The position numbers and the translations under genes are program-made. The notes beneath the pieces are model-generated. The model ran no database searches. It saw only the letters and a program-made list of their open reading frames with translations, and was not told where the DNA came from. 64,000 nucleotides of DNA from Aquidulcibacter paucihalophilus (GTDB taxonomy: Bacteria > Pseudomonadota > Alphaproteobacteria > Caulobacterales > Caulobacteraceae), in contig CP127384.1 of NCBI GenBank assembly GCA_030285985.1, positions 2,282,501 to 2,346,500 on the forward strand, written 5' to 3'. Positions 1 through 64,000 of this stretch are shown one piece after another. Position 1 is the stretch's first letter; the number at the start of each line of letters is the position of its first letter.

Positions 1-783
1 TGCACGGGCGGCGCGAGCCGGCGCGGGTGCCGGGGCATCAGCTGCCGGAGCCGGGGCCGGCGCGGGCGCTGCCCCCGCCGCACGCGGCGCGGGTGTGGCG
101 GCGGGCGCGGCGGTCTCGGCCGCGGGTGCAGCGGCTGCAGAGGCAGCAGCCGCGCGGGCGGCCAGCTGCTGGCGCGCCTCAAAGCGGCGGGCCAGCTTCT
201 CGGTCAGGCTCCGTGCGGCGGCGGGCTCCATCTGGGCCATGATCGCGGCCAGTGACCGCGGCCGCATGGCGGCGGCAACCGGCAGGCGGACATCGTCGTC
301 GAGAGTGGCGAAGACGCGCGCAGCCTCGCGGGGACGCATGGCGGAGTAGACCGCCACCAGCCGGTCATTCTCGGCCTTTTCCTGCTCACTGACCTGACCC
401 AGAAGGACGCGCACTTCGGCCTTCACCGCCTCAAGGGCGGCGACCTTGGCGTCCAGCTTCTGCTCGGCCGTCGCCAGCAGCGGCAGCATGGAGGCGAGAT
501 CGGCGTCCCGCGCATCCAATTCGGTCCGACGGCCCTGCAACGACTGGATGATGCGGAGTTCGGCCGGCGAAATTCCGGCCTGCTGCGCCAGTTGCTCCGG
601 TGTCAGGGCACAGACGGCGGCTGCGGCGGCCACAGGCGCTGCGGCGGCCCCGGCGGGCGCAACCTCCTCCGCCCAGGCCCGGGCCCCCTCGAACACACCG
701 GGCGCGACGCCGACGGCGCGCACCAGGACCACCCCGCCGATGGCGACGGCGATCAGGGGCAGCAGGCGGGGGATATTGCTCAT
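1..783 (-). CDS. MotE-like flagellar/motility chaperone, 3' end cut by window edge
   Basis: The frame is open from ATG at 783 to base 1, giving 261 visible residues with the C-terminus missing. The protein starts MSNIPRLLPLIAVAIGG, an N-terminal membrane segment, followed by an Ala-rich linker. A coiled coil of about residues 80-145 contains LQGRRTELDARDADL. An MgtE-N/FliG-like helical region (VYSAMRPREAARVFATL) follows at about 145-200. The layout matches the MotE family, which in other bacteria stabilises the stator protein MotC or works with FliM-linked proteins. The visible end is a long Ala/Pro-rich tail. It lies downstream of fliL-fliM-DUF6468 on the same strand, the order seen in Caulobacterales. 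The family call is good; the exact function is inferred. Confidence 0.75.
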   Translation of the reverse strand, partial: MSNIPRLLPLIAVAIGGVVLVRAVGVAPGVFEGARAWAEEVAPAGAAAAPVAAAAAVCALTPEQLAQQAGISPAELRIIQSLQGRRTELDARDADLASMLPLLATAEQKLDAKVAALEAVKAEVRVLLGQVSEQEKAENDRLVAVYSAMRPREAARVFATLDDDVRLPVAAAMRPRSLAAIMAQMEPAAARSLTEKLARRFEARQQLAARAAAASAAAAPAAETAAPAATPAPRAAGAAPAPAPAPAADAPAPAPARAARA

Positions 784-850
784 GGTCGGCGACTCCAGCC
801 CTCAAACCGGCGAACGCAACGCGTTCGCCACAGGGCTACAAAGATGATGC

Positions 851-1393
851 TCAGGCGGCGAAGAGGTCTTCGTCGAGATTGCGTCGGGACTGGTTGAGGC
901 TTTGCTTCGCAGCCTGGTTAGCGGCGCGGCCGGCTGTCAGGGCACCGAGGATGGCGGCGACCGGTGCCGGGGCGCGTGCCGCCGGGGTCATGCCCTGGAT
1001 GCGTTCCGCCAGGGCGGCCATGCGCAGGGCCCGCTCATCGTCCGCCGCGACGGCCACGGGGGGCCGGGCGGCGACCAGCACGGGCTTCGGCGCTTCCTGG
1101 GGCGGCGTGCGTGTGGTGTCCGGCGCACGGGCGATCAGGGCTTCCAGCTGGGCCTTGACCTCACGGGCCTTGACGATGCGGTCGTGCAGCAGATCGGTTT
1201 CCTGGCCCGAGGCCCGCAGGCTGGCAAGCGCCGCCTCGGCCCTGCCGGCGGCGGCATTGAGCTCCGTCACGGCGGTGGCGAAGGCCTGCTGGCCGGCACG
1301 AAGGGCTGACAGCTTTTTCTCGAGTCGCACGCCGTAGCCGAGCGCGGCCACCAACAGCAGCATCAGCACGCCGTCGAGAATCATTCCGGTCAT
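851..1393 (-). CDS. DUF6468-type flagellar-operon membrane protein
   Basis: A 180-residue protein begins MTGMILDGVLMLLLVAALG, one N-terminal transmembrane helix. A long predicted coiled coil follows (VRLEKKLSALRAGQQAF to about residue 95), then a Pro-rich middle and a short C-terminal helix ending in NLDEDLFAA. Its ATG shares one base with the fliM stop codon (TGATG), so it is translationally coupled to fliM. This is the uncharacterised protein commonly found between fliM and motE in Caulobacterales flagellar operons. A structural or assembly role at the switch or stator is inferred from context only. Confidence 0.7.
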   Translation of the reverse strand: MTGMILDGVLMLLLVAALGYGVRLEKKLSALRAGQQAFATAVTELNAAAGRAEAALASLRASGQETDLLHDRIVKAREVKAQLEALIARAPDTTRTPPQEAPKPVLVAARPPVAVAADDERALRMAALAERIQGMTPAARAPAPVAAILGALTAGRAANQAAKQSLNQSRRNLDEDLFAA

Positions 1394-2460
1394 CAGCGTC
1401 TTCCCTTGGTGAGACTGGTCGCGGTTTCGATGCTGATCGGCGATTCAACGCGCACAGCGATATACTGGCCCTTGCGGCCCATCTTGCCGGTCGTGACCGG
1501 AATGGAGCCGCAGCGAACCGAAATGTCGGAGTCCGGCGTTGCGTTCAGCATCAGGGTGTCGCCGACCTTCAGGTCCAGCACCTTCGAAAGCGGCACCTGC
1601 TGCTCATCCAGAACCGCGCGGACCTCGGTTTCCGTGGTCCAGAGCTCGGTGGCCAGGTGGCCTTCCCAGATGTTGTCGCGGCCGAATTTCTCACCCATGA
1701 ACTGCTGCAGCAGCATCTTCCGGATGGGCTCGAGCGTGGCGTAGGGCAGCAGCAGCTCAATGCGGCCGCCGCGGTCTTCCATGTCGATGCGCAGCTTGAC
1801 CAGGATCGCGGCATTGGCGGGGCGGGCGATGGCCGCGAAGCGCGGATTGGTCTCCAGCCGGTCGAGGCTGAAATGCACCGGCGTCAGCGGCTCGAACGCG
1901 GCCCGGGCGTCGGCGAGGACGACCTCGACCATTCGCTGGACCAGAACGCGTTCGATCGTCGTATAGGGCCGGCCCTCGATACGCAGGGCCGCGGTGCCGC
2001 GACGGCCGCCCAGCAGCACATCCACGATCGAATAGATCAGGTTGGAATCGACCGTCAGCAGGCCGTAGTTGTCCAGCTCCTCGGCCCGGAAAACAGCGAG
2101 AATGGCCGGCAGCGGGATGGAGTTCAGATAGTCGCCGAACCGGATCGACGAGATGGTATCGAGGCTGACCTCGACGTTGTCGGAGGTGAAATTCCGCAGC
2201 GAGGTCGTCATCAACCGCACCAGGCGGTCAAAGACGATCTCGAGCATCGGCAGCCGCTCATAGCTGACCAGCGCCGAGTTGATGATGGCCCGAATACCGG
2301 TCCGCTCGCCGTCTTCGCCATCGCCCAGATCGAACCCGAGGAGGCTGTCGATCTCATCCTGGTTGAGGACGCGTTCGGACAGGGACGACGGACGCGCCTC
2401 CTCCGCTCCGGCTTCTTCCCCGAACGGGTCGGCGCTTTCGGCGAAGGCCGCGTCGGTCAT
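1393..2460 (-). CDS. fliM: Flagellar motor switch protein FliM
   Basis: FliM forms the middle ring of the switch complex and binds phosphorylated CheY, controlling the direction of rotation. The 355-residue protein has an acidic N-terminal tail and the CheY-binding motif LNQDEIDSLLG at residues 32-42. The CheC-like middle domain follows (RLPMLEIVFDRLVRLMTTSL), then a C-terminal SpoA/SurE-like domain with LDLKVGDTLMLNATPDSDI. Length and motif order are normal for alphaproteobacterial FliM. It lies 2 bases after fliL and shares a base with the next gene, so fliL-fliM-DUF6468-motE is one operon. Confidence 0.97.
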   Translation of the reverse strand: MTDAAFAESADPFGEEAGAEEARPSSLSERVLNQDEIDSLLGFDLGDGEDGERTGIRAIINSALVSYERLPMLEIVFDRLVRLMTTSLRNFTSDNVEVSLDTISSIRFGDYLNSIPLPAILAVFRAEELDNYGLLTVDSNLIYSIVDVLLGGRRGTAALRIEGRPYTTIERVLVQRMVEVVLADARAAFEPLTPVHFSLDRLETNPRFAAIARPANAAILVKLRIDMEDRGGRIELLLPYATLEPIRKMLLQQFMGEKFGRDNIWEGHLATELWTTETEVRAVLDEQQVPLSKVLDLKVGDTLMLNATPDSDISVRCGSIPVTTGKMGRKGQYIAVRVESPISIETATSLTKGRR

Positions 2461-2462
2461 GC

Positions 2463-3122
2463 CTACTGCACCAGCATTTCTTCGATGAGGACGGCGTCCA
2501 CCTTGCCCGGCGCCGCGATCAGATTGACGCGACGCAGGATCTCGGCGCGCAGCTGGAAGCTGCCGGCTGATCCTGCCAGATCCTCAGGCCGCAGCTCGCG
2601 CAGGAAGCCCTGGAACATGTCCTGCATCCGCGGCATCTCGGCCTGGAGCTGCTCGGCCACATGGGCGTCGCGGGTCTCGAGGGTCAGCTTCAGCTTCAGG
2701 AAGGTCGGCCGGCCGTCCGGTGCCTGGATGTTCACCACCATGTCCGGCAAGGTGAAGAAGGTGACACCGTCCGGACCCTCCGCGATCACGCCCAGAGATG
2801 CATCCGCAGGCCCGTCGGCGGGCGCGCCGTGGCCCCCGCCCTTTTTCTCGGCCTTCTTGTCATGGCCGCCCTTCTTCTCCGCGCCATGCTCGCCCTCTTC
2901 GGCAGCGGCCGGCTTGGGCTGCATCATGAAGAAGGCCGCGGCTCCACCGCCGCCCAGCACCACCACGGCGGCGGGGATCACGATGAACAGCAGGGGGAGC
3001 TTCTTCTTTTTCGGCGCAGCGCCGTCCTCGCCTTCGGCGGCGGCCCCATCGGAAACGGCAGGCAGGTTTGCAGCCTCGTCGCCGCCCTCCTTCGCGCCTT
3101 TCTTCTTGCCGAATTTCAACAT
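2463..3122 (-). CDS. fliL: Flagellar basal body-associated protein FliL
   Basis: FliL surrounds the stator at the inner membrane and supports torque. The protein has a charged cytoplasmic N-terminus, one transmembrane helix (LLFIVIPAAVVVLGGGGAA) and a periplasmic FliL domain with FFTLPDMVVNIQ and FLKLKLTLE. I chose the ATG at 3122 (MLKFGKKKGAKEGG, 219 aa) because a lysine-rich start before the membrane helix is usual for FliL and a GGGG stretch lies upstream; an ATG at 3152 would add ten residues. The linker after the helix (about residues 70-115) is unusually rich in His, Lys and Gly. It is the first gene of its operon, divergent from flgF, with a CtrA-like box upstream. Confidence 0.93.
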   Translation of the reverse strand: MLKFGKKKGAKEGGDEAANLPAVSDGAAAEGEDGAAPKKKKLPLLFIVIPAAVVVLGGGGAAAFFMMQPKPAAAEEGEHGAEKKGGHDKKAEKKGGGHGAPADGPADASLGVIAEGPDGVTFFTLPDMVVNIQAPDGRPTFLKLKLTLETRDAHVAEQLQAEMPRMQDMFQGFLRELRPEDLAGSAGSFQLRAEILRRVNLIAAPGKVDAVLIEEMLVQ

Positions 3123-3167
3123 GGACCACGCCCCGAGAATCTCTCGGTCCATACGAACGTTTTTTGG

Positions 3168-3182
3168 TTAACGAGCCGCTAA
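3168..3182 (-). promoter_or_regulatory. CtrA-like box upstream of fliL
   Basis: Read on the minus strand the site is TTAG-N7-TTAA followed by CC, one mismatch from the CtrA consensus TTAA-N7-TTAA(C). It ends 45 bases upstream of the chosen fliL start, about where a -35 region would lie. In Caulobacter the early flagellar operons, including fliLM, are activated by CtrA; application here is inference from the match. Confidence 0.6.
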
Positions 3183-3185
3183 GAA

Positions 3186-3202
3186 CCGGCAAATCCTGCC
3201 GG
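3186..3202. promoter_or_regulatory. Perfect inverted repeat, candidate FlbD (ftr) enhancer site
   Basis: CCGGCA-AATCC-TGCCGG is a perfect palindrome with a 5-base spacer, 56 bases upstream of the -24 GG of the flgF promoter. Caulobacter sigma-54 flagellar promoters are activated by FlbD bound to ftr enhancers upstream, which carry CGGCA-type half-sites. Position and half-site fit; binding is inferred. Confidence 0.5.
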
Positions 3203-3222
3203 GTGATCGGGGAGCAATTCCA

Positions 3223-3234
3223 GGGCAAATGCCC
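3223..3234. promoter_or_regulatory. Second short inverted repeat between fliL and flgF
   Basis: GGGCA-AA-TGCCC is a perfect 12-base palindrome between the first inverted repeat (3186-3202) and the sigma-54 promoter. It could be a second FlbD or integration-host-factor-assisted site, or chance in GC-rich DNA. Confidence 0.3.
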
Positions 3235-3255
3235 GCCCTCACTGGATTAACCCTG

Positions 3256-3271
3256 TTGGCACGGGCGTTGC
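3256..3271 (+). promoter_or_regulatory. Sigma-54 promoter of the flgFGAH operon
   Basis: TTGGCAC-N5-TTGC is an exact match to the -24/-12 consensus, with GG at 3258-3259 and GC at 3270-3271. Transcription should start near 3283, ahead of an AAAGGAG ribosome site (3285-3291) and the flgF GTG at 3299. Class III flagellar operons in Caulobacter use sigma-54 with FlbD. Confidence 0.9.
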
Positions 3272-3298
3272 GAGGGGAAAGCCGAAAGGAGCCGCCCC

Positions 3299-4033
3299 GT
3301 GGAAAACGCCGCCTATGTCGGACTGTCACGCCAGATGACGCTGCGCCGCGAGCTCGACATCGTGGCCAACAACATCGCCAATGCGGACACCACCGGCTTC
3401 AAGGTCGAACAACTGCTGCTCGGCGCCGAGATCGGCGAGCGGGCCCGCAACGCCTTCGTCCGGCCCGGCGTCAGCTTCGTGCTGGATAACGGCATCGGCC
3501 GTGACTACGGCCAGGGCTCACTGGAACAGACCGGCCGCAATCTGGACTTCGCCATCGAGGGCGAAGGCGCGTTCTTCAAGCTCGATGACGGCGCCGGCGA
3601 GGCCTACACCCGCGACGGTGCCTTCACCCTTGACCCCGAAGGCCGCCTGACCACCGAGGGCGGCGCGGCCGTTCAGGGCGACGGCGGCGACATCATTCTG
3701 GACCGCGCACTGGGCGAGCCCACCGTGGCTGCCGACGGCACGATCAGCCAGAACGGAAATCCGGTCGGTCGCCTTTCGGTCGTTCGCTTCGACGCCCTGG
3801 CGGCGCTCGAGAAGGGCGGCGACGGCCTGTACCGCAACGCCTCCAACGCCACCGCCATCGAGGCGACCGACGCCCAGGTGCGTCAGGGCATGCTGGAAGG
3901 CTCCAACGTCAATCCGATCCTTGAGATCACCAACCTGATCGAGATCCAGCGCGCCTACGAGAGCGTGACGCGGATGATCGAGAACACCAACGACCTGTCA
4001 CGCCGCGCCGTCGAGCGGCTGGGCCGGGCCTAG
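3299..4033 (+). CDS. flgF: Flagellar proximal rod protein FlgF
   Basis: FlgF is a rod subunit of the basal body in the periplasm. The 244-residue protein starts with GTG (MENAAYVGLSRQMTLRRELD), preceded by a strong AAAGGAG site. It has the N-terminal rod motif DIVANNIANADTTGFK at about residues 20-36, the internal FlgG-like domain (AIEGEGAFFKLDDGAGEAY) and the C-terminal heptad motif NPILEITNLIEIQRAYESV. The length is typical. It is the first gene of flgF-flgG-flgA-flgH, 16 bases before flgG. Confidence 0.97.
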   Translation: MENAAYVGLSRQMTLRRELDIVANNIANADTTGFKVEQLLLGAEIGERARNAFVRPGVSFVLDNGIGRDYGQGSLEQTGRNLDFAIEGEGAFFKLDDGAGEAYTRDGAFTLDPEGRLTTEGGAAVQGDGGDIILDRALGEPTVAADGTISQNGNPVGRLSVVRFDALAALEKGGDGLYRNASNATAIEATDAQVRQGMLEGSNVNPILEITNLIEIQRAYESVTRMIENTNDLSRRAVERLGRA

Positions 4034-4049
4034 AAAGGGAGACTGAGAC

Positions 4050-4834
<785 letters not shown>

Positions 4835-4838
<4 letters not shown>

Positions 4839-5452
4839 GGTCCCTGATCGTCGGGGCCGTCGCCGCCCTGATGCTTGCCAGTGCCGCTGTCGCAGGGCCG
4901 GTCACGCTGAAAGCCAATCCGGTCGACAGCGACGGCCGCGTGACCTTTGGCGATCTGTTCGACGGCGCGGGCGCGGCTTCCGATGTCGTGGTCGGCACCC
5001 GTGCGGGCCCTTCGATCGTGTTCGAGGCCGGCCAGCTCCAGAGCCTTGCGCGCCAGTCCGGGCTGGACTGGGCAAATCCGTCCGGGTTGCGCCGCGTGGT
5101 CGTGCGAAACGCGGCCGTCGCGCCCGCGCCCGCCCCCCCGGCTTCCGTTTCGGCCTCTGTCGCCAACGCCGTTCCGCCTGTCGTGGCCGCCCGGCCCCAG
5201 CCCGTACGCGCGGGCCTGGCCGAGCGCGTTATCGCCCGCAATGACATGGTCGAGGTCGCCTATGAGGTCGGCGGCGTCCGTCTGACCATCACCGGTCGCG
5301 CCGAGGGCAATGCGGCCGTCGGCCAGCGCCTGGCGGTTCGAAACCTCCAGTCGAACCGCACCATCGACGCCGTCGCCATCGGCCCGGGCCTGGCCCTGGC
5401 CGGGCCCGCCGCCCAGGACGTCCGCGCCACCCAACAGCTCGCCGCCCGATAG
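4835..5452 (+). CDS. flgA: Flagellar P-ring assembly chaperone FlgA
   Basis: FlgA is a periplasmic chaperone for the P-ring protein FlgI. The 205-residue protein begins at a GTG overlapping the flgG stop and has a signal peptide (MRSLIVGAVAALMLASAAVA). A region with FGDLFDGAGAASDVVV is followed by an Ala/Pro linker. The C-terminal SAF/ChapFlgA domain contains ERVIARNDMVEVAYEVGGV and the ending VGQRLAVRNLQSNRTIDAV. FlgI itself is not in the window. The operon position agrees with a role in ring assembly. Confidence 0.92.
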
Positions 5453-5466
5453 AGGGATACAGTTCC

Positions 5467-6201
5467 ATGCGTACCGTCCTGATCGTCACCGTCGCCGCCC
5501 TCAGCCTCGGGGCCTGCTCCACCGCCGTCGAGGCCGTGCGCGGTCCGGAACTGGCACCGATCGGCTATCCGGCAGCCCTGGTCCCGACCACCCAGGCCTA
5601 CCTCCCCTCGCCCGAACAGCAGCACGCTGACCGTGCCGCCAGCGCCAACAGCCTGTGGCGCGCCGGAGCCCGGACCTTCTTCGGCGACCAGCGCGCCCGT
5701 CGGATCGGCGACATCCTCACGGTCAATATCGACATTGACGATCGTGCCCAGACCCAGAACACGACGGCCCGCAGCCGGACCAACGACATCTCCGGCGGCG
5801 TGACGAATTTCTTCGGCCTCGAGAACAGCCTGGGCCAGGCCTTCCCGGGCGGATTCGATCCGGCCACTCTGGTCGGGATCGAGGGCGCGTCGAACTCCAA
5901 CGGCTCCGGCTCGGTCAACCGGTCCGAAAAGGTCAGCCTGACCATTGCGGCGGTCGTGACCGACGTCATGGTCAACGGCAATCTGGTCATTCAGGGTCGG
6001 CAAGAAGTGCGCACCAACCGTGAGGTCCGCGAACTGACCGTCGCCGGGATCGTCCGGCCCGAGGACATCAGCTCGGCCAACACCATCGCCCATACCCAGA
6101 TCGCCGAGGCCCGCATCAGCTACGGCGGCCGGGGTGACATCAGCCGCGTCCAGGCCACGCCCGCCGCCCAGTCGCTGGTCGAGCGCTTCAGCCCGTTCTG
6201 A
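5467..6201 (+). CDS. flgH: Flagellar L-ring lipoprotein FlgH
   Basis: FlgH forms the L ring in the outer membrane. The 244-residue protein has a lipoprotein signal (MRTVLIVTVAALSLGAC, lipobox LGAC with the acylated Cys at residue 17). The FlgH core includes FFGDQRARRIGDILTVNID, the asparagine/serine-rich middle and RQEVRTNREVRELTVAGIV, and the protein ends QSLVERFSPF. It is the last gene of the rod/ring operon, 14 bases after flgA. The length is normal. Confidence 0.96.
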   Translation: MRTVLIVTVAALSLGACSTAVEAVRGPELAPIGYPAALVPTTQAYLPSPEQQHADRAASANSLWRAGARTFFGDQRARRIGDILTVNIDIDDRAQTQNTTARSRTNDISGGVTNFFGLENSLGQAFPGGFDPATLVGIEGASNSNGSGSVNRSEKVSLTIAAVVTDVMVNGNLVIQGRQEVRTNREVRELTVAGIVRPEDISSANTIAHTQIAEARISYGGRGDISRVQATPAAQSLVERFSPF

Positions 6202-6216
6202 GTTTGGGCCGCGGTC

Positions 6217-6233
6217 ACAGGGCTCCGCCCTGT
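6217..6233 (+). terminator. Short hairpin after flgH, weak terminator candidate
   Basis: ACAGGGC-TCC-GCCCTGT forms a 7-bp stem starting 15 bases after the flgH stop. No U-run follows, so factor-independent termination is uncertain. The rest of 6202-6379 shows no open frame I trust. Confidence 0.3.
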
Positions 6234-6379
6234 CGATCCGACGCGGCCTCGCTGCGTAAGGCTGTTCGTCGAACGCGCGATAAATTCGTCACAGCCCTGA
6301 GCGGGCGGGGATGCGTCCAAGCGGGGCCGTGAACCGTTAATGGAATGTAGCGTTTCGCAACCAGACGCGAGATTCCCTT

Positions 6380-6847
6380 ATGCTCAAGATCGCTATTCCA
6401 GCCGTCGCCGCCCTCGGGCTGATCGCCTTCGCCGCCCGGTCGCAGGCGACCAGTCTCGACGTTCAGAGCATCGCCGCGCCGATGGGATGGCATCTGAGCC
6501 ACGAAGGCTCATTGGCGAAACTGGCCTATGGCGTTGAAAACTCGGATCAGCTGGCTCTGATGCTGACCTGTGAGCGGGGTCAGACCCAGGCGATCGTCTA
6601 CGGCGACGTCCAGCCCGCCGGCCCCCGGGTGCTCAAGGCGTCCAGGACCTCCGCCATCGATCCCCTCAGCGGCGACCTGGCCGGCGAGACCCGGATCTCG
6701 GTCCGCGATCCGGCGCTGCAACAACTGGCCCGAAGCGGCAAATTGGCGGTCGAGGCCGAGGCGGGCCCGTTCGAACTGTCGGCCAGCCCGGCCGAACGCC
6801 GCCTGATCGGCGACTTTTTCGCCTATTGCGGTTCCGACCGCGTCTGA
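6380..6847 (+). CDS. Small secreted protein, tandem paralogue 1
   Basis: A 155-residue protein with an N-terminal hydrophobic export signal (MLKIAIPAVAALGLIAFAAR). The mature part reads W-x-L-x-H-E-G-S-L-A-K-L-A-Y-G, then NSDQLALMLTCERG and near the end IGDFFAYCG. These blocks, two conserved cysteines (in LTC and YCG) about 80-100 residues apart, and the A-x-L-x-Y pattern recur in the next two genes, so the three are divergent tandem duplicates. Two Cys in an exported protein suggest a disulfide. I do not recognise the family and assign no function. Confidence 0.75.
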   Translation: MLKIAIPAVAALGLIAFAARSQATSLDVQSIAAPMGWHLSHEGSLAKLAYGVENSDQLALMLTCERGQTQAIVYGDVQPAGPRVLKASRTSAIDPLSGDLAGETRISVRDPALQQLARSGKLAVEAEAGPFELSASPAERRLIGDFFAYCGSDRV

Positions 6848-6885
6848 CCACAACAGTGGCCGGACCTTTCAGCGGGGGCTGAGCC

Positions 6886-7314
6886 ATGATCGCCTTGTTC
6901 GTCATAGCGGCCCTGGCCGCGCAAAGCCCGCCGCCAGAGTCAGCCTGGACCTGGACGCTCTACAGCGACGCCGAGCCCGTGGTTCTCGCGCATGAGGTCC
7001 CGGACACCGCCGATCTTCGCACGACCCTGGAATGTGATCCCGGCACCAGTGTCGCGCGTCTGACCCTTTACGGCGGCCCGGCCCTGACCGGCATGGCGCG
7101 GGTCACCGCCGGTGAATCTTCGGCCGTTGCCGAGGCGGCGGCAGCGAGGGCCGGTGCCACCAGACTGGCGCTGCGAACGGATCATCCCGTATTCGCCGCC
7201 TTTGCCGTTGATGGGCGGATGGCGATCGTCATTGGCGGTGAGCGCCGCCCGGTCGATATCCCCGCGGCGCATCTTGCCAAGCTGCGCCGGTTCGCGGAAC
7301 TGTGCTCGGGCTGA
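6886..7314 (+). CDS. Small secreted protein, tandem paralogue 2
   Basis: A 142-residue protein with a short signal peptide (MIALFVIAALAAQS). It has the same blocks as its neighbours: SAWTWTLYSDAEPVVLAHEV, then TADLRTTLECDPGTS, and the C-terminal RRFAELCSG. It is the most divergent of the three, with the final FFA-CG motif changed to FAELCSG. It follows paralogue 1 by 38 bases and ends 15 bases before paralogue 3, so the three are probably cotranscribed. Function unknown. Confidence 0.72.
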   Translation: MIALFVIAALAAQSPPPESAWTWTLYSDAEPVVLAHEVPDTADLRTTLECDPGTSVARLTLYGGPALTGMARVTAGESSAVAEAAAARAGATRLALRTDHPVFAAFAVDGRMAIVIGGERRPVDIPAAHLAKLRRFAELCSG

Positions 7315-7329
7315 TTGCCGGAGACGTCC

Positions 7330-7839
7330 ATGCGCGCCCCAGCCCTGATCATCCTCGCCGGCCTGGCACTCGGCGCCGCAGCCTGCGCCACGGTCGAAAC
7401 GCCGACTGAGGCGGCACCGGGCGTTGAGTCATCCGGCGCGCCGGTGCCGGTGGCCGACCACGACTGGTTCTACCATCGCGACGGAAGCGAGGCCCGGCTG
7501 GTCTATGGTCTGGCAGAGAGCGATGACCTCCGGCTGGGACTGGACTGCAGCCAGGGCAGCGGGCGTCTGGCGCTGAGCGCGGTCGGCGGTCCGGACGCGA
7601 AGCCGGAAATCTACATTGAAGCGGGCGGCGAGACGGCGCGGTTTCCCGCACTGTCAGAGCCCTCCCAGCTGAACGACGGCGTGTTTCTGACCGCGGACGC
7701 TGACGCGGATGCGCCTGTGTTCCAGCGCTTCCGGCGGGTCGGCTGGCTGGCCCTGTGGCTGGACGGGGAGCGGCAGGCCTATGCCCCCCAGCCGGAGTCG
7801 GCACCCAATATCGAACGGTTCTTCGCCTTCTGCGGTTGA
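7330..7839 (+). CDS. Small secreted protein/possible lipoprotein, tandem paralogue 3
   Basis: A 169-residue protein from ATG 7330 with a GGAGA site 8 bases upstream; a TTG at 7315 would add five residues. The signal MRAPALIILAGLALGAAACA has a Cys at its end that could be a weak lipobox. The mature region has HDWFYHRDGSEARLVYGLAE, then SDDLRLGLDCSQGSGRL, and ends NIERFFAFCG. These match paralogue 1 closely in order and spacing. Role unknown; envelope location is inferred from the signal. Confidence 0.72.
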   Translation: MRAPALIILAGLALGAAACATVETPTEAAPGVESSGAPVPVADHDWFYHRDGSEARLVYGLAESDDLRLGLDCSQGSGRLALSAVGGPDAKPEIYIEAGGETARFPALSEPSQLNDGVFLTADADADAPVFQRFRRVGWLALWLDGERQAYAPQPESAPNIERFFAFCG

Positions 7840-7890
7840 CGCAGCGGCTCCGCTCCGGTGCAGTCCCGCCCGATCCGGGAGAGGGACCTC

Positions 7891-9696
7891 ATGAAACGCG
7901 TTATCACTGCCTGCGCCGTCGCCGTACTCACCGCCGCTGCGACTCCTGTTTTCGCCGGCGCTGCACCGGTTCAGGCCGAGGCCGTCCGCAATGCCGAGAA
8001 CCCCGCCCTCGCTGCCGTTCTGGCGGACTACGAGACGTATCTCCGCGCCGTGGATCCGATCAATGCGGGCATGGAGGGCGACCGGGCGGCCCTGTCGCGT
8101 CTGCCCGACAGCTCCCGCGCCTTCGAGGTGGCACAGGAGCCCGTGCTCCGGGGATTCGCCGACCGCCTGGCCGCGATCGACCCGGCCGGCCTGAGCGAGG
8201 ATGACCGGCTCAACCACAATTTCCTGACCTATGTGCTTCAGCGTTCGATCGCCCGGATCCCGCTCGACACCGGCCGGATCGACGCCTTCAACTCCGAGGG
8301 CGGTCCCGGGCAGAACCTGGCCTATGTCGCCAGCGTCACCCGCATCGCCACCGTCGCTGATGCCGAGGCCTGGATCGCCCGGCTTGAGGCCATGCCGGCG
8401 AGCTATGCCGCTCCCCTGGCCAACGCCCGCCGCGGACTCGAGACCGGCCTGGTCCAGCCGCGCTCCATCGTCGAGAACGCCCTGACCCTGATCGGGCCGG
8501 AGGCGGCGCTGACCCCGGACGCCGACCCGCTTCTCAAGCCGTTCGCGACCCTGCCCGCCTCCATTCCGGCGGCCCAGCAGGCGGCCCTGCGCGCCCGGGC
8601 CGCCCGGGTCGTGGCCGACAGCATCATGCCTCAGCGGCGCGAGTGGGCGCGGTTCCTGCGCGAGGACTATCTGCCCCGCGCGCCCGAGACCCTGGGCCTG
8701 GTTCACCGGCCGGGCGGGCGCGAGATGTATGCCTATCTGGTGCGCGGCTACACCACGACCGACCTGACGCCCGACGAGGTCCACGCCATCGGTCTGGAAG
8801 AGGTCACCCGCATCCGCGCCCGCATGGATGTCGAGATGCGGGCCGCCGGCTGGACCGGTGATTTCGCAGGCTTCCTCAACTTCCTGAGGACCGATCCCCA
8901 GTTCTACACCACCACACGTGAGGACCTGATGGAGAAGGCGTCGGAGATGGCCAAGCGGGCCGACGACGGCCTCCCGGCCCTGTTCGGAACCCTGCCCCGC
9001 CTGCCCTATGGCGTCCGCCCGGTGCCGCGCGAGATCGAGGCCAACTACACCACCGGCCGCTACAATCCCGGCTCCGTCGAGAACGGCGTCGCCGGCGGCT
9101 ATATGGTCAACACCTCCAGCCTGAACCAGCGCGGCCTGTACGAACTCCCGGCCCTGACGCTGCACGAGGCCGCCCCCGGCCACCACATCCAGATCGCGCT
9201 GCAGCAGGAGGCCGAGGACGGCCCCTATTTCCGCAAGAGCGTCGACGTCACCGCCTTCACCGAGGGCTGGGGCCTTTACTCGGAATTCCTCGGCGAGGAG
9301 ATGGGCTTCTACCGCACGCCCTATGAGCGGTTCGGCCGCCTCAGCTACGAGATGTGGCGCGCCTGCCGGCTGGTCTCGGACACCGGCATCCACTGGCTCG
9401 GCTGGGACATCGAACAGGCCCGCGCCTGTTTCCGGGATAACTCGGCCCTCGCCCCGCTGAACATCGAGACCGAGCTGCAGCGCTATATCGGCTGGCCGGG
9501 CCAGGCCACGGCCTACAAGATCGGCGAGATCCGGCTGCGGGCGATCCGCACCCGGGCGGAGGCCGAACTGGGCGATCGCTTCGACATCCGCCGCTTCCAC
9601 GACGCCCTGCTGGTCGACGGCCCCCTGCCGATGGCCCTGCTGGACGCGCGGATGGACCGCTGGATCGCGGAAGAGAAGGCGCGGCCCGCCGACTAG
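7891..9696 (+). CDS. DUF885 family secreted metallopeptidase-like protein
   Basis: A 601-residue exported protein (signal MKRVITACAVAVLTAAATPVFA). The start at 7891 is chosen for a GAGAGGGA site upstream. The DUF885 signature is clear: LHEAAPGHHIQIALQQE with H425-E426-x-x-P-G-H431, followed by FTEGWGLYSEFLGEEMG, which supplies a downstream Glu. This HExxPGH arrangement resembles gluzincin metallopeptidases, so a periplasmic zinc carboxypeptidase-like activity is plausible; few members have been tested. The stop codon overlaps that of the convergent mmcQ-like gene through a shared CTAG. Confidence 0.9.
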   Translation: MKRVITACAVAVLTAAATPVFAGAAPVQAEAVRNAENPALAAVLADYETYLRAVDPINAGMEGDRAALSRLPDSSRAFEVAQEPVLRGFADRLAAIDPAGLSEDDRLNHNFLTYVLQRSIARIPLDTGRIDAFNSEGGPGQNLAYVASVTRIATVADAEAWIARLEAMPASYAAPLANARRGLETGLVQPRSIVENALTLIGPEAALTPDADPLLKPFATLPASIPAAQQAALRARAARVVADSIMPQRREWARFLREDYLPRAPETLGLVHRPGGREMYAYLVRGYTTTDLTPDEVHAIGLEEVTRIRARMDVEMRAAGWTGDFAGFLNFLRTDPQFYTTTREDLMEKASEMAKRADDGLPALFGTLPRLPYGVRPVPREIEANYTTGRYNPGSVENGVAGGYMVNTSSLNQRGLYELPALTLHEAAPGHHIQIALQQEAEDGPYFRKSVDVTAFTEGWGLYSEFLGEEMGFYRTPYERFGRLSYEMWRACRLVSDTGIHWLGWDIEQARACFRDNSALAPLNIETELQRYIGWPGQATAYKIGEIRLRAIRTRAEAELGDRFDIRRFHDALLVDGPLPMALLDARMDRWIAEEKARPAD

Positions 9697-10034
9697 AGGC
9701 CGAGCGCGGCCCGCACCTTCTTCGTCAGCTTCGCCGCGACAATGCCGTGGGCGATGGCCAGATGTTCGGCCAGATCGGCGTCCGGCCAGTCGGCCGGATC
9801 ATCCAGATGCACCCATTTGGCGCGGGCCAGATAGGGTGCTGGTTTGGCGCGGCCGTCCCCGGTCAGCACCTCGAAGGCGATGTCAGAGACCTTGAACGAC
9901 AGACCGCCCATGCCCCCGACAATGGCGAACATCTTGCCGCCGACCTTGTAGGCGTCGTGATCGTCGCCGAACGGGTGGTCCAGCGTCGCGCCGGGCAACG
10001 CCAGGCACAGCTTGCCGACCCCCGCGCGGTCCAT
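9693..10034 (-). CDS. MmcQ/YjbR family protein
   Basis: A 113-residue protein from ATG 10034 (MDRAGVGKLCLALPGATLD) with the YjbR motifs HPFGDDHDAYKVGGKMFAI, SFKVSDIAFEVL and AKWVHLDDPADW. The CyaY-like double-wing fold of this family has been linked to DNA binding, but the function is unclear. It lies 2 bases after the msrA stop, so msrA and this gene are likely one transcript. The longer frame to 10094 overlaps msrA and is less likely. Confidence 0.85.
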   Translation of the reverse strand: MDRAGVGKLCLALPGATLDHPFGDDHDAYKVGGKMFAIVGGMGGLSFKVSDIAFEVLTGDGRAKPAPYLARAKWVHLDDPADWPDADLAEHLAIAHGIVAAKLTKKVRAALGL

Positions 10035-10036
10035 GA

Positions 10037-10687
10037 TCAGGCCTCCACGCCCACACCGATCGGGCAGACGACGCCCGTCCCGCCGATGCCGCAATAGCCG
10101 GCCGGATTCTTGGCGAGATAGCCCTGGTGATAGTCCTCGGCGAAATAGTAGGGGCCCGCCGGCGCGATCTCGGTGGTGATGGTCCCGCGCCCGGCCGCCG
10201 ACAGCGCCACCTGGTAGGCGTCGCGCGAGGCCCCGGCCTCCGCCCGCTGTTCGTCGGTCAGCCAGTAGATCGCCGAGCGGTAGGTGGTCCCCACGTCATT
10301 GCCCTGGCGCATGCCCTGGGTCGGATCGTGGTTTTCCCAGAAGGCCTTGAGCAGTTCGCCGTAGCTGATCTCCTTCGGATTGAAGACCACCTGCACCACC
10401 TCGGCATGGCCGGTGCGGCCGGTACAGGTCTCCTCATAGGTCGGATTGGGCGTGATCCCGCCCGAGTAGCCGACCGAGGTCACCCAGACGCCCGGCAGCT
10501 GCCAGAAGATCCGCTCCACGCCCCAGAAGCAGCCCATCCCGAGGATAGCCGTCTCGAACCCTTCAGGATGCGGCCCCTTCAGGGGCCGTCCGGTTACGAA
10601 ATGGACCTCGTCGGTCTGCAGGGGCGTCGCCCGCCCCGGCAGGGCCTCGGCCGCGGTCGGGATTTCGTGGGATTTCTGGAAAAGCAT
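10037..10687 (-). CDS. msrA: Peptide methionine (S)-S-oxide reductase MsrA
   Basis: MsrA reduces methionine-S-sulfoxide in oxidised proteins using thioredoxin. The 216-residue protein carries the catalytic motif [12 protein letters not shown] with Cys53, the substrate region [26 protein letters not shown] and [11 protein letters not shown]-terminal Cys pair region ([12 protein letters not shown]) probably provides resolving cysteines. There is no signal peptide, so it is cytoplasmic. A 12-base palindrome lies 63 bases upstream. Confidence 0.96.
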
Positions 10688-10750
10688 GGCGGGACTCCCT
10701 GGCAGGCCACGGTCAGAAGGCCGGGCCTTCCCGATCCGACGCGGCCGGTC

Positions 10751-10762
10751 GAATGATCATTC
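10751..10762. promoter_or_regulatory. Perfect palindrome upstream of msrA
   Basis: GAATGATCATTC is a perfect 12-base palindrome in a locally AT-rich patch upstream of msrA (start 10687). It may be a repressor site, though no regulator gene is adjacent. Confidence 0.3.
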
Positions 10763-10880
10763 TTCCATATGGGGCCTCATGAGCCGCTTGCCGAGGGGGT
10801 CCGGGTGTTCTATCAGCCTCGCCTCGCGCCGGATCGACCTCCGGCGTGCTGCGAAGGCCCTCGGGCAACGTCGTGGAAAC

Positions 10881-10970
10881 GGACAGGTGGCGGAGTGGTC
10901 GATCGCGCACGCTTGGAAAGCGTGTGTAGGTGAAAGCCTACCGAGGGTTCGAATCCCTCTCTGTCCGCCA
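10881..10970 (+). tRNA. tRNA-Ser (anticodon GGA)
   Basis: A 90-nt tRNA with a 7-bp acceptor stem (GGACAGG paired with TCTGTCC, last pair G-U), discriminator G and encoded CCA. The anticodon arm is CACGC-TTGGAAA-GCGTG, reading codons UCC/UCU. A long class II variable arm (GTAGG-TGAAAG-CCTAC) and a T-arm with GGTTCGAATCC are present. The long variable arm and G73 are serine identity features. Confidence 0.97.
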
Positions 10971-11071
10971 CGGCACCGAAACAGTTTCAAATCACGAGCC
11001 CAAGCAGCCCTGGCTGATTGGCAGGCGCTTGCCACACGGGCTTCGCGAGCCCTGTGCTGCGGGCGTCCGGC

Positions 11072-11096
11072 GGAGGTCAGTTGCCGTTGGACTGCC
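11072..11096 (+). repeat. Degenerate partial copy of the intergenic repeat
   Basis: GGAGGTCAGTTGCCGTTGG and the next six bases match the left 25 bases of the 38-bp repeat (20 of 25 with the copy at 53433); the right part does not match. It lies in the 221-base gap between tRNA-Ser and the sigma factor gene. A near-palindrome TGGCAGGCGCTTGCCA is at 11019-11034 in the same gap. No gene is seen there. Confidence 0.4.
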
Positions 11097-11191
11097 CTTG
11101 CAAATCCGGGCCAACGCCGGCCCCAAGGGCCCCCTGGACCGCGGCAGGCTGCTCGCTTGACACCCCGGGTTCTGTCACCGGACTATACTGT

Positions 11192-11707
11192 ATGGTGAGA
11201 AAGTCGGCGATCTCTGAACTGGAGGAGACTCTCACGACCGCCTTCAGTGAGCGGCGGAGTCCGCTGCGGGCGATTACGTCGCGCGTCGATCCCAACGATG
11301 CGGAAGACCTGCTTCAGGACGCCGCCCTTCGCGCCATCGAGACCGAACGCCGGACCCCGGTCCACAAGCCGCTTCATCTGCTGCGTCGCATCCTGCGCAA
11401 CCTTGCGGTCGATCACGCGCGCGGCCGGGCGCGGACCACGCGGCTGTTCAATCCCGCCGAAGCGCCGGACATCGCCTGTGATCGGGGCGGACCCGAACGC
11501 CAACTGGTCGCCAGCGAGCGTCTGCATCGGGCCTTCACCATCATCGACAGCATGCCCTGCCGTCGACGTGAGGTATTTCTCCTGCACCGGATCGATGAAC
11601 TCACCCACCTGCAGATCGCTCGCCGGCTCGGCATCAGTACCAAGACGGTCGAGAAACATATCAGCCTGGCCATGGTTCAGCTGTCGCGCGAGATTGATCG
11701 CGAATGA
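11192..11707 (+). CDS. FecI-type ECF RNA polymerase sigma factor
   Basis: A 171-residue ECF sigma factor from ATG 11192 (MVRKSAISELEETLTTAF). Region 2 includes DPNDAEDLLQDAALRAIE and LRRILRNLAVDHARGRA; region 4 includes SMPCRRREVFLLHRIDELTH and the helix-turn-helix IARRLGISTKTVEKHISLA. Between them lies only a short linker, as in FecI-type factors. It is followed by a FecR-like gene and an STN-domain receptor, the standard cell-surface signalling trio. A TTGACA at 11157 and TATACT at 11184 lie upstream but are 21 bases apart, too far for a confident promoter. It probably transcribes fecR and the receptor from the GGGGT-N14-CGTCTA sites. Confidence 0.92.
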   Translation: MVRKSAISELEETLTTAFSERRSPLRAITSRVDPNDAEDLLQDAALRAIETERRTPVHKPLHLLRRILRNLAVDHARGRARTTRLFNPAEAPDIACDRGGPERQLVASERLHRAFTIIDSMPCRRREVFLLHRIDELTHLQIARRLGISTKTVEKHISLAMVQLSREIDRE

Positions 11708-11723
11708 GTGATAGATTCGGGGT

Positions 11724-11749
11724 GGGGGTGGAGGCCCTCCGCGCGTCTA
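11724..11749 (+). promoter_or_regulatory. Putative ECF promoter 1 (upstream of fecR)
   Basis: GGGGGT-N14-CGTCTA at 11724-11729 and 11744-11749. The same two boxes with the same 14-base spacer occur upstream of the TBDR gene at 12754-12779 while the spacer differs in sequence. Conservation of boxes and spacing, but not spacer, is what an ECF promoter pair should show. Confidence 0.65.
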
Positions 11750-11751
11750 TA

Positions 11752-11760
11752 GGGGGGGGG
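11752..11760 (+). repeat. Run of nine G at the expected transcription start of fecR
   Basis: Nine consecutive G follow the CGTCTA box directly, where a transcript from it would start. Such tracts can slip during replication or transcription. Confidence 0.6.
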
Positions 11761-11783
11761 TCAGCAAGGCACGGACGGACGCG

Positions 11784-12731
11784 ATGATCAGGGACGAGCG
11801 CGCGCGTGAGGAAGCCGGTCAGTGGTTTGCGATCATGCGCCGCGGCGCAACGACGCTGGAAGAACGCAAGGCCTTTGACCGATGGCGCGCTGATGCCACC
11901 AACCAGCGCGCCCTGGATGCCATGCATGAACTCTGGGGCGAGCTGGCTGTCCTGAAGACCCAGGCTGTTCAGCCCGTATCCCGGCCGGTGCCCGGCCGTC
12001 GCGCCTTCATGATCGCAGCCTCTGCCGCCGCCATGGTGGCCGTCGGTACGGGGGCCGTTCTGATGCCCCGACTGACTATGACCGAGGTCCGGACCGGTAT
12101 CGGTGAACAACAGACCCGCGCCCTGCCGGACGGCAGTGTCATGGCGGTCAATGTTGACAGTCGCCTGCAGTATGACTTCGACGACCGTCGGCGGATCAGG
12201 ATGGATAGCGGCGAGGCTGTCTTCTACGTTCGCAAGGACCCGCACCGGCCTTTCGTGGTCTCCGCCGGGGCCTATGACGTCCGGGCAATCGGTACGGCTT
12301 TCAATGTGCGGCGGCGCGGCGACGCGATGGAGGTGTCCGTCAGCGAAGGGGTCGTCGCCATCATCAACCGGGGAGACGGTCGGGAGCTGATGCGCTTGCG
12401 CGCCGGTGAAATGAGCGTCCTGCCGCCAGAGCCGGATCGGGCGCGTGCCGCGGTCGTGCCGGTGCCCGTCGAGAGCGTCGCCCAATGGCGGATGCGGGTC
12501 CTCGAATACGACGATGTTCCTGTGCAGGCACTGATCGCAGAGCTGAACCGGTTCTACGACAGGCCGCTGCGCATCGACGGGACCGCCCTCGCGAACCGTC
12601 GCATCACGGTGCGGCTGCGCGTCGAGGACCGGGATCGCACCTTGCAGACGGTCGCCGAACTGCTCGATGCCCGGGTTGAGCCCGGAGCGGGTTTCGACTC
12701 CCTGGTGGCACCCCCCGCCCCCACGAGCTGA
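11784..12731 (+). CDS. FecR-family anti-sigma/sigma regulator
   Basis: A 315-residue inner-membrane regulator. Residues 1-65 form the DUF4880 cytoplasmic domain that binds sigma (REEAGQWFAIMRRGATTLEE). A transmembrane helix follows at about 73-92 (AFMIAASAAAMVAVGTGAVL). The periplasmic FecR domain contains VFYVRKDPHRPFVVSAGAYD and IGTAFNVRRRGDAMEVSVSE, and the C-terminal DUF4974/STN-like domain ends DARVEPGAGFDSL. It receives the signal from the receptor's STN domain and controls the sigma factor encoded 76 bases upstream. A promoter-like sequence lies in that gap. Confidence 0.93.
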   Translation: MIRDERAREEAGQWFAIMRRGATTLEERKAFDRWRADATNQRALDAMHELWGELAVLKTQAVQPVSRPVPGRRAFMIAASAAAMVAVGTGAVLMPRLTMTEVRTGIGEQQTRALPDGSVMAVNVDSRLQYDFDDRRRIRMDSGEAVFYVRKDPHRPFVVSAGAYDVRAIGTAFNVRRRGDAMEVSVSEGVVAIINRGDGRELMRLRAGEMSVLPPEPDRARAAVVPVPVESVAQWRMRVLEYDDVPVQALIAELNRFYDRPLRIDGTALANRRITVRLRVEDRDRTLQTVAELLDARVEPGAGFDSLVAPPAPTS

Positions 12732-12753
12732 ACCGTCTCACCCCCGGGGAGGT

Positions 12754-12779
12754 AGGGGTACGGCGGTTCTCCACGTCTA
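12754..12779 (+). promoter_or_regulatory. Putative ECF promoter 2 (upstream of the STN receptor)
   Basis: AGGGGT at 12754-12759, 14 bases, then CGTCTA at 12774-12779. It matches the element before fecR in both boxes and spacing. The receptor ATG is 28 bases further, behind a GGGAGGG ribosome site. Confidence 0.65.
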
Positions 12780-12807
12780 AGTCAGGAAATGTCCTTGGGA
12801 GGGAACA

Positions 12808-15800
12808 ATGCGCAGACTTATGGGTACGGCGATCTTGCGCCGTCTGGCGATGGCGGGTGTGGGAGCGGCTGCCCTGACGGCGGGCCTGCCACCGGTGGCC
12901 ATGGCCCAGGAGCAGACCGCCACTTTTGAAATCCCCGCACAAAGGCTGTCGTCCGGTGTCCGGGCCCTGGCCAGCCAGGCACGGGTTTCGCTCGCGGCTC
13001 CGTCCGATCTCGTTGAGGGCCTCAATGGACCCGCCGTAAACGGTCAGATGAGTGTCCGGGCGGCTCTGAACCAGCTTCTCGCCGGCAGTGGACTGGAAGC
13101 CCAGTTCGTCAGCCCGGACAGCGTCCGCATCGTCAGAAGCGCATCCGGGGTCATCACGACCCAGCCGGCCACGGCCAATGCCGAGCTCGAGGAAATCATC
13201 GTCGTCGGCTCGCAGATCCGCGGCGCGCGGGTCAATGACGCGCTCCCCGTGACGGTCCTTGATGCGGAAGACCTGGACGGTGTCGCCGCGACCAACGGCG
13301 ATGAACTGTTCCGCGCCATTCCCCAGGCTGCCGACGTCGCCTTCAACGAGTCCCAGGACGTGGGCGGCATCAATGACGCCCGTGGGGATACGGCTTCGAT
13401 CAACCTGCGTGGTCTCGGTACCGGCAACACCCTGATGCTGCTGAACGGCCGCCGGATGATCCTGCACCCGGGCACCCAGACCGAGAACCTGGTTCCCGTG
13501 GCCACGGTCAACACCAATGCCATCCCGACGATGGGCGTGCGCCGGGTCGAGGTCCTGCTCGACGGGGCCGCGGCCCTTTACGGCACGGACGCTGTGGCTG
13601 GCGTGATCAACACGGTCCTCAGGTCTAATTTCGAAGGTCTGTCCGTCGAGGCCGGCGGCGGCGGTGCCGAAGGCACCAGCATGCGCCAGTACGATTTCAG
13701 CATTCAGGCCGGCCGTGACTTCAATGATGGTCGCACCAACATCTCGATCATGGGTGACTACAGCACGCGCAGCGAGCTCTGGGCCCGCGAGCGGGAATAT
13801 TCCCGCACCAGCGATATCCGCGGGCTGGTTGCCGACACGCCTTTTGCGGGTGACACCGACTTCGACAACAGTTCGATCGATACGCCCTGGGGCGAGTTCA
13901 TTCGTCTGACCAGCACCTTTGGTCCGACAACCCAGGGGACCCGGGTCAATGGCCAGACCCTGACCACCAGCAGCGTCTTCCATCTCCAGCCCAGCACCAA
14001 CCCGGGCTGCGTGGCGCCGGGCTCGGTGGCCGGTACCTGTTTCGACAACTCCGTCCTCACGACCGCCACTGAGGACGCCAATCTCCGCTATAACGTCAAT
14101 GATGTGCGGGCCCTGGTCGGAGCGAACGACCGCTACAATCTGTTCACCTTCGTCAATCACGAGTTCGACAACGGCCTGGAGTTCTTCGGCGAGGCCGGCG
14201 TCTACTATGCGGACTACAGCACCCAGCGCGAGGCGGAGACCTCACTCGCGAACGCTCCGATCATCATGGCCGCGAACGCCTACTGGAACCCGCTCGGCCC
14301 GGTCGGCAGTCCCAACCGTCTGCCCGGACTGTTGACCGGCACCACCGGATCGACCCCCTTCCCCGCCGAGGGCGCGCCCCTGATCATGCAGGACTACCGC
14401 GTGCTCGACGCGGGCCCTCAAAGGATCAATGTCGAGAGCCTCTCGACGCGTTTCCTGACCGGCCTTCGCGGTGAATGGAACGGCTTCGACTGGGAATCGG
14501 CCCTGGTCTATTCGACCTCGCAGACCGACGACTCGATGCGCACGATCAGCAGCACCCTGTTCGAGGATGCGGTGTCGCGCTCGACGCCGGATGCCTACAA
14601 TCCCTTCATCGGTGGCAGCCTGGTCGATCCCACGCGGGGCCCTGAGGTCGGCAACTCCCAGGCCATCATCGACAGCTTCATGGTGGATGTCTCGCGGGTG
14701 AGCGAAACCACCATGACCATGTGGGACTTCAAGCTCTCCCGGCCCGATCTCTTCGTCATGCCGGCAGGACCTGCGGGGATTGCGGCGGGCCTGGAGCTCC
14801 GTCGTGAGACCTTCTCCGATGACCGGGACGATCGCCTCGACGGCACCATCACCTTCACCAACAACGCCGGCCAGACCACCGGCAGCGACGTGATGGGGGC
14901 CAGCCCGACGCCGGACACACGCGGCTCGCGCAGCGTCCAGGGGGCCTTCGTCGAACTGGCCGTTCCGCTGGTTTCTGCCGAAATGAACATCCCGCTGGTC
15001 CATTCCCTGGACCTGCAGCTGGCGGCGCGCGCCGAGAACTATTCGATCTTCGGATCCGTCGCCAAGCCGAAGGTCGCCCTTGCCTGGCGTCCGGCCTCCT
15101 GGATGATGGTGCGCACGGCCTGGTCCGAAGGATTCCGCGCCCCGAACCTGCCGCAGCTCTACGAAGAGGGCGTCGAGCGTTCAAACACCCGCACCGACTG
15201 GATTCGCTGCGAGGTCGAGCTCCGGGCCGGCCGGATCGCCAATTTCAATGCCTGTAGCGCCAGTGTCAGTTCCCTCAGCCAGCGCTCCGGCAGCCAGGAG
15301 CTCAAGCCGGAAGAGTCCGAGAACTTCACCGTCGGGATGGTCGTTGAGCCGCGCTTCCTGCCTGCCGAATGGGGCGACCTGACCCTGACCCTGGACTACT
15401 GGAACATCCAGCAGGAAAGCCTCATCGGGATCTTCGGCGACGCCAATGCCCTGACGCTGGACTACCTGCTGCGCACCCAGGGCGACTCAAACCCCAACGT
15501 CGTCCGCGCCGCCCCGACACAGGCCCAGATTGACGCCGCCGCCGGCACCGGGCTGGCCCCGGTCGGTACCCTGATCCGGGTCATCGACAACTATCGCAAC
15601 CTGCAGCCGCGCGACGTCGACGGCATCGATTTCGGGGCCTACTACAGCCTCGACGACACGCCCTGGGGCGATTTCAGCTGGCGCCTGAACGCCGCCAAAC
15701 TGCTGACCTTCTTCCAGGACCCCAGCGAGGATTCGACGCTTCTGCTGGCCGCCCAGGCTGCCGGTGACATCGATCCCAGTGTCCGGATTGTCGGTGCCAA

Positions 15801-16155
15801 TGACCTCAGGCTTCAAAACGGACTGCCGGAATGGCGGGCGACCTCGACGGTCACCTGGCGCAACGGCAACTGGGGTGCCGGCCTTTACAGCAGCTATGTC
15901 AGCGAGGTGGTCGATACCAGCGCCACCCTGGCCGACGGCACCGAATGGGTGGTCGACGACTGGCTGACGCACAATGTCTATGCCCAGTACGATTTCGACA
16001 TTCCGGGCGTGCTGAACGACACGCGCATCCGGGTCGGGGTTCGCAATATCGAGGGCAAGGACCCGCCGCTGGCCGATCAGTCGGCCGGCTATCTGGGCAG
16101 CCTGCATTCGAACCGCGGACGCTGGTTCTACGCCACTCTGCGCAAGCGCTTCTGA
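12808..16155 (+). CDS. TonB-dependent receptor with STN signalling domain
   Basis: A 1115-residue outer-membrane receptor. It has a signal peptide ending PVAMAQ (about residue 34), then an STN domain at about 39-108 (FEIPAQRLSSGVRALASQA to DSVRIV) that talks to FecR. A TonB box region (ELEEIIVVGSQIRG) is followed by a plug with NLRGLGTGNTLMLLNGRR and the 22-strand barrel ending RGRWFYATLRKRF. The terminal Phe is normal for barrel insertion. Its own FecI/FecR genes precede it. Ligand unknown; the downstream symporter and gamma-glutamyltransferases suggest a gamma-glutamyl compound rather than iron (inference). Confidence 0.95.
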   Translation: MRRLMGTAILRRLAMAGVGAAALTAGLPPVAMAQEQTATFEIPAQRLSSGVRALASQARVSLAAPSDLVEGLNGPAVNGQMSVRAALNQLLAGSGLEAQFVSPDSVRIVRSASGVITTQPATANAELEEIIVVGSQIRGARVNDALPVTVLDAEDLDGVAATNGDELFRAIPQAADVAFNESQDVGGINDARGDTASINLRGLGTGNTLMLLNGRRMILHPGTQTENLVPVATVNTNAIPTMGVRRVEVLLDGAAALYGTDAVAGVINTVLRSNFEGLSVEAGGGGAEGTSMRQYDFSIQAGRDFNDGRTNISIMGDYSTRSELWAREREYSRTSDIRGLVADTPFAGDTDFDNSSIDTPWGEFIRLTSTFGPTTQGTRVNGQTLTTSSVFHLQPSTNPGCVAPGSVAGTCFDNSVLTTATEDANLRYNVNDVRALVGANDRYNLFTFVNHEFDNGLEFFGEAGVYYADYSTQREAETSLANAPIIMAANAYWNPLGPVGSPNRLPGLLTGTTGSTPFPAEGAPLIMQDYRVLDAGPQRINVESLSTRFLTGLRGEWNGFDWESALVYSTSQTDDSMRTISSTLFEDAVSRSTPDAYNPFIGGSLVDPTRGPEVGNSQAIIDSFMVDVSRVSETTMTMWDFKLSRPDLFVMPAGPAGIAAGLELRRETFSDDRDDRLDGTITFTNNAGQTTGSDVMGASPTPDTRGSRSVQGAFVELAVPLVSAEMNIPLVHSLDLQLAARAENYSIFGSVAKPKVALAWRPASWMMVRTAWSEGFRAPNLPQLYEEGVERSNTRTDWIRCEVELRAGRIANFNACSASVSSLSQRSGSQELKPEESENFTVGMVVEPRFLPAEWGDLTLTLDYWNIQQESLIGIFGDANALTLDYLLRTQGDSNPNVVRAAPTQAQIDAAAGTGLAPVGTLIRVIDNYRNLQPRDVDGIDFGAYYSLDDTPWGDFSWRLNAAKLLTFFQDPSEDSTLLLAAQAAGDIDPSVRIVGANDLRLQNGLPEWRATSTVTWRNGNWGAGLYSSYVSEVVDTSATLADGTEWVVDDWLTHNVYAQYDFDIPGVLNDTRIRVGVRNIEGKDPPLADQSAGYLGSLHSNRGRWFYATLRKRF

Positions 16156-16161
16156 CGGGAC

Positions 16162-16188
16162 GGCGGCACCGGGGTGACCGGTGCCGCC
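16162..16188 (+). terminator. Terminator hairpin after the STN receptor
   Basis: GGCGGCACCGG and CCGGTGCCGCC form a perfect 11-bp stem with a 5-base loop, starting 6 bases after the stop codon. The following TGTCTGCTCC has few U, so strength is uncertain, but position and stem are convincing. Confidence 0.7.
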
Positions 16189-16252
16189 TGTCTGCTCCAG
16201 CGTCCGGGCCCCGGCCCTGGTCGGCCCGTCCGTCCCTGCGAGATTTGACTGA

Positions 16253-17557
16253 ATGACCGATGCCGCCCCCCGTCCGCCCGAACCTGCCCGGCGAGGCCCC
16301 TTCACGCGCTTGACCCGACTGTGGTTTGCCACGGCCCTGTGGAAGCGGATTCTGCTGGGTCTTTTCCTCGGCGTGATCGCCGGCCTGATCCTCCAGGAGC
16401 GTGCGGTCGACATCAAATGGCTCGGTGATGCCTTCATCCGGCTGATCCGCATGCTGGTGGTGCCGCTGGTGTTCATCACCATCGTCGCCGGCGTGGCCGC
16501 CATGGCCGAACCGCGACGACTCGGCGCGATCGGGACCAAGACCATCGGTCTCTATTTCGGCCTGATGTTGATCGCCAGCAGCCTGGGCCTCCTGATCGGC
16601 ACTCTCCTGCAGCCCGGCGTCGGGGTCGATCTCAGCGGGGCGGTTCCCATCGTCTCGGGCACGCCGCCCGGGTCGTTTGGCGAAACCCTGATGAACATCA
16701 TTCCCGTGAATCCGATTGCCGCCATGGCCACGGGCGACGTGCTGGCGGTCATCTTCTTCGCCCTGCTGCTCGGCACCGGCATCCTGGTGGTCGGCGAGCC
16801 CGCCCGGCCGCTCCGCCGGCTGTTCGACGCCGGCTCAGCGGTGATGCTGCAGATCACCTCCTTCGTTATGGAGATGGCCCCCTTCGGTGTGTTCGCCCTG
16901 ATCGCCTGGGTGACCGGCACCAGCGGCGCAGGTGCCTTCCTCAGCGTCTTCAAACTGGCCCTGTGCGTGCTGATCGGTTGCGCCATCCAGACCCTGCTGG
17001 TCCACGGCGGCCTGATCCGCCTGCTGGCCCGCCTGCCCGCGCGTCCCTTCTTCCGGGACGTGACCGATGCCGTCGTCGTCGCCTTCACCACCTCGTCCAG
17101 TTCGGCGACCCTGCCGGTCGCGATGCGGGTGGCCCAGACCAACCTGGGAGTCAGCCCGACCGTCGCCTCGACCACACTGCCGATCGGTGTCACCCTGAGC
17201 ATGGACGGGACAGCCCTGTATGTCGCCCTGCTGGCCATGTTCGCGGCCCAGGTGTTCGGCATCCAGCTGACGCTGGTCGACTATCTTATGGTCATCCTGA
17301 CGACGACCCTGGTCGCCATCGGAACCGCGCCGGTTCCCTCGGCCTCGCTTTTCATCCTCGCCGCCGTGCTTTCGGTCCTCGGCATCAGCGCCGAACAGAC
17401 GGCCCTGCTCGTCGGTTTCATCCTGCCGTTCGACCGGCCCCTGGACATGATGCGCACCATCCCGAACTGCACCAGTGATCTGTCGGTCGCCGTGGTCGTT
17501 GCGCGGTCCGAGGGGGAACTCGACGTGCCGTCCTATCTTGCGAAGCCTGTCGAATGA
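16253..17557 (+). CDS. Dicarboxylate/amino acid:cation symporter (DAACS/SDF family)
   Basis: A 434-residue inner-membrane protein of the GltP/DctA type that imports glutamate, aspartate or C4-dicarboxylates with protons or sodium. The hairpin motif appears as TTSSSSATLPVAMRVA, the substrate-binding regions as MDGTALYVALLAMFAAQ and FDRPLDMMRTIPNCTSDL. It starts MTDAAPRPPEPARRGPF, with a short Pro-rich cytoplasmic N-terminus. Its stop overlaps the start of the gamma-glutamyltransferase gene by four bases, so uptake of glutamate released by that enzyme is the simplest role. Substrate is inferred. Confidence 0.93.
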   Translation: MTDAAPRPPEPARRGPFTRLTRLWFATALWKRILLGLFLGVIAGLILQERAVDIKWLGDAFIRLIRMLVVPLVFITIVAGVAAMAEPRRLGAIGTKTIGLYFGLMLIASSLGLLIGTLLQPGVGVDLSGAVPIVSGTPPGSFGETLMNIIPVNPIAAMATGDVLAVIFFALLLGTGILVVGEPARPLRRLFDAGSAVMLQITSFVMEMAPFGVFALIAWVTGTSGAGAFLSVFKLALCVLIGCAIQTLLVHGGLIRLLARLPARPFFRDVTDAVVVAFTTSSSSATLPVAMRVAQTNLGVSPTVASTTLPIGVTLSMDGTALYVALLAMFAAQVFGIQLTLVDYLMVILTTTLVAIGTAPVPSASLFILAAVLSVLGISAEQTALLVGFILPFDRPLDMMRTIPNCTSDLSVAVVVARSEGELDVPSYLAKPVE

Positions 17558-19296
17558 GCGCGCCGACCCCGCTGCTGAGAAAGGGGTCCATCACCCTTTT
17601 CGCCGGCCTCATGGCAGCGTTCTCGCTGTCCGGAGGGGCGCGGGCCCTGCCCCGGGCGGACGAGGCCGCGCCCCGTCAGGCCCTGGTCAGCGCCGCCCAT
17701 CCGATCGCGGTTGAGGCCGGGCTCCGGATCCTCAGGCAAGGCGGCAGCGCAATGGACGCCGCCGTCGCCGTTGAAGCGATGCTCGGTCTCGTCGAACCCC
17801 AGAGCTCGGGCCTCGGTGGCGGGGCTTTCATCATGTATTTCGACGCCGCCACGGGCACGGTCAGCGCCTATGACGGCCGTGAAACCGCGCCGGCGGCTGC
17901 CGCTCCGGACATGTTCCTGGACGAGTCCGGTCGCCCGCTGTCACGGGCGCAGGCCATGCTGTCCGGGCGTGCGACGGGGGCTCCCGGGGCTGTGCCGGTC
18001 CTTGCGCTGGCCCATGCGGCCCACGGGCGACTGGACTGGGCTCGTCTGTTCGACGGACCGATTGCCGTGGCCGAGGCCGGGTTCACGATCACGCCGCGTC
18101 TGGCCGAACACATCCACGGCACCTTTCCCCAGGCGACCGCCCCGGATGTCCTCGGCTATTTCGCACGAGCTGACGGCAGCCGCATGCAGGTTGGCGACCG
18201 GCTCGTGAACCCCGCCTATGCCGGGGTGTTGCGCCGGATCGCAGTCGAGGGCCCCGAGGCGCTTCAGCGTGGACCGATCGCCGAGGCCATCGTCCAGAGA
18301 ACGGCCGGGTCGCCCCTGGCCGGCAGTCTGACGACGGCGGATCTGGCTGCCTATGAGGCACGGGCGGTCGATCCCGTCTGCGGCCCCTATCGCGTCTACA
18401 CCATCTGCGTGCCGCCGCCGCCGTCCAGCGGCGCGGCCCTGCTGCAGCTGATGGCCCTGCTGGACCGGACTGACATCGCAGAGCGCGGTCCCGACGACCC
18501 CATCGCCTGGGTGCAGTTCGCCGAGGCCAGTCGCCTGATGTATGCCGACCGCGACCGCTATTTCGGCGATCCCGATTTCGTTGATGTGCCGGTCGCCGGC
18601 CTGCTGGACCCCGCCTATCTGGACAGCCGGGCGGCCCTGGTCGGTCGCCGGGCCTCAGGGACGGCCCCGACCCACGGGGAGCCCGACGGAATTGCTTCAC
18701 CTGGTCCCGACGCGACAGCCGAACCCCGCGGCACGACCCATTTCGTGGTCGTGGATTTCGACGGAAACGTCGCTTCGGTCACCGCGACGGTCGAGTCCTA
18801 CTTTGGCTCCGGCCGGATGGTCCACGGCTTCTTCCTCAACAACCAGATGACCGACTTTTCGTTTCGTCCGACCGATCCGGACGGTAGCCCGGCCGCCAAT
18901 GCCGTGGCCGGTAGCAAACGTCCCCGTTCGTCGATGTCACCGGTCATCGTGCTGGATCGCGAGGGTCGGCTGGTCGCGGCCCTGGGCTCCCCAGGCGGCA
19001 GTGCCATCCTGGCCTATAACGCCAAGGCCCTGGTCGGGCTGCTGGCCTGGGACCTGCCCCTGCTCGAGGCGTTCAGCCTTCCAAACCTCGTCGCCCGCGG
19101 CGACAATTTCAACGGCGAAGCCTCACGCCTGCCCCCGGGTATGCGAGAAGAACTGGACCGGCGCGGCGTGACCGTGCGCCCCGGCAGTGGTGAGGATTCG
19201 GGCCTGCACGGTGTGGTCGTGGGACCGACCGGACTGAGGGGGGCTGCCGATCCTCGCCGCGAGGGGGTAGCGATTATCCTGGAGCGCCTTCCATGA
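17554..19296 (+). CDS. Gamma-glutamyltransferase, periplasmic (copy 1)
   Basis: A 580-residue Ntn-hydrolase precursor that hydrolyses or transfers the gamma-glutamyl group of glutathione and related compounds. A signal segment (SITLFAGLMAAFSLSGGA) is followed by the large-subunit motif SAAHPIAVEAGLRILRQGGSAMDAAVA and GLGGGAFIMYFD. The self-cleavage and catalytic threonine is Thr394 in RGTTHFVVVDFDG. The small subunit has FFLNNQMTDFSF and KRPRSSMSPVIVL, then the GSPGG oxyanion loop. It is coupled to the symporter before it and to the hydrolase after it (ATGA overlaps). Length is normal. Confidence 0.95.
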   Translation: MSAPTPLLRKGSITLFAGLMAAFSLSGGARALPRADEAAPRQALVSAAHPIAVEAGLRILRQGGSAMDAAVAVEAMLGLVEPQSSGLGGGAFIMYFDAATGTVSAYDGRETAPAAAAPDMFLDESGRPLSRAQAMLSGRATGAPGAVPVLALAHAAHGRLDWARLFDGPIAVAEAGFTITPRLAEHIHGTFPQATAPDVLGYFARADGSRMQVGDRLVNPAYAGVLRRIAVEGPEALQRGPIAEAIVQRTAGSPLAGSLTTADLAAYEARAVDPVCGPYRVYTICVPPPPSSGAALLQLMALLDRTDIAERGPDDPIAWVQFAEASRLMYADRDRYFGDPDFVDVPVAGLLDPAYLDSRAALVGRRASGTAPTHGEPDGIASPGPDATAEPRGTTHFVVVDFDGNVASVTATVESYFGSGRMVHGFFLNNQMTDFSFRPTDPDGSPAANAVAGSKRPRSSMSPVIVLDREGRLVAALGSPGGSAILAYNAKALVGLLAWDLPLLEAFSLPNLVARGDNFNGEASRLPPGMREELDRRGVTVRPGSGEDSGLHGVVVGPTGLRGAADPRREGVAIILERLP

Positions 19297-20207
19297 AGAC
19301 GAAGCATTCAATCCTCTTTGCCGCGGCCCTGCTGTCCCTGCCGGCAACCACCGTCACGGCTGCCGTCGTCCAGGATACGGCCGCGCCGGAGACTGCGGCC
19401 CCGGCCACCCTCCCGGAACGGGTGGCCTTCCGTAGTATGGACGACGCACGCACCGAGCTCGTCGGCTACCTCTATTCGCCCGAAGGCGTTCAGGGTCCGG
19501 CTCCGGCGGTGGTCCTCATGCACGGGCGGGCCGGTGCCTATTCCTCCCTGGCCGACGGCGTTTACGACGCGACCACCCTGTCCATGCGGCATCGCTACTG
19601 GGCGCAGTACTGGGCGGCGCGCGGCTACTACGCCCTGGTCGTCGACGGCTTTGGGCCCCGCGGATACCCCGGGGGCTTCGAGCGCGGCAGCTACGGCGAG
19701 CGCCCGGATGCGGTAAACGAGGTCACGGTGCGCCCGCTCGATGCCTATGGTGCCCTGCGCTACCTGCGCACCCTGCCGGGTGTGGACGATGACCGGATCG
19801 GGCTGATGGGCTGGTCCAACGGCGGCAGCGCGACCCTCGCGACGATGGCGGACGACAAGCCCGGCGACATGCGCCGCCTGGGATTCCGCGCGGGCCTCGC
19901 CATGTACCCGGCCTGCGGCCTGCACAACCGCTTCGACCGTGCCGGCTACAGCCCCTACGCGCCGGTCCGCGTGTTCATGGGCACCGAGGACGAGGAGGTC
20001 TCTCACGATCGCTGCCGCGACCTGATCGGCGCCAGCCGGGCGCGCGGTCATGACGTGACCTTTACCTCCTATCGCGGAGCCACCCACAGTTTCGACGACC
20101 CGGGCACCCGCCGTCAGTCTGTGCCGGCCAATGCCCGCGCCACGGCCGATGTCCGCCAACAGGCCGAGATATTCTTCGCTGAGGCCCTCGCCCCCCGCCT
20201 GCCCTGA
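19293..20207 (+). CDS. Secreted dienelactone hydrolase-family enzyme
   Basis: A 304-residue alpha/beta hydrolase with a signal peptide (MKTKHSILFAAALLSLPATTVTA). Motifs are VVLMHGRAGAY (oxyanion region), LMGWSNGGSATLATM with the nucleophile Ser, MGTEDEEVSHDRCR for the acid region and YRGATHSFDDPGTRR with the catalytic His. The family cleaves esters or lactones. It sits between two gamma-glutamyltransferase genes and overlaps the first by four bases, so it may remove an ester or thioester group from the same substrate; that is inference. Confidence 0.88.
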   Translation: MKTKHSILFAAALLSLPATTVTAAVVQDTAAPETAAPATLPERVAFRSMDDARTELVGYLYSPEGVQGPAPAVVLMHGRAGAYSSLADGVYDATTLSMRHRYWAQYWAARGYYALVVDGFGPRGYPGGFERGSYGERPDAVNEVTVRPLDAYGALRYLRTLPGVDDDRIGLMGWSNGGSATLATMADDKPGDMRRLGFRAGLAMYPACGLHNRFDRAGYSPYAPVRVFMGTEDEEVSHDRCRDLIGASRARGHDVTFTSYRGATHSFDDPGTRRQSVPANARATADVRQQAEIFFAEALAPRLP

Positions 20208-20253
20208 TGGGCCCTCCGGCGAAACAGCCGGCCGTCAATATGTGAGCTCTCCG

Positions 20254-21999
20254 ATGTTGCTGAAGCCCCTGTCCCTGCTGTGTGCAGTCGTTCTGTCGGC
20301 CACCTCCGTGCTCGCACAGGAAGCCCCCGCCCCCGTTCGCCCGGGCGCAGGATCGGGCGGCGATATCGTCAGCTACGACCAGATACATCACCCGGTGGTC
20401 GGGCGCGGCGGCATGGTGGTCAGCCAGAGCGCCCCGGCGTCAGAGGTCGGGGTCGACATCCTGCGACGGGGCGGCAATGCCGTCGACGCGGCGGTCGCGG
20501 TCGCTCTCGCCCAGGCGGTGACCCTGCCCCGCGCCGGCAACCTCGGCGGCGGGGGTTATATGCTGGTGCATATGGCGGCGACTGCCGATCAGCCCGCCGT
20601 CGATCTGGCCATTGACTACTATGGTGTCGCGCCCCGGGCCCTGACCCCGGACCTGCTACTGGATGACAATGGCCGGTTCGACCGGACAACGCCGGCCGGG
20701 TTCCGCAACGCCTCCGTGCCCGGGACGGTGGCAGGCCTGTGGGAGGCCCACCAGCGTTTCGGCAGCCTGCCATGGTCCGACCTCGTCGCCCCCGCCATCG
20801 CCCTCGCCGAGGACGGTGTCCAACTGAGCGACGGCGAGGCCGAAGCCACCGCGGGACGGGCCGCCGTCCTCGCCCGCGACCCTGGAGCGCGCGAAGCCTA
20901 TCTGAAGCCGGACGGCACCCCCTATACGGCCGGCGAACGCTTTCGACAGCCCCATCTGGCCTGGAGCCTGCGCCAGGTCCAGGCCGGCGGTGCCGACGCC
21001 TTCTATCGGGGCGAACTGGCCCGGCGCATCATCGCCGGGGTCGAGGCCGGCGGTGGGATCATGGACGCTCGCGACATGGCCGACTATCGCGTCGAGATCA
21101 GCGAGCCCCTGTGGTCCGATTACCGCGGCTACCGCATCGCCCACATGCCCCCGACTGCCTCGGGCGTGAGCGTTGCCGAGGCCCTGAACATCCTCGAGCT
21201 GTGGCCGCTGCGGGACATGGGCTGGGGCAGTGTCGACAGCCTTCACCTGCTGGCCGAGACGTTGAAAGTGGTCTCGGCGGACCGCAGGCTGCTGGGCGGT
21301 GGGCCCCAGTGGCGCACGCCCTCAATGGGCCTCGCCAGCAAGGGCTTCGCGCGCGAGCGGGCCGGTCTGATCCGGCTCGACCGGGTCCTCGGCGAGGGAG
21401 ATGTCCCGGTCGGGGACCCATATCCGCACGAGAGTCGTGACACGACCCATTTCTCCGTTGCCGATGCCGCGGGGAATGTCGTCAGCAACACCTTCACCCT
21501 TTCCAACTCCTACGGAGCCCATGTGGCGGCTCCGGGCACGGGGATTCTGCTCAACAACTCCCTCGACAATTTCTCGTGGGGCAGTGCCGACGATACGGTC
21601 ACGGCCAACCAGCCCGCACCCGGGAAACGGGTCAGGTCGACCATCTCGCCCATGATCGTCTTCGGCCGTGACGACCGGCCCTGGCTGGTGACCGGCACGC
21701 CGGGGGGCAGCTATATCGTGCCCACGATGATCCAGCTGGTCGTCAACGTCATCGACCATGATCTCAATGTCGCCGAGGCCGCCATGCGCCCCCGGATCAA
21801 CCAGGGTGCCGCCGGACGGCCGCTGGAGTTCGAAGCCGGCTATTCCCGCGACATCGAACGTCTGCTGGAGGCCCGCGGCCACGAAGTCAGCCCTTCAGCC
21901 ACCATGGGCAGCACCCAGTCGATCATGATCGACGGTGACCGGTTCCTCGGTGCAGCCGACACCCGCAGGCCCGATGCCCTCGCGCTCGGAGTCCGCTGA
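20254..21999 (+). CDS. Gamma-glutamyltransferase, periplasmic (copy 2)
   Basis: A 581-residue gamma-glutamyltransferase from ATG 20254 with signal peptide MLLKPLSLLCAVVLSATSVLA. The catalytic Thr is Thr397 in RDTTHFSVADAAGN. Other motifs are VDILRRGGNAVDAAVAVALA, GNLGGGGYMLVHMA, LLNNSLDNFSWG, KRVRSTISPMIVF and GTPGGSYIVPTMIQ. It is clearly diverged from copy 1, so the two may prefer different acceptors or donors. It lies 46 bases after the hydrolase gene in the same direction. An upstream in-frame extension overlaps the hydrolase and is not supported. Confidence 0.95.
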   Translation: MLLKPLSLLCAVVLSATSVLAQEAPAPVRPGAGSGGDIVSYDQIHHPVVGRGGMVVSQSAPASEVGVDILRRGGNAVDAAVAVALAQAVTLPRAGNLGGGGYMLVHMAATADQPAVDLAIDYYGVAPRALTPDLLLDDNGRFDRTTPAGFRNASVPGTVAGLWEAHQRFGSLPWSDLVAPAIALAEDGVQLSDGEAEATAGRAAVLARDPGAREAYLKPDGTPYTAGERFRQPHLAWSLRQVQAGGADAFYRGELARRIIAGVEAGGGIMDARDMADYRVEISEPLWSDYRGYRIAHMPPTASGVSVAEALNILELWPLRDMGWGSVDSLHLLAETLKVVSADRRLLGGGPQWRTPSMGLASKGFARERAGLIRLDRVLGEGDVPVGDPYPHESRDTTHFSVADAAGNVVSNTFTLSNSYGAHVAAPGTGILLNNSLDNFSWGSADDTVTANQPAPGKRVRSTISPMIVFGRDDRPWLVTGTPGGSYIVPTMIQLVVNVIDHDLNVAEAAMRPRINQGAAGRPLEFEAGYSRDIERLLEARGHEVSPSATMGSTQSIMIDGDRFLGAADTRRPDALALGVR

Positions 22000-22070
22000 G
22001 CGCGCCAGAGCACACAGGTCAGGACCGAGGCACCTTCACCCGCCCCCTCCCGCCCCTGTTCAGGTCCCGC

Positions 22071-22108
22071 AGAGACAGGTTGACGTTGGACCGCCAGCAC
22101 CGCCACGC
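22071..22108 (+). repeat. Intergenic 38-bp repeat, copy A
   Basis: AGAGACAGGTTGACGTTGG followed by ACCGCCAGCACCGCCACGC. It shares the right 19 bases almost exactly and the left GAGACAGGTT with the copies at 34203 and 53433, with no length change. It lies in the 198-base gap between the convergent ggt2 and mannitol-dehydrogenase genes; nothing else is seen in that gap. Confidence 0.75.
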
Positions 22109-22197
22109 GCTCCCTCGATAACCGCCGGGAGACGCGAACCTCACGCGCGCACCAGGATTTCCCCACCGAACGGGCGGCGCTCAGGCGGAGGCGGTTG

Positions 22198-23670
22198 TCA
22201 TTGGCCTGCCCCAACCCGCTCAGCGTGGACGCACGGCGGTGGAGCTTCGGTGGTTTTCAGAACGCGTAACCACCGGGTCACGGGGCCGAGAAACGCGTCA
22301 TTGGCGGTCAGATCTCCGAAGATGTCTGTCATCGCGAGCAACTCGGACTGGTCAACACCGCCTGCTTTCGCGAGCGATCTCAGTTCGTCCGCCCGGGGGT
22401 GACGAAGGGCCAGGGAATGGTCATCGACCAGGGCGAGGCGATGGATCCAGGCCGCGACGGCAAGGGAGAGGCGTCTGATCGGCCTGCCGGCTGCCAGCCT
22501 GTCCCGGATCGGGTCCAGCAGCAGATTGATCGATGCGTCCGTATTGATCCGTTCGACGGTGTCGCGAAGCGTGCGGTTGGAAAAGCGCTGCACCAGTCGA
22601 TCCTGATAGGCTGCCAGATCGACCGGCAGGTCCGCAGGCAGGGTCGGTGACAGTTCCTGTTCCATCAAGGCGCGGATGTAGCGCGCCAGCCTCGGGTCCC
22701 GCATCGCCTCAGCGACCATTCGATAGCCCAGCAGCCAGCCCAGTGAAGCCAGCGCCAGATGGCTGGCGTTCAGCAGGCGCAGCTTCATGCGCTCGAACGG
22801 CTCCACGTCTGCCGTGAACTGGACGCCGACAGCCTCCCATTTCGGCCGACCGTCGGCGAAATCGTCCTCTATCACCCATTGGGAATAGGGCTCGCAGATG
22901 ATCGGCCAGGCATCCACCAGCCCCCAGGTCCCTGCCATCGCCGCGACGTCGTCCGGGCGTGTCACGGGCGTGATCCGGTCCACCATGGTCGCCGGGAATC
23001 GCGCGTGTTCCGCGATCCAGCCGGCCAGTTCGGCATCAACCAGACCAGCGAAGTCCAGCACTGCAGACCTGAGCAGGCTGCCGTTACCGGGCAGGTTATC
23101 GCAGCTCAGCGCGGTGAAGGCCGGTCGGCCGGCGTTCATGCGTCGTCGGTAGGCCTCGACCAGCAGTCCGATGACGGACCCGGGGCGTTGCGGATGGGCC
23201 AGGTCCATCACGATGAGGGGGTTGGCCCGGTCCAGCCGCCGCGTGATGGCATCCAGGCAGTAGCCGTTCTCGCTGACAGTCAGACTGACGATGCGGACCC
23301 CGGCCCCATCGATGCAGTCCAGGATGACCTCGGTGCCCTCCGGAGCGACGATGTCGACGATCGACCCTACGACCTGGGCCGTCGCCCCGTCGTCGTCGCG
23401 CTCGACCAGCGTATAGAGCCAGTCCTGTGCAGAGAGCGCATCGCGGACGCCCGCATCGAAGGGCGTCAGGCCCGCGCCGACGATGCCCCATTCCATCGCC
23501 TGACCATCGTTCATCAAGGCGTGGACGTAGCGAGCCATGTGGGCGCGGTGAAACGCACCCGGCCCGAGGTGGACGATGCCCGCGGTGATCTGTGACGGGT
23601 CATAGGTCAGACCCGCCACCCCGTCAGGCAGACGATCCAGCGTCGCGCAACAAAGCCTCGGAGGCGTCAC
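22198..23670 (-). CDS. Mannitol dehydrogenase/fructuronate reductase family
   Basis: A 490-residue NAD(P)-dependent polyol dehydrogenase from a GTG at 23670 that overlaps the MFS stop (GTGA). The N-terminal Rossmann part has GIVHLGPGAFHRAHMARYVH; conserved blocks are SENGYCL, SCDNLPGNG and FPATMVDRITPVT. The C-terminal domain has FERMKLRLLNASHLALASLGWLLG with the catalytic Lys region. The family includes mannitol 2-dehydrogenase and D-fructuronate or tagaturonate reductases, which sequence alone cannot separate. A fructokinase upstream on the same strand favours mannitol to fructose; the GntR regulator would also fit uronate metabolism. Confidence 0.88.
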   Translation of the reverse strand: MTPPRLCCATLDRLPDGVAGLTYDPSQITAGIVHLGPGAFHRAHMARYVHALMNDGQAMEWGIVGAGLTPFDAGVRDALSAQDWLYTLVERDDDGATAQVVGSIVDIVAPEGTEVILDCIDGAGVRIVSLTVSENGYCLDAITRRLDRANPLIVMDLAHPQRPGSVIGLLVEAYRRRMNAGRPAFTALSCDNLPGNGSLLRSAVLDFAGLVDAELAGWIAEHARFPATMVDRITPVTRPDDVAAMAGTWGLVDAWPIICEPYSQWVIEDDFADGRPKWEAVGVQFTADVEPFERMKLRLLNASHLALASLGWLLGYRMVAEAMRDPRLARYIRALMEQELSPTLPADLPVDLAAYQDRLVQRFSNRTLRDTVERINTDASINLLLDPIRDRLAAGRPIRRLSLAVAAWIHRLALVDDHSLALRHPRADELRSLAKAGGVDQSELLAMTDIFGDLTANDAFLGPVTRWLRVLKTTEAPPPCVHAERVGAGQ

Positions 23671-24977
23671 GTCTGCTTCGGCGCCGCCCTGGCGGCCAGG
23701 GCGAAGGCGATCAGCGAAAGGAGGCTGGACGCGAGTCCGACCCCCGCCAACGCCGGTGCCAGCGCCCCCTCTCCGCCGACACGCTCGCTGATGATCGTCA
23801 CCAGCGACGGTGCCACGCCAAAGCCGATGAACGATCCCACGACGACAAACGAGCCCAGGCAGAGCGCGCGGAATTGATTGGGAACCAGTACGGCGATCGC
23901 CGTGGCCGTGATCAGACCCGTGGCCGTCCCCGCCAGAAGCAGGGCGGTGAGCAGCAGGGCGAAGCCGGGCACGCCCGGCATGATCGGAAACAGGGCGGCG
24001 GGCACACCGATCGCCGAGGCGATCACCGCACTGATCAACAGGCCCCTGCCGCCGCCTCGTTTCAGACCTGCGTCCGCTGCGATCCCACCGGCGATCGTGC
24101 CGACCAGGCCCGAACCCAGCAACACCAGCCCCATCCAGCCGCCGAACTCGGCGGGCTGCAGTCCATAGGTCCGCATAAGGACGGGCGTGGCCCAGATGCC
24201 GGCCGAGGCGTCGGCCATGATGACAGCGATCTGCCCCACAAACAGCGGTGCCAGAAGGCCGCGCCGGTCCCACAGCGCCTGCATGGAGGCCTGGAAGCCC
24301 ACGGCCGCCTTCTCCACCTCCTGTCGGACGGGTTCGCGCAGCATCAGCAGCGGCAGGACCAGCAGGGCGCTGCCACCCGCGAAGATCAATTGGGTCACGC
24401 GCCATGCGGCCATTCCGAACAATGGCTCGGTTCGCGCCGACAGGATTCCGAACAGGGTACCGCCCACGGCGAAGGCCAGGGCGATGCCGACCACCTTGCC
24501 CATGGAGAGGAGCAGCAGCGACCGCCCCCGCTTGTCCGGTGGGCAGAGGTCGGCGGCGATGGAGATGGCGACGGGTAGCACGACCGTAAGCCCCAGGGCC
24601 GACAGCATGCGGGCGGCGAACAGCATTTCGAACGACGTAGCGAAGGCACTGGCGGCGGCGCCCACGCTCCACAGCACCGCCAGGACCAGCATGATGCGGA
24701 CCCGGTTGCTGTGATCGGCCATCCATCCGATCGGAATGGACAGCAGGGCAGCGGGGATCGCGGTTGCCATGCCCTGCACCAGACCCATCTGCATATCTGA
24801 CAGGTTCAGGTCGGTGCGGGCGAACTCCTGCACCGGACCGAACGCCGCCTGGACCGCGCACCCGGCACCGATGCTCAACGCCAGAATCGTCAGGGTCAGG
24901 CCGAGCCCACGCGAACGGGGCACAACAGGCCCCGGCTGTGACCCGAGCGTGGCCTCGATCGCGGTTGAATCAGACAT
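23667..24977 (-). CDS. MFS transporter
   Basis: A 436-residue 12-helix major facilitator from ATG 24977. It has the loop 2-3 motif GWMADHSNRVRIMLVLAVLW and the central loop EPVRQEVEKAAVGFQASM. The start overlaps the gntR stop by 8 bases and the end overlaps the dehydrogenase start by 4, so three genes are tightly coupled. It likely imports the polyol, sugar acid or hydroxyacid used by this block. Substrate unknown. Confidence 0.88.
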   Translation of the reverse strand: MSDSTAIEATLGSQPGPVVPRSRGLGLTLTILALSIGAGCAVQAAFGPVQEFARTDLNLSDMQMGLVQGMATAIPAALLSIPIGWMADHSNRVRIMLVLAVLWSVGAAASAFATSFEMLFAARMLSALGLTVVLPVAISIAADLCPPDKRGRSLLLLSMGKVVGIALAFAVGGTLFGILSARTEPLFGMAAWRVTQLIFAGGSALLVLPLLMLREPVRQEVEKAAVGFQASMQALWDRRGLLAPLFVGQIAVIMADASAGIWATPVLMRTYGLQPAEFGGWMGLVLLGSGLVGTIAGGIAADAGLKRGGGRGLLISAVIASAIGVPAALFPIMPGVPGFALLLTALLLAGTATGLITATAIAVLVPNQFRALCLGSFVVVGSFIGFGVAPSLVTIISERVGGEGALAPALAGVGLASSLLSLIAFALAARAAPKQT

Positions 24978-25713
24978 GGCCCTGCTCCGGGTTTGCGAGG
25001 CCACGCAGGATGTCCCCGATCGAGGCGTCGAAATGGGCGTCCATCGCCTGGACGGCGGCATCGGCGTCGCGATCCATGATGGCGCGGGCCAGGGTGCGAT
25101 GACGCATCAGCGTCGCAGCGCGGTCCTCGGGGCCCTCGCGGGTCTTCCAGGCCGCGGGCACGGCCTCGTGCATCAGCGGTGCGAACGAGGCGACGATCTG
25201 GACGAACAGGGCATTCTTGCCGGCGCGGGCGATGGCATCGTGAAAGGCGATGTCATGGGCGGCGACCTTGTCCATGTCGTCGTGATCACGGTCCATCGCT
25301 TCAGCCAGGTCGACGATTGCCCGGGCCTCGGCGTCGGTCCGGTTCTGGGCAGCGAGGGCAGCGGTGCGGATCTCGATCGTGCGGCGCACGTCCCAGACGT
25401 CAGCGACGGAAATCTGGGCTGTAGACACGGCGTGATCCAGCGAACTCGCGATCACGGCACCGTCGATGGCGCTGACGCGGGGTTTGCGGCCGTTGCCCAC
25501 GTCGAGCAGGCGCAGCGCCGCAAGAACGCCGAACGCCTCGCGCATGACCGCCCGGCTGACCCCCAGTTGGCCGGCGAAATGGCCTTCGCCGGGCAGGCTG
25601 TCGCCAACGCGCAACCCCTCGGCCCGGATATGGGCGCGGACGGCGTCAATGGCGCGCTGGACCAGCGATCCGCCCTCAACGCCGGAGCGCCCGCTCATGG
25701 TCAGTCCGCTCAT
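24970..25713 (-). CDS. GntR-family (FadR/FCD) transcriptional regulator
   Basis: A 247-residue repressor. The winged helix at residues 20-85 contains IRAEGLRVGDSLPGEGHFA and QLGVSRAVMREAFGVLAAL. An FCD ligand domain follows, with VRRTIEIRTAALAAQN, HDIAFHDAIARAGKN and MRHRTLARAIMDRDADAA; its histidines normally bind a metal and a carboxylate ligand. This subfamily commonly senses lactate, glycolate or hexuronates. The ATG at 25713 shares a base with the araC stop. It may act at the inverted repeats at 26566 or 30218. Confidence 0.9.
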   Translation of the reverse strand: MSGLTMSGRSGVEGGSLVQRAIDAVRAHIRAEGLRVGDSLPGEGHFAGQLGVSRAVMREAFGVLAALRLLDVGNGRKPRVSAIDGAVIASSLDHAVSTAQISVADVWDVRRTIEIRTAALAAQNRTDAEARAIVDLAEAMDRDHDDMDKVAAHDIAFHDAIARAGKNALFVQIVASFAPLMHEAVPAAWKTREGPEDRAATLMRHRTLARAIMDRDADAAVQAMDAHFDASIGDILRGLANPEQGHV

Positions 25714-26519
25714 CAGGCGGCGATCCGGGCGGCCCGGTAATCGGACGGCGAAAGGCCGAACCGACGCCCGAAGGCACGGGCGAAGCTGGCGTTGTTCAGA
25801 TAGCCGTTCTCGTAGCCGATAGAGGAGATGGGCAGGTCGGTGGTGACCAGCATCCGGCTGGCCTCGGAAAGCCGTCGCTCGGCCAGGGCCTCGGCGACGC
25901 TGCAGGCGAACATCTTTCGGAAGCCGCGCGTCAGCTTCTCGCGGTTCATGCCGCAGCGGGCGGCGATGCCATGCAGCGAGAGCTTCTGGCCCCACTGTTC
26001 GTCGATCAGCCGGCGCGCCTCCAGCAGACGACGACTGTCGGCCTGCGACAGGTCGCTGTCTCCGGCGGCGGGAACCAGCTCGCCCCCGTCCAGCGCAGCC
26101 CAGGTGTCGCAAAGAAGCTCGAGCGCCTTGGCGGTTCGATAGATGTCGCCCGCTTCAGTGTCGCGGTCGCATTCCCGAAGCGCCAGCGCGATGGCGCGCA
26201 AGGAACTCGGCAGGTGGAAATCCAGGCGTTCGTCGGCCTGCGGAAGAGTGTCGGCACCGATGCGGGCCAGACCCGAAGGCGAGATGAAGAGCACAATCCG
26301 CGTAACGCCTGTATCCTCGGACGCCAGTTCCTCCGCTCGCCCCGATCCCACGAGGCTCAAGGTCGCCGGAGCATCGATGGATCCGAGGTCGAAGGCGACG
26401 ACGACCGGATCCGGCGGGATCGAAGCCTCCTCGAAGGGACCTCGCCCGGTGAAGACGGTGAACTCGGGCGAAACGACCAGGCAGCGACGCGCGACGGGCG
26501 CGGGGTTCGAAGTGATCAT
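25713..26519 (-). CDS. AraC-family transcriptional regulator
   Basis: A 268-residue regulator from ATG 26519, chosen for a strong GGGAGGAG site; an upstream ATG at 26585 would add 22 residues and run through the inverted repeat. The N-terminal half is not a clear cupin. The C-terminal domain has two helix-turn-helix motifs: KLSLHGIAARCGMNREKLTR and LPISSIGYENGYLNNASFAR, ending GLSPSDYRAARIAA. It heads the araC-gntR-MFS-dehydrogenase set. Direct GAGCTATC repeats 23 bases apart lie just upstream, as expected for an AraC-type site. Confidence 0.9.
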   Translation of the reverse strand: MITSNPAPVARRCLVVSPEFTVFTGRGPFEEASIPPDPVVVAFDLGSIDAPATLSLVGSGRAEELASEDTGVTRIVLFISPSGLARIGADTLPQADERLDFHLPSSLRAIALALRECDRDTEAGDIYRTAKALELLCDTWAALDGGELVPAAGDSDLSQADSRRLLEARRLIDEQWGQKLSLHGIAARCGMNREKLTRGFRKMFACSVAEALAERRLSEASRMLVTTDLPISSIGYENGYLNNASFARAFGRRFGLSPSDYRAARIAA

Positions 26520-26565
26520 GGGCTCCTCCCGCCTCTCTGACGGAGGCTGAGGGGTGACGATGGAG

Positions 26566-26599
26566 CTATCTGACAGCTTTGGCAAGAGCTATCAGATAG
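26566..26599. promoter_or_regulatory. Inverted repeat operator upstream of araC
   Basis: CTATCTGACAGCT, an 8-base spacer, then AGCTATCAGATAG: 13-base arms matching at 12 positions. It also contains the direct repeat GAGCTATC at 26563 and 26586. It lies 47 bases upstream of the araC start and 17 bases after the end of the FAD-dehydrogenase gene. No T-run follows on either strand, so an operator is more likely than a terminator. Confidence 0.6.
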
Positions 26600-26615
26600 G
26601 TTCTGCCTCGGGCGC

Positions 26616-28019
26616 TCAGAGGCTGAAAATCTTACCGGGATTCAGCAGGTTCTGCGGATCCATCGCCCGCTTTATGGTGCGCATGAGATCGACCGCCTCG
26701 CCCAGCTCGGCCACCAGCCAATCCTGCTTGCCCAGTCCGATCCCGTGCTCTCCGGTACAGGTGCCGTCCATGTCGAGCGCCCGCTGGACCATGCGTCGGT
26801 TCAAGGCCTCGGCCTCGGCGGCCTCTTCCGGCTTGTTCGGGTCGATGACGAAGACGACGTGGAAATTGCCATCACCAACGTGGCCCAGGATCGGGCCGGG
26901 AATGGAGGCACCCTCCAGATCCTGTTTCGTCTGGGTGATGCATTCCGCCAGACGGCTGATCGGAACGCAGACGTCGGTGGGCCAACCGACGCAACCTTTG
27001 CGCAGGCCAATGGCGGCATAGTAGGCCTCGTGCCGCGCTTTCCACAGCTTGGCACGTTCCTCAGGCAGGCTGGACCACTGGAATGCACCACCGCCGTTGG
27101 CCGATGCCAGGGCCGAGACCGTCTCGACCTGTTCCTGAACGAAGCGCTCCGAGCCATGGAACTCGAAAAAGAGCGTCGTCTTCTCCGGATAGTCGAGCTT
27201 TGACCAGGCGTTGACCGCCCGCATCTGAACGTCGTCCAGAATTTCGACCCGTGCCAGCGGAACGCCCAGCTGGATGGACTGAACCACCGTATCGACGGCA
27301 CCGGCCAGGGTCTCGAAACTGCACACGGCCGAAAGGATCGATTCCGGAATGCCGTGAAGGCGCAGGGTGACCTCGGTGATGATGCCCAGCGTGCCTTCCG
27401 AGCCGACGAACAGCCGCGTCAGGTCATAACCCGCCGCAGACTTCCTTGCCCGTCGGGACGTGCGGATGTCGCGTCCGTCCGCCGTGACGACCCGAAGCGA
27501 CAGCACCGCCTCACGCATGGTGCCATAGCGCACGGCATTGGTGCCCGAGGCCCGGGTCGAGGCCATGCCGCCGATGGTGGCGTTGGCCCCTGGATCGATG
27601 GGGAAGAACAGGCCGACATCGCGCAAATGTTCGTTCAGATGCTCGCGCCGGACCCCCGCCTGGACCGTGACGTCGAAGTCCTCGGCGTTCACCTGGACGA
27701 TCTGGTCCATCCGGGACAGGTCGATGGTCAGACCGCCGTTGACCGGGGTGGTATTGCCCTCGATTGACGTGCCGGCACCGTAGGCGATGATCGGCACGCC
27801 AGCCTTTCCGCACAGCTTGACCGCCGCCACCACGTCCTCGGTCGACAGGGCGAAGACGACCGCGTCGGGCAGGACTGTGTCGAAATGCGCCTCGCTGGCT
27901 CCGTGCTGGGCCCGCATCGCCTCGCCGAGGTGAAGGCGATCACCGAACACCCCCCGAAGGCTTTCAATGAAGCCATCGGGGAGTCGGCTCGGCTCCAGGG
28001 AAAGAGGCAGGGCGTTCAC
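26616..28019 (-). CDS. FAD-linked D-2-hydroxyacid (D-lactate-type) dehydrogenase
   Basis: A 467-residue flavoprotein of the GlcD/Dld cytochrome-type D-lactate dehydrogenase family. The FAD-binding PCMH domain has GVPIIAYGAGTSIEGNTTP, PIDPGANATIGGMASTRASG and the region FVGSEGTLGIITEVTLRLHG. The C-terminal substrate domain has LGHVGDGNFHVVFVIDP and CTGEHGIGLGKQDWL, with metal or substrate histidines. It would feed electrons from D-lactate or a similar acid to the respiratory chain. It lies 22 bases after the TBDR gene and is probably cotranscribed with it. Confidence 0.9.
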   Translation of the reverse strand: MNALPLSLEPSRLPDGFIESLRGVFGDRLHLGEAMRAQHGASEAHFDTVLPDAVVFALSTEDVVAAVKLCGKAGVPIIAYGAGTSIEGNTTPVNGGLTIDLSRMDQIVQVNAEDFDVTVQAGVRREHLNEHLRDVGLFFPIDPGANATIGGMASTRASGTNAVRYGTMREAVLSLRVVTADGRDIRTSRRARKSAAGYDLTRLFVGSEGTLGIITEVTLRLHGIPESILSAVCSFETLAGAVDTVVQSIQLGVPLARVEILDDVQMRAVNAWSKLDYPEKTTLFFEFHGSERFVQEQVETVSALASANGGGAFQWSSLPEERAKLWKARHEAYYAAIGLRKGCVGWPTDVCVPISRLAECITQTKQDLEGASIPGPILGHVGDGNFHVVFVIDPNKPEEAAEAEALNRRMVQRALDMDGTCTGEHGIGLGKQDWLVAELGEAVDLMRTIKRAMDPQNLLNPGKIFSL

Positions 28020-28041
28020 GGTCGATCCAACTCAGGCTGAC

Positions 28042-30150
28042 TTAGAAGCTGTACCCCACGCGCACTCCGACGCGCCGACCGTCACCAATCTGACCCAGGC
28101 TTCCCAGCGCCGGCAGGCCGGCGGCAGTCAAGGTGGAGCTGTCGATGTAGGATTCGTAGTACTCCTCGTCGAACAGGTTATTGGAGAAGACCGCAAACTC
28201 CAAACTGTCCACCCGGTAGGAAATCGTGGCGTTGGCCAGGAAGTAGCTGTCCAGTTCAGGCGCGAAGGTGTTGGACAGGCCCGCGCCGATCCGTTCGCCC
28301 TTGCCCACGATGCCGCCCGAGAAGGTCAGGTCACCGCGACCGAGCGGCACGACGTAATCGCTCTGAAGGCTCATGGTCCAGGCGGGCTGGAACGGGATGC
28401 GGTCGGTCGGCAGCAGGCGGCCGGTCGTCTGGCGATAGCGTGTATCGTCGGTGATCCGGGCGTTCTGCAGCAGGCCGCTGGCGCGGATCGTCCAGGCGTC
28501 GGTCATCTCGGCGGTGATTTCGGCCTCTACGCCGTAGGAGCGCGCATCGCCGGTGTTCAGGTTGATGCCGACGATGCCCGCCCCGGTGGTCGAGGGTGCC
28601 AGGCTGTTGGCGGCGATAATGTCCTTGTAGTCGTTGTAGAAGACCGCACCCTGCAAGGAGACCCGGCGGTCGTCGGTGCTCATCTTGGTCCCGATCTCGT
28701 AAGTCCAGACCGAGTCGCCGTCATAGGTCAGGTTCGGCGCCCCCGGGCCGTTGGTGCCGCCGCCGCGGAAACCGCGCGCGATAGACGCGTAGACCATGCG
28801 GTTGTCATCGATCCGCTTACGCAACGCTATCCGGGGCTGGACCTCGTCGGCCTCATAACTTGAGTTTCGGGCGCTCTCGAAATCGATCTGCTGGTGATCG
28901 TAGCGCAGGCCAATAGTCAGCTCGAGGTCAGGCTGGATATTCCAGAAGGCGGTGCCGAAGACGGCCCAGATGTCCGCGTCGGATCTGGCGAAGGCCGGCA
29001 CGGTGAGGCTCGCCGGCACCACCAGGGTCGCCGAAGTCTGGTCCAGGGTCTGGTTCGACCGGAACACGCCGACCAGCGAAGTCAGGTTCTCGCTCCAGCG
29101 GCTGTCGATCCGGGCCTCGAGGCTCCGGGTCTCGAGGGTATTCTCGCCCGTCGAGCGGAACAGGTTGATCGACTGGAAGTCGCCGTCGCTGTCGCTGTCG
29201 GCGTCACGCTTGTCGTAGGAAGCGATGACGGTCAGGTCGTGCTGCTCGCTCAGCGGCATCTGCAGACGACCGTTGACACCGCTGTACTGGTAGTTGGCGA
29301 CACTGCGGAAATTGGTGCGGGCGTCGTCCACATAGACAGTCGGTCCGGTAGTGACGGCATACAGCGGATTGGTGCCGTTCACCTCGTCATAGTAGGCATT
29401 CAGGCTGACGACTGCGGGCCCGGCCTGCCACCGCAGCGCGCCGCGGATCGTGTTCTGCTCCAGCCGATTGGCGTCGTCGAAGCCGAGGAGGCTGTTCTTG
29501 ATGAAGCCGTCCCGGTTCTGGGTGCCGATCGAAAGGCGGCCGGCCAGCACGCCCGGAACGATCGGTCCGGCCACGGTGGCGCCGACGATGTAGTAGTTGT
29601 CCGGCCCGGCATAGGTCGCCGTCAGCCTGCCTTCCAGCACGTCCGTCGGCTGCTTGGTCGTGACGTTGATCGCGCCACCGAGCGTGTTCTGGCCGAACAG
29701 GGTCGACTGCGGCCCGCGCAGGACCTCGATCTGTTCGACGGCCAGGGTCGGGCTGTTCAGGTAAGACGTGTTCTGCTGGTAGACGCCGTCCACGAAGATG
29801 CCGACGCCGGGCTGAACCGTGTCCAGCAGGGTCGTACCGATGCCCCGGATCGAGATGAAGGCGCGTCCGGCGGCATCGGAGTTGATGTTCAGGCCTGGCG
29901 TGATCGCCGCGATATCGCGAACCGAAGTAAACTGGCGGTTCTCAAGCGTCTCGGCCGTGACCGCGGTGACGGCGACAGGCACGTCGATCAGGCGCTCGGA
30001 GCGTTTGCGGGCCGTGACGATGATGTCGTCGATCGACGAGGCCTGGTCGGCGGCCGCCGAAGGAGCCTGCGGCGCAGTCTGCGCCGAGGCAATGCCGCTG
30101 GACATGGCTGCCAGACCGACGCCGGCCGCAAGAATGGTGATGAAGCGCAT
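28042..30150 (-). CDS. TonB-dependent receptor (702 aa)
   Basis: A compact outer-membrane receptor with signal peptide MRFITILAAGVGLAAMSSGIASA. The TonB box is in IDDIIVTARKRSERLIDVPV. The plug contains ISIRGIGTTLLDTVQPGVG and EVLRGPQSTLFGQNTLGGA. The barrel ends GVRVGYSF with a terminal Phe. It has no STN domain. It belongs to the FyuA/CirA-like subgroup often used for carbohydrates and small organic nutrients in sphingomonads and Caulobacterales. Its neighbours suggest a polyol or hydroxyacid-containing ligand, which is inference. Confidence 0.94.
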   Translation of the reverse strand: MRFITILAAGVGLAAMSSGIASAQTAPQAPSAAADQASSIDDIIVTARKRSERLIDVPVAVTAVTAETLENRQFTSVRDIAAITPGLNINSDAAGRAFISIRGIGTTLLDTVQPGVGIFVDGVYQQNTSYLNSPTLAVEQIEVLRGPQSTLFGQNTLGGAINVTTKQPTDVLEGRLTATYAGPDNYYIVGATVAGPIVPGVLAGRLSIGTQNRDGFIKNSLLGFDDANRLEQNTIRGALRWQAGPAVVSLNAYYDEVNGTNPLYAVTTGPTVYVDDARTNFRSVANYQYSGVNGRLQMPLSEQHDLTVIASYDKRDADSDSDGDFQSINLFRSTGENTLETRSLEARIDSRWSENLTSLVGVFRSNQTLDQTSATLVVPASLTVPAFARSDADIWAVFGTAFWNIQPDLELTIGLRYDHQQIDFESARNSSYEADEVQPRIALRKRIDDNRMVYASIARGFRGGGTNGPGAPNLTYDGDSVWTYEIGTKMSTDDRRVSLQGAVFYNDYKDIIAANSLAPSTTGAGIVGINLNTGDARSYGVEAEITAEMTDAWTIRASGLLQNARITDDTRYRQTTGRLLPTDRIPFQPAWTMSLQSDYVVPLGRGDLTFSGGIVGKGERIGAGLSNTFAPELDSYFLANATISYRVDSLEFAVFSNNLFDEEYYESYIDSSTLTAAGLPALGSLGQIGDGRRVGVRVGYSF

Positions 30151-30217
30151 TGTGGTTGTCTCCGCCCATGAAGCGCCGGATCTGCTCCGGTCGTTGGGAT
30201 GAACGTGCGCCCGTCGA

Positions 30218-30234
30218 GACCTATCTGAAAGGTC
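30218..30234. promoter_or_regulatory. Candidate operator upstream of the 702-aa TBDR
   Basis: GACCT-ATCTGAA-AGGTC is an inverted repeat 67 bases upstream of the receptor start. Read on the minus strand it contains TCAGATAGGT, identical over ten bases to plus-strand 26592-26601 at the araC operator. Shared words at two promoters of one block suggest a common regulator. Confidence 0.45.
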
Positions 30235-30261
30235 GGCGAGTATGCCGATCCGCAGCCAGAC

Positions 30262-31182
30262 TTAGCGCGATGCTGCTTCCCCTGCATCAATGGCCAGCGC
30301 CAGCGCGCCCAGCGGACCTGCGCTGTGGCCCAGGCCTGGCTGAACGATGAAGTCGTCGATGACCGCTGCGATCCGATCGGCGACGCCGTAGCCGTTGAGG
30401 CTCGCCAGCAGCGTGGCGCGGATGCGCGGAAGAAGATGCGGCTGGCCCATCCCCAGGCCACCGCCCAGCAGGATCCGTTCGGGGGCGGTGGTCAGCACCA
30501 GATTGTGACAAAGGGCGGCCAGGGCCGACACCACCACCTCCCAGGCCGCGTCCGTCGTGGACAGCTGCTCGGCAGGCACACCGGCATGCGCCAGGACTGC
30601 GGGCCCGGACGCCAGGCCTTCCACGCAATCGCCATGAAAAGGGCAGACACCGGCGAAGGTCGATCCGGGGGGGCTCGGAATGCGAAGGTGCCCCGCTTCG
30701 GAGTGCCCCAGGCCGCGCACCGAACGTCCATCGATGATCGAGCCCACGCCGATGCCGGTCCCTACAGTCACATAGGCGAACGACGCGAGACCCTGGGCTG
30801 CGCCCCACCGCCCCTCGGCAAGGGCCGAGCCGTTGACGTCCGTGTCAAACCCGACCGGCACGGCCCAGCAACGGAGGGGCCCCAGGAGGTCGAACCCGCT
30901 CCAGCCGGGCTTGGGCGTGTTGACGACACAGCCGTAGGTCGGCGATCGCGGATCGAGGTCCAACGGTCCGAAGCTCGCGACGCCGACAGCGTCAAATCCA
31001 TGCCGTTCCGACCATTGGCGGAGCCGGGCATCAATGGCGTCCATCGTCCGGTGCGGACCAACCGTCTCGATCCGGGCCTCCGAGCGAATGTCGTCCAGGC
31101 CCGTGCCCAGCATCATCACACATTTCGTGCCGCCCAGCTCGATGCCGACCTTTAGCGGCACGGCCTTCGCCGAATGGTTCAT
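30262..31182 (-). CDS. ROK-family sugar kinase (fructokinase-like)
   Basis: A 306-residue kinase from ATG 31182, overlapping the esterase stop (ATGA). It has the phosphate-binding start VGIELGGTKCVMM, the DTDVNGSALAEGRWG active region with the catalytic Asp, and GTGIGVGSIIDG. The zinc-type motif GHSEAGHLRIP plus CPFHGDCVEGLASGPA is characteristic of ROK fructokinases. It would phosphorylate fructose (or another hexose) in the cytoplasm. Paired with the mannitol-dehydrogenase family gene it completes mannitol to fructose to fructose-6-phosphate. Confidence 0.9.
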   Translation of the reverse strand: MNHSAKAVPLKVGIELGGTKCVMMLGTGLDDIRSEARIETVGPHRTMDAIDARLRQWSERHGFDAVGVASFGPLDLDPRSPTYGCVVNTPKPGWSGFDLLGPLRCWAVPVGFDTDVNGSALAEGRWGAAQGLASFAYVTVGTGIGVGSIIDGRSVRGLGHSEAGHLRIPSPPGSTFAGVCPFHGDCVEGLASGPAVLAHAGVPAEQLSTTDAAWEVVVSALAALCHNLVLTTAPERILLGGGLGMGQPHLLPRIRATLLASLNGYGVADRIAAVIDDFIVQPGLGHSAGPLGALALAIDAGEAASR

Positions 31183-32684
31183 TCGCGCCACGTGGCGGCG
31201 ATCGGAAAGTCCGTGTCGGTCTCGGCGCGACCCTTGGCCAGTTGATAGACCTGGCGCGTCCGGGCGTCGTACTCGGGCCATGGCGCAGAGCCGTCCCGGG
31301 CGAAGTCGATCCACACCTTCTGAATGCTGTCGGCCAGGGCCTGGGGCGGCGGGGTCTGGCCAAGCAGGCCGGTCGGTCCTGTGGCGGCATCCAGGGTGTT
31401 GAACACGAACGGCACCTCCACGGCGTGACATGCGCCAAGCTCTCCGCCCAGTGCAGGCGAGCGCCAGTCCATCTCATAGAAATGGGTGCGGCCCTGATGC
31501 GCCTGGGCATAAGCCCGCGCCGGCCAGCGGAACACCAGGTCGTTCAGGGCCCGGGTCAGGGTCGCACCGCCGGAGACGCCGCGCCGCCCCAGTCCATAGC
31601 GTTGCAGAATACCCAGCGCCCCCGGCTCGGTCCGGCTGAGCAGAAACCAGGCCAGCAGCCGGCCCAACTTGGCCTTCACACCCGTCGGCACGAAATACAG
31701 GTTCATCTCCTCGGCGTTCGTCCCGATCAGAAGATCGACCTCTGCGCCCGCGCCCTTCGCCAGGGCCTGCAGCGGCGGGACCGGGATCACGTCGTCGCCG
31801 TGGACCGGCAGGAATTTGCTCAACCCGTAGGCGGGATCGCGGCCGTTCTCGCCACGCATGTCCAGGCCTGCGGTTGGAGCCTGCACGACATCCTGCGCAT
31901 CGAGCCCGGCCTGAACGCTGGCCGAGCGAAATCCCGCCGCGTTCGCAGATACGCCCAGAAGCTTCGCCAGCCGATGCACGACCTTTCTCATCGTCCTGAC
32001 CGATCGAACCATCGAGCCGTGCCCGCTTTGCACGATCGCGCGACGGAACAGGCCACGCGCCGGAGGGGAGACCACCAGGTCCGCGATCGACATCGCGCCC
32101 GCGGATTCGCCGAAGACCGTCACATTTGCCGGGTCACCGCCAAAGCCCGCGATGTTGTCGCGCACCCACATCAGCGCTGCGATCATGTCGCGCAGGCCGA
32201 GATTGGTGGGAACACCGGGAATCGGCAGGAAGCCCTCGATCCCCAGGCGATAGTTGATCGTCACGCAGACAACGCCGTTTCGGGCGAAGCTGGTCCCGTC
32301 CTGTGTCGGTGCCGAACTCGCGCCGCCGACCCAGGCCCCGCCGTGGATGAAGACCATAACCGGCAGGCCGGCCGGGTGCGTACCCTCCGGAGTCCAGATG
32401 TTCAGGTTGAGGTATTCATCCCCCTGCTCCCACCCGGTTCCGACCAGCGGCGTCAGGTCGAGGGTGGGGAAATCCCTCAGTTGATAGGGTGCCGTTGGCC
32501 CGAAAGCGGTTGCGTCCCGGGGCTCGTCCCAGGAGGCGTGCGGCTCTGGCGGCAAAAAGCGCAAATTCCCGACAGGCGGCGCTGCGTAGGGAATACCCAG
32601 GTATCGGGCGACGCCGTCGATCACTCGACCCCGCACCCGGCCACTGGAGGTGTTCGCGATCACGGCATCGGTTGGATTCAGCAT
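31179..32684 (-). CDS. Type B carboxylesterase
   Basis: A 501-residue COesterase-family enzyme from ATG 32684 (MLNPTDAVIANTSSGRVRG); an ATG at 32714 would add ten residues. Motifs are YLGIPYAAPPVGNLRF, DEYLNLNIWTP, VMVFIHGGAWVGG (oxyanion hole) and NVTVFGESAGAMSIADLVV with the nucleophile Ser. The acid lies in IGTNAEEMNLYF and the His in LGACHAVEVPFVF. No clear signal peptide is seen, so it is probably cytoplasmic. It is coupled to the kinase gene, which suggests that an acylated sugar or polyol is de-esterified before phosphorylation. Confidence 0.9.
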   Translation of the reverse strand: MLNPTDAVIANTSSGRVRGRVIDGVARYLGIPYAAPPVGNLRFLPPEPHASWDEPRDATAFGPTAPYQLRDFPTLDLTPLVGTGWEQGDEYLNLNIWTPEGTHPAGLPVMVFIHGGAWVGGASSAPTQDGTSFARNGVVCVTINYRLGIEGFLPIPGVPTNLGLRDMIAALMWVRDNIAGFGGDPANVTVFGESAGAMSIADLVVSPPARGLFRRAIVQSGHGSMVRSVRTMRKVVHRLAKLLGVSANAAGFRSASVQAGLDAQDVVQAPTAGLDMRGENGRDPAYGLSKFLPVHGDDVIPVPPLQALAKGAGAEVDLLIGTNAEEMNLYFVPTGVKAKLGRLLAWFLLSRTEPGALGILQRYGLGRRGVSGGATLTRALNDLVFRWPARAYAQAHQGRTHFYEMDWRSPALGGELGACHAVEVPFVFNTLDAATGPTGLLGQTPPPQALADSIQKVWIDFARDGSAPWPEYDARTRQVYQLAKGRAETDTDFPIAATWRE

Positions 32685-32848
32685 GGGACTCACAATGGAC
32701 CGGGCGGGCAGCATCCAGAAGGCGATCTGATTTGCTGACAGGCCGTTTTCATTGACTGATCCGCAGCCACAAGAGCCCGGCCTTCTTCACCCGGATGGCT
32801 CCTGCGGGGACGGCGAACCTCTCCCGGGCATGCCCCGCAAACACTGGA

Positions 32849-34015
32849 TCATCGCGACGCCTGCGGCCTGTGTCTGATGTGGCGCCCCGCCAGGGTCTGG
32901 ATGCCCGCCACGCCCGCGAGGGTAAGTGTACGTTGGAACTCATCGCGTAGAAGCCTGAGGGCGTGAGTTACGCCAGCCTCGCCGGCAGCGGCCAGGCCAT
33001 AGAGATACGGTCGGCCGATCGAACAGGCGGTCGCGCCGAGGGCCAGGGCCTTGACGATGTCCGAACCGCGCCGGACTCCCCCGTCGCATATGACATCCGG
33101 GCCGTCGCCCAGCGCATCTCTGACGGCGGCGATCTGATCGATTGGCGCAGGCGCACCATCCAGTTGGCGTCCGCCGTGGTTGGAGATGATCACGCCGCTC
33201 GCACCGGAGCGGATTGCGCGGGTGGCGTCTTCCGGCGTCATCAGCCCCTTGATCGCCAGAGGGCCGTTCCACTCGGATGCGAGCCATTCGACGTCACGCC
33301 AGTTCAGGCTGGGGTCAAACTGACGACCGATGAAGTCGAAAAGACTCATCGGGTTCGTAGCAAGGGCGTCCGTCCTGTGACTGACGTTGGCCAGATCGAA
33401 CCTGGCTCCCGTCAGCGCGGGTATCGACCAGCCGGGATGCAGGGCGAAATCGAGAAGGGAGCGCGCCGTAAGGCGAGGCGGCAGGGACAGACCACTGCGA
33501 CGATCACGCAGCCGGTTGCCCGCGACCGGCGTGTCGACCGTCAGACAAAGTCCGGCGTAGCCGGCTTCGCGGCATCGCGAGACAAACTCTCGCGTAAGCC
33601 CGCGATCCTTGAAGACGTAGACCTGGAACAACATCGGGACAGGAATCGCTTCGGCCAGGTCCTCCAGCCGCGTCGTGCCCATGGTTGAAAGACAGTAGGG
33701 GATGCCCTGGGCCGCCGCGGCACGAGCTACGGCGAGCTCGGCGGAGCCATGGAACATCCGGGTCAGGCCGGTCGCGGAGAGCATGAGCGGCCAGGCGGCC
33801 GGCTGTCCAAAGATGGTCGTCGCTGTCTGGATTGACGAGACGTCCGTCAGGACATCAGGGACGATCTCGTAGTCCTTGAAGGCATCAACATTGCGCGACA
33901 GGGACCATTCCTCGTCTGCCCCGCCGTCCAGATAGTCAAATACTGGACGAGGCAGGCGACGGCGCGCCAGAACTCTCAGGTCTGCGATGCTGTGGGTCTG
34001 ATCAAGGGAGGGCAC
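32849..34015 (-). CDS. FMN-dependent L-2-hydroxyacid dehydrogenase (LldD/glycolate oxidase family)
   Basis: A 388-residue TIM-barrel flavoprotein oxidising L-lactate or a related L-2-hydroxyacid. Motifs are PRPVFDYLDGGADEEWSLSR, WPLMLSATGLTRMFH, FQVYVFKDRGLTRE and LTVDTPVAGNR. LAIKGLMTPEDA has the flavin Lys, and GVIISNHGGRQLDGAPAPID has the catalytic His at about residue 280 and substrate Arg. DGGVRRGSDIVKALALGA binds the FMN phosphate. It is the most upstream gene of the minus-strand block, 164 bases before the esterase. With the FAD enzyme at 26616 the block can oxidise both enantiomers. Confidence 0.92.
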   Translation of the reverse strand: MPSLDQTHSIADLRVLARRRLPRPVFDYLDGGADEEWSLSRNVDAFKDYEIVPDVLTDVSSIQTATTIFGQPAAWPLMLSATGLTRMFHGSAELAVARAAAAQGIPYCLSTMGTTRLEDLAEAIPVPMLFQVYVFKDRGLTREFVSRCREAGYAGLCLTVDTPVAGNRLRDRRSGLSLPPRLTARSLLDFALHPGWSIPALTGARFDLANVSHRTDALATNPMSLFDFIGRQFDPSLNWRDVEWLASEWNGPLAIKGLMTPEDATRAIRSGASGVIISNHGGRQLDGAPAPIDQIAAVRDALGDGPDVICDGGVRRGSDIVKALALGATACSIGRPYLYGLAAAGEAGVTHALRLLRDEFQRTLTLAGVAGIQTLAGRHIRHRPQASR

Positions 34016-34202
34016 GCCTCATCCTACCCCAATGCCACCAGTGATCGGAAGCCGACCTTCCAGCGCTTCCTGACTGTGACCGTCGCGTTGGAGACCGTGC
34101 ACATCCTTGGTGTGGATCGGCACAGCCTGACGGACAACCACCCTGTGAGGACGAGACGCTCGCAAGCTGACACTCGCCTCTCCTCCCCTCAGCCCACAAG
34201 CT

Positions 34203-34240
34203 GGAGACAGGTTCGTGCCTGACCGCCAGCACCGCCACGC
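34203..34240 (+). repeat. Intergenic 38-bp repeat, copy B
   Basis: GGAGACAGGTTCGTGCCTG followed by ACCGCCAGCACCGCCACGC, identical to copy A over the last 19 bases. In this copy ACCGCCAG (34222-34229) pairs with CTGGCGGT (34254-34261) across a 24-base loop. The whole noncoding stretch 34016-34418 (403 bases) holds the lldD-side promoter region, this repeat and the promoter of the halogenase gene; no gene is seen in it. Confidence 0.75.
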
Positions 34241-34353
34241 CGTCAGTCGCTAACTGGCGGTTCACGGGTTCCACGAATTTTGCTCTGGCATTCCCGCGAC
34301 CTGTGAGTAACCAGAGACGGCCTTGGGGTCTCTGCTTCGGGAGAACACCTGCG

Positions 34354-34383
34354 TTGCGCCGCCCAGAGGACGCAACCTATACT
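34354..34383 (+). promoter_or_regulatory. Putative promoter of the halogenase-like gene
   Basis: TTGCGC at 34354-34359 and TATACT at 34378-34383 are separated by 18 bases. Transcription would start near 34390, giving a short leader to the TTG start at 34419. GTTGCG (34353-34358) and CGCAAC (34371-34376) form an inverted repeat inside the promoter, a possible repressor site. Confidence 0.45.
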
Positions 34384-34418
34384 CCGAAGACGCCAACATC
34401 TCCCGGCCGGAGACTCGA

Positions 34419-35930
34419 TTGCCCCAACCCATTCGATCTGTCCTGATTGTGGGCGGTGGCACCGCTGGCTGGATGGCCGCCGCGGCGCTGCAGCGCACCC
34501 TGGGACCCCACGCGCGCGTGTCACTCGTTGAGTCCGACGAGATCGGCATTGTCGGCGTCGGCGAAGCCACCGTTCCGCCCATCCGCGATTTCAACGCGAT
34601 GATCGGTCTCGATGAGGCCGAGTTCATGCGGGAGACCAAGGCGACCCTGAAGGTCGCTATCGTGTTCAAGGACTGGGGTCATCTCGGCAACCGCTATGTG
34701 CATCCGTTCGGCACCTATGGCCGCGGACCGACGCTCGCTGAATTTCAGCAGACCTTTTTCGCCTTGAAGGCACGCGGCCTTGCCGGCGACCTCGGCGACT
34801 ATTCCGTCTGCTCCCGGGCCGCCGACGCCGGCAAGGTGGGAGACCGCGATCCCGATCCGCGGTCGCCGAAGAACAGCCTGTTCAGCGCCTATCATTTCGA
34901 TGCCGGCCTGTACGCGAGGTACCTGCGAAGGATCTGCGAGGGACGCGGGGTCGAGCGCGTCGAGGGCAAGATCGTCGATGTCATCCAGAGGGCGGACGAC
35001 GGGTTTGTCAGCGGCGTCGCCCTCAAGGATGGACGCGTGCTGGAGGCGGACCTCTTCATCGACTGCACCGGGTTTCGCGCCCTTCTGATCGAGGGGGCAT
35101 TGAAGGCCGGATATGAGGACTGGTCGCACTGGCTTCCGGTCAACCGCGCCATGGCCGTCCCCTGCGCCAGCGTCAGTCCGCTGACGCCCTACACCCTGTC
35201 GACGGCCCGCGAGGCTGGCTGGCAGTGGCGCATCGCCCTGCAGCACCGGACCGGCAACGGCTATGTCTATTGCTCGGACCACCTGTCCGACGACGCGGCG
35301 CGCGAGACCCTTCTGGCCAATCTAGACGGCGAGCCGCTGGCCGAACCGCGCCCGCTGCGCTTCGTCACCGGGCGGCGAAAGAAGTACTGGGACAGGAATG
35401 TCGTCAGTCTGGGCCTTTCAAGCGGCTTCATCGAGCCCCTGGAATCGACCAGCATCCATCTGGTCCAGGCAGGTATCTATCGCCTGCTGCAGCATTTCCC
35501 GGACCGGGATTTCAGCCCGATCAATATCGAAGGCTACAATCGTCGCCTGGGTCGCGAGGTCGAACTGATCCGTGACTTCGTCATCCTGCACTATCATGCG
35601 AGCCAGAGGGACGACACGCCGTTCTGGCGGCAGGTGGCGGCCATGCCGATCCCCGACAGCCTGTCCGAGCGGGTGGAGGCATTCCGCGACCGGGCCTTGC
35701 TCTACCAGGTCGGCGCCGACGAATACTTCAGCCAGGGCTCGTGGCTGGCCGTGATGTACGGCCAGGGTATCGTCCCGCGCGGACCCAATCCGCTGTACCA
35801 ATACCAGGACGCCGAGAGGAATGCGGCGGGGCTCCGCCAGTTGTCCGACATCCTCGCCCGCACGGTGGAGAGCCTGCCGGATCACGCAACCTATCTGAAG
35901 GCCAACCGGATGTGGTCGGGCGCCGACTGA
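34419..35930 (+). CDS. Flavin-dependent tryptophan halogenase-family protein
   Basis: A 503-residue flavoprotein from TTG 34419, chosen because GGAG lies six bases upstream and the FAD motif RSVLIVGGGTAGWMAAAAL begins five residues in. The catalytic lysine corresponds to Lys78 in ATLKVAIVFKDWG, and the glutamate to Glu342 in FIEPLESTSIHLVQAG. The WxWxIP halogenase motif is altered: W268-Q-W270-R-I-A in GWQWRIALQHRTGNG, with Ala for Pro. Such genes recur in TBDR/sugar loci of Xanthomonas, Caulobacter and sphingomonads, where no halogenated product is known. It is convergent with the FucP-type gene. Confidence 0.9.
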   Translation: MPQPIRSVLIVGGGTAGWMAAAALQRTLGPHARVSLVESDEIGIVGVGEATVPPIRDFNAMIGLDEAEFMRETKATLKVAIVFKDWGHLGNRYVHPFGTYGRGPTLAEFQQTFFALKARGLAGDLGDYSVCSRAADAGKVGDRDPDPRSPKNSLFSAYHFDAGLYARYLRRICEGRGVERVEGKIVDVIQRADDGFVSGVALKDGRVLEADLFIDCTGFRALLIEGALKAGYEDWSHWLPVNRAMAVPCASVSPLTPYTLSTAREAGWQWRIALQHRTGNGYVYCSDHLSDDAARETLLANLDGEPLAEPRPLRFVTGRRKKYWDRNVVSLGLSSGFIEPLESTSIHLVQAGIYRLLQHFPDRDFSPINIEGYNRRLGREVELIRDFVILHYHASQRDDTPFWRQVAAMPIPDSLSERVEAFRDRALLYQVGADEYFSQGSWLAVMYGQGIVPRGPNPLYQYQDAERNAAGLRQLSDILARTVESLPDHATYLKANRMWSGAD

Positions 35931-36005
35931 CGGGTCGTCGAGGCAGACTGAACGCCCGGGCATGGGCGACCAGCCAGCCCGTCGACCGGACGCGGGCCGC
36001 TCCGC

Positions 36006-37298
36006 TCAGTGCGAACCGGGCGTTCCCGAGGCGGCGGCGTTCCGGATCCTGGCCTTGGACGCGGCGAGCGCGAAGCCGGCCAGCAGCAGATAGCCGATCA
36101 GCGGGACATAGAAGACCGGGTTGAGGGTGGCCGCGCGATCCGCGATCTGGCCCGCGATCGGCGGCAGGACCGCGCCACCGATAATGCCGAAAACCAGCAG
36201 GCCGGAGGTGGCCGGGATCGGCGCCGTCGATCGCTCCAGGGTCAGGGTGAAGATGGTCGGGAACATGATCGAGTTGAAGAAGCCGATCGCGATCGCGGCA
36301 TAGGCGGCGGTCGTCCCGCTGGTCTGGGTGACCACGAGGCAGAGCAAGGCCGCCACGGCCGTGTTGACGATCAGGATGGTGGTCGCCGGGATCCGGGTCA
36401 GCATCAGCAGGCCGCCGACGAGACGCCCGACCATGGCTCCGCCCCAGTACCAGGCCACCATACTGCCGGCGGCGGCGAGCGGGACGTTCAGAATATCCGG
36501 GCTGTGCAGGAAATTGGTCAGCAGGTCGCCGATCGTCACTTCCGAACCGACGTAGAAGAAGATGGCCAGCGCCCCGAGCACGGCCCAGGGGGACTTCAGC
36601 GCCACCAGCGGGGACATCCGGTCCTCGGCGGTCGGCGTGGGGGCCGCGGCGTTGATCGTTTTCCGGGCGGTGAAGATGAAGACGGCCACGACGGCGAAGA
36701 ACAGGCCCACCGCGAGGAAGGCGAGGTCGATGCTGCGCAGCGACTCGGCCCGCGAGGCCGGATCGGTGATCACCGCATCCGCGGCGAACACGCCTCCCGT
36801 GAGAAGGATCGGCGCGGCGATCAGCGGCCCGAGCGTCGTGCCCAGGGAGTTGAAGAACTGCGAGAAATTCAGGCGGGCGTGCGAACTCTTCGGCGCGCCC
36901 AGGGCGGCAACCAGCGGATTGGCACCGACCTGCAGCAGGGTTACGCCCGAGGCGATCACGAACAGGGCGATCAGCACGCCGGGATAGAAGTCGGCCAGGG
37001 TGGCGATCGGCACGATCAGGCACCCGGCGACCATGGTCACCAGCGCCACGATAATGGCCTGGCTGTACCCCAGCCGGCCGAGAATGGCGGCGGCCGGAAT
37101 GGAGGCGATGCCGTAGGCGATGAACCAGGCGAAGGTGGTGAGGGTCGCCTCGGTGTAGCTGAGCTCAAACACCCGCCGCACCGCCGCGATCAGCGGGCCG
37201 ATCAGCGAGGTCACAAAGCCCCAGGCGAAGAACAGGGTCGTCACATAGGCGAACGCCAGGCCCGTGCCCTTCGGCTTGCCGGCTGAAATCTCTGTCAT
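36006..37298 (-). CDS. FucP/GluP-type sugar MFS transporter
   Basis: A 430-residue sugar:proton symporter of the FHS family (glucose/galactose/fucose). Typical blocks are FFAWGFVTSLIGPLIAAVRR, YGIASIPAAAILGRLGYSQA, VGANPLVAALGAPKSSHARL and NFSQFFNSLGTTLGPLIAA. It probably imports glucose released from maltodextrin in the periplasm by the glucoamylase and alpha-glucosidase of this locus. The upstream region has an isolated CTTGCA half-site. Confidence 0.92.
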   Translation of the reverse strand: MTEISAGKPKGTGLAFAYVTTLFFAWGFVTSLIGPLIAAVRRVFELSYTEATLTTFAWFIAYGIASIPAAAILGRLGYSQAIIVALVTMVAGCLIVPIATLADFYPGVLIALFVIASGVTLLQVGANPLVAALGAPKSSHARLNFSQFFNSLGTTLGPLIAAPILLTGGVFAADAVITDPASRAESLRSIDLAFLAVGLFFAVVAVFIFTARKTINAAAPTPTAEDRMSPLVALKSPWAVLGALAIFFYVGSEVTIGDLLTNFLHSPDILNVPLAAAGSMVAWYWGGAMVGRLVGGLLMLTRIPATTILIVNTAVAALLCLVVTQTSGTTAAYAAIAIGFFNSIMFPTIFTLTLERSTAPIPATSGLLVFGIIGGAVLPPIAGQIADRAATLNPVFYVPLIGYLLLAGFALAASKARIRNAAASGTPGSH

Positions 37299-37337
37299 GG
37301 CACTCTCCTCGCCTTGTGCGGTCCGTACATAAACTCA

Positions 37338-37351
37338 GCGATCTTGCATCA
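37338..37351. promoter_or_regulatory. Possible LacI-regulator half-site upstream of the FucP-type gene
   Basis: The plus strand reads GCGATCTTGCATCA; on the minus strand this is TGATGCAAGATCGC, sharing TGCAA and an ATC centre with the site at 40418. Only half of the palindrome is kept, so this is weak. Confidence 0.3.
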
Positions 37352-37410
37352 GCCGGTGCCATCAGCGCCAGCGGCCCCAGCCGTAGTTACGGGGCGCCGG
37401 CCACGGAAGC

Positions 37411-37442
37411 AGAAGGGCCGCCCCGGTCTCCCGAAGCGGCCC
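37411..37442 (-). terminator. Terminator of the MalA-type receptor gene
   Basis: On the minus strand GGGCCGC and GCGGCCC form a 7-bp stem with a 14-base loop, followed by TTCT. It begins 22 bases after the receptor stop codon. Confidence 0.55.
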
Positions 37443-37463
37443 CTCCCCGACCGGTTGGGACGG

Positions 37464-40190
37464 TCAGTAGCGGTAGTTCACACCGACCAGGAACGTCCGG
37501 CCGTAGACCTGATGGTCGATAATCCGGCGCTCGTCACCGTTCTCGTAGGTGAAGAACGGTTCGTCGGTCAGGTTGTTGACTTGGAACTGCGCGGACAGAC
37601 CTTCCAGCGGCCCGGATTCGAACTGGTAGCCGATCTGGGCGTCGACGATGGATTCGGCACCGACCTGCCGGAGCGTACGGCCGTTGCCGAAGCCGGCGAC
37701 CTCGCCCAGGAACTCCGAGCGGTAGCGGTTGCTGATCCGGGCCTGCACGCCGTCCCGCTCGTAGTAGAGCGTGACGTTGGCGACCGTTTCCGACAGACCC
37801 GGGATCGGCGTCGCCGGATTGCCGGGATCAGGCTGGATTTCGCTCTGGGTCGACGAGATCGAGAACTGGCCGCCGAACCCTTCCAGAGCGGGCGAGATGA
37901 AGTCAAACGGCGTGGAAACCGAAAACTCGACGCCGTAGATCGCTCCGCCTTCGCCGTTGGCGGGGGCCGAAACCAGACCCTCGTTGATGACAGCGGCCCC
38001 TGCGCCCGTCGGGAAGCCGGTGAAGTCAAACACCTGGTTCTGATTGTAGATGTAGGTGTCCAGGTCCTTGTAGAAGCCCGCGAGCGACACATAGGCAGAC
38101 CGGCCGAAATACTGTTCGATCGAGATGTCGAAGACATTGGCGATCCACGGCTTCAGCTCCGGATTGCCACCGCCGCCGCTCCAGGGCGAGCTGTTGACCG
38201 TGGCTCCGGGCACGTTGAGCGCACTGTTGAAACCGAAGGTCCGGGACGCCCGCATCTCGTCCATCCGGGGCCGGGCCTGGGTCCGGGCCGCCGCCAAGCG
38301 CAGGAAGCGCTGGTCGCCGATTTCGAAGATCAGGTTGGCGCTGGGCAGGAACTCGGAATAGGTGTCGCCGCCCGTCACGGCCACCGAACGGGTGCTTGCG
38401 CCGCCGCCTGTGGCAGCGAAGCCGCTCGAGCTTTGGTCAACCAGGGCGATCTGGAAGCCGACATTTCCGGTCAGCGGCATGCCGGCGAAAGTCGTTTCCA
38501 GGTTGGCCCGCATGAACGGCGTGACGATCGTTTCCTCAACCGACCAGTTCTTGGCCAGGACGTCCGAGTTGGGGTTGCGGACCAGGGTGAAGAAGCCGCT
38601 GTTGAGCAGGCCGAGCGTGTCGTAGCTGACCATTCCCGGGATGCCGATGAAGGCGAGCGAGGTCGGGTCGAGACGGTACTGTGTCGGAACGACATTGAAG
38701 CCGCCGCCGGCCACGCCCAGGAAGAACTCGTCGGCGATGAGCTCCTTCTCCCGCGTGTTGTAGTTCACGCCGAAGTCCACCGACGTGACCGGGCCGGAGG
38801 TGAAGTGCGCCGTGGCCTGCAGACGGGTCGCGAACAGCTCGTCAGTGACCGTCGGGCTGTTCAGGTAGCCGTCCTGCCCGCCGGGGATCACATCCCCGCC
38901 CCAGCCCTGGGGGCTGCTCGGGCGGATGAGGTTGAAGTCGGCATAGTTCAGCGTGTTGTCAAACTGCGGAATGCCGTTGCCGTCAATCCGGAAGGTCAGC
39001 GAATCCGCAGCGCCCGAACCGTTGTCACCCGTGCCGGCGTAGCTTTCGATGATCTGGTCCGTGCGGTCGACACCGGAGTAGCTCACGTCCGCGACGAGGG
39101 TCCAGCGGTCGTTCGGCGTGAACTCCGTGTTGAAGCCCAGGGCCTTGACCTCGCTCTCGCGGGTGTTGACGTCGTTGCGAACGACACCGCGGACGTTGTT
39201 GAAGGTGCCCTGGGTGACCAGACCGTCGGCGACGGTATATCCCGGCTGGAGCGAAGCCGATGACCATTGCAGCGGGAACTCGATGCCGCGCAGGATCTGG
39301 GTGTTGTCAAACCGCGAATAGAAGGCATCGACCGTGGTGTGCCACTGGTCATTAGGCCGGAACTCGACGACGCCCATGAAGCCGTCGCGCTCAAGCTCGG
39401 ACGACATCACATAGGGTTTGGTTCCGCCGATGACACGGGTCCCGGCGGCGATGTCCGGATAGCCCCAGGCATTGAAGCGCTCGGACTGGTAGGGCGAGCC
39501 CATGTGGGCATATCCAAGGGCGATGCCGATGGTGTCGTCCGCGAACTGATCGATATAGGACACGCTGTAGCGGACACCGTTGTCGGTCGTCCCGGCGTTC
39601 AGGGCGCCGATGTCATTCAGCTCGTAACGCACGTTGGCCGCGAAGGCGCGGCGGCCGTAAGCCAGGGGGCGGATGGTCTGCAGGTCGGCGGTGCCGGCAA
39701 GGCCCTGACCGATCAACGCCGCGTCGGGCGTCTTGTAGACCGTCACGCCCGAAAGCAGTTCCGACGGATACTGGTCGAACTCCACGCCGCGGTTATCGCC
39801 GGTCGTGACCTGTTCGCGACCGTTCAGAAGGGCCGTGGTGAAGTCGGGCCCGAGGCCCCGAATCGAAATCGCCTGGCTGCGGCCGTCGAGACGCTGCGCG
39901 GTTAGGCCCGGCAGACGTGCCAGCGACTCAGCGATCGACACATCCGGCAGCTTGCCGATGTCTTCAGCGGTCACGACCTCGACGATGGAGGTGTTGTTCC
40001 GCTTTGCCGCGATCGAGCTCTGGATGGACGCGCGGATGCCGGTGACGATGACTTCATCGATTTCCTGCGCTTCGGCGTCGGTCTGCGGCGCATCCTGGGC
40101 GGCGGCAGTGCCGACACCGGCCAGAAGGCCGATTGCGCCGAAAGCGGCTCCGGCAAGAAGGCGCGCGCGCCGGGTGACCTTGTAGCTCAT
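37464..40190 (-). CDS. TonB-dependent receptor, MalA/maltodextrin type
   Basis: A 908-residue receptor from ATG 40190 (MSYKVTRRARLLAGAAFGA), with AGGGAGA seven bases upstream; an ATG at 40196 would add two residues. A signal peptide ends GVGTAAAQ. The TonB box IDEVIVTGIRASIQSSIAAK, the plug motif LPDVSIAESLARLPGLTAQR and SIRGLGPDFTTALLNGREQ are typical of the Xanthomonas/Caulobacter receptor family that includes Caulobacter MalA. The barrel ends FLVGVNYRY. It is divergent from the alpha-amylase gene and surrounded by maltodextrin enzymes, so alpha-glucan oligosaccharides are the likely ligand. Confidence 0.94.
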   Translation of the reverse strand: MSYKVTRRARLLAGAAFGAIGLLAGVGTAAAQDAPQTDAEAQEIDEVIVTGIRASIQSSIAAKRNNTSIVEVVTAEDIGKLPDVSIAESLARLPGLTAQRLDGRSQAISIRGLGPDFTTALLNGREQVTTGDNRGVEFDQYPSELLSGVTVYKTPDAALIGQGLAGTADLQTIRPLAYGRRAFAANVRYELNDIGALNAGTTDNGVRYSVSYIDQFADDTIGIALGYAHMGSPYQSERFNAWGYPDIAAGTRVIGGTKPYVMSSELERDGFMGVVEFRPNDQWHTTVDAFYSRFDNTQILRGIEFPLQWSSASLQPGYTVADGLVTQGTFNNVRGVVRNDVNTRESEVKALGFNTEFTPNDRWTLVADVSYSGVDRTDQIIESYAGTGDNGSGAADSLTFRIDGNGIPQFDNTLNYADFNLIRPSSPQGWGGDVIPGGQDGYLNSPTVTDELFATRLQATAHFTSGPVTSVDFGVNYNTREKELIADEFFLGVAGGGFNVVPTQYRLDPTSLAFIGIPGMVSYDTLGLLNSGFFTLVRNPNSDVLAKNWSVEETIVTPFMRANLETTFAGMPLTGNVGFQIALVDQSSSGFAATGGGASTRSVAVTGGDTYSEFLPSANLIFEIGDQRFLRLAAARTQARPRMDEMRASRTFGFNSALNVPGATVNSSPWSGGGGNPELKPWIANVFDISIEQYFGRSAYVSLAGFYKDLDTYIYNQNQVFDFTGFPTGAGAAVINEGLVSAPANGEGGAIYGVEFSVSTPFDFISPALEGFGGQFSISSTQSEIQPDPGNPATPIPGLSETVANVTLYYERDGVQARISNRYRSEFLGEVAGFGNGRTLRQVGAESIVDAQIGYQFESGPLEGLSAQFQVNNLTDEPFFTYENGDERRIIDHQVYGRTFLVGVNYRY

Positions 40191-40245
40191 CTTCATTCTC
40201 CCTGGTGCCGCCGCTTTTCTCGCGAAAGCGTCCGGTTTCATCGCA

Positions 40246-40260
40246 AAGTTATGCAAACTT
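40246..40260. promoter_or_regulatory. Inverted repeat in the receptor-side promoter region
   Basis: AAGTT-ATGCA-AACTT, 56 bases upstream of the receptor start. A TTGCAAG follows at 40269. Both carry the TGCAA word also found at the other maltodextrin promoters, so they may be LacI-regulator sites. Confidence 0.35.
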
Positions 40261-40398
40261 CCGGGAACCTTGCAAGCATGTAATACTCTTGCTGGCCACC
40301 TCCGTGGCCAAAATGTGACGGAGCAGGCGGGCCTTGCTGCAGTGCACAAGGCGCTTTCTCCTTGCGCTGCCGCATTTTTGACGCCTGAAACATTCGGA

Positions 40399-40427
40399 TT
40401 GACAGCTGGCAACTCCACTGCAAAATC
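40399..40427 (+). promoter_or_regulatory. Putative promoter of the GH13 alpha-amylase operon
   Basis: TTGACA at 40399-40404 lies 17 bases before AAAATC at 40422-40427. The -10 position falls inside the TGCAA-N4-TTGCA palindrome, so a repressor bound there would block transcription. Confidence 0.45.
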
Positions 40428-40435
40428 TTGCAAAC
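40418..40435. promoter_or_regulatory. Candidate MalR-type operator before the alpha-amylase gene
   Basis: CTGCAAAATCTTGCAAAC contains the palindrome TGCAA-AATC-TTGCA. A closely similar word begins the site upstream of the GH97 gene (44988), which is divergent from the LacI regulator gene. LacI-family operators are palindromes of this size. Confidence 0.5.
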
Positions 40436-40482
40436 CGATCTGGCGGCCACGCAGCTTCCGGACGACCCGAGGAAAACGACCG

Positions 40483-42318
40483 ATGGGCAGAATCAAACGC
40501 TGCAGAAAGGGACCCGGCGCTGTCGCGATCGGCTGCCTGATCGCGGTCGTCTGGGCCGGGCTCGTTGGAGCAGCTTCCGCCCAGACCCTCCCCGACCGGC
40601 TCAACGCGCTCCGTGAGCGCGCGCCCGAGGACGAGGTGATCTACTTTGTCCTGCCGGACCGGTTCGCGAACGGAGATCCGTCAAATGACCGGGGCGGGAT
40701 GACGGGAGATCGTCTGGTCACCGGATACGACCCGACCGACCCGGGGTTTTACCATGGCGGCGATCTGGCCGGCCTGACGGCGCGGCTCGACTACATTCGC
40801 GGGCTTGGTGCCACAGCTCTCTGGATCGCGCCCGTGTTCCGGAACAAGCCGGTCCAGGGGCCGCCCGGTCAGGAGAGCGCCGCCTACCACGGCTACTGGA
40901 TCACCGACTTCACCCGGATAGATCCGCACCTTGGAACGGACCAGGAATTCCGGGCGCTGGTCGACGCCGCGCATGCCCGCGGCATGAAGGTCTATCTGGA
41001 CATCGTCATCAACCACACGGCCGATGTGATCCAGTATCGTGAGTGTCCGCAGGGCGGTTGCGACTATCGCTGGGCGCGCGACTACCCGATCCAGCGCCGC
41101 GGTGGTCTCTCGGGCGAAGCGATAAACGCCGGCTTCGTCGGGGATCGCACGACCGGGGATTTCGCGCGCCTGACGCGGCCCGACTATGCTTACAGCCCCT
41201 ATGTTCCGGCCGGCGAGGAACACCTCAAGGCGCCGGCATGGCTCAACGAGGTCGGCCTGTACCACAACCGCGGCAACAGCGCCTGGTACGGTGAAAGCGC
41301 GCTGGACGGGGACTTCTCGGGCCTCGACGACGTGATGACCGAGCACCCGCGCGTCGTACAGGGCTTCATCGACGTCTATGGATCCTGGATCGAGACCTAT
41401 GGAATCGATGGTTTCCGGATCGACACCGCCAAACACGTGAATCCCGAGTTCTGGCAGGCCTTCGTCCCCGCCATCCTGGAACGCGCCCGGGCGGCCGGAA
41501 TCCCGAACTTCCATATCTTCGGCGAGGTCTACGGTTTCGAGCCGGGTGAGTTGGCGCGCCATACGCGGGTCGACGGCCTGCCCAGCGTGCTGGACTTCGC
41601 CTGGCAGCGGGCCGTTCAGGAAGCTGTGGCCGGAACCGCGGGGCCAGACCGCATCGCCCGCGTCGTCAACGCCGATCCGGTCTATGCCGGCGGCGCAGCC
41701 GCTGCCCTGCGGCTGCCGACCTTTGTCGGCAATCACGACATGGGCCGGATCGGTCACCTGATCCTCAAGGATCGCCCGGACATCAGCGACGCGGAGTTGC
41801 TGGACCGCACCGCCCTCGCCCAGGCGCTCATGATTCTCGGGCGCGGCGTGCCGGTGATCTACTACGGAGACGAACAGGGCTTCACCGGTGACGGGGACGA
41901 CCGGCGCTCGAGACAGGATATGTTCGAGACCCGAACCGCGGCCTACGCCGACGATCGACGGATCGGCAGGGCCTCCGGCCCCTTCGACCCCCATGCCGAC
42001 CTTTACGTCCGCATCGCCGGACTGAATTCCGTGCGCGCATCGGACGCGAGACTGCGGCGGGGGCGTGTCGTCCTTCGATCCGCGGACCAGACGCCTGGCA
42101 CCCTGGCGATCTCCCGAATTGACGGGGAGGGAGAAACACTGGTGGCGTTCAATACCTCGATGGAGGCGCGCACGGTCAATGTCACGGTTGAGCCAGGCTC
42201 CGGCCTGTGGCGATCTCTCATGGGGGCCTGCCCCGCCCGCAGCTCGGCTCCGGGCGTCATAACCCTGTCCCTGCCCGCTCTGGGCTACCTCGTTTGCGTA
42301 TCCGAAAGCCCCGCGTGA
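40483..42318 (+). CDS. Periplasmic GH13 alpha-amylase
   Basis: A 611-residue alpha-amylase family enzyme from ATG 40483 (GAGGAAA site upstream). The signal peptide ends GAASAQ near residue 34. The catalytic residues of GH13 are present: nucleophile Asp314 (GFRIDTAKHV), acid/base Glu348 (FGEVYG) and Asp419 (FVGNHDMGR). VYLDIVINHTAD is conserved region I, and a C-terminal beta-sandwich follows. It hydrolyses alpha-1,4-glucans or dextrins brought in by the MalA-type receptor. It overlaps the next GH13 gene by four bases. Confidence 0.94.
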   Translation: MGRIKRCRKGPGAVAIGCLIAVVWAGLVGAASAQTLPDRLNALRERAPEDEVIYFVLPDRFANGDPSNDRGGMTGDRLVTGYDPTDPGFYHGGDLAGLTARLDYIRGLGATALWIAPVFRNKPVQGPPGQESAAYHGYWITDFTRIDPHLGTDQEFRALVDAAHARGMKVYLDIVINHTADVIQYRECPQGGCDYRWARDYPIQRRGGLSGEAINAGFVGDRTTGDFARLTRPDYAYSPYVPAGEEHLKAPAWLNEVGLYHNRGNSAWYGESALDGDFSGLDDVMTEHPRVVQGFIDVYGSWIETYGIDGFRIDTAKHVNPEFWQAFVPAILERARAAGIPNFHIFGEVYGFEPGELARHTRVDGLPSVLDFAWQRAVQEAVAGTAGPDRIARVVNADPVYAGGAAAALRLPTFVGNHDMGRIGHLILKDRPDISDAELLDRTALAQALMILGRGVPVIYYGDEQGFTGDGDDRRSRQDMFETRTAAYADDRRIGRASGPFDPHADLYVRIAGLNSVRASDARLRRGRVVLRSADQTPGTLAISRIDGEGETLVAFNTSMEARTVNVTVEPGSGLWRSLMGACPARSSAPGVITLSLPALGYLVCVSESPA

Positions 42319-43946
42319 CCGCCCAGATTCTCGAACTCCCCAGGTCCAGGGCCAGCGCCGCCGAATGGTGGCGGGGTGCCGTGATCTATCAGGTCTATCC
42401 GCGCAGTTTTGCGGATACGAACGGCGACGGCATCGGGGACCTCCCCGGCGTGACCCGGAACCTGGAGTACATCGCCTCTCTCGGGGTCGACGCCATCTGG
42501 ATCAGTCCCTTCTTCACCTCGCCGATGAAGGACTTCGGCTATGATGTCGCCGACTATTGCGACGTTGATCCCGTCTTCGGAACGCTCGCCGACATCGACC
42601 TTCTGATCGATAAGGCGCACAGACTCGGCATCAGGGTCATTACCGACCTGGTTTTCGCCCATACCTCGGACCAGCACGCGTGGTTCCGTGAAAGCCGTGA
42701 GTCGGGCTCGGGCCCCCGAGCCGACTGGTACGTGTGGGCCGACCCGCGTCCCGATGGTTCGCCGCCCAACAACTGGCAATCGGTCTTCGCCGGCCCCGCC
42801 TGGACCTGGGACGCCCGGCGCGGCCAGTACTACATGCACAATTTCCTGCCGGAGCAGCCGCAGCTCAACCTGCATAATGTCGCCGTGCAGGACGCACTGC
42901 TGGACGTCGCCCGCTTCTGGCTTGACCGCGGTGTCGATGGCTTCCGCTTCGACGCGATCAATTTCGCCATGCACGACCCCCTGCTCCGCGATAACCCGCC
43001 GCTGCCGGCGGGCGGCAAGCGGACGCGGCCGTTCGACTTCCAGGACAAGCTCTACAACCAGTCACATCCGGCCATCGTCGACTTCCTTGCGCGGATCAGG
43101 GCCCTGACTGACAGCCGCGGCGGCCGGTTCAGCGTGGCCGAGGTCGGCGGTGACCACGCCGATCAGGAGATGCAGACCTTCACGGCGGGCGAGCGCCATC
43201 TAAACAGCGCCTATGGGTTCCTCTATCTCTACGCGCCGACGCTGGCCCCCGTGCTGGTGCGCGAGGGAGCCGAGGCATGGCATGGCCGCGACGGCCAGGG
43301 CTGGCCGTCCTGGACATTCTCGAATCATGACGCGCCTCGCGCCATCTCGCGTTGGGCCGAAGGCCGCGATCTGAAGGCCGTCGCCGAGATGGCGATGCTC
43401 CTGCTGATGACGCTGCGGGGGAATGTCTTCATTTATCAGGGCGAGGAACTTGCCCTGCCCCAGGCCGCGGTTCCCTTCGATCGCCTGGTCGATCCCGAGG
43501 CCATCGCCAACTGGCCCGAGACCCTTGGCCGCGACGGCGCCCGGACGCCGCTACCCTGGAACGCCGACCAGCCGCAGGCCGGCTTCTCAACAGTCGAGCC
43601 CTGGCTCCCGGTGGATTCGAGACATCTCGCGCTTTCCGTGGACCGCCAGGAACGTGACCCGGCATCCATGCTGCAGACCACACGCCGCCTGGTCGCCTTC
43701 CGCAAGGCGCACCCCTGCCTGCTGCTCGGGGACATGAACCTCCTCGAGTCCGGGGCCGACCTGCTCTGCTTTGAACGGGTCTATCGCGGAGAGCGGCTGC
43801 TCTGCGTGTTCAACCTGGGCCACGCCCCGACCGGGTGGACAATGCCGCAAGGGCTTCGGGTCATCGAGGCCGTCAACCTCAACGAGACGTATCAGGATGT
43901 ACTGCCGCCCATGGCGGGTCTGGTGCTGACGGGCACGCGGGGATGA
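42315..43946 (+). CDS. GH13 alpha-glucosidase (oligo-1,6/alpha-1,4 type)
   Basis: A 543-residue enzyme starting at a GTG (42315) that overlaps the amylase stop. It opens with the alpha-glucosidase signature VIYQVYPRSFADTNGDGIGD, a calcium-binding loop. The nucleophile is Asp213 (GFRFDAINFA), acid/base Glu276 (SVAEVGGD) and the third acid Asp339 (FSNHDAPR). No signal peptide is present, so it should act in the cytoplasm on maltose or isomaltose imported by the MFS transporter. It ends 2 bases before the convergent lacI-type gene. Confidence 0.94.
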   Translation: MTAQILELPRSRASAAEWWRGAVIYQVYPRSFADTNGDGIGDLPGVTRNLEYIASLGVDAIWISPFFTSPMKDFGYDVADYCDVDPVFGTLADIDLLIDKAHRLGIRVITDLVFAHTSDQHAWFRESRESGSGPRADWYVWADPRPDGSPPNNWQSVFAGPAWTWDARRGQYYMHNFLPEQPQLNLHNVAVQDALLDVARFWLDRGVDGFRFDAINFAMHDPLLRDNPPLPAGGKRTRPFDFQDKLYNQSHPAIVDFLARIRALTDSRGGRFSVAEVGGDHADQEMQTFTAGERHLNSAYGFLYLYAPTLAPVLVREGAEAWHGRDGQGWPSWTFSNHDAPRAISRWAEGRDLKAVAEMAMLLLMTLRGNVFIYQGEELALPQAAVPFDRLVDPEAIANWPETLGRDGARTPLPWNADQPQAGFSTVEPWLPVDSRHLALSVDRQERDPASMLQTTRRLVAFRKAHPCLLLGDMNLLESGADLLCFERVYRGERLLCVFNLGHAPTGWTMPQGLRVIEAVNLNETYQDVLPPMAGLVLTGTRG

Positions 43947-43948
43947 CC

Positions 43949-44962
43949 TCAGCCGCCGCAGCTCTCGCGTACGATCAGGTCAGTGGGGATCCGCTCCGAG
44001 CGGCCCACAGAGTCGCCGGGGTTATCGATCAATTTGGACACCAGCAGCCGGCCCGCCTTCATCGTATCCTGCGCGATCGTTGTCAGGGCCGGGCGGCTGT
44101 AACGGCTGAAGGGCACATTGTCGAAACCGATGACAGATACGTCCTCGGGCACCCGCAACCCGGCGTGCAGCAAGGCCCGCACAGCGCCCAGGGCGATCTG
44201 GTCCGAGGCGCAGACGACCCCGTCGAATTTCACGCCGCGCCGGATCAGGCTGTCGACAGAGGCCTCGGCCGACTCGACCTCGAAATGGGCTTCCATGATC
44301 AGGTCGGGATCGACCTCGATGCCCGAGCGGGCGAGGGCTTCCAGATAGCCGCGGTGGCGTTGCATCGCCTCGGGGGGCTCCAGGTCCCCCAGAAAGACGA
44401 TGCGCTTTCGGCCCAGTCGCGCCAGATGCAGCGTCGCGCGCCGTCCGCCTGCCAGGTTGTCCGACCCGACCGAACAATAGGCCTGGTCCGGCATCTGGGC
44501 ACCCCAGACCACGAACCGGCCCTCGGTCTCCGCCAGCCGGTTGAGGCTTTGATGCAGGGTACTCTGGCCGAGAAAGATCACGCCATCGGCGCGGCTGGTG
44601 TTCATCGCCGCGGACAGGTCATCGTAACTGGTCGGCGAAAAGTGGCTCATGATCACGTCGCAGCCGCGTTCCCGCGCCGCCTCGCCGACCCCGGCCAGCA
44701 GTTCGAGGAAGAAGGGATCGCTCAGCCGGCCCTCGCGCCCTTGCGGACGCGGGGTCACGAGGGCGATCACGCCGTCGGCGCCGATCGGCCCGGCGGGCAT
44801 ATAGCGGCGGAACGGGTAGTCATGCTCACGCGCAAGCTTCCAGATCAGCTGCTTTGTTCGGGCATTGACCGCCGGGCTGTCGTTCAACGCGCGCGAAGCC
44901 GTCGAAATCGATACGCCCGCCAGTTTGGCCAGGTCCTCCAGGCGTGTGTTGCGTCGGCTCAA
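43949..44962 (-). CDS. LacI-family regulator of maltodextrin use (MalR-like)
   Basis: A 337-residue repressor. The helix-turn-helix is at residues 7-27 (RLEDLAKLAGVSISTASRAL) with the hinge following. The periplasmic-binding-protein-like domain has GADGVIALVTP, DGVIFLGQS, VGSDNLAGGRRATLHLARLG and FDGVVCASDQIALGAVRALL, with VSVIGFDNVPFSRYSRPALT near the end. It is divergent from the GH97 gene and convergent with the alpha-glucosidase gene, inside the locus it probably controls. Inducer likely maltose or a derivative (inference). Confidence 0.93.
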   Translation of the reverse strand: MSRRNTRLEDLAKLAGVSISTASRALNDSPAVNARTKQLIWKLAREHDYPFRRYMPAGPIGADGVIALVTPRPQGREGRLSDPFFLELLAGVGEAARERGCDVIMSHFSPTSYDDLSAAMNTSRADGVIFLGQSTLHQSLNRLAETEGRFVVWGAQMPDQAYCSVGSDNLAGGRRATLHLARLGRKRIVFLGDLEPPEAMQRHRGYLEALARSGIEVDPDLIMEAHFEVESAEASVDSLIRRGVKFDGVVCASDQIALGAVRALLHAGLRVPEDVSVIGFDNVPFSRYSRPALTTIAQDTMKAGRLLVSKLIDNPGDSVGRSERIPTDLIVRESCGG

Positions 44963-44987
44963 GCGAAGGCTCCGGCAGGGCTCAGGT

Positions 44988-45007
44988 CTGCAAAATTTGC
45001 TGCAAAC
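44988..45007. promoter_or_regulatory. Candidate MalR-type operator between the lacI-type and GH97 genes
   Basis: CTGCAAAATTTGCTGCAAAC contains two overlapping palindromes, GCAAA-A-TTTGC and TTTGC-T-GCAAA. It starts CTGCAAAAT and ends TGCAAAC like the 40418 site. It is 26 bases upstream of the regulator start and 62 bases upstream of the GH97 start, so it could serve both directions. Confidence 0.55.
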
Positions 45008-45069
45008 ATTGCTTGTTCTGCGCCGTACCGACCGCGCTTGGCAAGGGCCGCACTGTGGAGATTCGCCCT

Positions 45070-47133
45070 ATGCTGACACGCCGCTCCCTGATTTCGACCA
45101 CCGCCCTGATCGCCACCCTTCCGGCGACCACGGCACAGGCCCGGGATCCATCCGTCAGCGTCGGTGCCACGTCACCCGACGGCGTGCTGTCCGTATCCGT
45201 CTCGGTCACCGGCGAAGGTCGGCCCGAATACAGCGTCAGCCGTCTGGGTCGCCTTGTGATCGCACCCTCGCGCCTCGGCTTCCTGCTGACCGACGCGGCC
45301 AAGCTGGAGCGCAATTTCACGGTCACGGCCGAGGCCCCGACACAGCATGATGACACCTGGGAACAGCCCTGGGGCGAACGTCGCTTCATCCGGAACCACT
45401 ACACCCAGCTCCGCGTCCACCTGAGCGAGCGGAGCGATCTCGAGCGGCGGATCGATGTCGTCTTCCGCATCTATGATGACGGCGTCGGCTTCCGCTACGA
45501 ATTCCCGGACCAGCCCAATCTGAAGACGGTGAAGATCGGAGACGAACTGACCGAGTTCGCGGTCGCCGATCCGGGCACCGCCTGGTGGATCCCGGCGTTC
45601 GAGTGGAACCGGGAAGAATATCTCTACAACCGCACCCGGATCGACGCGGTCGGCGTGGCCCAGACGCCGCTGACGGTCCGGTCCGACGATGGCCTTCACA
45701 TCTCGATCCACGAAGCGGCGCTGACCAACTATTCCGGAATGAACCTGCGCCGGGTCGAAGGCGGGCGGTTCAAGGCAGCGCTGACACCGGGCCTGTCCAA
45801 CGCGGCGGTCGAACTCGCCACGCCCTTCACCACCCCCTGGCGGACATTGCAAATCGCAGACCGCGCCGGGGCGCTGGTCGAATCCAGCCTGATCCTGAAC
45901 CTCAACGAGCCCAATGCGCTGGGCGACGTCAGCTGGTTCAGGCCGATGAAATACGTCGGCATCTGGTGGGAAATGCACCTGGACCTGAAGACCTGGAACT
46001 CCGGCCCGAGGCACGGCGCGACCACCGACAACGCCATCAAACACATCGACTTCGCGGCCGAACACGGCTTCGGCGGCGTGCTGATCGAGGGCTGGAACGT
46101 GGGCTGGGACGGCGACTGGTTCGGGACCGGCTGGAACTACAGCTTCACCCAGGCCTATCCCGACTTCGACATCGAACGCGTCGCCGCCCATGCGCGGCAG
46201 AAGGGCGTCGAGATCATCGGCCACCATGAAACGGGCGGCAACGGCTACCACTATGAGCAACAGCTGGACGCCGCGTTCGCCCAGATGCAGCGGTTCGGCT
46301 GGCACTCGGTCAAGACGGGCTATGTCGCCGACGCCGGGGGTGCCCGGGTGCGCGGCCCGGACGGCCAGCCCCGCCTCGCCTGGCATGAAAGCCAGCCGAT
46401 GGCGCAGCACCATCTGCGCGTGGTCGAAACGGCGGCGAGATATCAGGTCGCGGTCAATGCGCATGAGCCGTTCAAGGACACCGGTCTCCGCAGGACCTGG
46501 CCGAACATGATCTCTCGCGAAGGCGCACGCGGGACCGAATTCAGCGCCTGGGGCCAGCCCGGCAACCCGCCCGAGCACGAGCCCAATCTGGTCTTCACAC
46601 GCCTTCTGGCCGGGCCGATGGACTACACGCCGGGCATCTTCGGCATGCAGACGCGCGCGCCGGACGGCATCGCGACCACCTGGGCCAAACAGCTGGCGCT
46701 CTATGTGACCATCTACAGCCCCATCGTCATGGCCGCTGACCTGCTCGAAAACTACGAGGCCAATCCCGGCCCGTTCCAGTTCATCAAGGACGTGGTGACC
46801 GACTGGTCGGACACCCGGGTGCTGAACGGCGAAATCGGCGACTTCGTCACCATCGCCCGCAAGGACCGCAACTCCGACCAGTGGTTCCTGGGCGCCATGA
46901 CCGACGAGCATCCGCGCGTGCTGGACACGCCCCTCTCCTTCCTCGATTCCGGCCGCCGCTACCGGGCCGAAATCTACCGCGACGCCCCCGACACCCACTG
47001 GAACACCAATCGCGAGGCTATCGTGATCGAGTCGCGCGACGTGACGTCAGCAGACACACTGAGCCTTCACCTGGCACCCGGTGGCGGCCAGGCGATCCGG
47101 TTCGTTCCCATCGGCCGAGGACGCCGCGCATGA
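45070..47133 (+). CDS. GH97 alpha-glucosidase (SusB-like), periplasmic
   Basis: A 687-residue GH97 enzyme from ATG 45070 with a GGAG site upstream. A Tat/Sec-like signal (MLTRRSLISTTALIATLPATTAQA) is present. The N-terminal beta-supersandwich includes DDGVGFRYEFPDQPN. The barrel has KYVGIWWEMHLDLKTW, GVLIEGWNVGWDGDW and EIIGHHETGGNGYHYE. The Glu residues of the family are seen at NAHEPFKDTG (Glu466) and SREGARGTEF (Glu484, Glu490). It releases glucose from the non-reducing end of maltodextrins. Its stop overlaps the MFS gene start. Confidence 0.94.
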   Translation: MLTRRSLISTTALIATLPATTAQARDPSVSVGATSPDGVLSVSVSVTGEGRPEYSVSRLGRLVIAPSRLGFLLTDAAKLERNFTVTAEAPTQHDDTWEQPWGERRFIRNHYTQLRVHLSERSDLERRIDVVFRIYDDGVGFRYEFPDQPNLKTVKIGDELTEFAVADPGTAWWIPAFEWNREEYLYNRTRIDAVGVAQTPLTVRSDDGLHISIHEAALTNYSGMNLRRVEGGRFKAALTPGLSNAAVELATPFTTPWRTLQIADRAGALVESSLILNLNEPNALGDVSWFRPMKYVGIWWEMHLDLKTWNSGPRHGATTDNAIKHIDFAAEHGFGGVLIEGWNVGWDGDWFGTGWNYSFTQAYPDFDIERVAAHARQKGVEIIGHHETGGNGYHYEQQLDAAFAQMQRFGWHSVKTGYVADAGGARVRGPDGQPRLAWHESQPMAQHHLRVVETAARYQVAVNAHEPFKDTGLRRTWPNMISREGARGTEFSAWGQPGNPPEHEPNLVFTRLLAGPMDYTPGIFGMQTRAPDGIATTWAKQLALYVTIYSPIVMAADLLENYEANPGPFQFIKDVVTDWSDTRVLNGEIGDFVTIARKDRNSDQWFLGAMTDEHPRVLDTPLSFLDSGRRYRAEIYRDAPDTHWNTNREAIVIESRDVTSADTLSLHLAPGGGQAIRFVPIGRGRRA

Positions 47134-48677
47134 GCACAACAGCCCCTGACATCAGCCTTGCCGGTCGCACCCGGCCTCGCCTGAGCCAGCTCGCCATCTG
47201 GAACATGTGCGTCGGCTTCTTCGGCATCCAGATCGGCTTTGCGCTGCAGAACGGCAACGCCAGCCGCATCTTCCAGACCCTCGGCGCCGAGGTCGACAAC
47301 CTTGCGATCCTGTGGATCGCGGCACCGCTGACGGGGTTGCTGGTCCAGCCGATCATTGGCCATTTCAGCGACAAGACCTGGGGGCCGCTGGGTCGCCGGC
47401 GGCCCTATTTCCTCGTCGGTGCCATCCTGACCTCTGCGGCCATGATCTACATGCCGAACGCCCCGAGCCTCTGGCTGGCAGCAGCCACCCTCTGGGTCAT
47501 GGATGCGGCCATCAATGTGACCATGGAGCCGTTCCGCGCCTTCGTCGGCGACAACCTGCCGGACGAACAGCGTACCCGCGGCTATGCCATGCAGACCTTC
47601 TTCATCGGCACGGGTGCGGTGCTGGCCTCCTGCCTGCCGTGGATCCTGACCAACGTCTTCGCCGTGGTGTCGACCGCAGCCGAGGGCGTGACACCCGACT
47701 CCGTCAAGCTGTCCTTCTACATCGGCGCCGCGGGGACGCTTCTGGCGGTGCTCTGGACCGTCTTCTCGACCCGGGAGTACAGCCCCGAGGAAATCGACGC
47801 CTTCGAAACCACCCGTACCGCCGCGCTCGCGGCGCAAGGCACCGATGAGCGGCAGGCCCCTGCCCGCGGCTCCACCACCTATATGCTCGGCGGCCTTGTC
47901 TGGCTGATCGTGGGCTGCGCCGGGATCTACGGCGTCCGGGCGACGGGCGTCGAAAAGGAGCTCTACGTCCTTTCAGGCTTCCTCGCCGGCTTTGGCGTCC
48001 TGCAGATCGTCGTCGGCCTGATGCATCGGGCCCGCGCCTCCAACGGACTGACCGAAATCATCGACGACGTCTTCCGGATGCCCCGGACGATGCGCGGTCT
48101 GGCCGTGGTCCAGTTCTTCAGCTGGTTCGCCCTGTTCGCCATGTGGATCTACACCACGGCGGCCGTCACAGCGGTCCACTACGGAGCCACCGACCCGACC
48201 TCGGCGGCGTTCAACGAAGGCGCCAACTGGGTCGGCGTCCTGTTCGGCGTCTACAACGGCGTCGCTGCCCTCGCGGCCTTCGCCATCCCGGTCATCGCCC
48301 GGCGCACAGGCCGGAAGGTCGCCCACGCCATCAATCTGTCCCTCGGCGGGCTGGGCCTCATCGGCGTCTTCCTGATCCGCGATCCCCAGCTGCTGTGGCT
48401 GCCGATGATCGGCGTCGGGATCGCCTGGGCGTCAATCCTCTCCATGCCCTACGCCATACTGGCAGGCGCTGTGCCGGGGCGGAAAATGGGCGTCTATATG
48501 GGCATCTTCAACATCTTCATCGTGGTGCCCCAACTCCTCGCCGCCACCATCCTCGGCCTGGTCCTGAAGAGCCTGTTCGACGGTCAGGCCATCATGGCAC
48601 TGGTCATCGGCGGCGTGAGCTTCTTCATCGCCGCCGCCGTCAGCCTGGGCGTCACCGAGCCCGGGGCCGCCGAATGA
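47130..48677 (+). CDS. Maltose/sucrose-type MFS (GPH-like) transporter
   Basis: A 515-residue 12-helix carrier from ATG 47130. The sucrose/maltose-transporter signature is seen in WIAAPLTGLLVQPIIGHFSDKTWGPLGRRRPY (split here by a loop) and MEPFRAFVGDNLPDEQRTRG, with YTTAAVTAVHYGATD and SILSMPYAILAGAVPGRKMG in the second half. It probably imports maltose or short maltodextrins for the cytoplasmic GH13 enzyme. It is coupled by 4-base overlaps to GH97 before it and the esterase after it. Confidence 0.92.
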   Translation: MSTTAPDISLAGRTRPRLSQLAIWNMCVGFFGIQIGFALQNGNASRIFQTLGAEVDNLAILWIAAPLTGLLVQPIIGHFSDKTWGPLGRRRPYFLVGAILTSAAMIYMPNAPSLWLAAATLWVMDAAINVTMEPFRAFVGDNLPDEQRTRGYAMQTFFIGTGAVLASCLPWILTNVFAVVSTAAEGVTPDSVKLSFYIGAAGTLLAVLWTVFSTREYSPEEIDAFETTRTAALAAQGTDERQAPARGSTTYMLGGLVWLIVGCAGIYGVRATGVEKELYVLSGFLAGFGVLQIVVGLMHRARASNGLTEIIDDVFRMPRTMRGLAVVQFFSWFALFAMWIYTTAAVTAVHYGATDPTSAAFNEGANWVGVLFGVYNGVAALAAFAIPVIARRTGRKVAHAINLSLGGLGLIGVFLIRDPQLLWLPMIGVGIAWASILSMPYAILAGAVPGRKMGVYMGIFNIFIVVPQLLAATILGLVLKSLFDGQAIMALVIGGVSFFIAAAVSLGVTEPGAAE

Positions 48678-49612
48678 GCCTCGACCGGCGATCCGCCCTT
48701 GCCGGCCTCGTATGCCTGCCGGTTCTGGGCTGTGCCGGACTTGCCCGCGCGGACGCCCCGGCGAGCGGCCGTCTGGTGCAGCACACAGATGTCGTCTCGG
48801 CCCACCTCGGGCCGCGCAATGTCACCGTCTGGCTGCCACCGGGCTATGACGCCGCCGACGCGGCCTGGCCGGTGCTTTACATGCACGACGGCCAGAATCT
48901 GTTCGACGGTTCGACCGCCGGCTATGGCGTGGAATGGGGCGTGGACGAGCACATCAGCCGTCTCGGCGGAAACGGCCAGATTCGCATGCCTGTCGTGGTT
49001 GGTGTCTGGAACACGCCGCTGCGACTGCGCGAATACGTCCCGGCCGACATGATCCGGGCCCTGCCGGAGGACATCCGCGCGGACCTGCTTTCCCTCTATG
49101 GCGGCGAGCCGCTGTCAGATGCGTATCTGCGATTCCTCGTCGAGGAACTGAAACCCTTCATCGACCGGACCTACCGGACCCGGCCAGGTCGCGACGACAC
49201 GACCATCATGGGCTCCAGCATGGGCGGACTGATCTCGCTCTACGCCCTGATGAAACATCCGCAGGTGTTCGGCGGTGCCGGCTGCGTCTCGACCCACTGG
49301 CCGCTGCGGGTCGAGCGACTGGACGACAACCGGCTGGAGCGCTGGCGCGAAACCATTGTCCAGACCTGGAGCCGGGTCATCGCCGAAGGGCTGCCCGACC
49401 CGCGCGCGCACCGGCTGTATTTCGATCGCGGTGATGAGACCCTGGACCAATTCTACGCCTTCTTCCAAAGCCGTATCGATACAGTCGTGGCCGGTCGCGG
49501 TTGGGGCCCGGACCGCTTCCGCAGCCTGGTGTTCCCCGGTGCCGAACACAATGAAGCGTCGTGGAACCAGCGCCTCGACGCCCCCCTCACCTTCCTGCTC
49601 CCCCCCGCCTGA
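48674..49612 (+). CDS. Secreted esterase of the EstD/Fes-like family
   Basis: A 312-residue alpha/beta hydrolase from ATG 48674. The signal MSLDRRSALAGLVCLPVLGC may be a Tat or lipoprotein signal (Cys at residue 20). Conserved blocks are PVLYMHDGQNLFDGSTAGYG, the nucleophile elbow TIMGSSMGGLISLYALMKHP, FDRGDETLD and the His region FPGAEHNEASWNQRL. It is in the same transcript as GH97, the MFS carrier and the glucoamylase, so it may remove acyl groups from esterified glucans; that role is inferred. Confidence 0.88.
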   Translation: MSLDRRSALAGLVCLPVLGCAGLARADAPASGRLVQHTDVVSAHLGPRNVTVWLPPGYDAADAAWPVLYMHDGQNLFDGSTAGYGVEWGVDEHISRLGGNGQIRMPVVVGVWNTPLRLREYVPADMIRALPEDIRADLLSLYGGEPLSDAYLRFLVEELKPFIDRTYRTRPGRDDTTIMGSSMGGLISLYALMKHPQVFGGAGCVSTHWPLRVERLDDNRLERWRETIVQTWSRVIAEGLPDPRAHRLYFDRGDETLDQFYAFFQSRIDTVVAGRGWGPDRFRSLVFPGAEHNEASWNQRLDAPLTFLLPPA

Positions 49613-49622
49613 CGAGTTCCTG

Positions 49623-52076
49623 ATGCGCATCTCTCCATTCGTCCTCTGCGCCGCCCTGTTCGCCACGGCCGGATGCTCGACATTGCAAGGCCTGCTCCCC
49701 GGCGGTGAAGCGGCACCCCTGCCGGATCCGGCCCCGCAGATCGCCGCCGTCGCCCCCGGCGCGCCGGGTGACCAGCCGACCTGGGTCAATGCCGCCAAGA
49801 CGGGTGTCGGCGCGTCGTACGAGGCCTATGTCGACGGCCAGTACCGCGACGGTGGCCGCACCGGCGACGTCAGTCGCGTCTGGTTCTCGCTCGCCGACGG
49901 TGTCCTGACCGAGACCATGTACGGCCTGATCCACGAGGCCCAGATCAAGCAACTCCGCTTCGCCGTCGTTACGGGAACCGGGCTGTCGGTCGAGGGGACG
50001 GACACCACCAGCCGCACCGAATATCTGCATACGGATGCTCAGGGCCGCCCGCTGTCGCCGGCCTATCGCATCATCACCACGGACCGCCAGGGGCGGTATG
50101 AGATCGAGAAGCGGATCTACACCGACCCGGACTCGCAATCGCTCGTCATCCGGGCCTCCATCCGCGCGCTTCGGGGCGAGGTTACGCCCTACCTGCTGCT
50201 TGAGCCGCACATGGCCAACACCGGCGTCGGCGACTCCGGCGACGCCGTGGCTATGGGTTTCACCCAGGTTGAAGACGCCCGGATTGAAGAGCCCGGAGCC
50301 CTGTATGCCTACGAAGGCGACACCCACCTCGTGCTTCAGGCCGATCACGCCTTCATCGCCGCCAGTGTCGGCTTCGTCGGCACCTCCGACGGCCTGACGG
50401 ACCTCGCGGACGGTCGGCTCGACCATGTCTACCGCTCCACCGGAGACGCGTCCGGCAACATCATGCTGACCGGGGGCCTCGGCAACATTGGCGCGGGAGA
50501 AACGCTCAGCCGGGACTTCGTGATCGGCTTCGGCGGGTCCCGACAGGAGGCCCGGCAGGCCGCGGGTGAGAGCTTCGCCACCGGCCTTGATGAGGTCCTG
50601 GCGCGCTTCAACGGTCAGGGCGACCACGTCGGCTGGGAGGACTATCTCGCCTCCCTGTCCGAACTGCCCCGCATCGCCCGCCAATCCACGGACGGCGGCA
50701 AGCTGGCCTGGGCCTCGGCCCTGATGCTGAAGGTGCAGGAGGACCGGACCTATGCCGGTGCCCTGATCGCGTCGCTGTCAAACCCATGGGGCGATACCGT
50801 CGATGCGACGGAGTCCTCGACCGGCTACAAGGCCGTCTGGCCGCGCGACTTCTATCAGGTCGCCATGGCCATGGCGGCCCTCGGGGACACGGAGACTCCA
50901 CGAGCCGCCTTCCGCTACCTGCCCCAGGTCCAGGTCCGCGCCGACACGCCGGGCAATACCGGCGCGACCGGCTGGTTCCTGCAGAAGACCCACGTCGACG
51001 GCGAGATCGAATGGGTCGGGGTCCAGCTGGACCAGACCGCCATGCCCATCATGCTGGGCTGGAAACTCTGGAAGGCCGGTCTCGTCTCCGACGCCGAAAT
51101 GACCGCCATGTATGGCCGAATGATCAAGCCGGCCGCCGACTTCCTCGTCGACGGCGGTACGGTCGGCATCCTCTGGAACGACCGACGGATCACCCCGCCC
51201 TGGAGCCAGCAGGAGCGCTGGGAGGAACAGGAAGGCTATTCACCCTCGACCACGGCCGCTGTCATCACCGGCCTGACCGTCGCCGCCGACATTGCGCGCG
51301 CCTCGGGCGACCCGGCCTCCGCCACCCGCTACGAGGCCGCCGCGGACGACTATGCGGCGAGGATCGAGGCGCGGATGTTCACCACGTCCGGCGAGTTCGG
51401 CGACGGCCGCTACTTCCTGCGCCTCAGCCGGAATGAGAACCCCAATGACAAGCTGCCCCTCGGGGAAAACAACGGCCAGCCCGCCCTGGCCGAGGATCGC
51501 ATCATCGACGGCGGCTTCCTCGAACTCGTCCGCTACGGCGTTCGGGCCGCCGATGCGCCGTCGATCACGGACAGCCTGCCCGAATACGACGACCAGACGC
51601 GCGAGGCCCGTTTCCGCGTCCGCTACGACCTGAACGGCAGTCCCGGTTTCCGCCGCTATGGCAACGACGGCTATGGCGAGAACACCGACACGGGCGGCAA
51701 CTACGGTGTCGGCGGCATGACGCCGGGCCAGCGCGGTCGGGTCTGGCCGATCTTCACCGGCGAACGCGGCCACTACGAAATTGCCCGCGCCGTCTCGGAG
51801 TCCGCACCGGACGCCGCCTTCGAGGCGATCCGCCGGACCTATGTGCGGGGGATGGAATCCTTCGCCAACGACGGGCTGCTGCTGCCCGAACAGGTCTGGG
51901 ACGGTGTCGGCAATGCCACCCCGCGGCGCTATCAACCGGGTGACGGCACGGATTCGGCGACCCCCCTCGCATGGACACATGCGGAGTACATCAAGCTGCT
52001 CCGGTCACTGGACGACCGGTCCGTCTGGGACCGGTACGCCCCGGTCGAGCGCCGCTACGGCCAGCCGGGCGGTTGA
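49623..52076 (+). CDS. GH15 glucoamylase/glucodextranase lipoprotein
   Basis: An 817-residue enzyme with lipobox FATAGC (acylated Cys at about residue 18), so it should be anchored in the envelope. An N-terminal beta-sandwich (about 40-290) precedes the (alpha/alpha)6 barrel, as in bacterial glucoamylases and glucodextranases. Motifs are GYKAVWPRDFYQVAMAMAAL, PWSQQERWEEQEGYSPST with the catalytic acid Glu, and LLPEQVWDG with the catalytic base Glu. It releases beta-glucose from maltodextrin ends. It follows the esterase by 10 bases. Confidence 0.93.
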   Translation: MRISPFVLCAALFATAGCSTLQGLLPGGEAAPLPDPAPQIAAVAPGAPGDQPTWVNAAKTGVGASYEAYVDGQYRDGGRTGDVSRVWFSLADGVLTETMYGLIHEAQIKQLRFAVVTGTGLSVEGTDTTSRTEYLHTDAQGRPLSPAYRIITTDRQGRYEIEKRIYTDPDSQSLVIRASIRALRGEVTPYLLLEPHMANTGVGDSGDAVAMGFTQVEDARIEEPGALYAYEGDTHLVLQADHAFIAASVGFVGTSDGLTDLADGRLDHVYRSTGDASGNIMLTGGLGNIGAGETLSRDFVIGFGGSRQEARQAAGESFATGLDEVLARFNGQGDHVGWEDYLASLSELPRIARQSTDGGKLAWASALMLKVQEDRTYAGALIASLSNPWGDTVDATESSTGYKAVWPRDFYQVAMAMAALGDTETPRAAFRYLPQVQVRADTPGNTGATGWFLQKTHVDGEIEWVGVQLDQTAMPIMLGWKLWKAGLVSDAEMTAMYGRMIKPAADFLVDGGTVGILWNDRRITPPWSQQERWEEQEGYSPSTTAAVITGLTVAADIARASGDPASATRYEAAADDYAARIEARMFTTSGEFGDGRYFLRLSRNENPNDKLPLGENNGQPALAEDRIIDGGFLELVRYGVRAADAPSITDSLPEYDDQTREARFRVRYDLNGSPGFRRYGNDGYGENTDTGGNYGVGGMTPGQRGRVWPIFTGERGHYEIARAVSESAPDAAFEAIRRTYVRGMESFANDGLLLPEQVWDGVGNATPRRYQPGDGTDSATPLAWTHAEYIKLLRSLDDRSVWDRYAPVERRYGQPGG

Positions 52077-52119
52077 CCCCACTCCTTTCAGATCGCTTGG
52101 GAACGGACGGAGGGCGACG

Positions 52120-53340
52120 TTGAATCACGCGATAAGCACGACCGAACTCTATCTGTTCGCCATGCTGCTGATCTTCAGCGTGCCGTATCTGATCTGGCGC
52201 GGCTTCCGGACGGAGTTCTACGCGCCCCTGGTGGTGGTGCAGATCATTGCCGGCGTCCTGCTCGGGCCGGGTGTGCTCGGAGCCGCGTTTCCCGAGGCCC
52301 ATGCCGCGGTATTCAATCCCCAGGTCATCATGGCGCTCAACGGGGTCGCCTGGTGGGCGGTGATGATCTTCGTCTTCATCGCCGGACTGGAACTGGACCT
52401 CAGCAAGGTCTGGGAACATCGGGTCGAGACGGGCGTGACGGCTGGCCTCGCCCTCGCGACGCCGCTGGCGGCGGGCACCGTGGCGGCTGTCTGTCTGCTG
52501 CAGTTTCCGGGCTGGGCCGGATCAGACGGTCAGAACTGGCAGGTCGTGCTCGGTATCGGCATGGCCTGCGCGGTGACGGCCCTTCCGATCCTGGTCTTGC
52601 TGATGGAGAAGCTCGAGATCCTGCGTCGGCCTCTCGGCCAGCGCATCTTGCGCTACGCCAGCCTCGATGACATCGCCATCTGGGCGGTGCTGGCGCTCAT
52701 CCTGCTCGATTGGGACCGCATCGGCCGCCAGGCGGTCTTCATGGTCGGCTTTGCCGTCGCGGCCATGGCGGTGCGCGCCCTGATGCGGCGCATTCCCGAA
52801 CCCGATCGCTGGTATGTCAGTCTGATCTGGCTGGCGGCCTGCGGGCTGGCCGGCGACTGGTCCGGCCTGCATTTCATGGTGGGGGCATTCCTGGCCGGTG
52901 CCGTGCTGGATCAAGGCTGGTTCGACCGCAGCAGGATGGACCTGTTCCGGAACCACATCCTGCTCGCGATCATGCCGGTCTTCTTCCTCAGCACAGGGCT
53001 CAAGACCCGGTGGGACGTCGGGGGGGCGGCGGTTTTCATGGCCGCCGGCCTCCTCCTCATCGCCTCCGTCGCCGGCAAGCTGGCCGGCGTTCAGCTCGCG
53101 GGCCGAATCCTGAAATGGCCCCGGGGAGAGGCGTCAAAGATCGGCTGGCTGCTCCAGACCAAGGCGCTGATCATGATCATCTTCGCCAACATCCTTCTGG
53201 ACCGGCAGATCATCAGCAACGACGCCTTCACCGCCCTTTTGCTCATGGCCATCGCATCGACCATGCTGACCATTCCCATGGTGACGCCAATGCTAAGGCC
53301 AGGGACCGCCCTGGCGAAGCCAGGCTCCCGGAAAAGGTGA
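52120..53340 (+). CDS. Cation/proton antiporter, CPA2 family
   Basis: A 406-residue membrane protein from TTG 52120, chosen because GGAGGG lies five bases upstream and no ATG occurs before residue 15. It has about 12 helices with IIAGVLLGPGVLG, FVFIAGLELDLSKVWEHR, TALPILVLLMEKLEIL and ASLDDIAIWAVLALILLDWD (the transport Asp pair region). FMVGAFLAGAVLDQ and FFLSTGLKTRW follow. The Na/H exchanger fold is clear; KefB/C-type C-terminal regulatory domains are absent. Substrate ion unknown. Confidence 0.9.
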   Translation: MNHAISTTELYLFAMLLIFSVPYLIWRGFRTEFYAPLVVVQIIAGVLLGPGVLGAAFPEAHAAVFNPQVIMALNGVAWWAVMIFVFIAGLELDLSKVWEHRVETGVTAGLALATPLAAGTVAAVCLLQFPGWAGSDGQNWQVVLGIGMACAVTALPILVLLMEKLEILRRPLGQRILRYASLDDIAIWAVLALILLDWDRIGRQAVFMVGFAVAAMAVRALMRRIPEPDRWYVSLIWLAACGLAGDWSGLHFMVGAFLAGAVLDQGWFDRSRMDLFRNHILLAIMPVFFLSTGLKTRWDVGGAAVFMAAGLLLIASVAGKLAGVQLAGRILKWPRGEASKIGWLLQTKALIMIIFANILLDRQIISNDAFTALLLMAIASTMLTIPMVTPMLRPGTALAKPGSRKR

Positions 53341-53432
53341 CGAGGCGCTCCTGGTCAGCACATAGGAGGCGGCCACTCTCGTCAGCCTCCCGGCGTGAAA
53401 CAAGAGGCCACCAGCCCCGCCGCCCTCAAAAC

Positions 53433-53470
53433 GGAGACCGGTTGCCACTGGACTGCCAGCACCGCCACGC
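53433..53470 (+). repeat. Intergenic 38-bp repeat, copy C
   Basis: GGAGACCGGTTGCCACTGG followed by ACTGCCAGCACCGCCACGC, one change from copies A and B in the last 19 bases. It lies in the 383-base gap 53341-53723 between convergent genes. The rest of the gap has frames in several directions but none with a credible start, family motif or consistent codon use. Confidence 0.75.
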
Positions 53471-53723
53471 ACACCCGGGACGATGCTCCGATCCGCCCCC
53501 CCGCTCCGCAAGGTCCTGACAGGTCAGCGCCACGAGATCCCGAAAGCTGGACTGTACCGGAAGCCCTGGCCCGGGGCGGGCCGGATCACCTCAGCCGGCA
53601 ACCGGTGACGCCTGGACGAATACGGCTTCACGAGACGCATCCCCGACAGGGGCTCAGGCCGACCCTGCCGGAGACCTTCCGGCGCTTGCCTGGCCGCACC
53701 CCTGGCGGCCCTGCCCGCCCCTT

Positions 53724-54482
53724 TCAGTCTTGCGTGGCAGGCCTCGGCGCGAGGGCGTCGACGAAAAACCCGGTCGCCCGGGCGAAAATGTAGCGCCAGG
53801 TCGGCTCGTCGAACACGTGTTCCGACGACCGCATTGTGACTGTGGTCACCGGCACCCCGGCGTTCTCCAGTATGCCCGCCCAGCGGCGGGTTCGGGCAGG
53901 CGGGATCACCGGATCCCGATCCGCATGTATCAGGAGAACCTGCGGCCGGCGGACGATGTCGCCAGGCGCGACATTGCCGGCCGAGGCCACGCCGACCACC
54001 GCACGGATCGCGGTCGACTGGACGGCGACCTCGGCGGCCAGGTATCCGCCCCGGGAGTACCCCAGGGCGCCGAGACGGTCCGGGTCCACGCCGGAAAGCC
54101 CCAGCGTCCAGGCGGAGGCATCGCGCACCGCCTCGGCCCACCAGCCCGTGTCATCGGTCTGTGCCGCGTCGGGCGCGCCGCTGAAATAGTCGGGAATGAC
54201 GACCGTACAGCCCCGCAGGGTCCAGGCGGCCGCTTCGCGATGGAAGTCGCGCAGAGACCCTGCAAGCCCGCCCGAGCCGTGCAGAAGGAGGATCGCCGCG
54301 CCGGTGAGATCGCCGGCCCCGGCGGGCTCCATCACGAAGACGACATGATCCCGTCCCCGGCTCTGGAAGACGGTTCGGCGCGTTTCCACGGAGCCGGCGA
54401 ACGCCGTTGGCGCAGACCGGCCGAGACCCAGACCGAATGCGGCGGCGGCCAGGCAGTGGCGGCGGTTCAAGATGAGGCTCAA
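53724..54482 (-). CDS. Exported alpha/beta hydrolase (dienelactone hydrolase-like)
   Basis: A 252-residue hydrolase whose N-terminus has a twin-arginine-like signal (NRRHCLAAAAFGLGLG). Motifs are AAILLLHGSGGLAGSLRDFH, GALGYSRGGYLAAEVAVQS with the nucleophile Ser, LLIHADRDPVIPPAR with the acid Asp and SSEHVFDEPTWR with the His. Substrate unknown. It is the only gene between the hairpins after the TBDR gene and repeat copy C. Confidence 0.87.
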   Translation of the reverse strand: MSLILNRRHCLAAAAFGLGLGRSAPTAFAGSVETRRTVFQSRGRDHVVFVMEPAGAGDLTGAAILLLHGSGGLAGSLRDFHREAAAWTLRGCTVVIPDYFSGAPDAAQTDDTGWWAEAVRDASAWTLGLSGVDPDRLGALGYSRGGYLAAEVAVQSTAIRAVVGVASAGNVAPGDIVRRPQVLLIHADRDPVIPPARTRRWAGILENAGVPVTTVTMRSSEHVFDEPTWRYIFARATGFFVDALAPRPATQD

Positions 54483-54595
54483 GCTCTGCTCCTCCTGTAT
54501 CCAGACCCCGGGGCGGCGCCCCTGCCCGCCGCATGCGACGGATGGGGCGTTGACCGGGACGCATTTGGTGTCCCTGCCTTCCTGACCCGACGCGA

Positions 54596-54620
54596 CCCCC
54601 CGTCGATCGCCGACGGGGGG
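54596..54620. terminator. Strong hairpin downstream of the 1121-aa TBDR
   Basis: CCCCCCGTCG and CGACGGGGGG form a perfect 10-bp stem with a 5-base loop, about 70 bases after the receptor stop. There is no U-run on either strand. Confidence 0.5.
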
Positions 54621-54633
54621 CCTTGCCCGGCGA

Positions 54634-54662
54634 TAATGGGAGTCCTTGCGGACAACCCATTA
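54634..54662. terminator. Second long hairpin downstream of the 1121-aa TBDR
   Basis: TAATGGG-A-GTCC-TTGC-GGAC-AA-CCCATTA pairs over 11 bp with a small internal loop. It starts 24 bases after the receptor stop and may act with the next hairpin to stop or protect the transcript. Confidence 0.45.
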
Positions 54663-54686
54663 CGCCCCTGGTTGTTGAAGGCAGTT

Positions 54687-57600
54687 CTAGAACGGGCGGT
54701 AGTTGAGCCCGATGAAGAAGCGCGTTCCGTAGGGATCGAAGTTGGCGTTCAGGACACCGCCGAGGTACCGGGCCTGTTCGGCGTCGAAGGCGTTGACCAC
54801 CCCCATCCGTAGCGACAGGTCATCCCTGGCGTTCCATTTGACCGTGAAGTCATGGCGGGCGAAGTTGCCCGTGTCATAGGTGTCGAGCGGACGGACGTCG
54901 ATATTGCCCGTTCCCACCTGGGCGCGGTACCGCGCGCTGTCCTGGGCGGTCTGCCAGTCCACCGTCCAGTTGACGCTCCAGATGTCGTTGGGCGTCCAGG
55001 TCAGCGACGAGGTCAGACGGACGCGCGGAAGCTGGACGTCCGATGACAGCTCCTCAAAGGCATTCGGGTTGCCCGGATTGAGGAACCGCTTCTGCTCGAT
55101 CAGCCAGAGGCCGCCGACGCTATAGTCGAACCTGCCCCAGTTGCGGCCGAACACCTCTTCGGTGTCCAGCGAATAACGCGCCTGGAAGTCCAGGCCGCGC
55201 GTCTGCAGCGCGGCGTAGTTGAGCGGTGCCTGGATGAAGCCGCCGACCGGGTCCGCGCCGGGAGCCCCGATGCCGAAGGGGATCGCGGGGTTTCTCCGGA
55301 AAATGAGGTTGCAGGCCGTCGCATTGAGGGTCGGGCCGTTGACGCAGTTGGCCGCGATTTCGCCGACCAGCGGGTTCGCGATCACGTTCTGAATCTCGAT
55401 TTCATAGTAGTCGAGGACGATTGTGAGGTTGGGAATGAAGCGCGGCTGAAGGACCGTCGAGAAGGTGAAGCTTTCCGACTCTTCGGGCTCGAGCGCGGGG
55501 TTGCCGCCAAGAACACCGGCAATGCCCGAAGGATAGATACGGCCACCGCCTGCGGCGAGAATGAAGTCGTCCAGGTTGGTCGCGGTGGCACCGGCGAAGT
55601 CGAAGGTCAGCGCCGTGCCATTGGCCGTATTGTAGGCGGCGAGGAGGGCCTGGCAGTTGGCGATGCGGTTCGTCCGGATCTCGGCCGTCTGCAGCGCAAT
55701 GTCATTGGTGGTGCAGGGATCGACCAGGTTGTTGCCGAAGGTCTGGTTGAAGGGCGCGAAATTCTCGAACAGGTTCGGCGCGCGGAACGAGGTGTTGAAG
55801 CTGGACTTGAACGTGATGTCCCCGATCGGACGCCAGACCAGGTTCACGCCATAGACGTCGCCCTCGCCGGCGGTCGAATAGTCGAACCGACGATACGACC
55901 CGCTCAGTTCGGCGTATTCACCCAGCCAGCCGTCGCGGAACAGCGGGATGGACGCCTCGGCGAACCACTCCTCCGACGTATACTCCGCGGCAGCGAAATC
56001 CGCGCCCGTGTTGAGGAACAGGAAACGGTCACCGGTGCTGGCGGTGCGGCCGACCCCTTCCGTGAACTCACGCCGGTGTTCGGCACCGACGGCGATGCCG
56101 ATCGCACCGGCCCCCCAGAAGTCCCAGAGCTGGCCGGAGATCGCCGCAACCGCCTGTTCCTGTTCGTTGGCGTGCGTCACGGTGACCGCCGCATCGACAT
56201 AGTCCAGCGCCGCCTGGCTCTGGTTGCCGGCGCCGAACACATTCAGCGGGACGCAGTTGTCGACCGCTGCCTTGAAGGCGGCGTTGTTGTAGGCGGTGCG
56301 GCCGCCGAAGACCCCCCGGAAATAGTCGTCGAGGTCGCCCACGCCCGACCGCTCGATCCGACGGGCGCGGCAGACGATCTCGCCGGGACGGCCATTGACG
56401 ACGCCGGCCGTGTCGATGACGGCGTCAGCGGCCAGGGCGAAGCGCTGGGCGTCGACGCCGCGCTCGACATTCGCATTCGTGGCCTCGCCGGAGACATACG
56501 ACAGATCCCAGTCGATGTTCCGGATGAAGGCGATCTGATCGAAGTCACCACTCAAGGCCACGACAAAGCGATTCACTTCGCGGTGGTTGTCCTGCGTGCG
56601 ATCCGGGCCGAACAGCACGTGGCGCGCCCACTGGCGGGCCGTTGTCGTCGCCGCCGTACCCTCCGTGTTGGCGTTGGCCGTCCAGTTGGTGACCGTGTTG
56701 CCCGTGATCGCATCCTTCACGTTCTGGGGCAGGTAGGCGTTGTCGGTGTACCGCAGGTCGAACTGGTTCAGGGCCCGGATCGTGTTGGTCCACGTTGGGG
56801 CATAGCTGCCGTCATTCAGGAAGATGTCGAAGAAGGTGGGCTGGGCGACGTCAAAGGTGTCCTCCTCGACCATCTTGTATTCGACGCTCAGGTCGACGTT
56901 ATCCAGCAGGGCGAAATTGGCACCGACCTGGTAGCGGGCCGAGGTGGACTGCGGAAGGCGGGAATCCTGGCCGAAGCGCGAAGGTGCCTCACCATCGCCG
57001 CCGATGTTTAGCGGGCGGTTGATCCCGACGTTGCCGACCCGCTGACCGAAATTGGCAAGACGAGCGGTGTTGCCTTCGTAGATGTAGGTCCTGGTGGGGT
57101 CGACGCTGTAGCAGTTGGCGCTGGTGAGCGCCGTACAGTTGGCCAGCGGCACATCGGGATCGTTCAGCGGGCTCGGACGCTGGGCGTTGGCGAGCGTGGT
57201 CTGGCCCCAGCGCGGGCGCTGCAGGGTCCTCAGATTGCTGAACAACTGGTTGTCGATCATACCATCGTTGACCGCATTGGTCGGATCGGCATCGACGCCG
57301 ACGAGGGCATGCGCGGCGTCAAGCCAGTCGATATCCAGGCTCTGGACCTCATCAATGTCCTCGTACTCACCGAAGGCGTACAGGTTCAGCCTGTCATCCA
57401 GCAGGTTGACGCCGGCCAGGGCCGAGATGCGTTTGTTGGCCTGGCCGTCCTGGTTGATCATGCCGTAGTTGGCGTCGATCTCGAGGCCTTCGAAGTCGCG
57501 GCGCAGCTGGAAGTTCAGCACACCCGAGACGGCGTCGGCGCCGTAAACCGACGAGGCGCCGCCGGTGACGATCTCGATGTTCTGGATCAGAAGGCGCGGA

Positions 57601-58052
57601 ATGGTGTCGATGTCCACGGCCAGATTGCCCTCAGCGGCACCGACGTGCCGGCGACCGTCCACGAGAACCAGGGTACGACCGCTACCCAGCGAGCGCAGGT
57701 TGGCGAGCGCCAGCCCCCCGTCGTTCAGGAACCCACCGGCCGTGTCCGACGGAACATATGAGCTCGACAAGGCCGGCAAGGTGGCCAGGTAGTCGATCAC
57801 CGTCGACTGGCCGGAAGTCAGGAGTTGCTCGCCCGTGATCTGGATCAGCGGGGTCGGGGCGTTGGTCGGGTCACGACGGATGCGCGAACCGGTGACGACG
57901 ACTTCGTCGATCTCGGTGGCTTCACGGTCAGCCTGGCCCTGGACGTTGACGCCCGGGAGCTTGTCCTGGGCGAAGGCCGGGCTGGTGATGGCGAGGACGG
58001 CGGCCCCGCACAGCATCGATGTCCCCAGAAGACCGGATTTGTTTCTAGCCAA
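54687..58052 (-). CDS. TonB-dependent receptor (1121 aa)
   Basis: A large receptor from TTG 58052, chosen because AGGGGAG lies six bases upstream and the product starts MARNKSGLLGTSMLCGAAVL, a signal peptide ending SPAFAQ. The TonB box is IDEVVVTGSRIRRDPTNAP. The plug motif LRSLGSGRTLVLVDGRRHVG and EIVTGGASSVYGADAVSGVL follow, and the barrel ends TRFFIGLNYRPF. It is of the same subtype as the receptor at 61123 and has no STN domain. Ligand unknown; receptors of this subtype are often linked to peptides or sugars. Confidence 0.94.
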   Translation of the reverse strand: MARNKSGLLGTSMLCGAAVLAITSPAFAQDKLPGVNVQGQADREATEIDEVVVTGSRIRRDPTNAPTPLIQITGEQLLTSGQSTVIDYLATLPALSSSYVPSDTAGGFLNDGGLALANLRSLGSGRTLVLVDGRRHVGAAEGNLAVDIDTIPRLLIQNIEIVTGGASSVYGADAVSGVLNFQLRRDFEGLEIDANYGMINQDGQANKRISALAGVNLLDDRLNLYAFGEYEDIDEVQSLDIDWLDAAHALVGVDADPTNAVNDGMIDNQLFSNLRTLQRPRWGQTTLANAQRPSPLNDPDVPLANCTALTSANCYSVDPTRTYIYEGNTARLANFGQRVGNVGINRPLNIGGDGEAPSRFGQDSRLPQSTSARYQVGANFALLDNVDLSVEYKMVEEDTFDVAQPTFFDIFLNDGSYAPTWTNTIRALNQFDLRYTDNAYLPQNVKDAITGNTVTNWTANANTEGTAATTTARQWARHVLFGPDRTQDNHREVNRFVVALSGDFDQIAFIRNIDWDLSYVSGEATNANVERGVDAQRFALAADAVIDTAGVVNGRPGEIVCRARRIERSGVGDLDDYFRGVFGGRTAYNNAAFKAAVDNCVPLNVFGAGNQSQAALDYVDAAVTVTHANEQEQAVAAISGQLWDFWGAGAIGIAVGAEHRREFTEGVGRTASTGDRFLFLNTGADFAAAEYTSEEWFAEASIPLFRDGWLGEYAELSGSYRRFDYSTAGEGDVYGVNLVWRPIGDITFKSSFNTSFRAPNLFENFAPFNQTFGNNLVDPCTTNDIALQTAEIRTNRIANCQALLAAYNTANGTALTFDFAGATATNLDDFILAAGGGRIYPSGIAGVLGGNPALEPEESESFTFSTVLQPRFIPNLTIVLDYYEIEIQNVIANPLVGEIAANCVNGPTLNATACNLIFRRNPAIPFGIGAPGADPVGGFIQAPLNYAALQTRGLDFQARYSLDTEEVFGRNWGRFDYSVGGLWLIEQKRFLNPGNPNAFEELSSDVQLPRVRLTSSLTWTPNDIWSVNWTVDWQTAQDSARYRAQVGTGNIDVRPLDTYDTGNFARHDFTVKWNARDDLSLRMGVVNAFDAEQARYLGGVLNANFDPYGTRFFIGLNYRPF

Positions 58053-58180
58053 TTCAAACTCCCCTAACTTCGCTGCGAAGTGATGGAGCAGGCTACACAG
58101 CAAATATCCCCGTCCAAAGAGTTTGTGTCCCTTGTTTGTCATTAGCACGACAGACGAGGCGGCCCGATCACATATTCTAC

Positions 58181-58197
58181 ACTGTAACAACTACAGT
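58181..58197. promoter_or_regulatory. Inverted repeat upstream of the 1121-aa TBDR
   Basis: ACTGTA-ACAAC-TACAGT is a perfect 6-base-arm palindrome in an AT-rich patch 129 bases upstream of the receptor start. The noncoding stretch 58053-58424 (372 bases) holds this site, a GTTGCAAA tandem repeat at 58224 and a CCGCCG-CA-CGGCGG hairpin at 58341; no gene is seen in it. Confidence 0.45.
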
Positions 58198-58223
58198 ATA
58201 ATTAGTTAGCGAATGGGAGGGTT

Positions 58224-58239
58224 GTTGCAAAGTTGCAAA
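58224..58239 (+). repeat. Tandem direct repeat GTTGCAAA x2
   Basis: GTTGCAAAGTTGCAAA is two exact 8-base units. A related TTTGCAAATG occurs at 60300 next to the winged-helix regulator, so it may be a regulator site. Confidence 0.45.
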
Positions 58240-58424
58240 TGCTGCCGGCAAGGGTCGCTCGATGCATTTGTCCGGCCCGGAAGTCGGCGTTCCAGTCCTG
58301 CTGGCCGGTGTCCGAAACCGAAGGGCAGGCGACGCGGGTCCCGCCGCACGGCGGAACGCCTGGCCGCGGCGGGTCGCAGCATCTGTCAGATCGAACACTG
58401 AAACCGTCTCGCACCAGGCAGCGG

Positions 58425-59252
58425 TCACAATGCCGGGGATCGATCGACCTCGCTCATCTGACGGGAGGAAGCGGCGAAGCCCTGCGACCCGGCGCAGAGG
58501 GCGGCGACACCCTCTTCCATGAAATACCCGCCGGAGCGCAGCGTCTTCACCGTGTCGGATTCCAGGCCGGCCTTCATCATCTTGCGGCGAAGCCGGACGA
58601 TCGATGTCCGGAAATGATTGATCGACAGGCCCGGGAGTTCTTCAGCCGCGATTTCGCCCGTCACAGGCTGGCCCGGCCGAGCGAGAAACACATAAAGCAG
58701 GGCCACTTCGCCCGGCGTGAGCACCGCGGTGTCGCCTGTCGGGCCGGTCAGCTTTCGCGTTATGGCGTCGATGCGCCACGACTGCGCACCGCGAACCCGC
58801 TGGTGGCCGCCATCCATGCCAAGGATCCGGGCATTGAGCAGCGCTCTCGAGCGCCGAACCAATGCACGCGCTCTCGCGAGGAGTTCGCGGCTGTTGAAGG
58901 GGCGGCTCAGCAGATCGTCGGCCCCGACCTCCAGGGCGATGACACGATCGGTTACATCAGCGCTGTCCGAGATCATGATGATCGGGGCGGCGTACGAAAC
59001 CGCCAGCCTGCGACAGACAGCCATGGCCCCGCCATCGCGCAAGCGTCCATCGAGAATGATCAGGTCGGCGTCTTCAAGCCGAAGGGCGGCTTCCGCTTCC
59101 GCTCCGGTTTCGACGCCGCGTGCCAGGAAGCCCTCGGCCTCCAGCAGGTCGCAGATTTGCGACCGTTCGCCCTGATCGCCGCAGACCACAAGCACGCCCG
59201 GATCGAGCTCGTCGAACTGTCTGGAAACTGTCTGGCTGGTCATTGCACTCAT
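58425..59252 (-). CDS. Atypical OmpR-type response regulator
   Basis: A 275-residue protein with an N-terminal receiver (about 20-130) and a C-terminal winged helix with LTPGEVALLYVFLARPGQPV, RTSIVRLRRKMMKAGLE and VKTLRSGGYFM. The receiver keeps the phospho-acceptor position Asp68 (LIILDGRLRDGG), but the usual acidic pair is Cys24-Gly25 (VLVVCGDQ) and the conserved Lys is Arg117 (LLSRPFNSRELL). Such receivers usually work without phosphorylation. There is no histidine kinase nearby. It follows the MarR gene by 3 bases. Confidence 0.85.
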   Translation of the reverse strand: MSAMTSQTVSRQFDELDPGVLVVCGDQGERSQICDLLEAEGFLARGVETGAEAEAALRLEDADLIILDGRLRDGGAMAVCRRLAVSYAAPIIMISDSADVTDRVIALEVGADDLLSRPFNSRELLARARALVRRSRALLNARILGMDGGHQRVRGAQSWRIDAITRKLTGPTGDTAVLTPGEVALLYVFLARPGQPVTGEIAAEELPGLSINHFRTSIVRLRRKMMKAGLESDTVKTLRSGGYFMEEGVAALCAGSQGFAASSRQMSEVDRSPAL

Positions 59253-59255
59253 GCT

Positions 59256-59840
59256 TCACAAGGCCGCCGCCCGCGAGCGGTCGCCGGGGAGTGGGAACTG
59301 GCAAGCAGCTGAAGCGCCCGGGGCATTGGGAGCAGACAGCTGAGGGGCTCTGGCTGGGTCGGCGCGGCGTCCGGTCCGGTCGTGGCGATCGCCCTCCGCT
59401 CCACCCAGCCTCGCGAGGGCCCCGCTCACGTCCGGCTGTGAGACATCCGGTCCCTCTCCCGCGCAGATCCGCACGGGGTTGGCGATCAGGCGATCGATCC
59501 TGGCGCACAGGTCCCTGCCCTGCCGGGTCAGCCGTATCGTCTTGGAGTTTCGCGCGGGCCCCTGGGCGCAGAGTTCGACCAGACCCAGGTACGGTGAAAG
59601 GGCCCAGCGGGAGCCTCTCGGCGTCAGCGCCCGAATAGAGCGTGAGGCGGTCGGCTTCTTCAGACCGCTGATGGTCGCCAGCTCCGTGACGCTGATACCT
59701 TCGTTTTCGGCGACATAGAGGAAGACCAGGATGTTGGACATGTTGATGCCCAGGTCCAGGGCGCGGAACGTCTCGATGGCGGCGAGGACCGTATCTCTCC
59801 GGCGGCTCGCGCCGAACCCGGTCAGGGCTTCAGTCGACAT
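59256..59840 (-). CDS. MarR-like winged-helix regulator
   Basis: A 194-residue protein with a MarR-type domain: INMSNILVFLYVAENEGISV, ELATISGLKKPTASRSIRAL (recognition helix), then a wing and KTIRLTRQGRDLCARIDRLI. The last ~60 residues are Arg/Pro/Ala-rich and unlike the family. Its ATG lies inside the end of the 75-aa gene (11-base overlap), and it is 3 bases from the response regulator gene, so the three are one operon. Confidence 0.82.
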   Translation of the reverse strand: MSTEALTGFGASRRRDTVLAAIETFRALDLGINMSNILVFLYVAENEGISVTELATISGLKKPTASRSIRALTPRGSRWALSPYLGLVELCAQGPARNSKTIRLTRQGRDLCARIDRLIANPVRICAGEGPDVSQPDVSGALARLGGAEGDRHDRTGRRADPARAPQLSAPNAPGASAACQFPLPGDRSRAAAL

Positions 59841-60057
59841 AGGAGTTCAGCTTTCCCGTGCTGGAAAGTCTGCCGCCAGGCGGATGCCCCGGCGACATGC
59901 CACGGCGCACCTGCCGCCGTTCCCGAAACTCGAGCGCCGCGTCCGCATAGCTGTCGCGCATGGCGCCCAGCAGGGACTCGATGCGTCTCTGATGATCCGC
60001 TGCGTCGACAAAGTCAGCGGCATCAATGTCGATGGTGATGACCGCCCGCAGTCTCAT
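59830..60057 (-). CDS. Small protein of unknown function (75 aa)
   Basis: The chosen start is ATG 60057 (MRLRAVITIDIDAADFVDAA), with GGGGTG upstream; the open frame continues to 60204 but would then cover a perfect palindrome that looks regulatory. The product is a predicted beta-alpha unit (TIDIDAADFVDAADHQRRIE) plus a helix (LLGAMRDSYADAALEFRERR) and a loose C-terminus. It overlaps the MarR gene by 11 bases. I do not recognise the family; operon position suggests a regulatory partner. Confidence 0.6.
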   Translation of the reverse strand: MRLRAVITIDIDAADFVDAADHQRRIESLLGAMRDSYADAALEFRERRQVRRGMSPGHPPGGRLSSTGKLNSYVD

Positions 60058-60176
60058 GTCGCGCACCCCGTCACGGCGCGGGATTGCGCTGTGCTGAACC
60101 GACGCCAGCGCCGGTCCGGACCAAGAGAGCGTGGGACTGAGTCCATGGAAAGGCCCTGTGAAAGCGTGCCAACTGG

Positions 60177-60198
60177 CATGATCGTGACGCCGATCATG
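60177..60198. promoter_or_regulatory. Perfect inverted repeat in the divergent regulator promoter region
   Basis: CATGATCG-TGACGC-CGATCATG has perfect 8-base arms. GATCRTGACGC is also repeated directly at 60180 and 60192. It lies 119 bases upstream of the 75-aa gene start and 181 bases upstream of the winged-helix gene. The noncoding stretch 60058-60379 (322 bases) holds this site, an AT-rich patch with eight T at 60226-60233, and TTTGCAAA at 60300. Confidence 0.6.
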
Positions 60199-60379
60199 AC
60201 GCAAGTTAGTATTTATTCCAGTGACTTTTTTTTAATAGGAGGACGCCCCACTCTGGAACCCGCCATGCCGGGCGCTCCGGCGAAATTTGTAGTTGCCGGT
60301 TTGCAAATGTGACAAACGCGAAGCAAGCACCGTGGCCTCGGTCAAGTCGCATTCAGGCCGCGTTCTCGAGGGGCTGTTC

Positions 60380-60982
60380 GTGAGCATAAGAACGGAAGAG
60401 GCGGACGAGACCCTGTGGGTCATGAACCGGGAACAGATCCGGCTGGCGAAGAGCCCGCGCCGACATGACATCGTGGACCGACTGGCCGCCTCGGGACCGC
60501 TATCGATCCGTGAGCTCGCCGAAATGCTCGGGGCTCAGCCGCCGGCGCTCTATCACCACATGCGCCAGCTCGTGGAGGGCAAGATTGTTGTGGAGGCGGG
60601 GCATCGCACGGTCCGACGGAAGCGTGAGCAACTCTATGACACCGTGTCCCGACGGATTCGCCTCGGCGCGGCGCTTGAGGATCCTGCGAACGACGATCTC
60701 ATGACCGAGATTGTCGCGGGGCTGACGCGGCAGATGGATCGGGACTTCCGCCACGGGCTCAGCTCGGCCGACCGCGACGTGGCGGGCGCGGCCCGTAACC
60801 TTGGATTTCTCCGGGTCGTCTGCACCCCCAGTCCCCAGACCCTCGAGAAGGTGAACAGCAAGCTCGAGCAGATCGCGGACCTTCTGTGGCGCGACCAGGC
60901 CGGCGACGGTAATCCGCCTGTCGTTTTCCACTGGCTGATGGCACCCCTCACGCCGCCCCCCGCAGATTCCGGGAAAGGCTAG
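60380..60982 (+). CDS. Winged-helix (ArsR-like) transcriptional regulator
   Basis: A 200-residue protein from GTG 60380, chosen for GAGGGG seven bases upstream; ATG 60422 is an alternative. The DNA-binding domain spans about residues 15-75: NREQIRLAKSPRRHDIVDRL, LSIRELAEMLGAQPPALYHH and MRQLVEGKIVVEAGHRTVRR. The C-terminal half is helical and may bind a ligand or dimerise. It is divergent from the MarR operon and convergent with the TBDR at 61123. Confidence 0.83.
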   Translation: MSIRTEEADETLWVMNREQIRLAKSPRRHDIVDRLAASGPLSIRELAEMLGAQPPALYHHMRQLVEGKIVVEAGHRTVRRKREQLYDTVSRRIRLGAALEDPANDDLMTEIVAGLTRQMDRDFRHGLSSADRDVAGAARNLGFLRVVCTPSPQTLEKVNSKLEQIADLLWRDQAGDGNPPVVFHWLMAPLTPPPADSGKG

Positions 60983-61066
60983 CGAACAGGCCGTTCGTCG
61001 GCCGCGCCCGTCTGGCTCACAGCCCGTTGCTGACGGGGTCACTCGCGACGCTTCGCCAGGGTGAAC

Positions 61067-61099
61067 AAAAAGGGCGGCGGACCCGAAGATCCGCCGCCC
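61067..61099 (-). terminator. Terminator of the right-hand TBDR
   Basis: On the minus strand GGGCGGCGGA and TCCGCCGCCC form a perfect 10-bp stem with an 8-base loop, followed by TTTTT. It starts 24 bases after the receptor stop codon, the clearest intrinsic terminator in the window. Confidence 0.9.
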
Positions 61100-61122
61100 C
61101 GAAAGATCCTGGGTATCAGGCC

Positions 61123-64000
61123 CTAGAAGTTGGCGGTGATACCGAAGAAGAAGTAGCGGCCGTTTGAATCATACAGCTGCGGATAGGTGTTGCCGTTGCC
61201 GACGGTGCCGACGCTGGTGGACAGAGGCGGATCGCTGTCGAACACGTTGTTCACGCCGGCGCGCAGTGTGACGGTGTCCCTCACCTGCCAAACAGCGGCC
61301 AGGTCGAAGTAGTTCTTGTCGTCAAGAACCTTGTCGATGCGTGCCGGGCTGTTGTCGAGGCTGCCGTCAGGCCCGAGAACGGCGACTTCCGACTCGCCGT
61401 AGTAACGCCAGGTGCCCGAGACATCGATGTCCCACGGGGTGAGCCAGGTCACGCGTCCACGGTGACGCCATTCCGGATTCGGGACGTCGCACTGATTGGC
61501 ATAGAAGCCGGCGCAGTCGTACACGCTGTTGACGAAGCCCAGACCCGTGTCGGTCCCCAGTTCCTGCAGCAATGTGCCGACGAACGAGAACTGCAGCGAG
61601 CCCATGTTGGCGGCGCCCCAGTCTTCCAGATCAACGCCGTAGTTGGCGTTGAAATCGATGCCCGAGGTGCTGCGGCCACCGATGTTGACGTTGGTGTCGA
61701 TGACATTGCCGTTGTTGAGCCAGAGGGCCCCCGTCGCACCATCGCGCACGATCAACGAACACGCCAGGGCGTTGCCGGCGGTGTAGCAGGCGTCCAGGGT
61801 GTTCAGGGGACCGATCCGGCCGATGAGGTTCTCGACCTCAATGCTGTAGTAGTCGATCGACAGGTTGAAGCGCGGCAGGAAGCTCGGCGTCAGGACAACG
61901 CCGAGGGTGTAGGTGTCTGCCGACTCCGGCTCCAGATTGGGGTTGCCGCCCTGAAGGAAGTTGTACTGACCGGCGGGGCTGTCGAGCAGGCCTCCGTCGC
62001 GTTCAGCGGTCGTCACCTGGTGAGCGCCGGCACCGACGCAGCTTGCAGGAACCGGTCCGGCTCCCTCCGCTGCGCGGCCGGGGGCCGAACAGGGGTCGAA
62101 GTCCGCGTCGAACAGGTTGAAGCCCCGGGCGGTGAACAGTTCGATCACATTCGGGGCCCGCACCGCGCGCGAATAGCTGGCGCGGAAGCGGACGTCTTCA
62201 ACCGGCGCATAGTCGAGGCCGACCTTGTACGTGTCGGCGCCGAAGTTTTCGTACTCCGAACGACGGTAGGCGGCGTCCAGCGAGGCCGAATAGGCCCAGG
62301 GCTGGTCGTCAGCGAGCGGAATCTGGATCTCACCGAAGACTTCAGCAACCTCGGTATCACCGACGAAGCCGATGGTGGCGCCGCCTTGACCGGCGCCGTC
62401 GCCGGTGGCGAAGGCGCTGTCCGTGACCGAACCGAGGTAGTCACGGCGATACTCGGCACCGAACGCGACCTGAACGCTGCGTGAGGCGGCCGGCATGGAC
62501 CAGCCCGTGTCGCCCGTGATGGCGGCGGTCACGACCTGCTGGGTGGTCTCGCCGGTCTGGAGCAGCGGGATCTGCACATAGTCCAGAGCCGCCTGGGTCA
62601 CGCCACCCGGCGCGAAGATGTTGTAGGGCACACAGGTGGGATCCGACCCGTCCACCACCGACCGGCAGGTCGCGGTAACGCCGGGGCCCGGGTCGCTGTC
62701 GACGACGTCAAACGCACGGGCGAGACGCGTGTTCGAGAAATCGTTCAGAGCGGTCCGTGCGAGGCGAACACGCGAGAACTGGGCGGCCACATCGTAGTTC
62801 CAGCCGTCCGTGATCTCGCCGCGAACCCCGGCCACACCGCGGTAGGAGGTGTAGTTGAGCGAGTCCTGACGACCGCCGCCTTCGACGTTCCGGCGACCGA
62901 TCAGCATGTCGACGGAACCGGCCAGGCCGCCGCCAGCGCAGCCGATGGTGGTGCGCTGTTGGGTCGACAGCAGCGGGTTGGCGCACTGCACCGTGATGAT
63001 CGGCCCGAGGAAGGCCCCCGAGGGAGCGATCTGCGCCACCGACTGATAGTCCGAGAACATCAGTTGGGCGAAGACTTCCGCCTTGTCGTTGACCTCATAG
63101 CGGCCGAAGGCGCCGAGGGTGTAACGCTCATCGGGGCGCTGGTAGTAGTTCGACGGGCCGTAGTTGTACTGGTTGAGGGCCGCGTTGAAGGGCGTGAAGG
63201 TGCCGGTGCCGACGCCGGCGGTCCCGCCGACGGTCGAATTGGACCCGGTGTTCAGCGAAATGAAGCGCCCCGGGAAGGAGGTGCTGGAGCCGCCGCAGAC
63301 GAAGTCGGCGGCGCCGGCCCCGCCATCGATCGCACAGGCCGAATAGTCGCGGTCGCGCTGCAGGATCGCATTGTTGTTGCGATAGCCGGCGTAGGCCATG
63401 ATGTTGCCGCGGCCGTCGGCCGAGGACGCGCCCAGGGTCACGTTCAGCGAGCGGCTCTCACCGTCGGAGACTTCGTCCTCGGGCAGGGCGAACTGCGACG
63501 GGTTGGTCGCGGCGCGACCGGCGATGACGTTCCGCAGGTTGCCCACGCCGTCATAGCCGTTGTTGTGCTGATAGAAGCCATACTGGGCGTCGATCTGCAG
63601 ACCTTCGAAGTCCTTCTTCATGATGAAGTTGACGACGCCGGCGACAGCGTCCGAGCCGTAAACGGCGGAGGCGCCGCCGGTCAGGACTTCAACGCGCTCA
63701 ACGAGTTGTTCCGGGATCTGGTTCAGGTCGGCGGCGTCGTCTCTCGGCGAACCGTAGCCCATCCGGCGACCGTCGATCAGCACCAGGGTGCGCGACGAGC
63801 CGAGGTTGCGCAGCGAAACCGTGGCCGTGCCCGAAGCGCCGTTCGAGACGGTCGAGTTCTGGGCGGCGAAGGCTTGCGGCAGTTGCGAGATCAGGTCTTC
63901 GACCCGGGTCACACCCGCGACGTCGATGTCCTCGCCGGTCACCTGCGTCACCGGGCTGGTGGTGACAAGATTGGCCTGCGGAATGCGCGAGCCGGTGACG
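61123..64000 (-). CDS. TonB-dependent receptor, 5' end cut by window edge
   Basis: The frame is open from the stop at 61123 to base 64000, about 959 residues, lacking the start and signal peptide. The first visible residues VTGSRIPQANLVTTSPVTQV are a TonB box and plug start. The plug has VSLRNLGSSRTLVLIDGRRM and RVEVLTGGASAVYGSDAVAG; the barrel ends GRYFFFGITANF with terminal Phe. It is the same subtype as the 54687 receptor. An internal GTG at 63951 is not the real start because the TonB box lies upstream of it. Ligand unknown. Confidence 0.93.
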   Translation of the reverse strand, partial: VTGSRIPQANLVTTSPVTQVTGEDIDVAGVTRVEDLISQLPQAFAAQNSTVSNGASGTATVSLRNLGSSRTLVLIDGRRMGYGSPRDDAADLNQIPEQLVERVEVLTGGASAVYGSDAVAGVVNFIMKKDFEGLQIDAQYGFYQHNNGYDGVGNLRNVIAGRAATNPSQFALPEDEVSDGESRSLNVTLGASSADGRGNIMAYAGYRNNNAILQRDRDYSACAIDGGAGAADFVCGGSSTSFPGRFISLNTGSNSTVGGTAGVGTGTFTPFNAALNQYNYGPSNYYQRPDERYTLGAFGRYEVNDKAEVFAQLMFSDYQSVAQIAPSGAFLGPIITVQCANPLLSTQQRTTIGCAGGGLAGSVDMLIGRRNVEGGGRQDSLNYTSYRGVAGVRGEITDGWNYDVAAQFSRVRLARTALNDFSNTRLARAFDVVDSDPGPGVTATCRSVVDGSDPTCVPYNIFAPGGVTQAALDYVQIPLLQTGETTQQVVTAAITGDTGWSMPAASRSVQVAFGAEYRRDYLGSVTDSAFATGDGAGQGGATIGFVGDTEVAEVFGEIQIPLADDQPWAYSASLDAAYRRSEYENFGADTYKVGLDYAPVEDVRFRASYSRAVRAPNVIELFTARGFNLFDADFDPCSAPGRAAEGAGPVPASCVGAGAHQVTTAERDGGLLDSPAGQYNFLQGGNPNLEPESADTYTLGVVLTPSFLPRFNLSIDYYSIEVENLIGRIGPLNTLDACYTAGNALACSLIVRDGATGALWLNNGNVIDTNVNIGGRSTSGIDFNANYGVDLEDWGAANMGSLQFSFVGTLLQELGTDTGLGFVNSVYDCAGFYANQCDVPNPEWRHRGRVTWLTPWDIDVSGTWRYYGESEVAVLGPDGSLDNSPARIDKVLDDKNYFDLAAVWQVRDTVTLRAGVNNVFDSDPPLSTSVGTVGNGNTYPQLYDSNGRYFFFGITANF

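Follow-up and report, generated by a model that had tools for sequence, protein, structure and literature searches.

A FecIR-linked receptor operon of Aquidulcibacter paucihalophilus and its candidate role in the uptake and hydrolysis of glutamyl amides

What does an outer-membrane receptor import when its gene follows an ECF sigma factor and a FecR-like regulator and precedes an acidic amino-acid symporter, two enzymes of the gamma-glutamyltransferase (GGT) family and an alpha/beta hydrolase? We addressed this question in a stretch of 64,000 nucleotides of the genome of Aquidulcibacter paucihalophilus, hereafter called the window, in which an earlier note had proposed a cell-surface signalling trio governing the scavenging of glutathione or other gamma-glutamyl compounds. 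Its seven genes are found at the places claimed, open reading frames and domains agreeing, and are given below together with a neighbouring tRNA gene and a stretch that a congener lacks (TBDR, TonB-dependent receptor).

10881..10970, plus strand: tRNA-Ser (GGA), detected by ARAGORN
11192..11707, plus strand: FecI-like ECF sigma factor; PF08281 and PF04542 (Sigma70 r2, r4) above cut-offs
11784..12731, plus strand: FecR-like sigma regulator; PF04773 at 74.4 bits, PF16220 at 27.2 bits
12808..16155, plus strand: STN-TBDR with STN, plug and barrel (PF07660, PF07715, PF00593), also placed by tree
16253..17557, plus strand: SDF-family acidic amino-acid symporter; PF00375 at 366.7 bits, motif, PDB 9bgz, neighbours
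17554..19296, plus strand: GGT1, with canonical donor pocket (RTEQDSSG); PF01019 at 453 bits, residues, tree
19293..20207, plus strand: alpha/beta hydrolase with serine nucleophile motif GWSNGG; PF01738 at 52 bits, PDB relatives, sequence
20254..21999, plus strand: GGT2, a GGT-like Ntn hydrolase with Tyr114, Asn433 and Thr463; PF01019 at 467 bits (from 20251), residues, tree
16227..19225, strand not given: stretch absent from locus L065 of congener G013 (blastn of the window against L065)

Profile searches place an ECF sigma factor, a FecR domain and an STN-bearing TBDR side by side, the arrangement of FecI/FecR/TBDR cell-surface signalling. The genes from the symporter to GGT2 are tightly joined, as had been noted before, with 4-bp overlaps in the ORF coordinates between SDF and GGT1 and between GGT1 and the hydrolase, and with GGT2 starting 46 bp past the hydrolase end. 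This start, at 20254, is more likely to be the true one than that of the ORF listed at 20131, because a signal-peptide-like N-terminus, read by eye, begins there; signal-peptide-like N-termini are also present in GGT1 and the hydrolase. The latter passes PF01738 at the score listed above, but its earlier description as dienelactone-hydrolase-like calls for correction. Dienelactone hydrolases have a cysteine nucleophile, whereas the window enzyme has the serine of GWSNGG; among proteins of known structure it is closest to DPP4 and the acetyl-xylan/cephalosporin-C esterases.

The two GGT-family proteins differ in their catalytic pockets. GGT1 has the Thr nucleophile of PF01019 and the equivalents of E. 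coli R114, Q430, D433, S462 and S463, although its score on TIGR00066 (347.7) lies under the cut-off of 357.85; its position 411 is Glu, as is likewise reported for Bacillus in PMC8062742. In GGT2 the catalytic Thr and S462 are retained, but E. coli R114, N411, Q430, D433 and S463 are replaced by Tyr, Ser, Ser, Asn and Thr, respectively; it thus lacks most of the residues binding the alpha-carboxylate and alpha-amine of the gamma-glutamyl group, yet it passes TIGR00066 with 436 bits. On these pocket residues we reject the possibility of two equivalent GGTs, the gamma-glutamyl-binding set being kept by GGT1 only, and the previous statement that the operon encodes two gamma-glutamyltransferases does not survive for GGT2, from which most residues gripping that group are missing. 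Tyr114, Asn433 and Thr463 are common to all 120 of the nearest GGT2 homologues among the matches listed. In a midpoint-rooted tree of 71 of the 111 GGT rows (RTNEDSSG rows thinned to every fourth, one truncated row omitted) Asn433 rows cluster together behind a branch with 96/99 support, within which the Tyr114 group is nested with 100/100 support.

The replacement of D433 by Asn gives GGT2 the signature of class IV cephalosporin acylase-like enzymes. PMC8062742 and PMC11421214 both cite Suzuki et al. 2004 for the D433N variant of E. coli GGT; the former reports that transpeptidation is abolished, about 82% of hydrolysis is left and glutaryl-7-ACA acylase activity is gained. (Asn433 enzymes carry the names gamma-glutamyltransferase or glutathione hydrolase in databases.)

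The Asn433 enzymes are found near receptors. Among 106 GGT rows, which are mutually related and come from loci picked by similarity to GGT2 or SDF, so that the sample is biased towards GGT2, 39 of 40 Asn433 rows have a TBDR no more than 8 kb away, vs 2 of 66 Asp433 rows. A less biased control, consisting of PF01019 proteins in 46 Caulobacterales genomes (99 rows) plus loci L220 and L279 added back after the length filter, gives a TBDR within 7.5 kb for 4/5 Asn433 rows, 7/59 Asp433 rows (including window GGT1 and L222) and 12/37 rows with other residues, and within 3 kb for 2/5, 5/59 and 9/37, respectively, the detection relying on eight queries that would miss TBDRs unlike them. The two restored loci comprise an Asn433 enzyme with a receptor 53 bp off (L220) and an Asp433 enzyme without receptor match (L279).

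We then considered the symporter and the receptor in relatives. The symporter contains the substrate motif D-x3-D-x2-RT-x2-N near its C-terminus (DRPLDMMRTIPNCTSDL), with S, not N, before MDGT, and a solved relative is the aspartate transporter of PDB 9bgz. Of the 15 genomes with both dgcN and a symporter of the window type, 12 have the two no more than 6 kb apart; counted by place, a partner at this distance is seen for 12 of the 43 SDF and 12 of the 36 dgcN places. In the loci tested, DgcN and DgcA score above their NCBIfam equivalog cut-offs; PMC12363236 describes them as a pathway of D-glutamate catabolism. Some relatives show the cluster order dgcN-dgcA-TBDR-(D-aminoacylase)-SDF-GGT, the extra enzyme in L210 resembling D-aminoacylase and N-acyl-D-glutamate deacylase structures. 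The window receptor groups with 100/99 support with receptors of the TBDR-SDF-GGT clusters L127, L214 and L197; three receptors from dgcN clusters (L210, L214 and L222) were also placed on the tree, and only that of L214 falls in the subgroup of the window. Two congener loci, L196 and L197, repeat the order FecR-TBDR-SDF-(GGT)-hydrolase, and L198 has TBDR-SDF-hydrolase. In agreement with the conservation check proposed earlier, the receptor and a GGT-family gene are adjacent in relatives.

The gene neighbourhoods of receptor and symporter in relatives speak for D-glutamate chemistry rather than glutathione. The window genome (G000) gave zero matches to dgcN and dgcA at E 1e-30 and 1e-15 and hence lacks a detectable DgcN-DgcA pair; at the thresholds used, G000, G013 and G019 have no match to dgcN, dgcA or D-aminoacylase, and D-glutamate would therefore not be usable there by that route. 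We consequently regard a D-glutamate route exactly as in dgcN clusters as unsupported for the window genome.

The congener G013 provides a natural deletion. Its locus L065 is without SDF and nearly all of GGT1, but blastn detects approximately the last 70 bp of GGT1, because of which we conclude that G013 lost SDF-GGT1 by deletion and reject a recent insertion of the two genes into the operon. Sigma factor, FecR, receptor, hydrolase and GGT2 are retained in G013 under purifying selection, with dN/dS of about 0.07-0.12. The block common to the window and G013 begins about 10965, at the 3' end of tRNA-Ser; no tRNA was found in L065. In G185 and G008 the order is TBDR-SDF-hydrolase, with no GGT between, and since G013 is without SDF and GGT1, no single enzyme is indispensable to the receptor.

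We favor, with a probability of about 0.5, a system that takes up a glutamyl or acyl-glutamate amide under FecIR control and hydrolyses it in the periplasm, with a leaning to D-glutamate. The receptor would bind an external glutamyl (or N-acyl-glutamate) amide compound, signal via FecR to the sigma factor and import the compound into the periplasm, where GGT2, as a putative amidase without the free-gamma-glutamyl pocket, and the serine hydrolase may cleave an amide or ester whose glutamate alpha-groups are blocked or absent. With glutamate next freed by GGT1 from a terminal gamma-glutamyl group, its uptake would fall to the SDF symporter. For the source of this glutamate, comparison favours a cell-wall-type gamma-D-glutamyl peptide or poly-gamma-D-glutamate. 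A wider proposal is more tentative, with the odds against it: the Asn433 GGT-like proteins may be a receptor-coupled amidase subfamily, and this receptor group an outer-membrane route for gamma-D-glutamyl compounds, e.g. cell-wall peptides.

The glutathione reading, in which glutathione, a glutathione conjugate or an L-gamma-glutamyl peptide is imported, GGT1 (perhaps also GGT2) cleaves it and the symporter takes L-glutamate, draws on the canonical pocket of GGT1, the acidic amino-acid motif of the symporter, the score of GGT2 above the NCBIfam GGT cut-off and the unmatched dgcN and dgcA in the window genome. We consider it unlikely in view of the loss from GGT2 of R114, N411, Q430 and D433 (S462 is retained, S463 is Thr), the dropping of SDF and GGT1 by G013 with the rest retained, and the frequent vicinity of related symporters to dgcN-dgcA. 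What stands of the earlier proposal is a signalling trio followed by a set for amide cleavage, presumably periplasmic, and glutamate import, consistent with the symporter motif, the GGT1 pocket, the receptor-GGT neighbours and the lack of a good Fur box in the gaps searched; its gamma-glutamyl part finds agreement in GGT1 and the symporter and disagreement in the GGT2 pocket, the G013 deletion and the D-glutamate context.

Generic scavenging of acyl-amides or peptides, in which the Asn433 enzyme would be an amidase acting on acyl groups other than glutamyl, with SDF and GGT1 carried along incidentally, would explain why most glutamyl contacts are gone in the Tyr114 group and why SDF-GGT1 is dispensable in G013. 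It also agrees with the surroundings of type-C enzymes, the most GGT2-like, of which 17/26 have an M20, S58, M14 or DUF4953 peptidase gene no more than 8 kb away and 0/26 have dgcN, dgcA or D-aminoacylase there, counts that also weigh against the favoured reading. Nevertheless, related receptors retain SDF and hydrolase in L196, L197, L198, L214 and L222, and that of L127 has SDF and an Asn433 enzyme, which makes this alternative improbable. (Use of folate or p-aminobenzoyl-glutamate, an idea raised by the M20 neighbour, was set aside: the known structures most like the M20 protein of L078 are those of HmrA and the Xaa-Arg dipeptidase, the aminobenzoyl-glutamate protein being a weaker match, and the M20 protein of L066 has no match in G000 at E 1e-20.) The least probable reading is a xenosiderophore system, in which FecIR and the receptor would import an iron carrier whose ester or amide bonds are then broken by hydrolase and GGT2, so that the iron is released. 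Iron carriers are the ligands with which FecIR trios are chiefly associated (PMC9249621), enterobactin and pyoverdine receptors (and also BtuB) are among the weak solved-structure matches of the receptor, and the operon does contain a serine hydrolase. However, in the four gaps of the operon that were tested no Fur-box match is better than 10/19 mismatches, vs 6 elsewhere in the window, which speaks against iron control of the operon; moreover, receptor relatives adjoin amino-acid symporters, D-amino-acid enzymes and peptidases, and an unsystematic look at the genes read or scanned next to them showed no iron ABC importer.

These results describe a natural enzyme group bearing D433N, the same change that was made in the laboratory in E. 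coli GGT, and travelling with outer-membrane receptors; the branch of the window combines it with loss of the carboxylate-binding Arg. Acylase-type GGTs would thereby gain a physiological setting, and names such as glutathione hydrolase are unsafe for Asn433 enzymes. The idea that D-glutamyl compounds of the cell-wall type enter through TonB-dependent receptors to be reused also becomes testable. If true, a gamma-D-glutamyl route would connect the recycling of D-glutamate with TonB-dependent uptake, and FecIR and a LysR regulator would be exchangeable as its control.

Compared with known systems, the window shares the order ECF sigma, FecR, STN-TBDR with FecIRA-type signalling, but its effectors are amidases and an amino-acid symporter, and the gaps tested are without a good Fur box. 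With respect to the DgcN-DgcA pathway, homologues of the receptor, the symporter, the Asn433 GGT and the hydrolase lie downstream of dgcN-dgcA in L214 and L222, and L210 has the same set up to the end of its contig, GGT1 and hydrolase excepted, whereas the window genome has no dgcN/dgcA match and FecIR replaces the LysR regulator of L210 and L214. Both window GGTs share with E. coli GGT (PDB 2e0w/2dbu; PF01019) the fold family, the N-terminal Thr nucleophile and the GG oxyanion motif, and GGT1 also the donor pocket, while GGT2 differs by R114Y, N411S, Q430S, D433N, S463T and a shorter lid-loop stretch. Asn at 433 is what GGT2 has in common with class IV cephalosporin acylases and E. coli GGT D433N, from which this enzyme, known from its sequence, is distinguished by the additional lack of R114 and by its location within a receptor operon.

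ORF and domain searches recovered all seven genes claimed in the earlier note with agreeing domains, in a window that corresponds to positions 2,282,501-2,346,500 of one 3.10-Mb contig. The claimed FecI/FecR/STN-TBDR trio (TBDR, TonB-dependent receptor) is a complete cell-surface-signalling set with an STN-bearing receptor. Downstream of the trio lie four effector genes, encoding an SDF acidic amino-acid symporter that retains the D-x3-D-x2-RT-x2-N motif, a γ-glutamyltransferase (GGT1), an α/β hydrolase and a second γ-glutamyltransferase (GGT2); the overlaps reported between effector genes are present, 4 bp at SDF/GGT1 and 4 bp at GGT1/hydrolase. Beyond the operon, the minus-strand set at 22198-28019 looks like sugar-acid catabolism, comprising by eye a mannitol/mannonate-type dehydrogenase, an MFS transporter, GntR and AraC regulators and a FAD-linked dehydrogenase.

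According to the parts of PMC8062742 that deal with bacterial GGTs, the α-carboxylate of the γ-glutamyl group is bound by R114, S462 and S463, and its α-amine by N411, Q430 and D433 (E. coli numbers, transferred from the B. subtilis contacts in section 11 of that source). At positions 114/411/430/433/462/463 GGT1 has R/E/Q/D/S/S, its Glu at 411 being the same as in Bacillus, and GGT2 has Y/S/S/N/S/T together with a retained Thr nucleophile and GG motif. The two enzymes are thus, judged by their pockets, evidently different in kind. The combination Y114, N433 and T463 occurs in 120/120 of the nearest GGT2 homologues listed (the best 120 of 6,243 found), which, where named, are called γ-glutamyltransferase, γ-glutamyltranspeptidase or glutathione hydrolase; identity to GGT2 is 71-73% for the homologues in loci L115 and L172 and 81% for the Brevundimonas protein P0016. 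Against the NCBIfam GGT equivalog TIGR00066, GGT2 scores above the cut-off despite lacking the pocket, whereas GGT1 has the pocket but falls just short. A second canonical-pocket GGT of the window genome (G000:C1:569657-571204; L003, L314), as well as those of congeners, carries Ser in place of the catalytic Thr (RSEQDSSG). The same replacement is found in 22/58 Asp433 rows of a Caulobacterales PF01019 sample, before two rows were added to it; exchanging Thr for Ser in two GGTs lowered activity by about 90% (PMC8062742).

Residue typing of 106 GGT ORFs from 120 loci, a sample of related rows biased towards GGT2, gave 26 with Tyr114/Asn433 (type C), 14 with Arg114/Asn433 (type B) and 66 with Asp433. 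In the GGT tree a 96/99 branch separates the Asn433 rows from the others, and type C forms a nested group among them (100/100). In this GGT2-biased sample a receptor of the window family lies within 8 kb of 25/26 type C, 14/14 type B and 2/66 Asp433 rows; with eight receptor queries the corresponding values are 25/26, 12/14 and 1/66 within 2 kb, and 25/26, 14/14 and 3/66 within 8 kb. The control, PF01019 across 46 Caulobacterales genomes plus two rows earlier dropped by a filter, has a receptor within 7.5 kb of 7/59 Asp433 rows (including window GGT1 and L222), 12/37 rows with other residues and 4/5 Asn433 rows. Receptor linkage of Asn433 GGTs in the GGT2-biased sample is well above this background, although the control alone is no proof of linkage because it holds too few Asn433 rows. 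Type B enzymes, which keep Arg114 and have Gly411 and Asn433, may be suited to an N-acylated γ-glutamyl group, for example the L-Ala-γ-D-Glu unit of cell-wall peptides. At L084:2367-4046 a sulfatase-family gene (PF00884) adjoins a receptor and type C GGT pair that is accompanied by FecR.

The neighbourhood of receptor and GGT2 on which the earlier note relied holds in relatives: across 20 regions of 19 genomes, picked by GGT2 similarity, the two are no more than 1.1 kb apart in 19/20, with the hydrolase between them in L065, the operon region of congener G013. The window-type SDF symporter occurs in 0/20 of these regions. Receptors of type C partners are set apart from the rest in the receptor tree (83/94), and those of the window and G013 group with the receptors of L127, L214 and L197 (100/99), whose clusters are TBDR-SDF-type B GGT. 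From this tree and the cluster orders, the window operon thus combines a type B-lineage receptor, with symporter and hydrolase as beside that lineage, and a type C enzyme. Three congener loci have these orders:

L197: FecR-TBDR-SDF-GGT(B)-hydrolase
L196: FecR-TBDR-SDF-hydrolase
L198: TBDR-SDF-hydrolase

The G013 operon has about 90% nucleotide identity to the window, but the match stops at window position 16226 and restarts at 19226, so that SDF and nearly all of GGT1 are absent, only some 70 bp at the end of GGT1 remaining; both genes were present in the ancestor. Sigma factor, FecR, TBDR, hydrolase and GGT2 are kept, with dN of 0.023-0.043 vs dS of 0.29-0.45, and it is on the trio, hydrolase and GGT2 that shared selection acts. 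The common block begins where tRNA-Ser (10881-10970) has its 3' end, at about 10965, and extends to about 22006, just past GGT2, and its surroundings differ between the two genomes. A search of the G013 region (19.9 kb) found no tRNA; with the tRNA edge in the window, this would be in keeping with a transferable cassette, and the block is possibly mobile.

A clue to D-glutamate comes from clusters with the D-glutamate catabolism genes dgcN and dgcA:

L214: LysR-dgcN-dgcA-TBDR-SDF-GGT(B)-GGT(A)-...-hydrolase
L222: order of L214 plus a D-aminoacylase-like gene ahead of SDF; the region begins inside dgcN, with no LysR in view
L210: LysR-dgcN-dgcA-TBDR-D-aminoacylase-SDF-GGT(B)

NCBIfam equivalog cut-offs are passed by DgcN of L214, L158 and L210 and by DgcA of L214, and the nearest structures to the extra enzyme of L210 include D-aminoacylase and N-acyl-D-glutamate deacylase. 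Among 199 family genomes, dgcN and the window-type SDF are no more than 6 kb apart at 12/43 SDF places and 12/36 dgcN places, and in 12/15 genomes having both. The receptors of L210 and L222 fall in a different type B subgroup from the window receptor. Searches for dgcN, dgcA and D-aminoacylase gave no match in G000, G013 and G019, a further genome compared, and 0/26 type C loci have any of them within 8 kb, so the clue bears on the lineage of receptor and symporter, not on a complete pathway in the window genome. D-glutamate, once imported, could still serve cell-wall synthesis, or MurI could racemise it.

We propose, with a probability of roughly 0.5, that the operon is a glutamyl-amide system of the following general form. 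The receptor would bind a glutamyl or N-acyl-glutamate amide, signal through FecR and the sigma factor, and pass the compound into the periplasm, where GGT2 and the serine hydrolase would open bonds at which the glutamate α-groups are blocked or missing; glutamate would be released by GGT1 and imported by the SDF symporter. A D-glutamyl version of this system is a more tentative reading, to which we give about one chance in three. Among the papers found, no title or abstract opening describes a TBDR-coupled GGT or D-glutamyl uptake system.

As reported in the parts of PMC8062742 on position 433, the D433N change in E. coli GGT abolishes transpeptidation, keeps ~82% of hydrolysis and brings a gain of glutaryl-7-ACA acylase activity, and position 433 is Asn in class IV cephalosporin acylases. 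The pocket changes of GGT2, taken with the behaviour of D433N, lead us to predict that the enzyme acts as a hydrolase on acyl groups lacking a free γ-glutamyl head; in having Asn at 433, GGT2 resembles both the class IV cephalosporin acylases and the E. coli variant.
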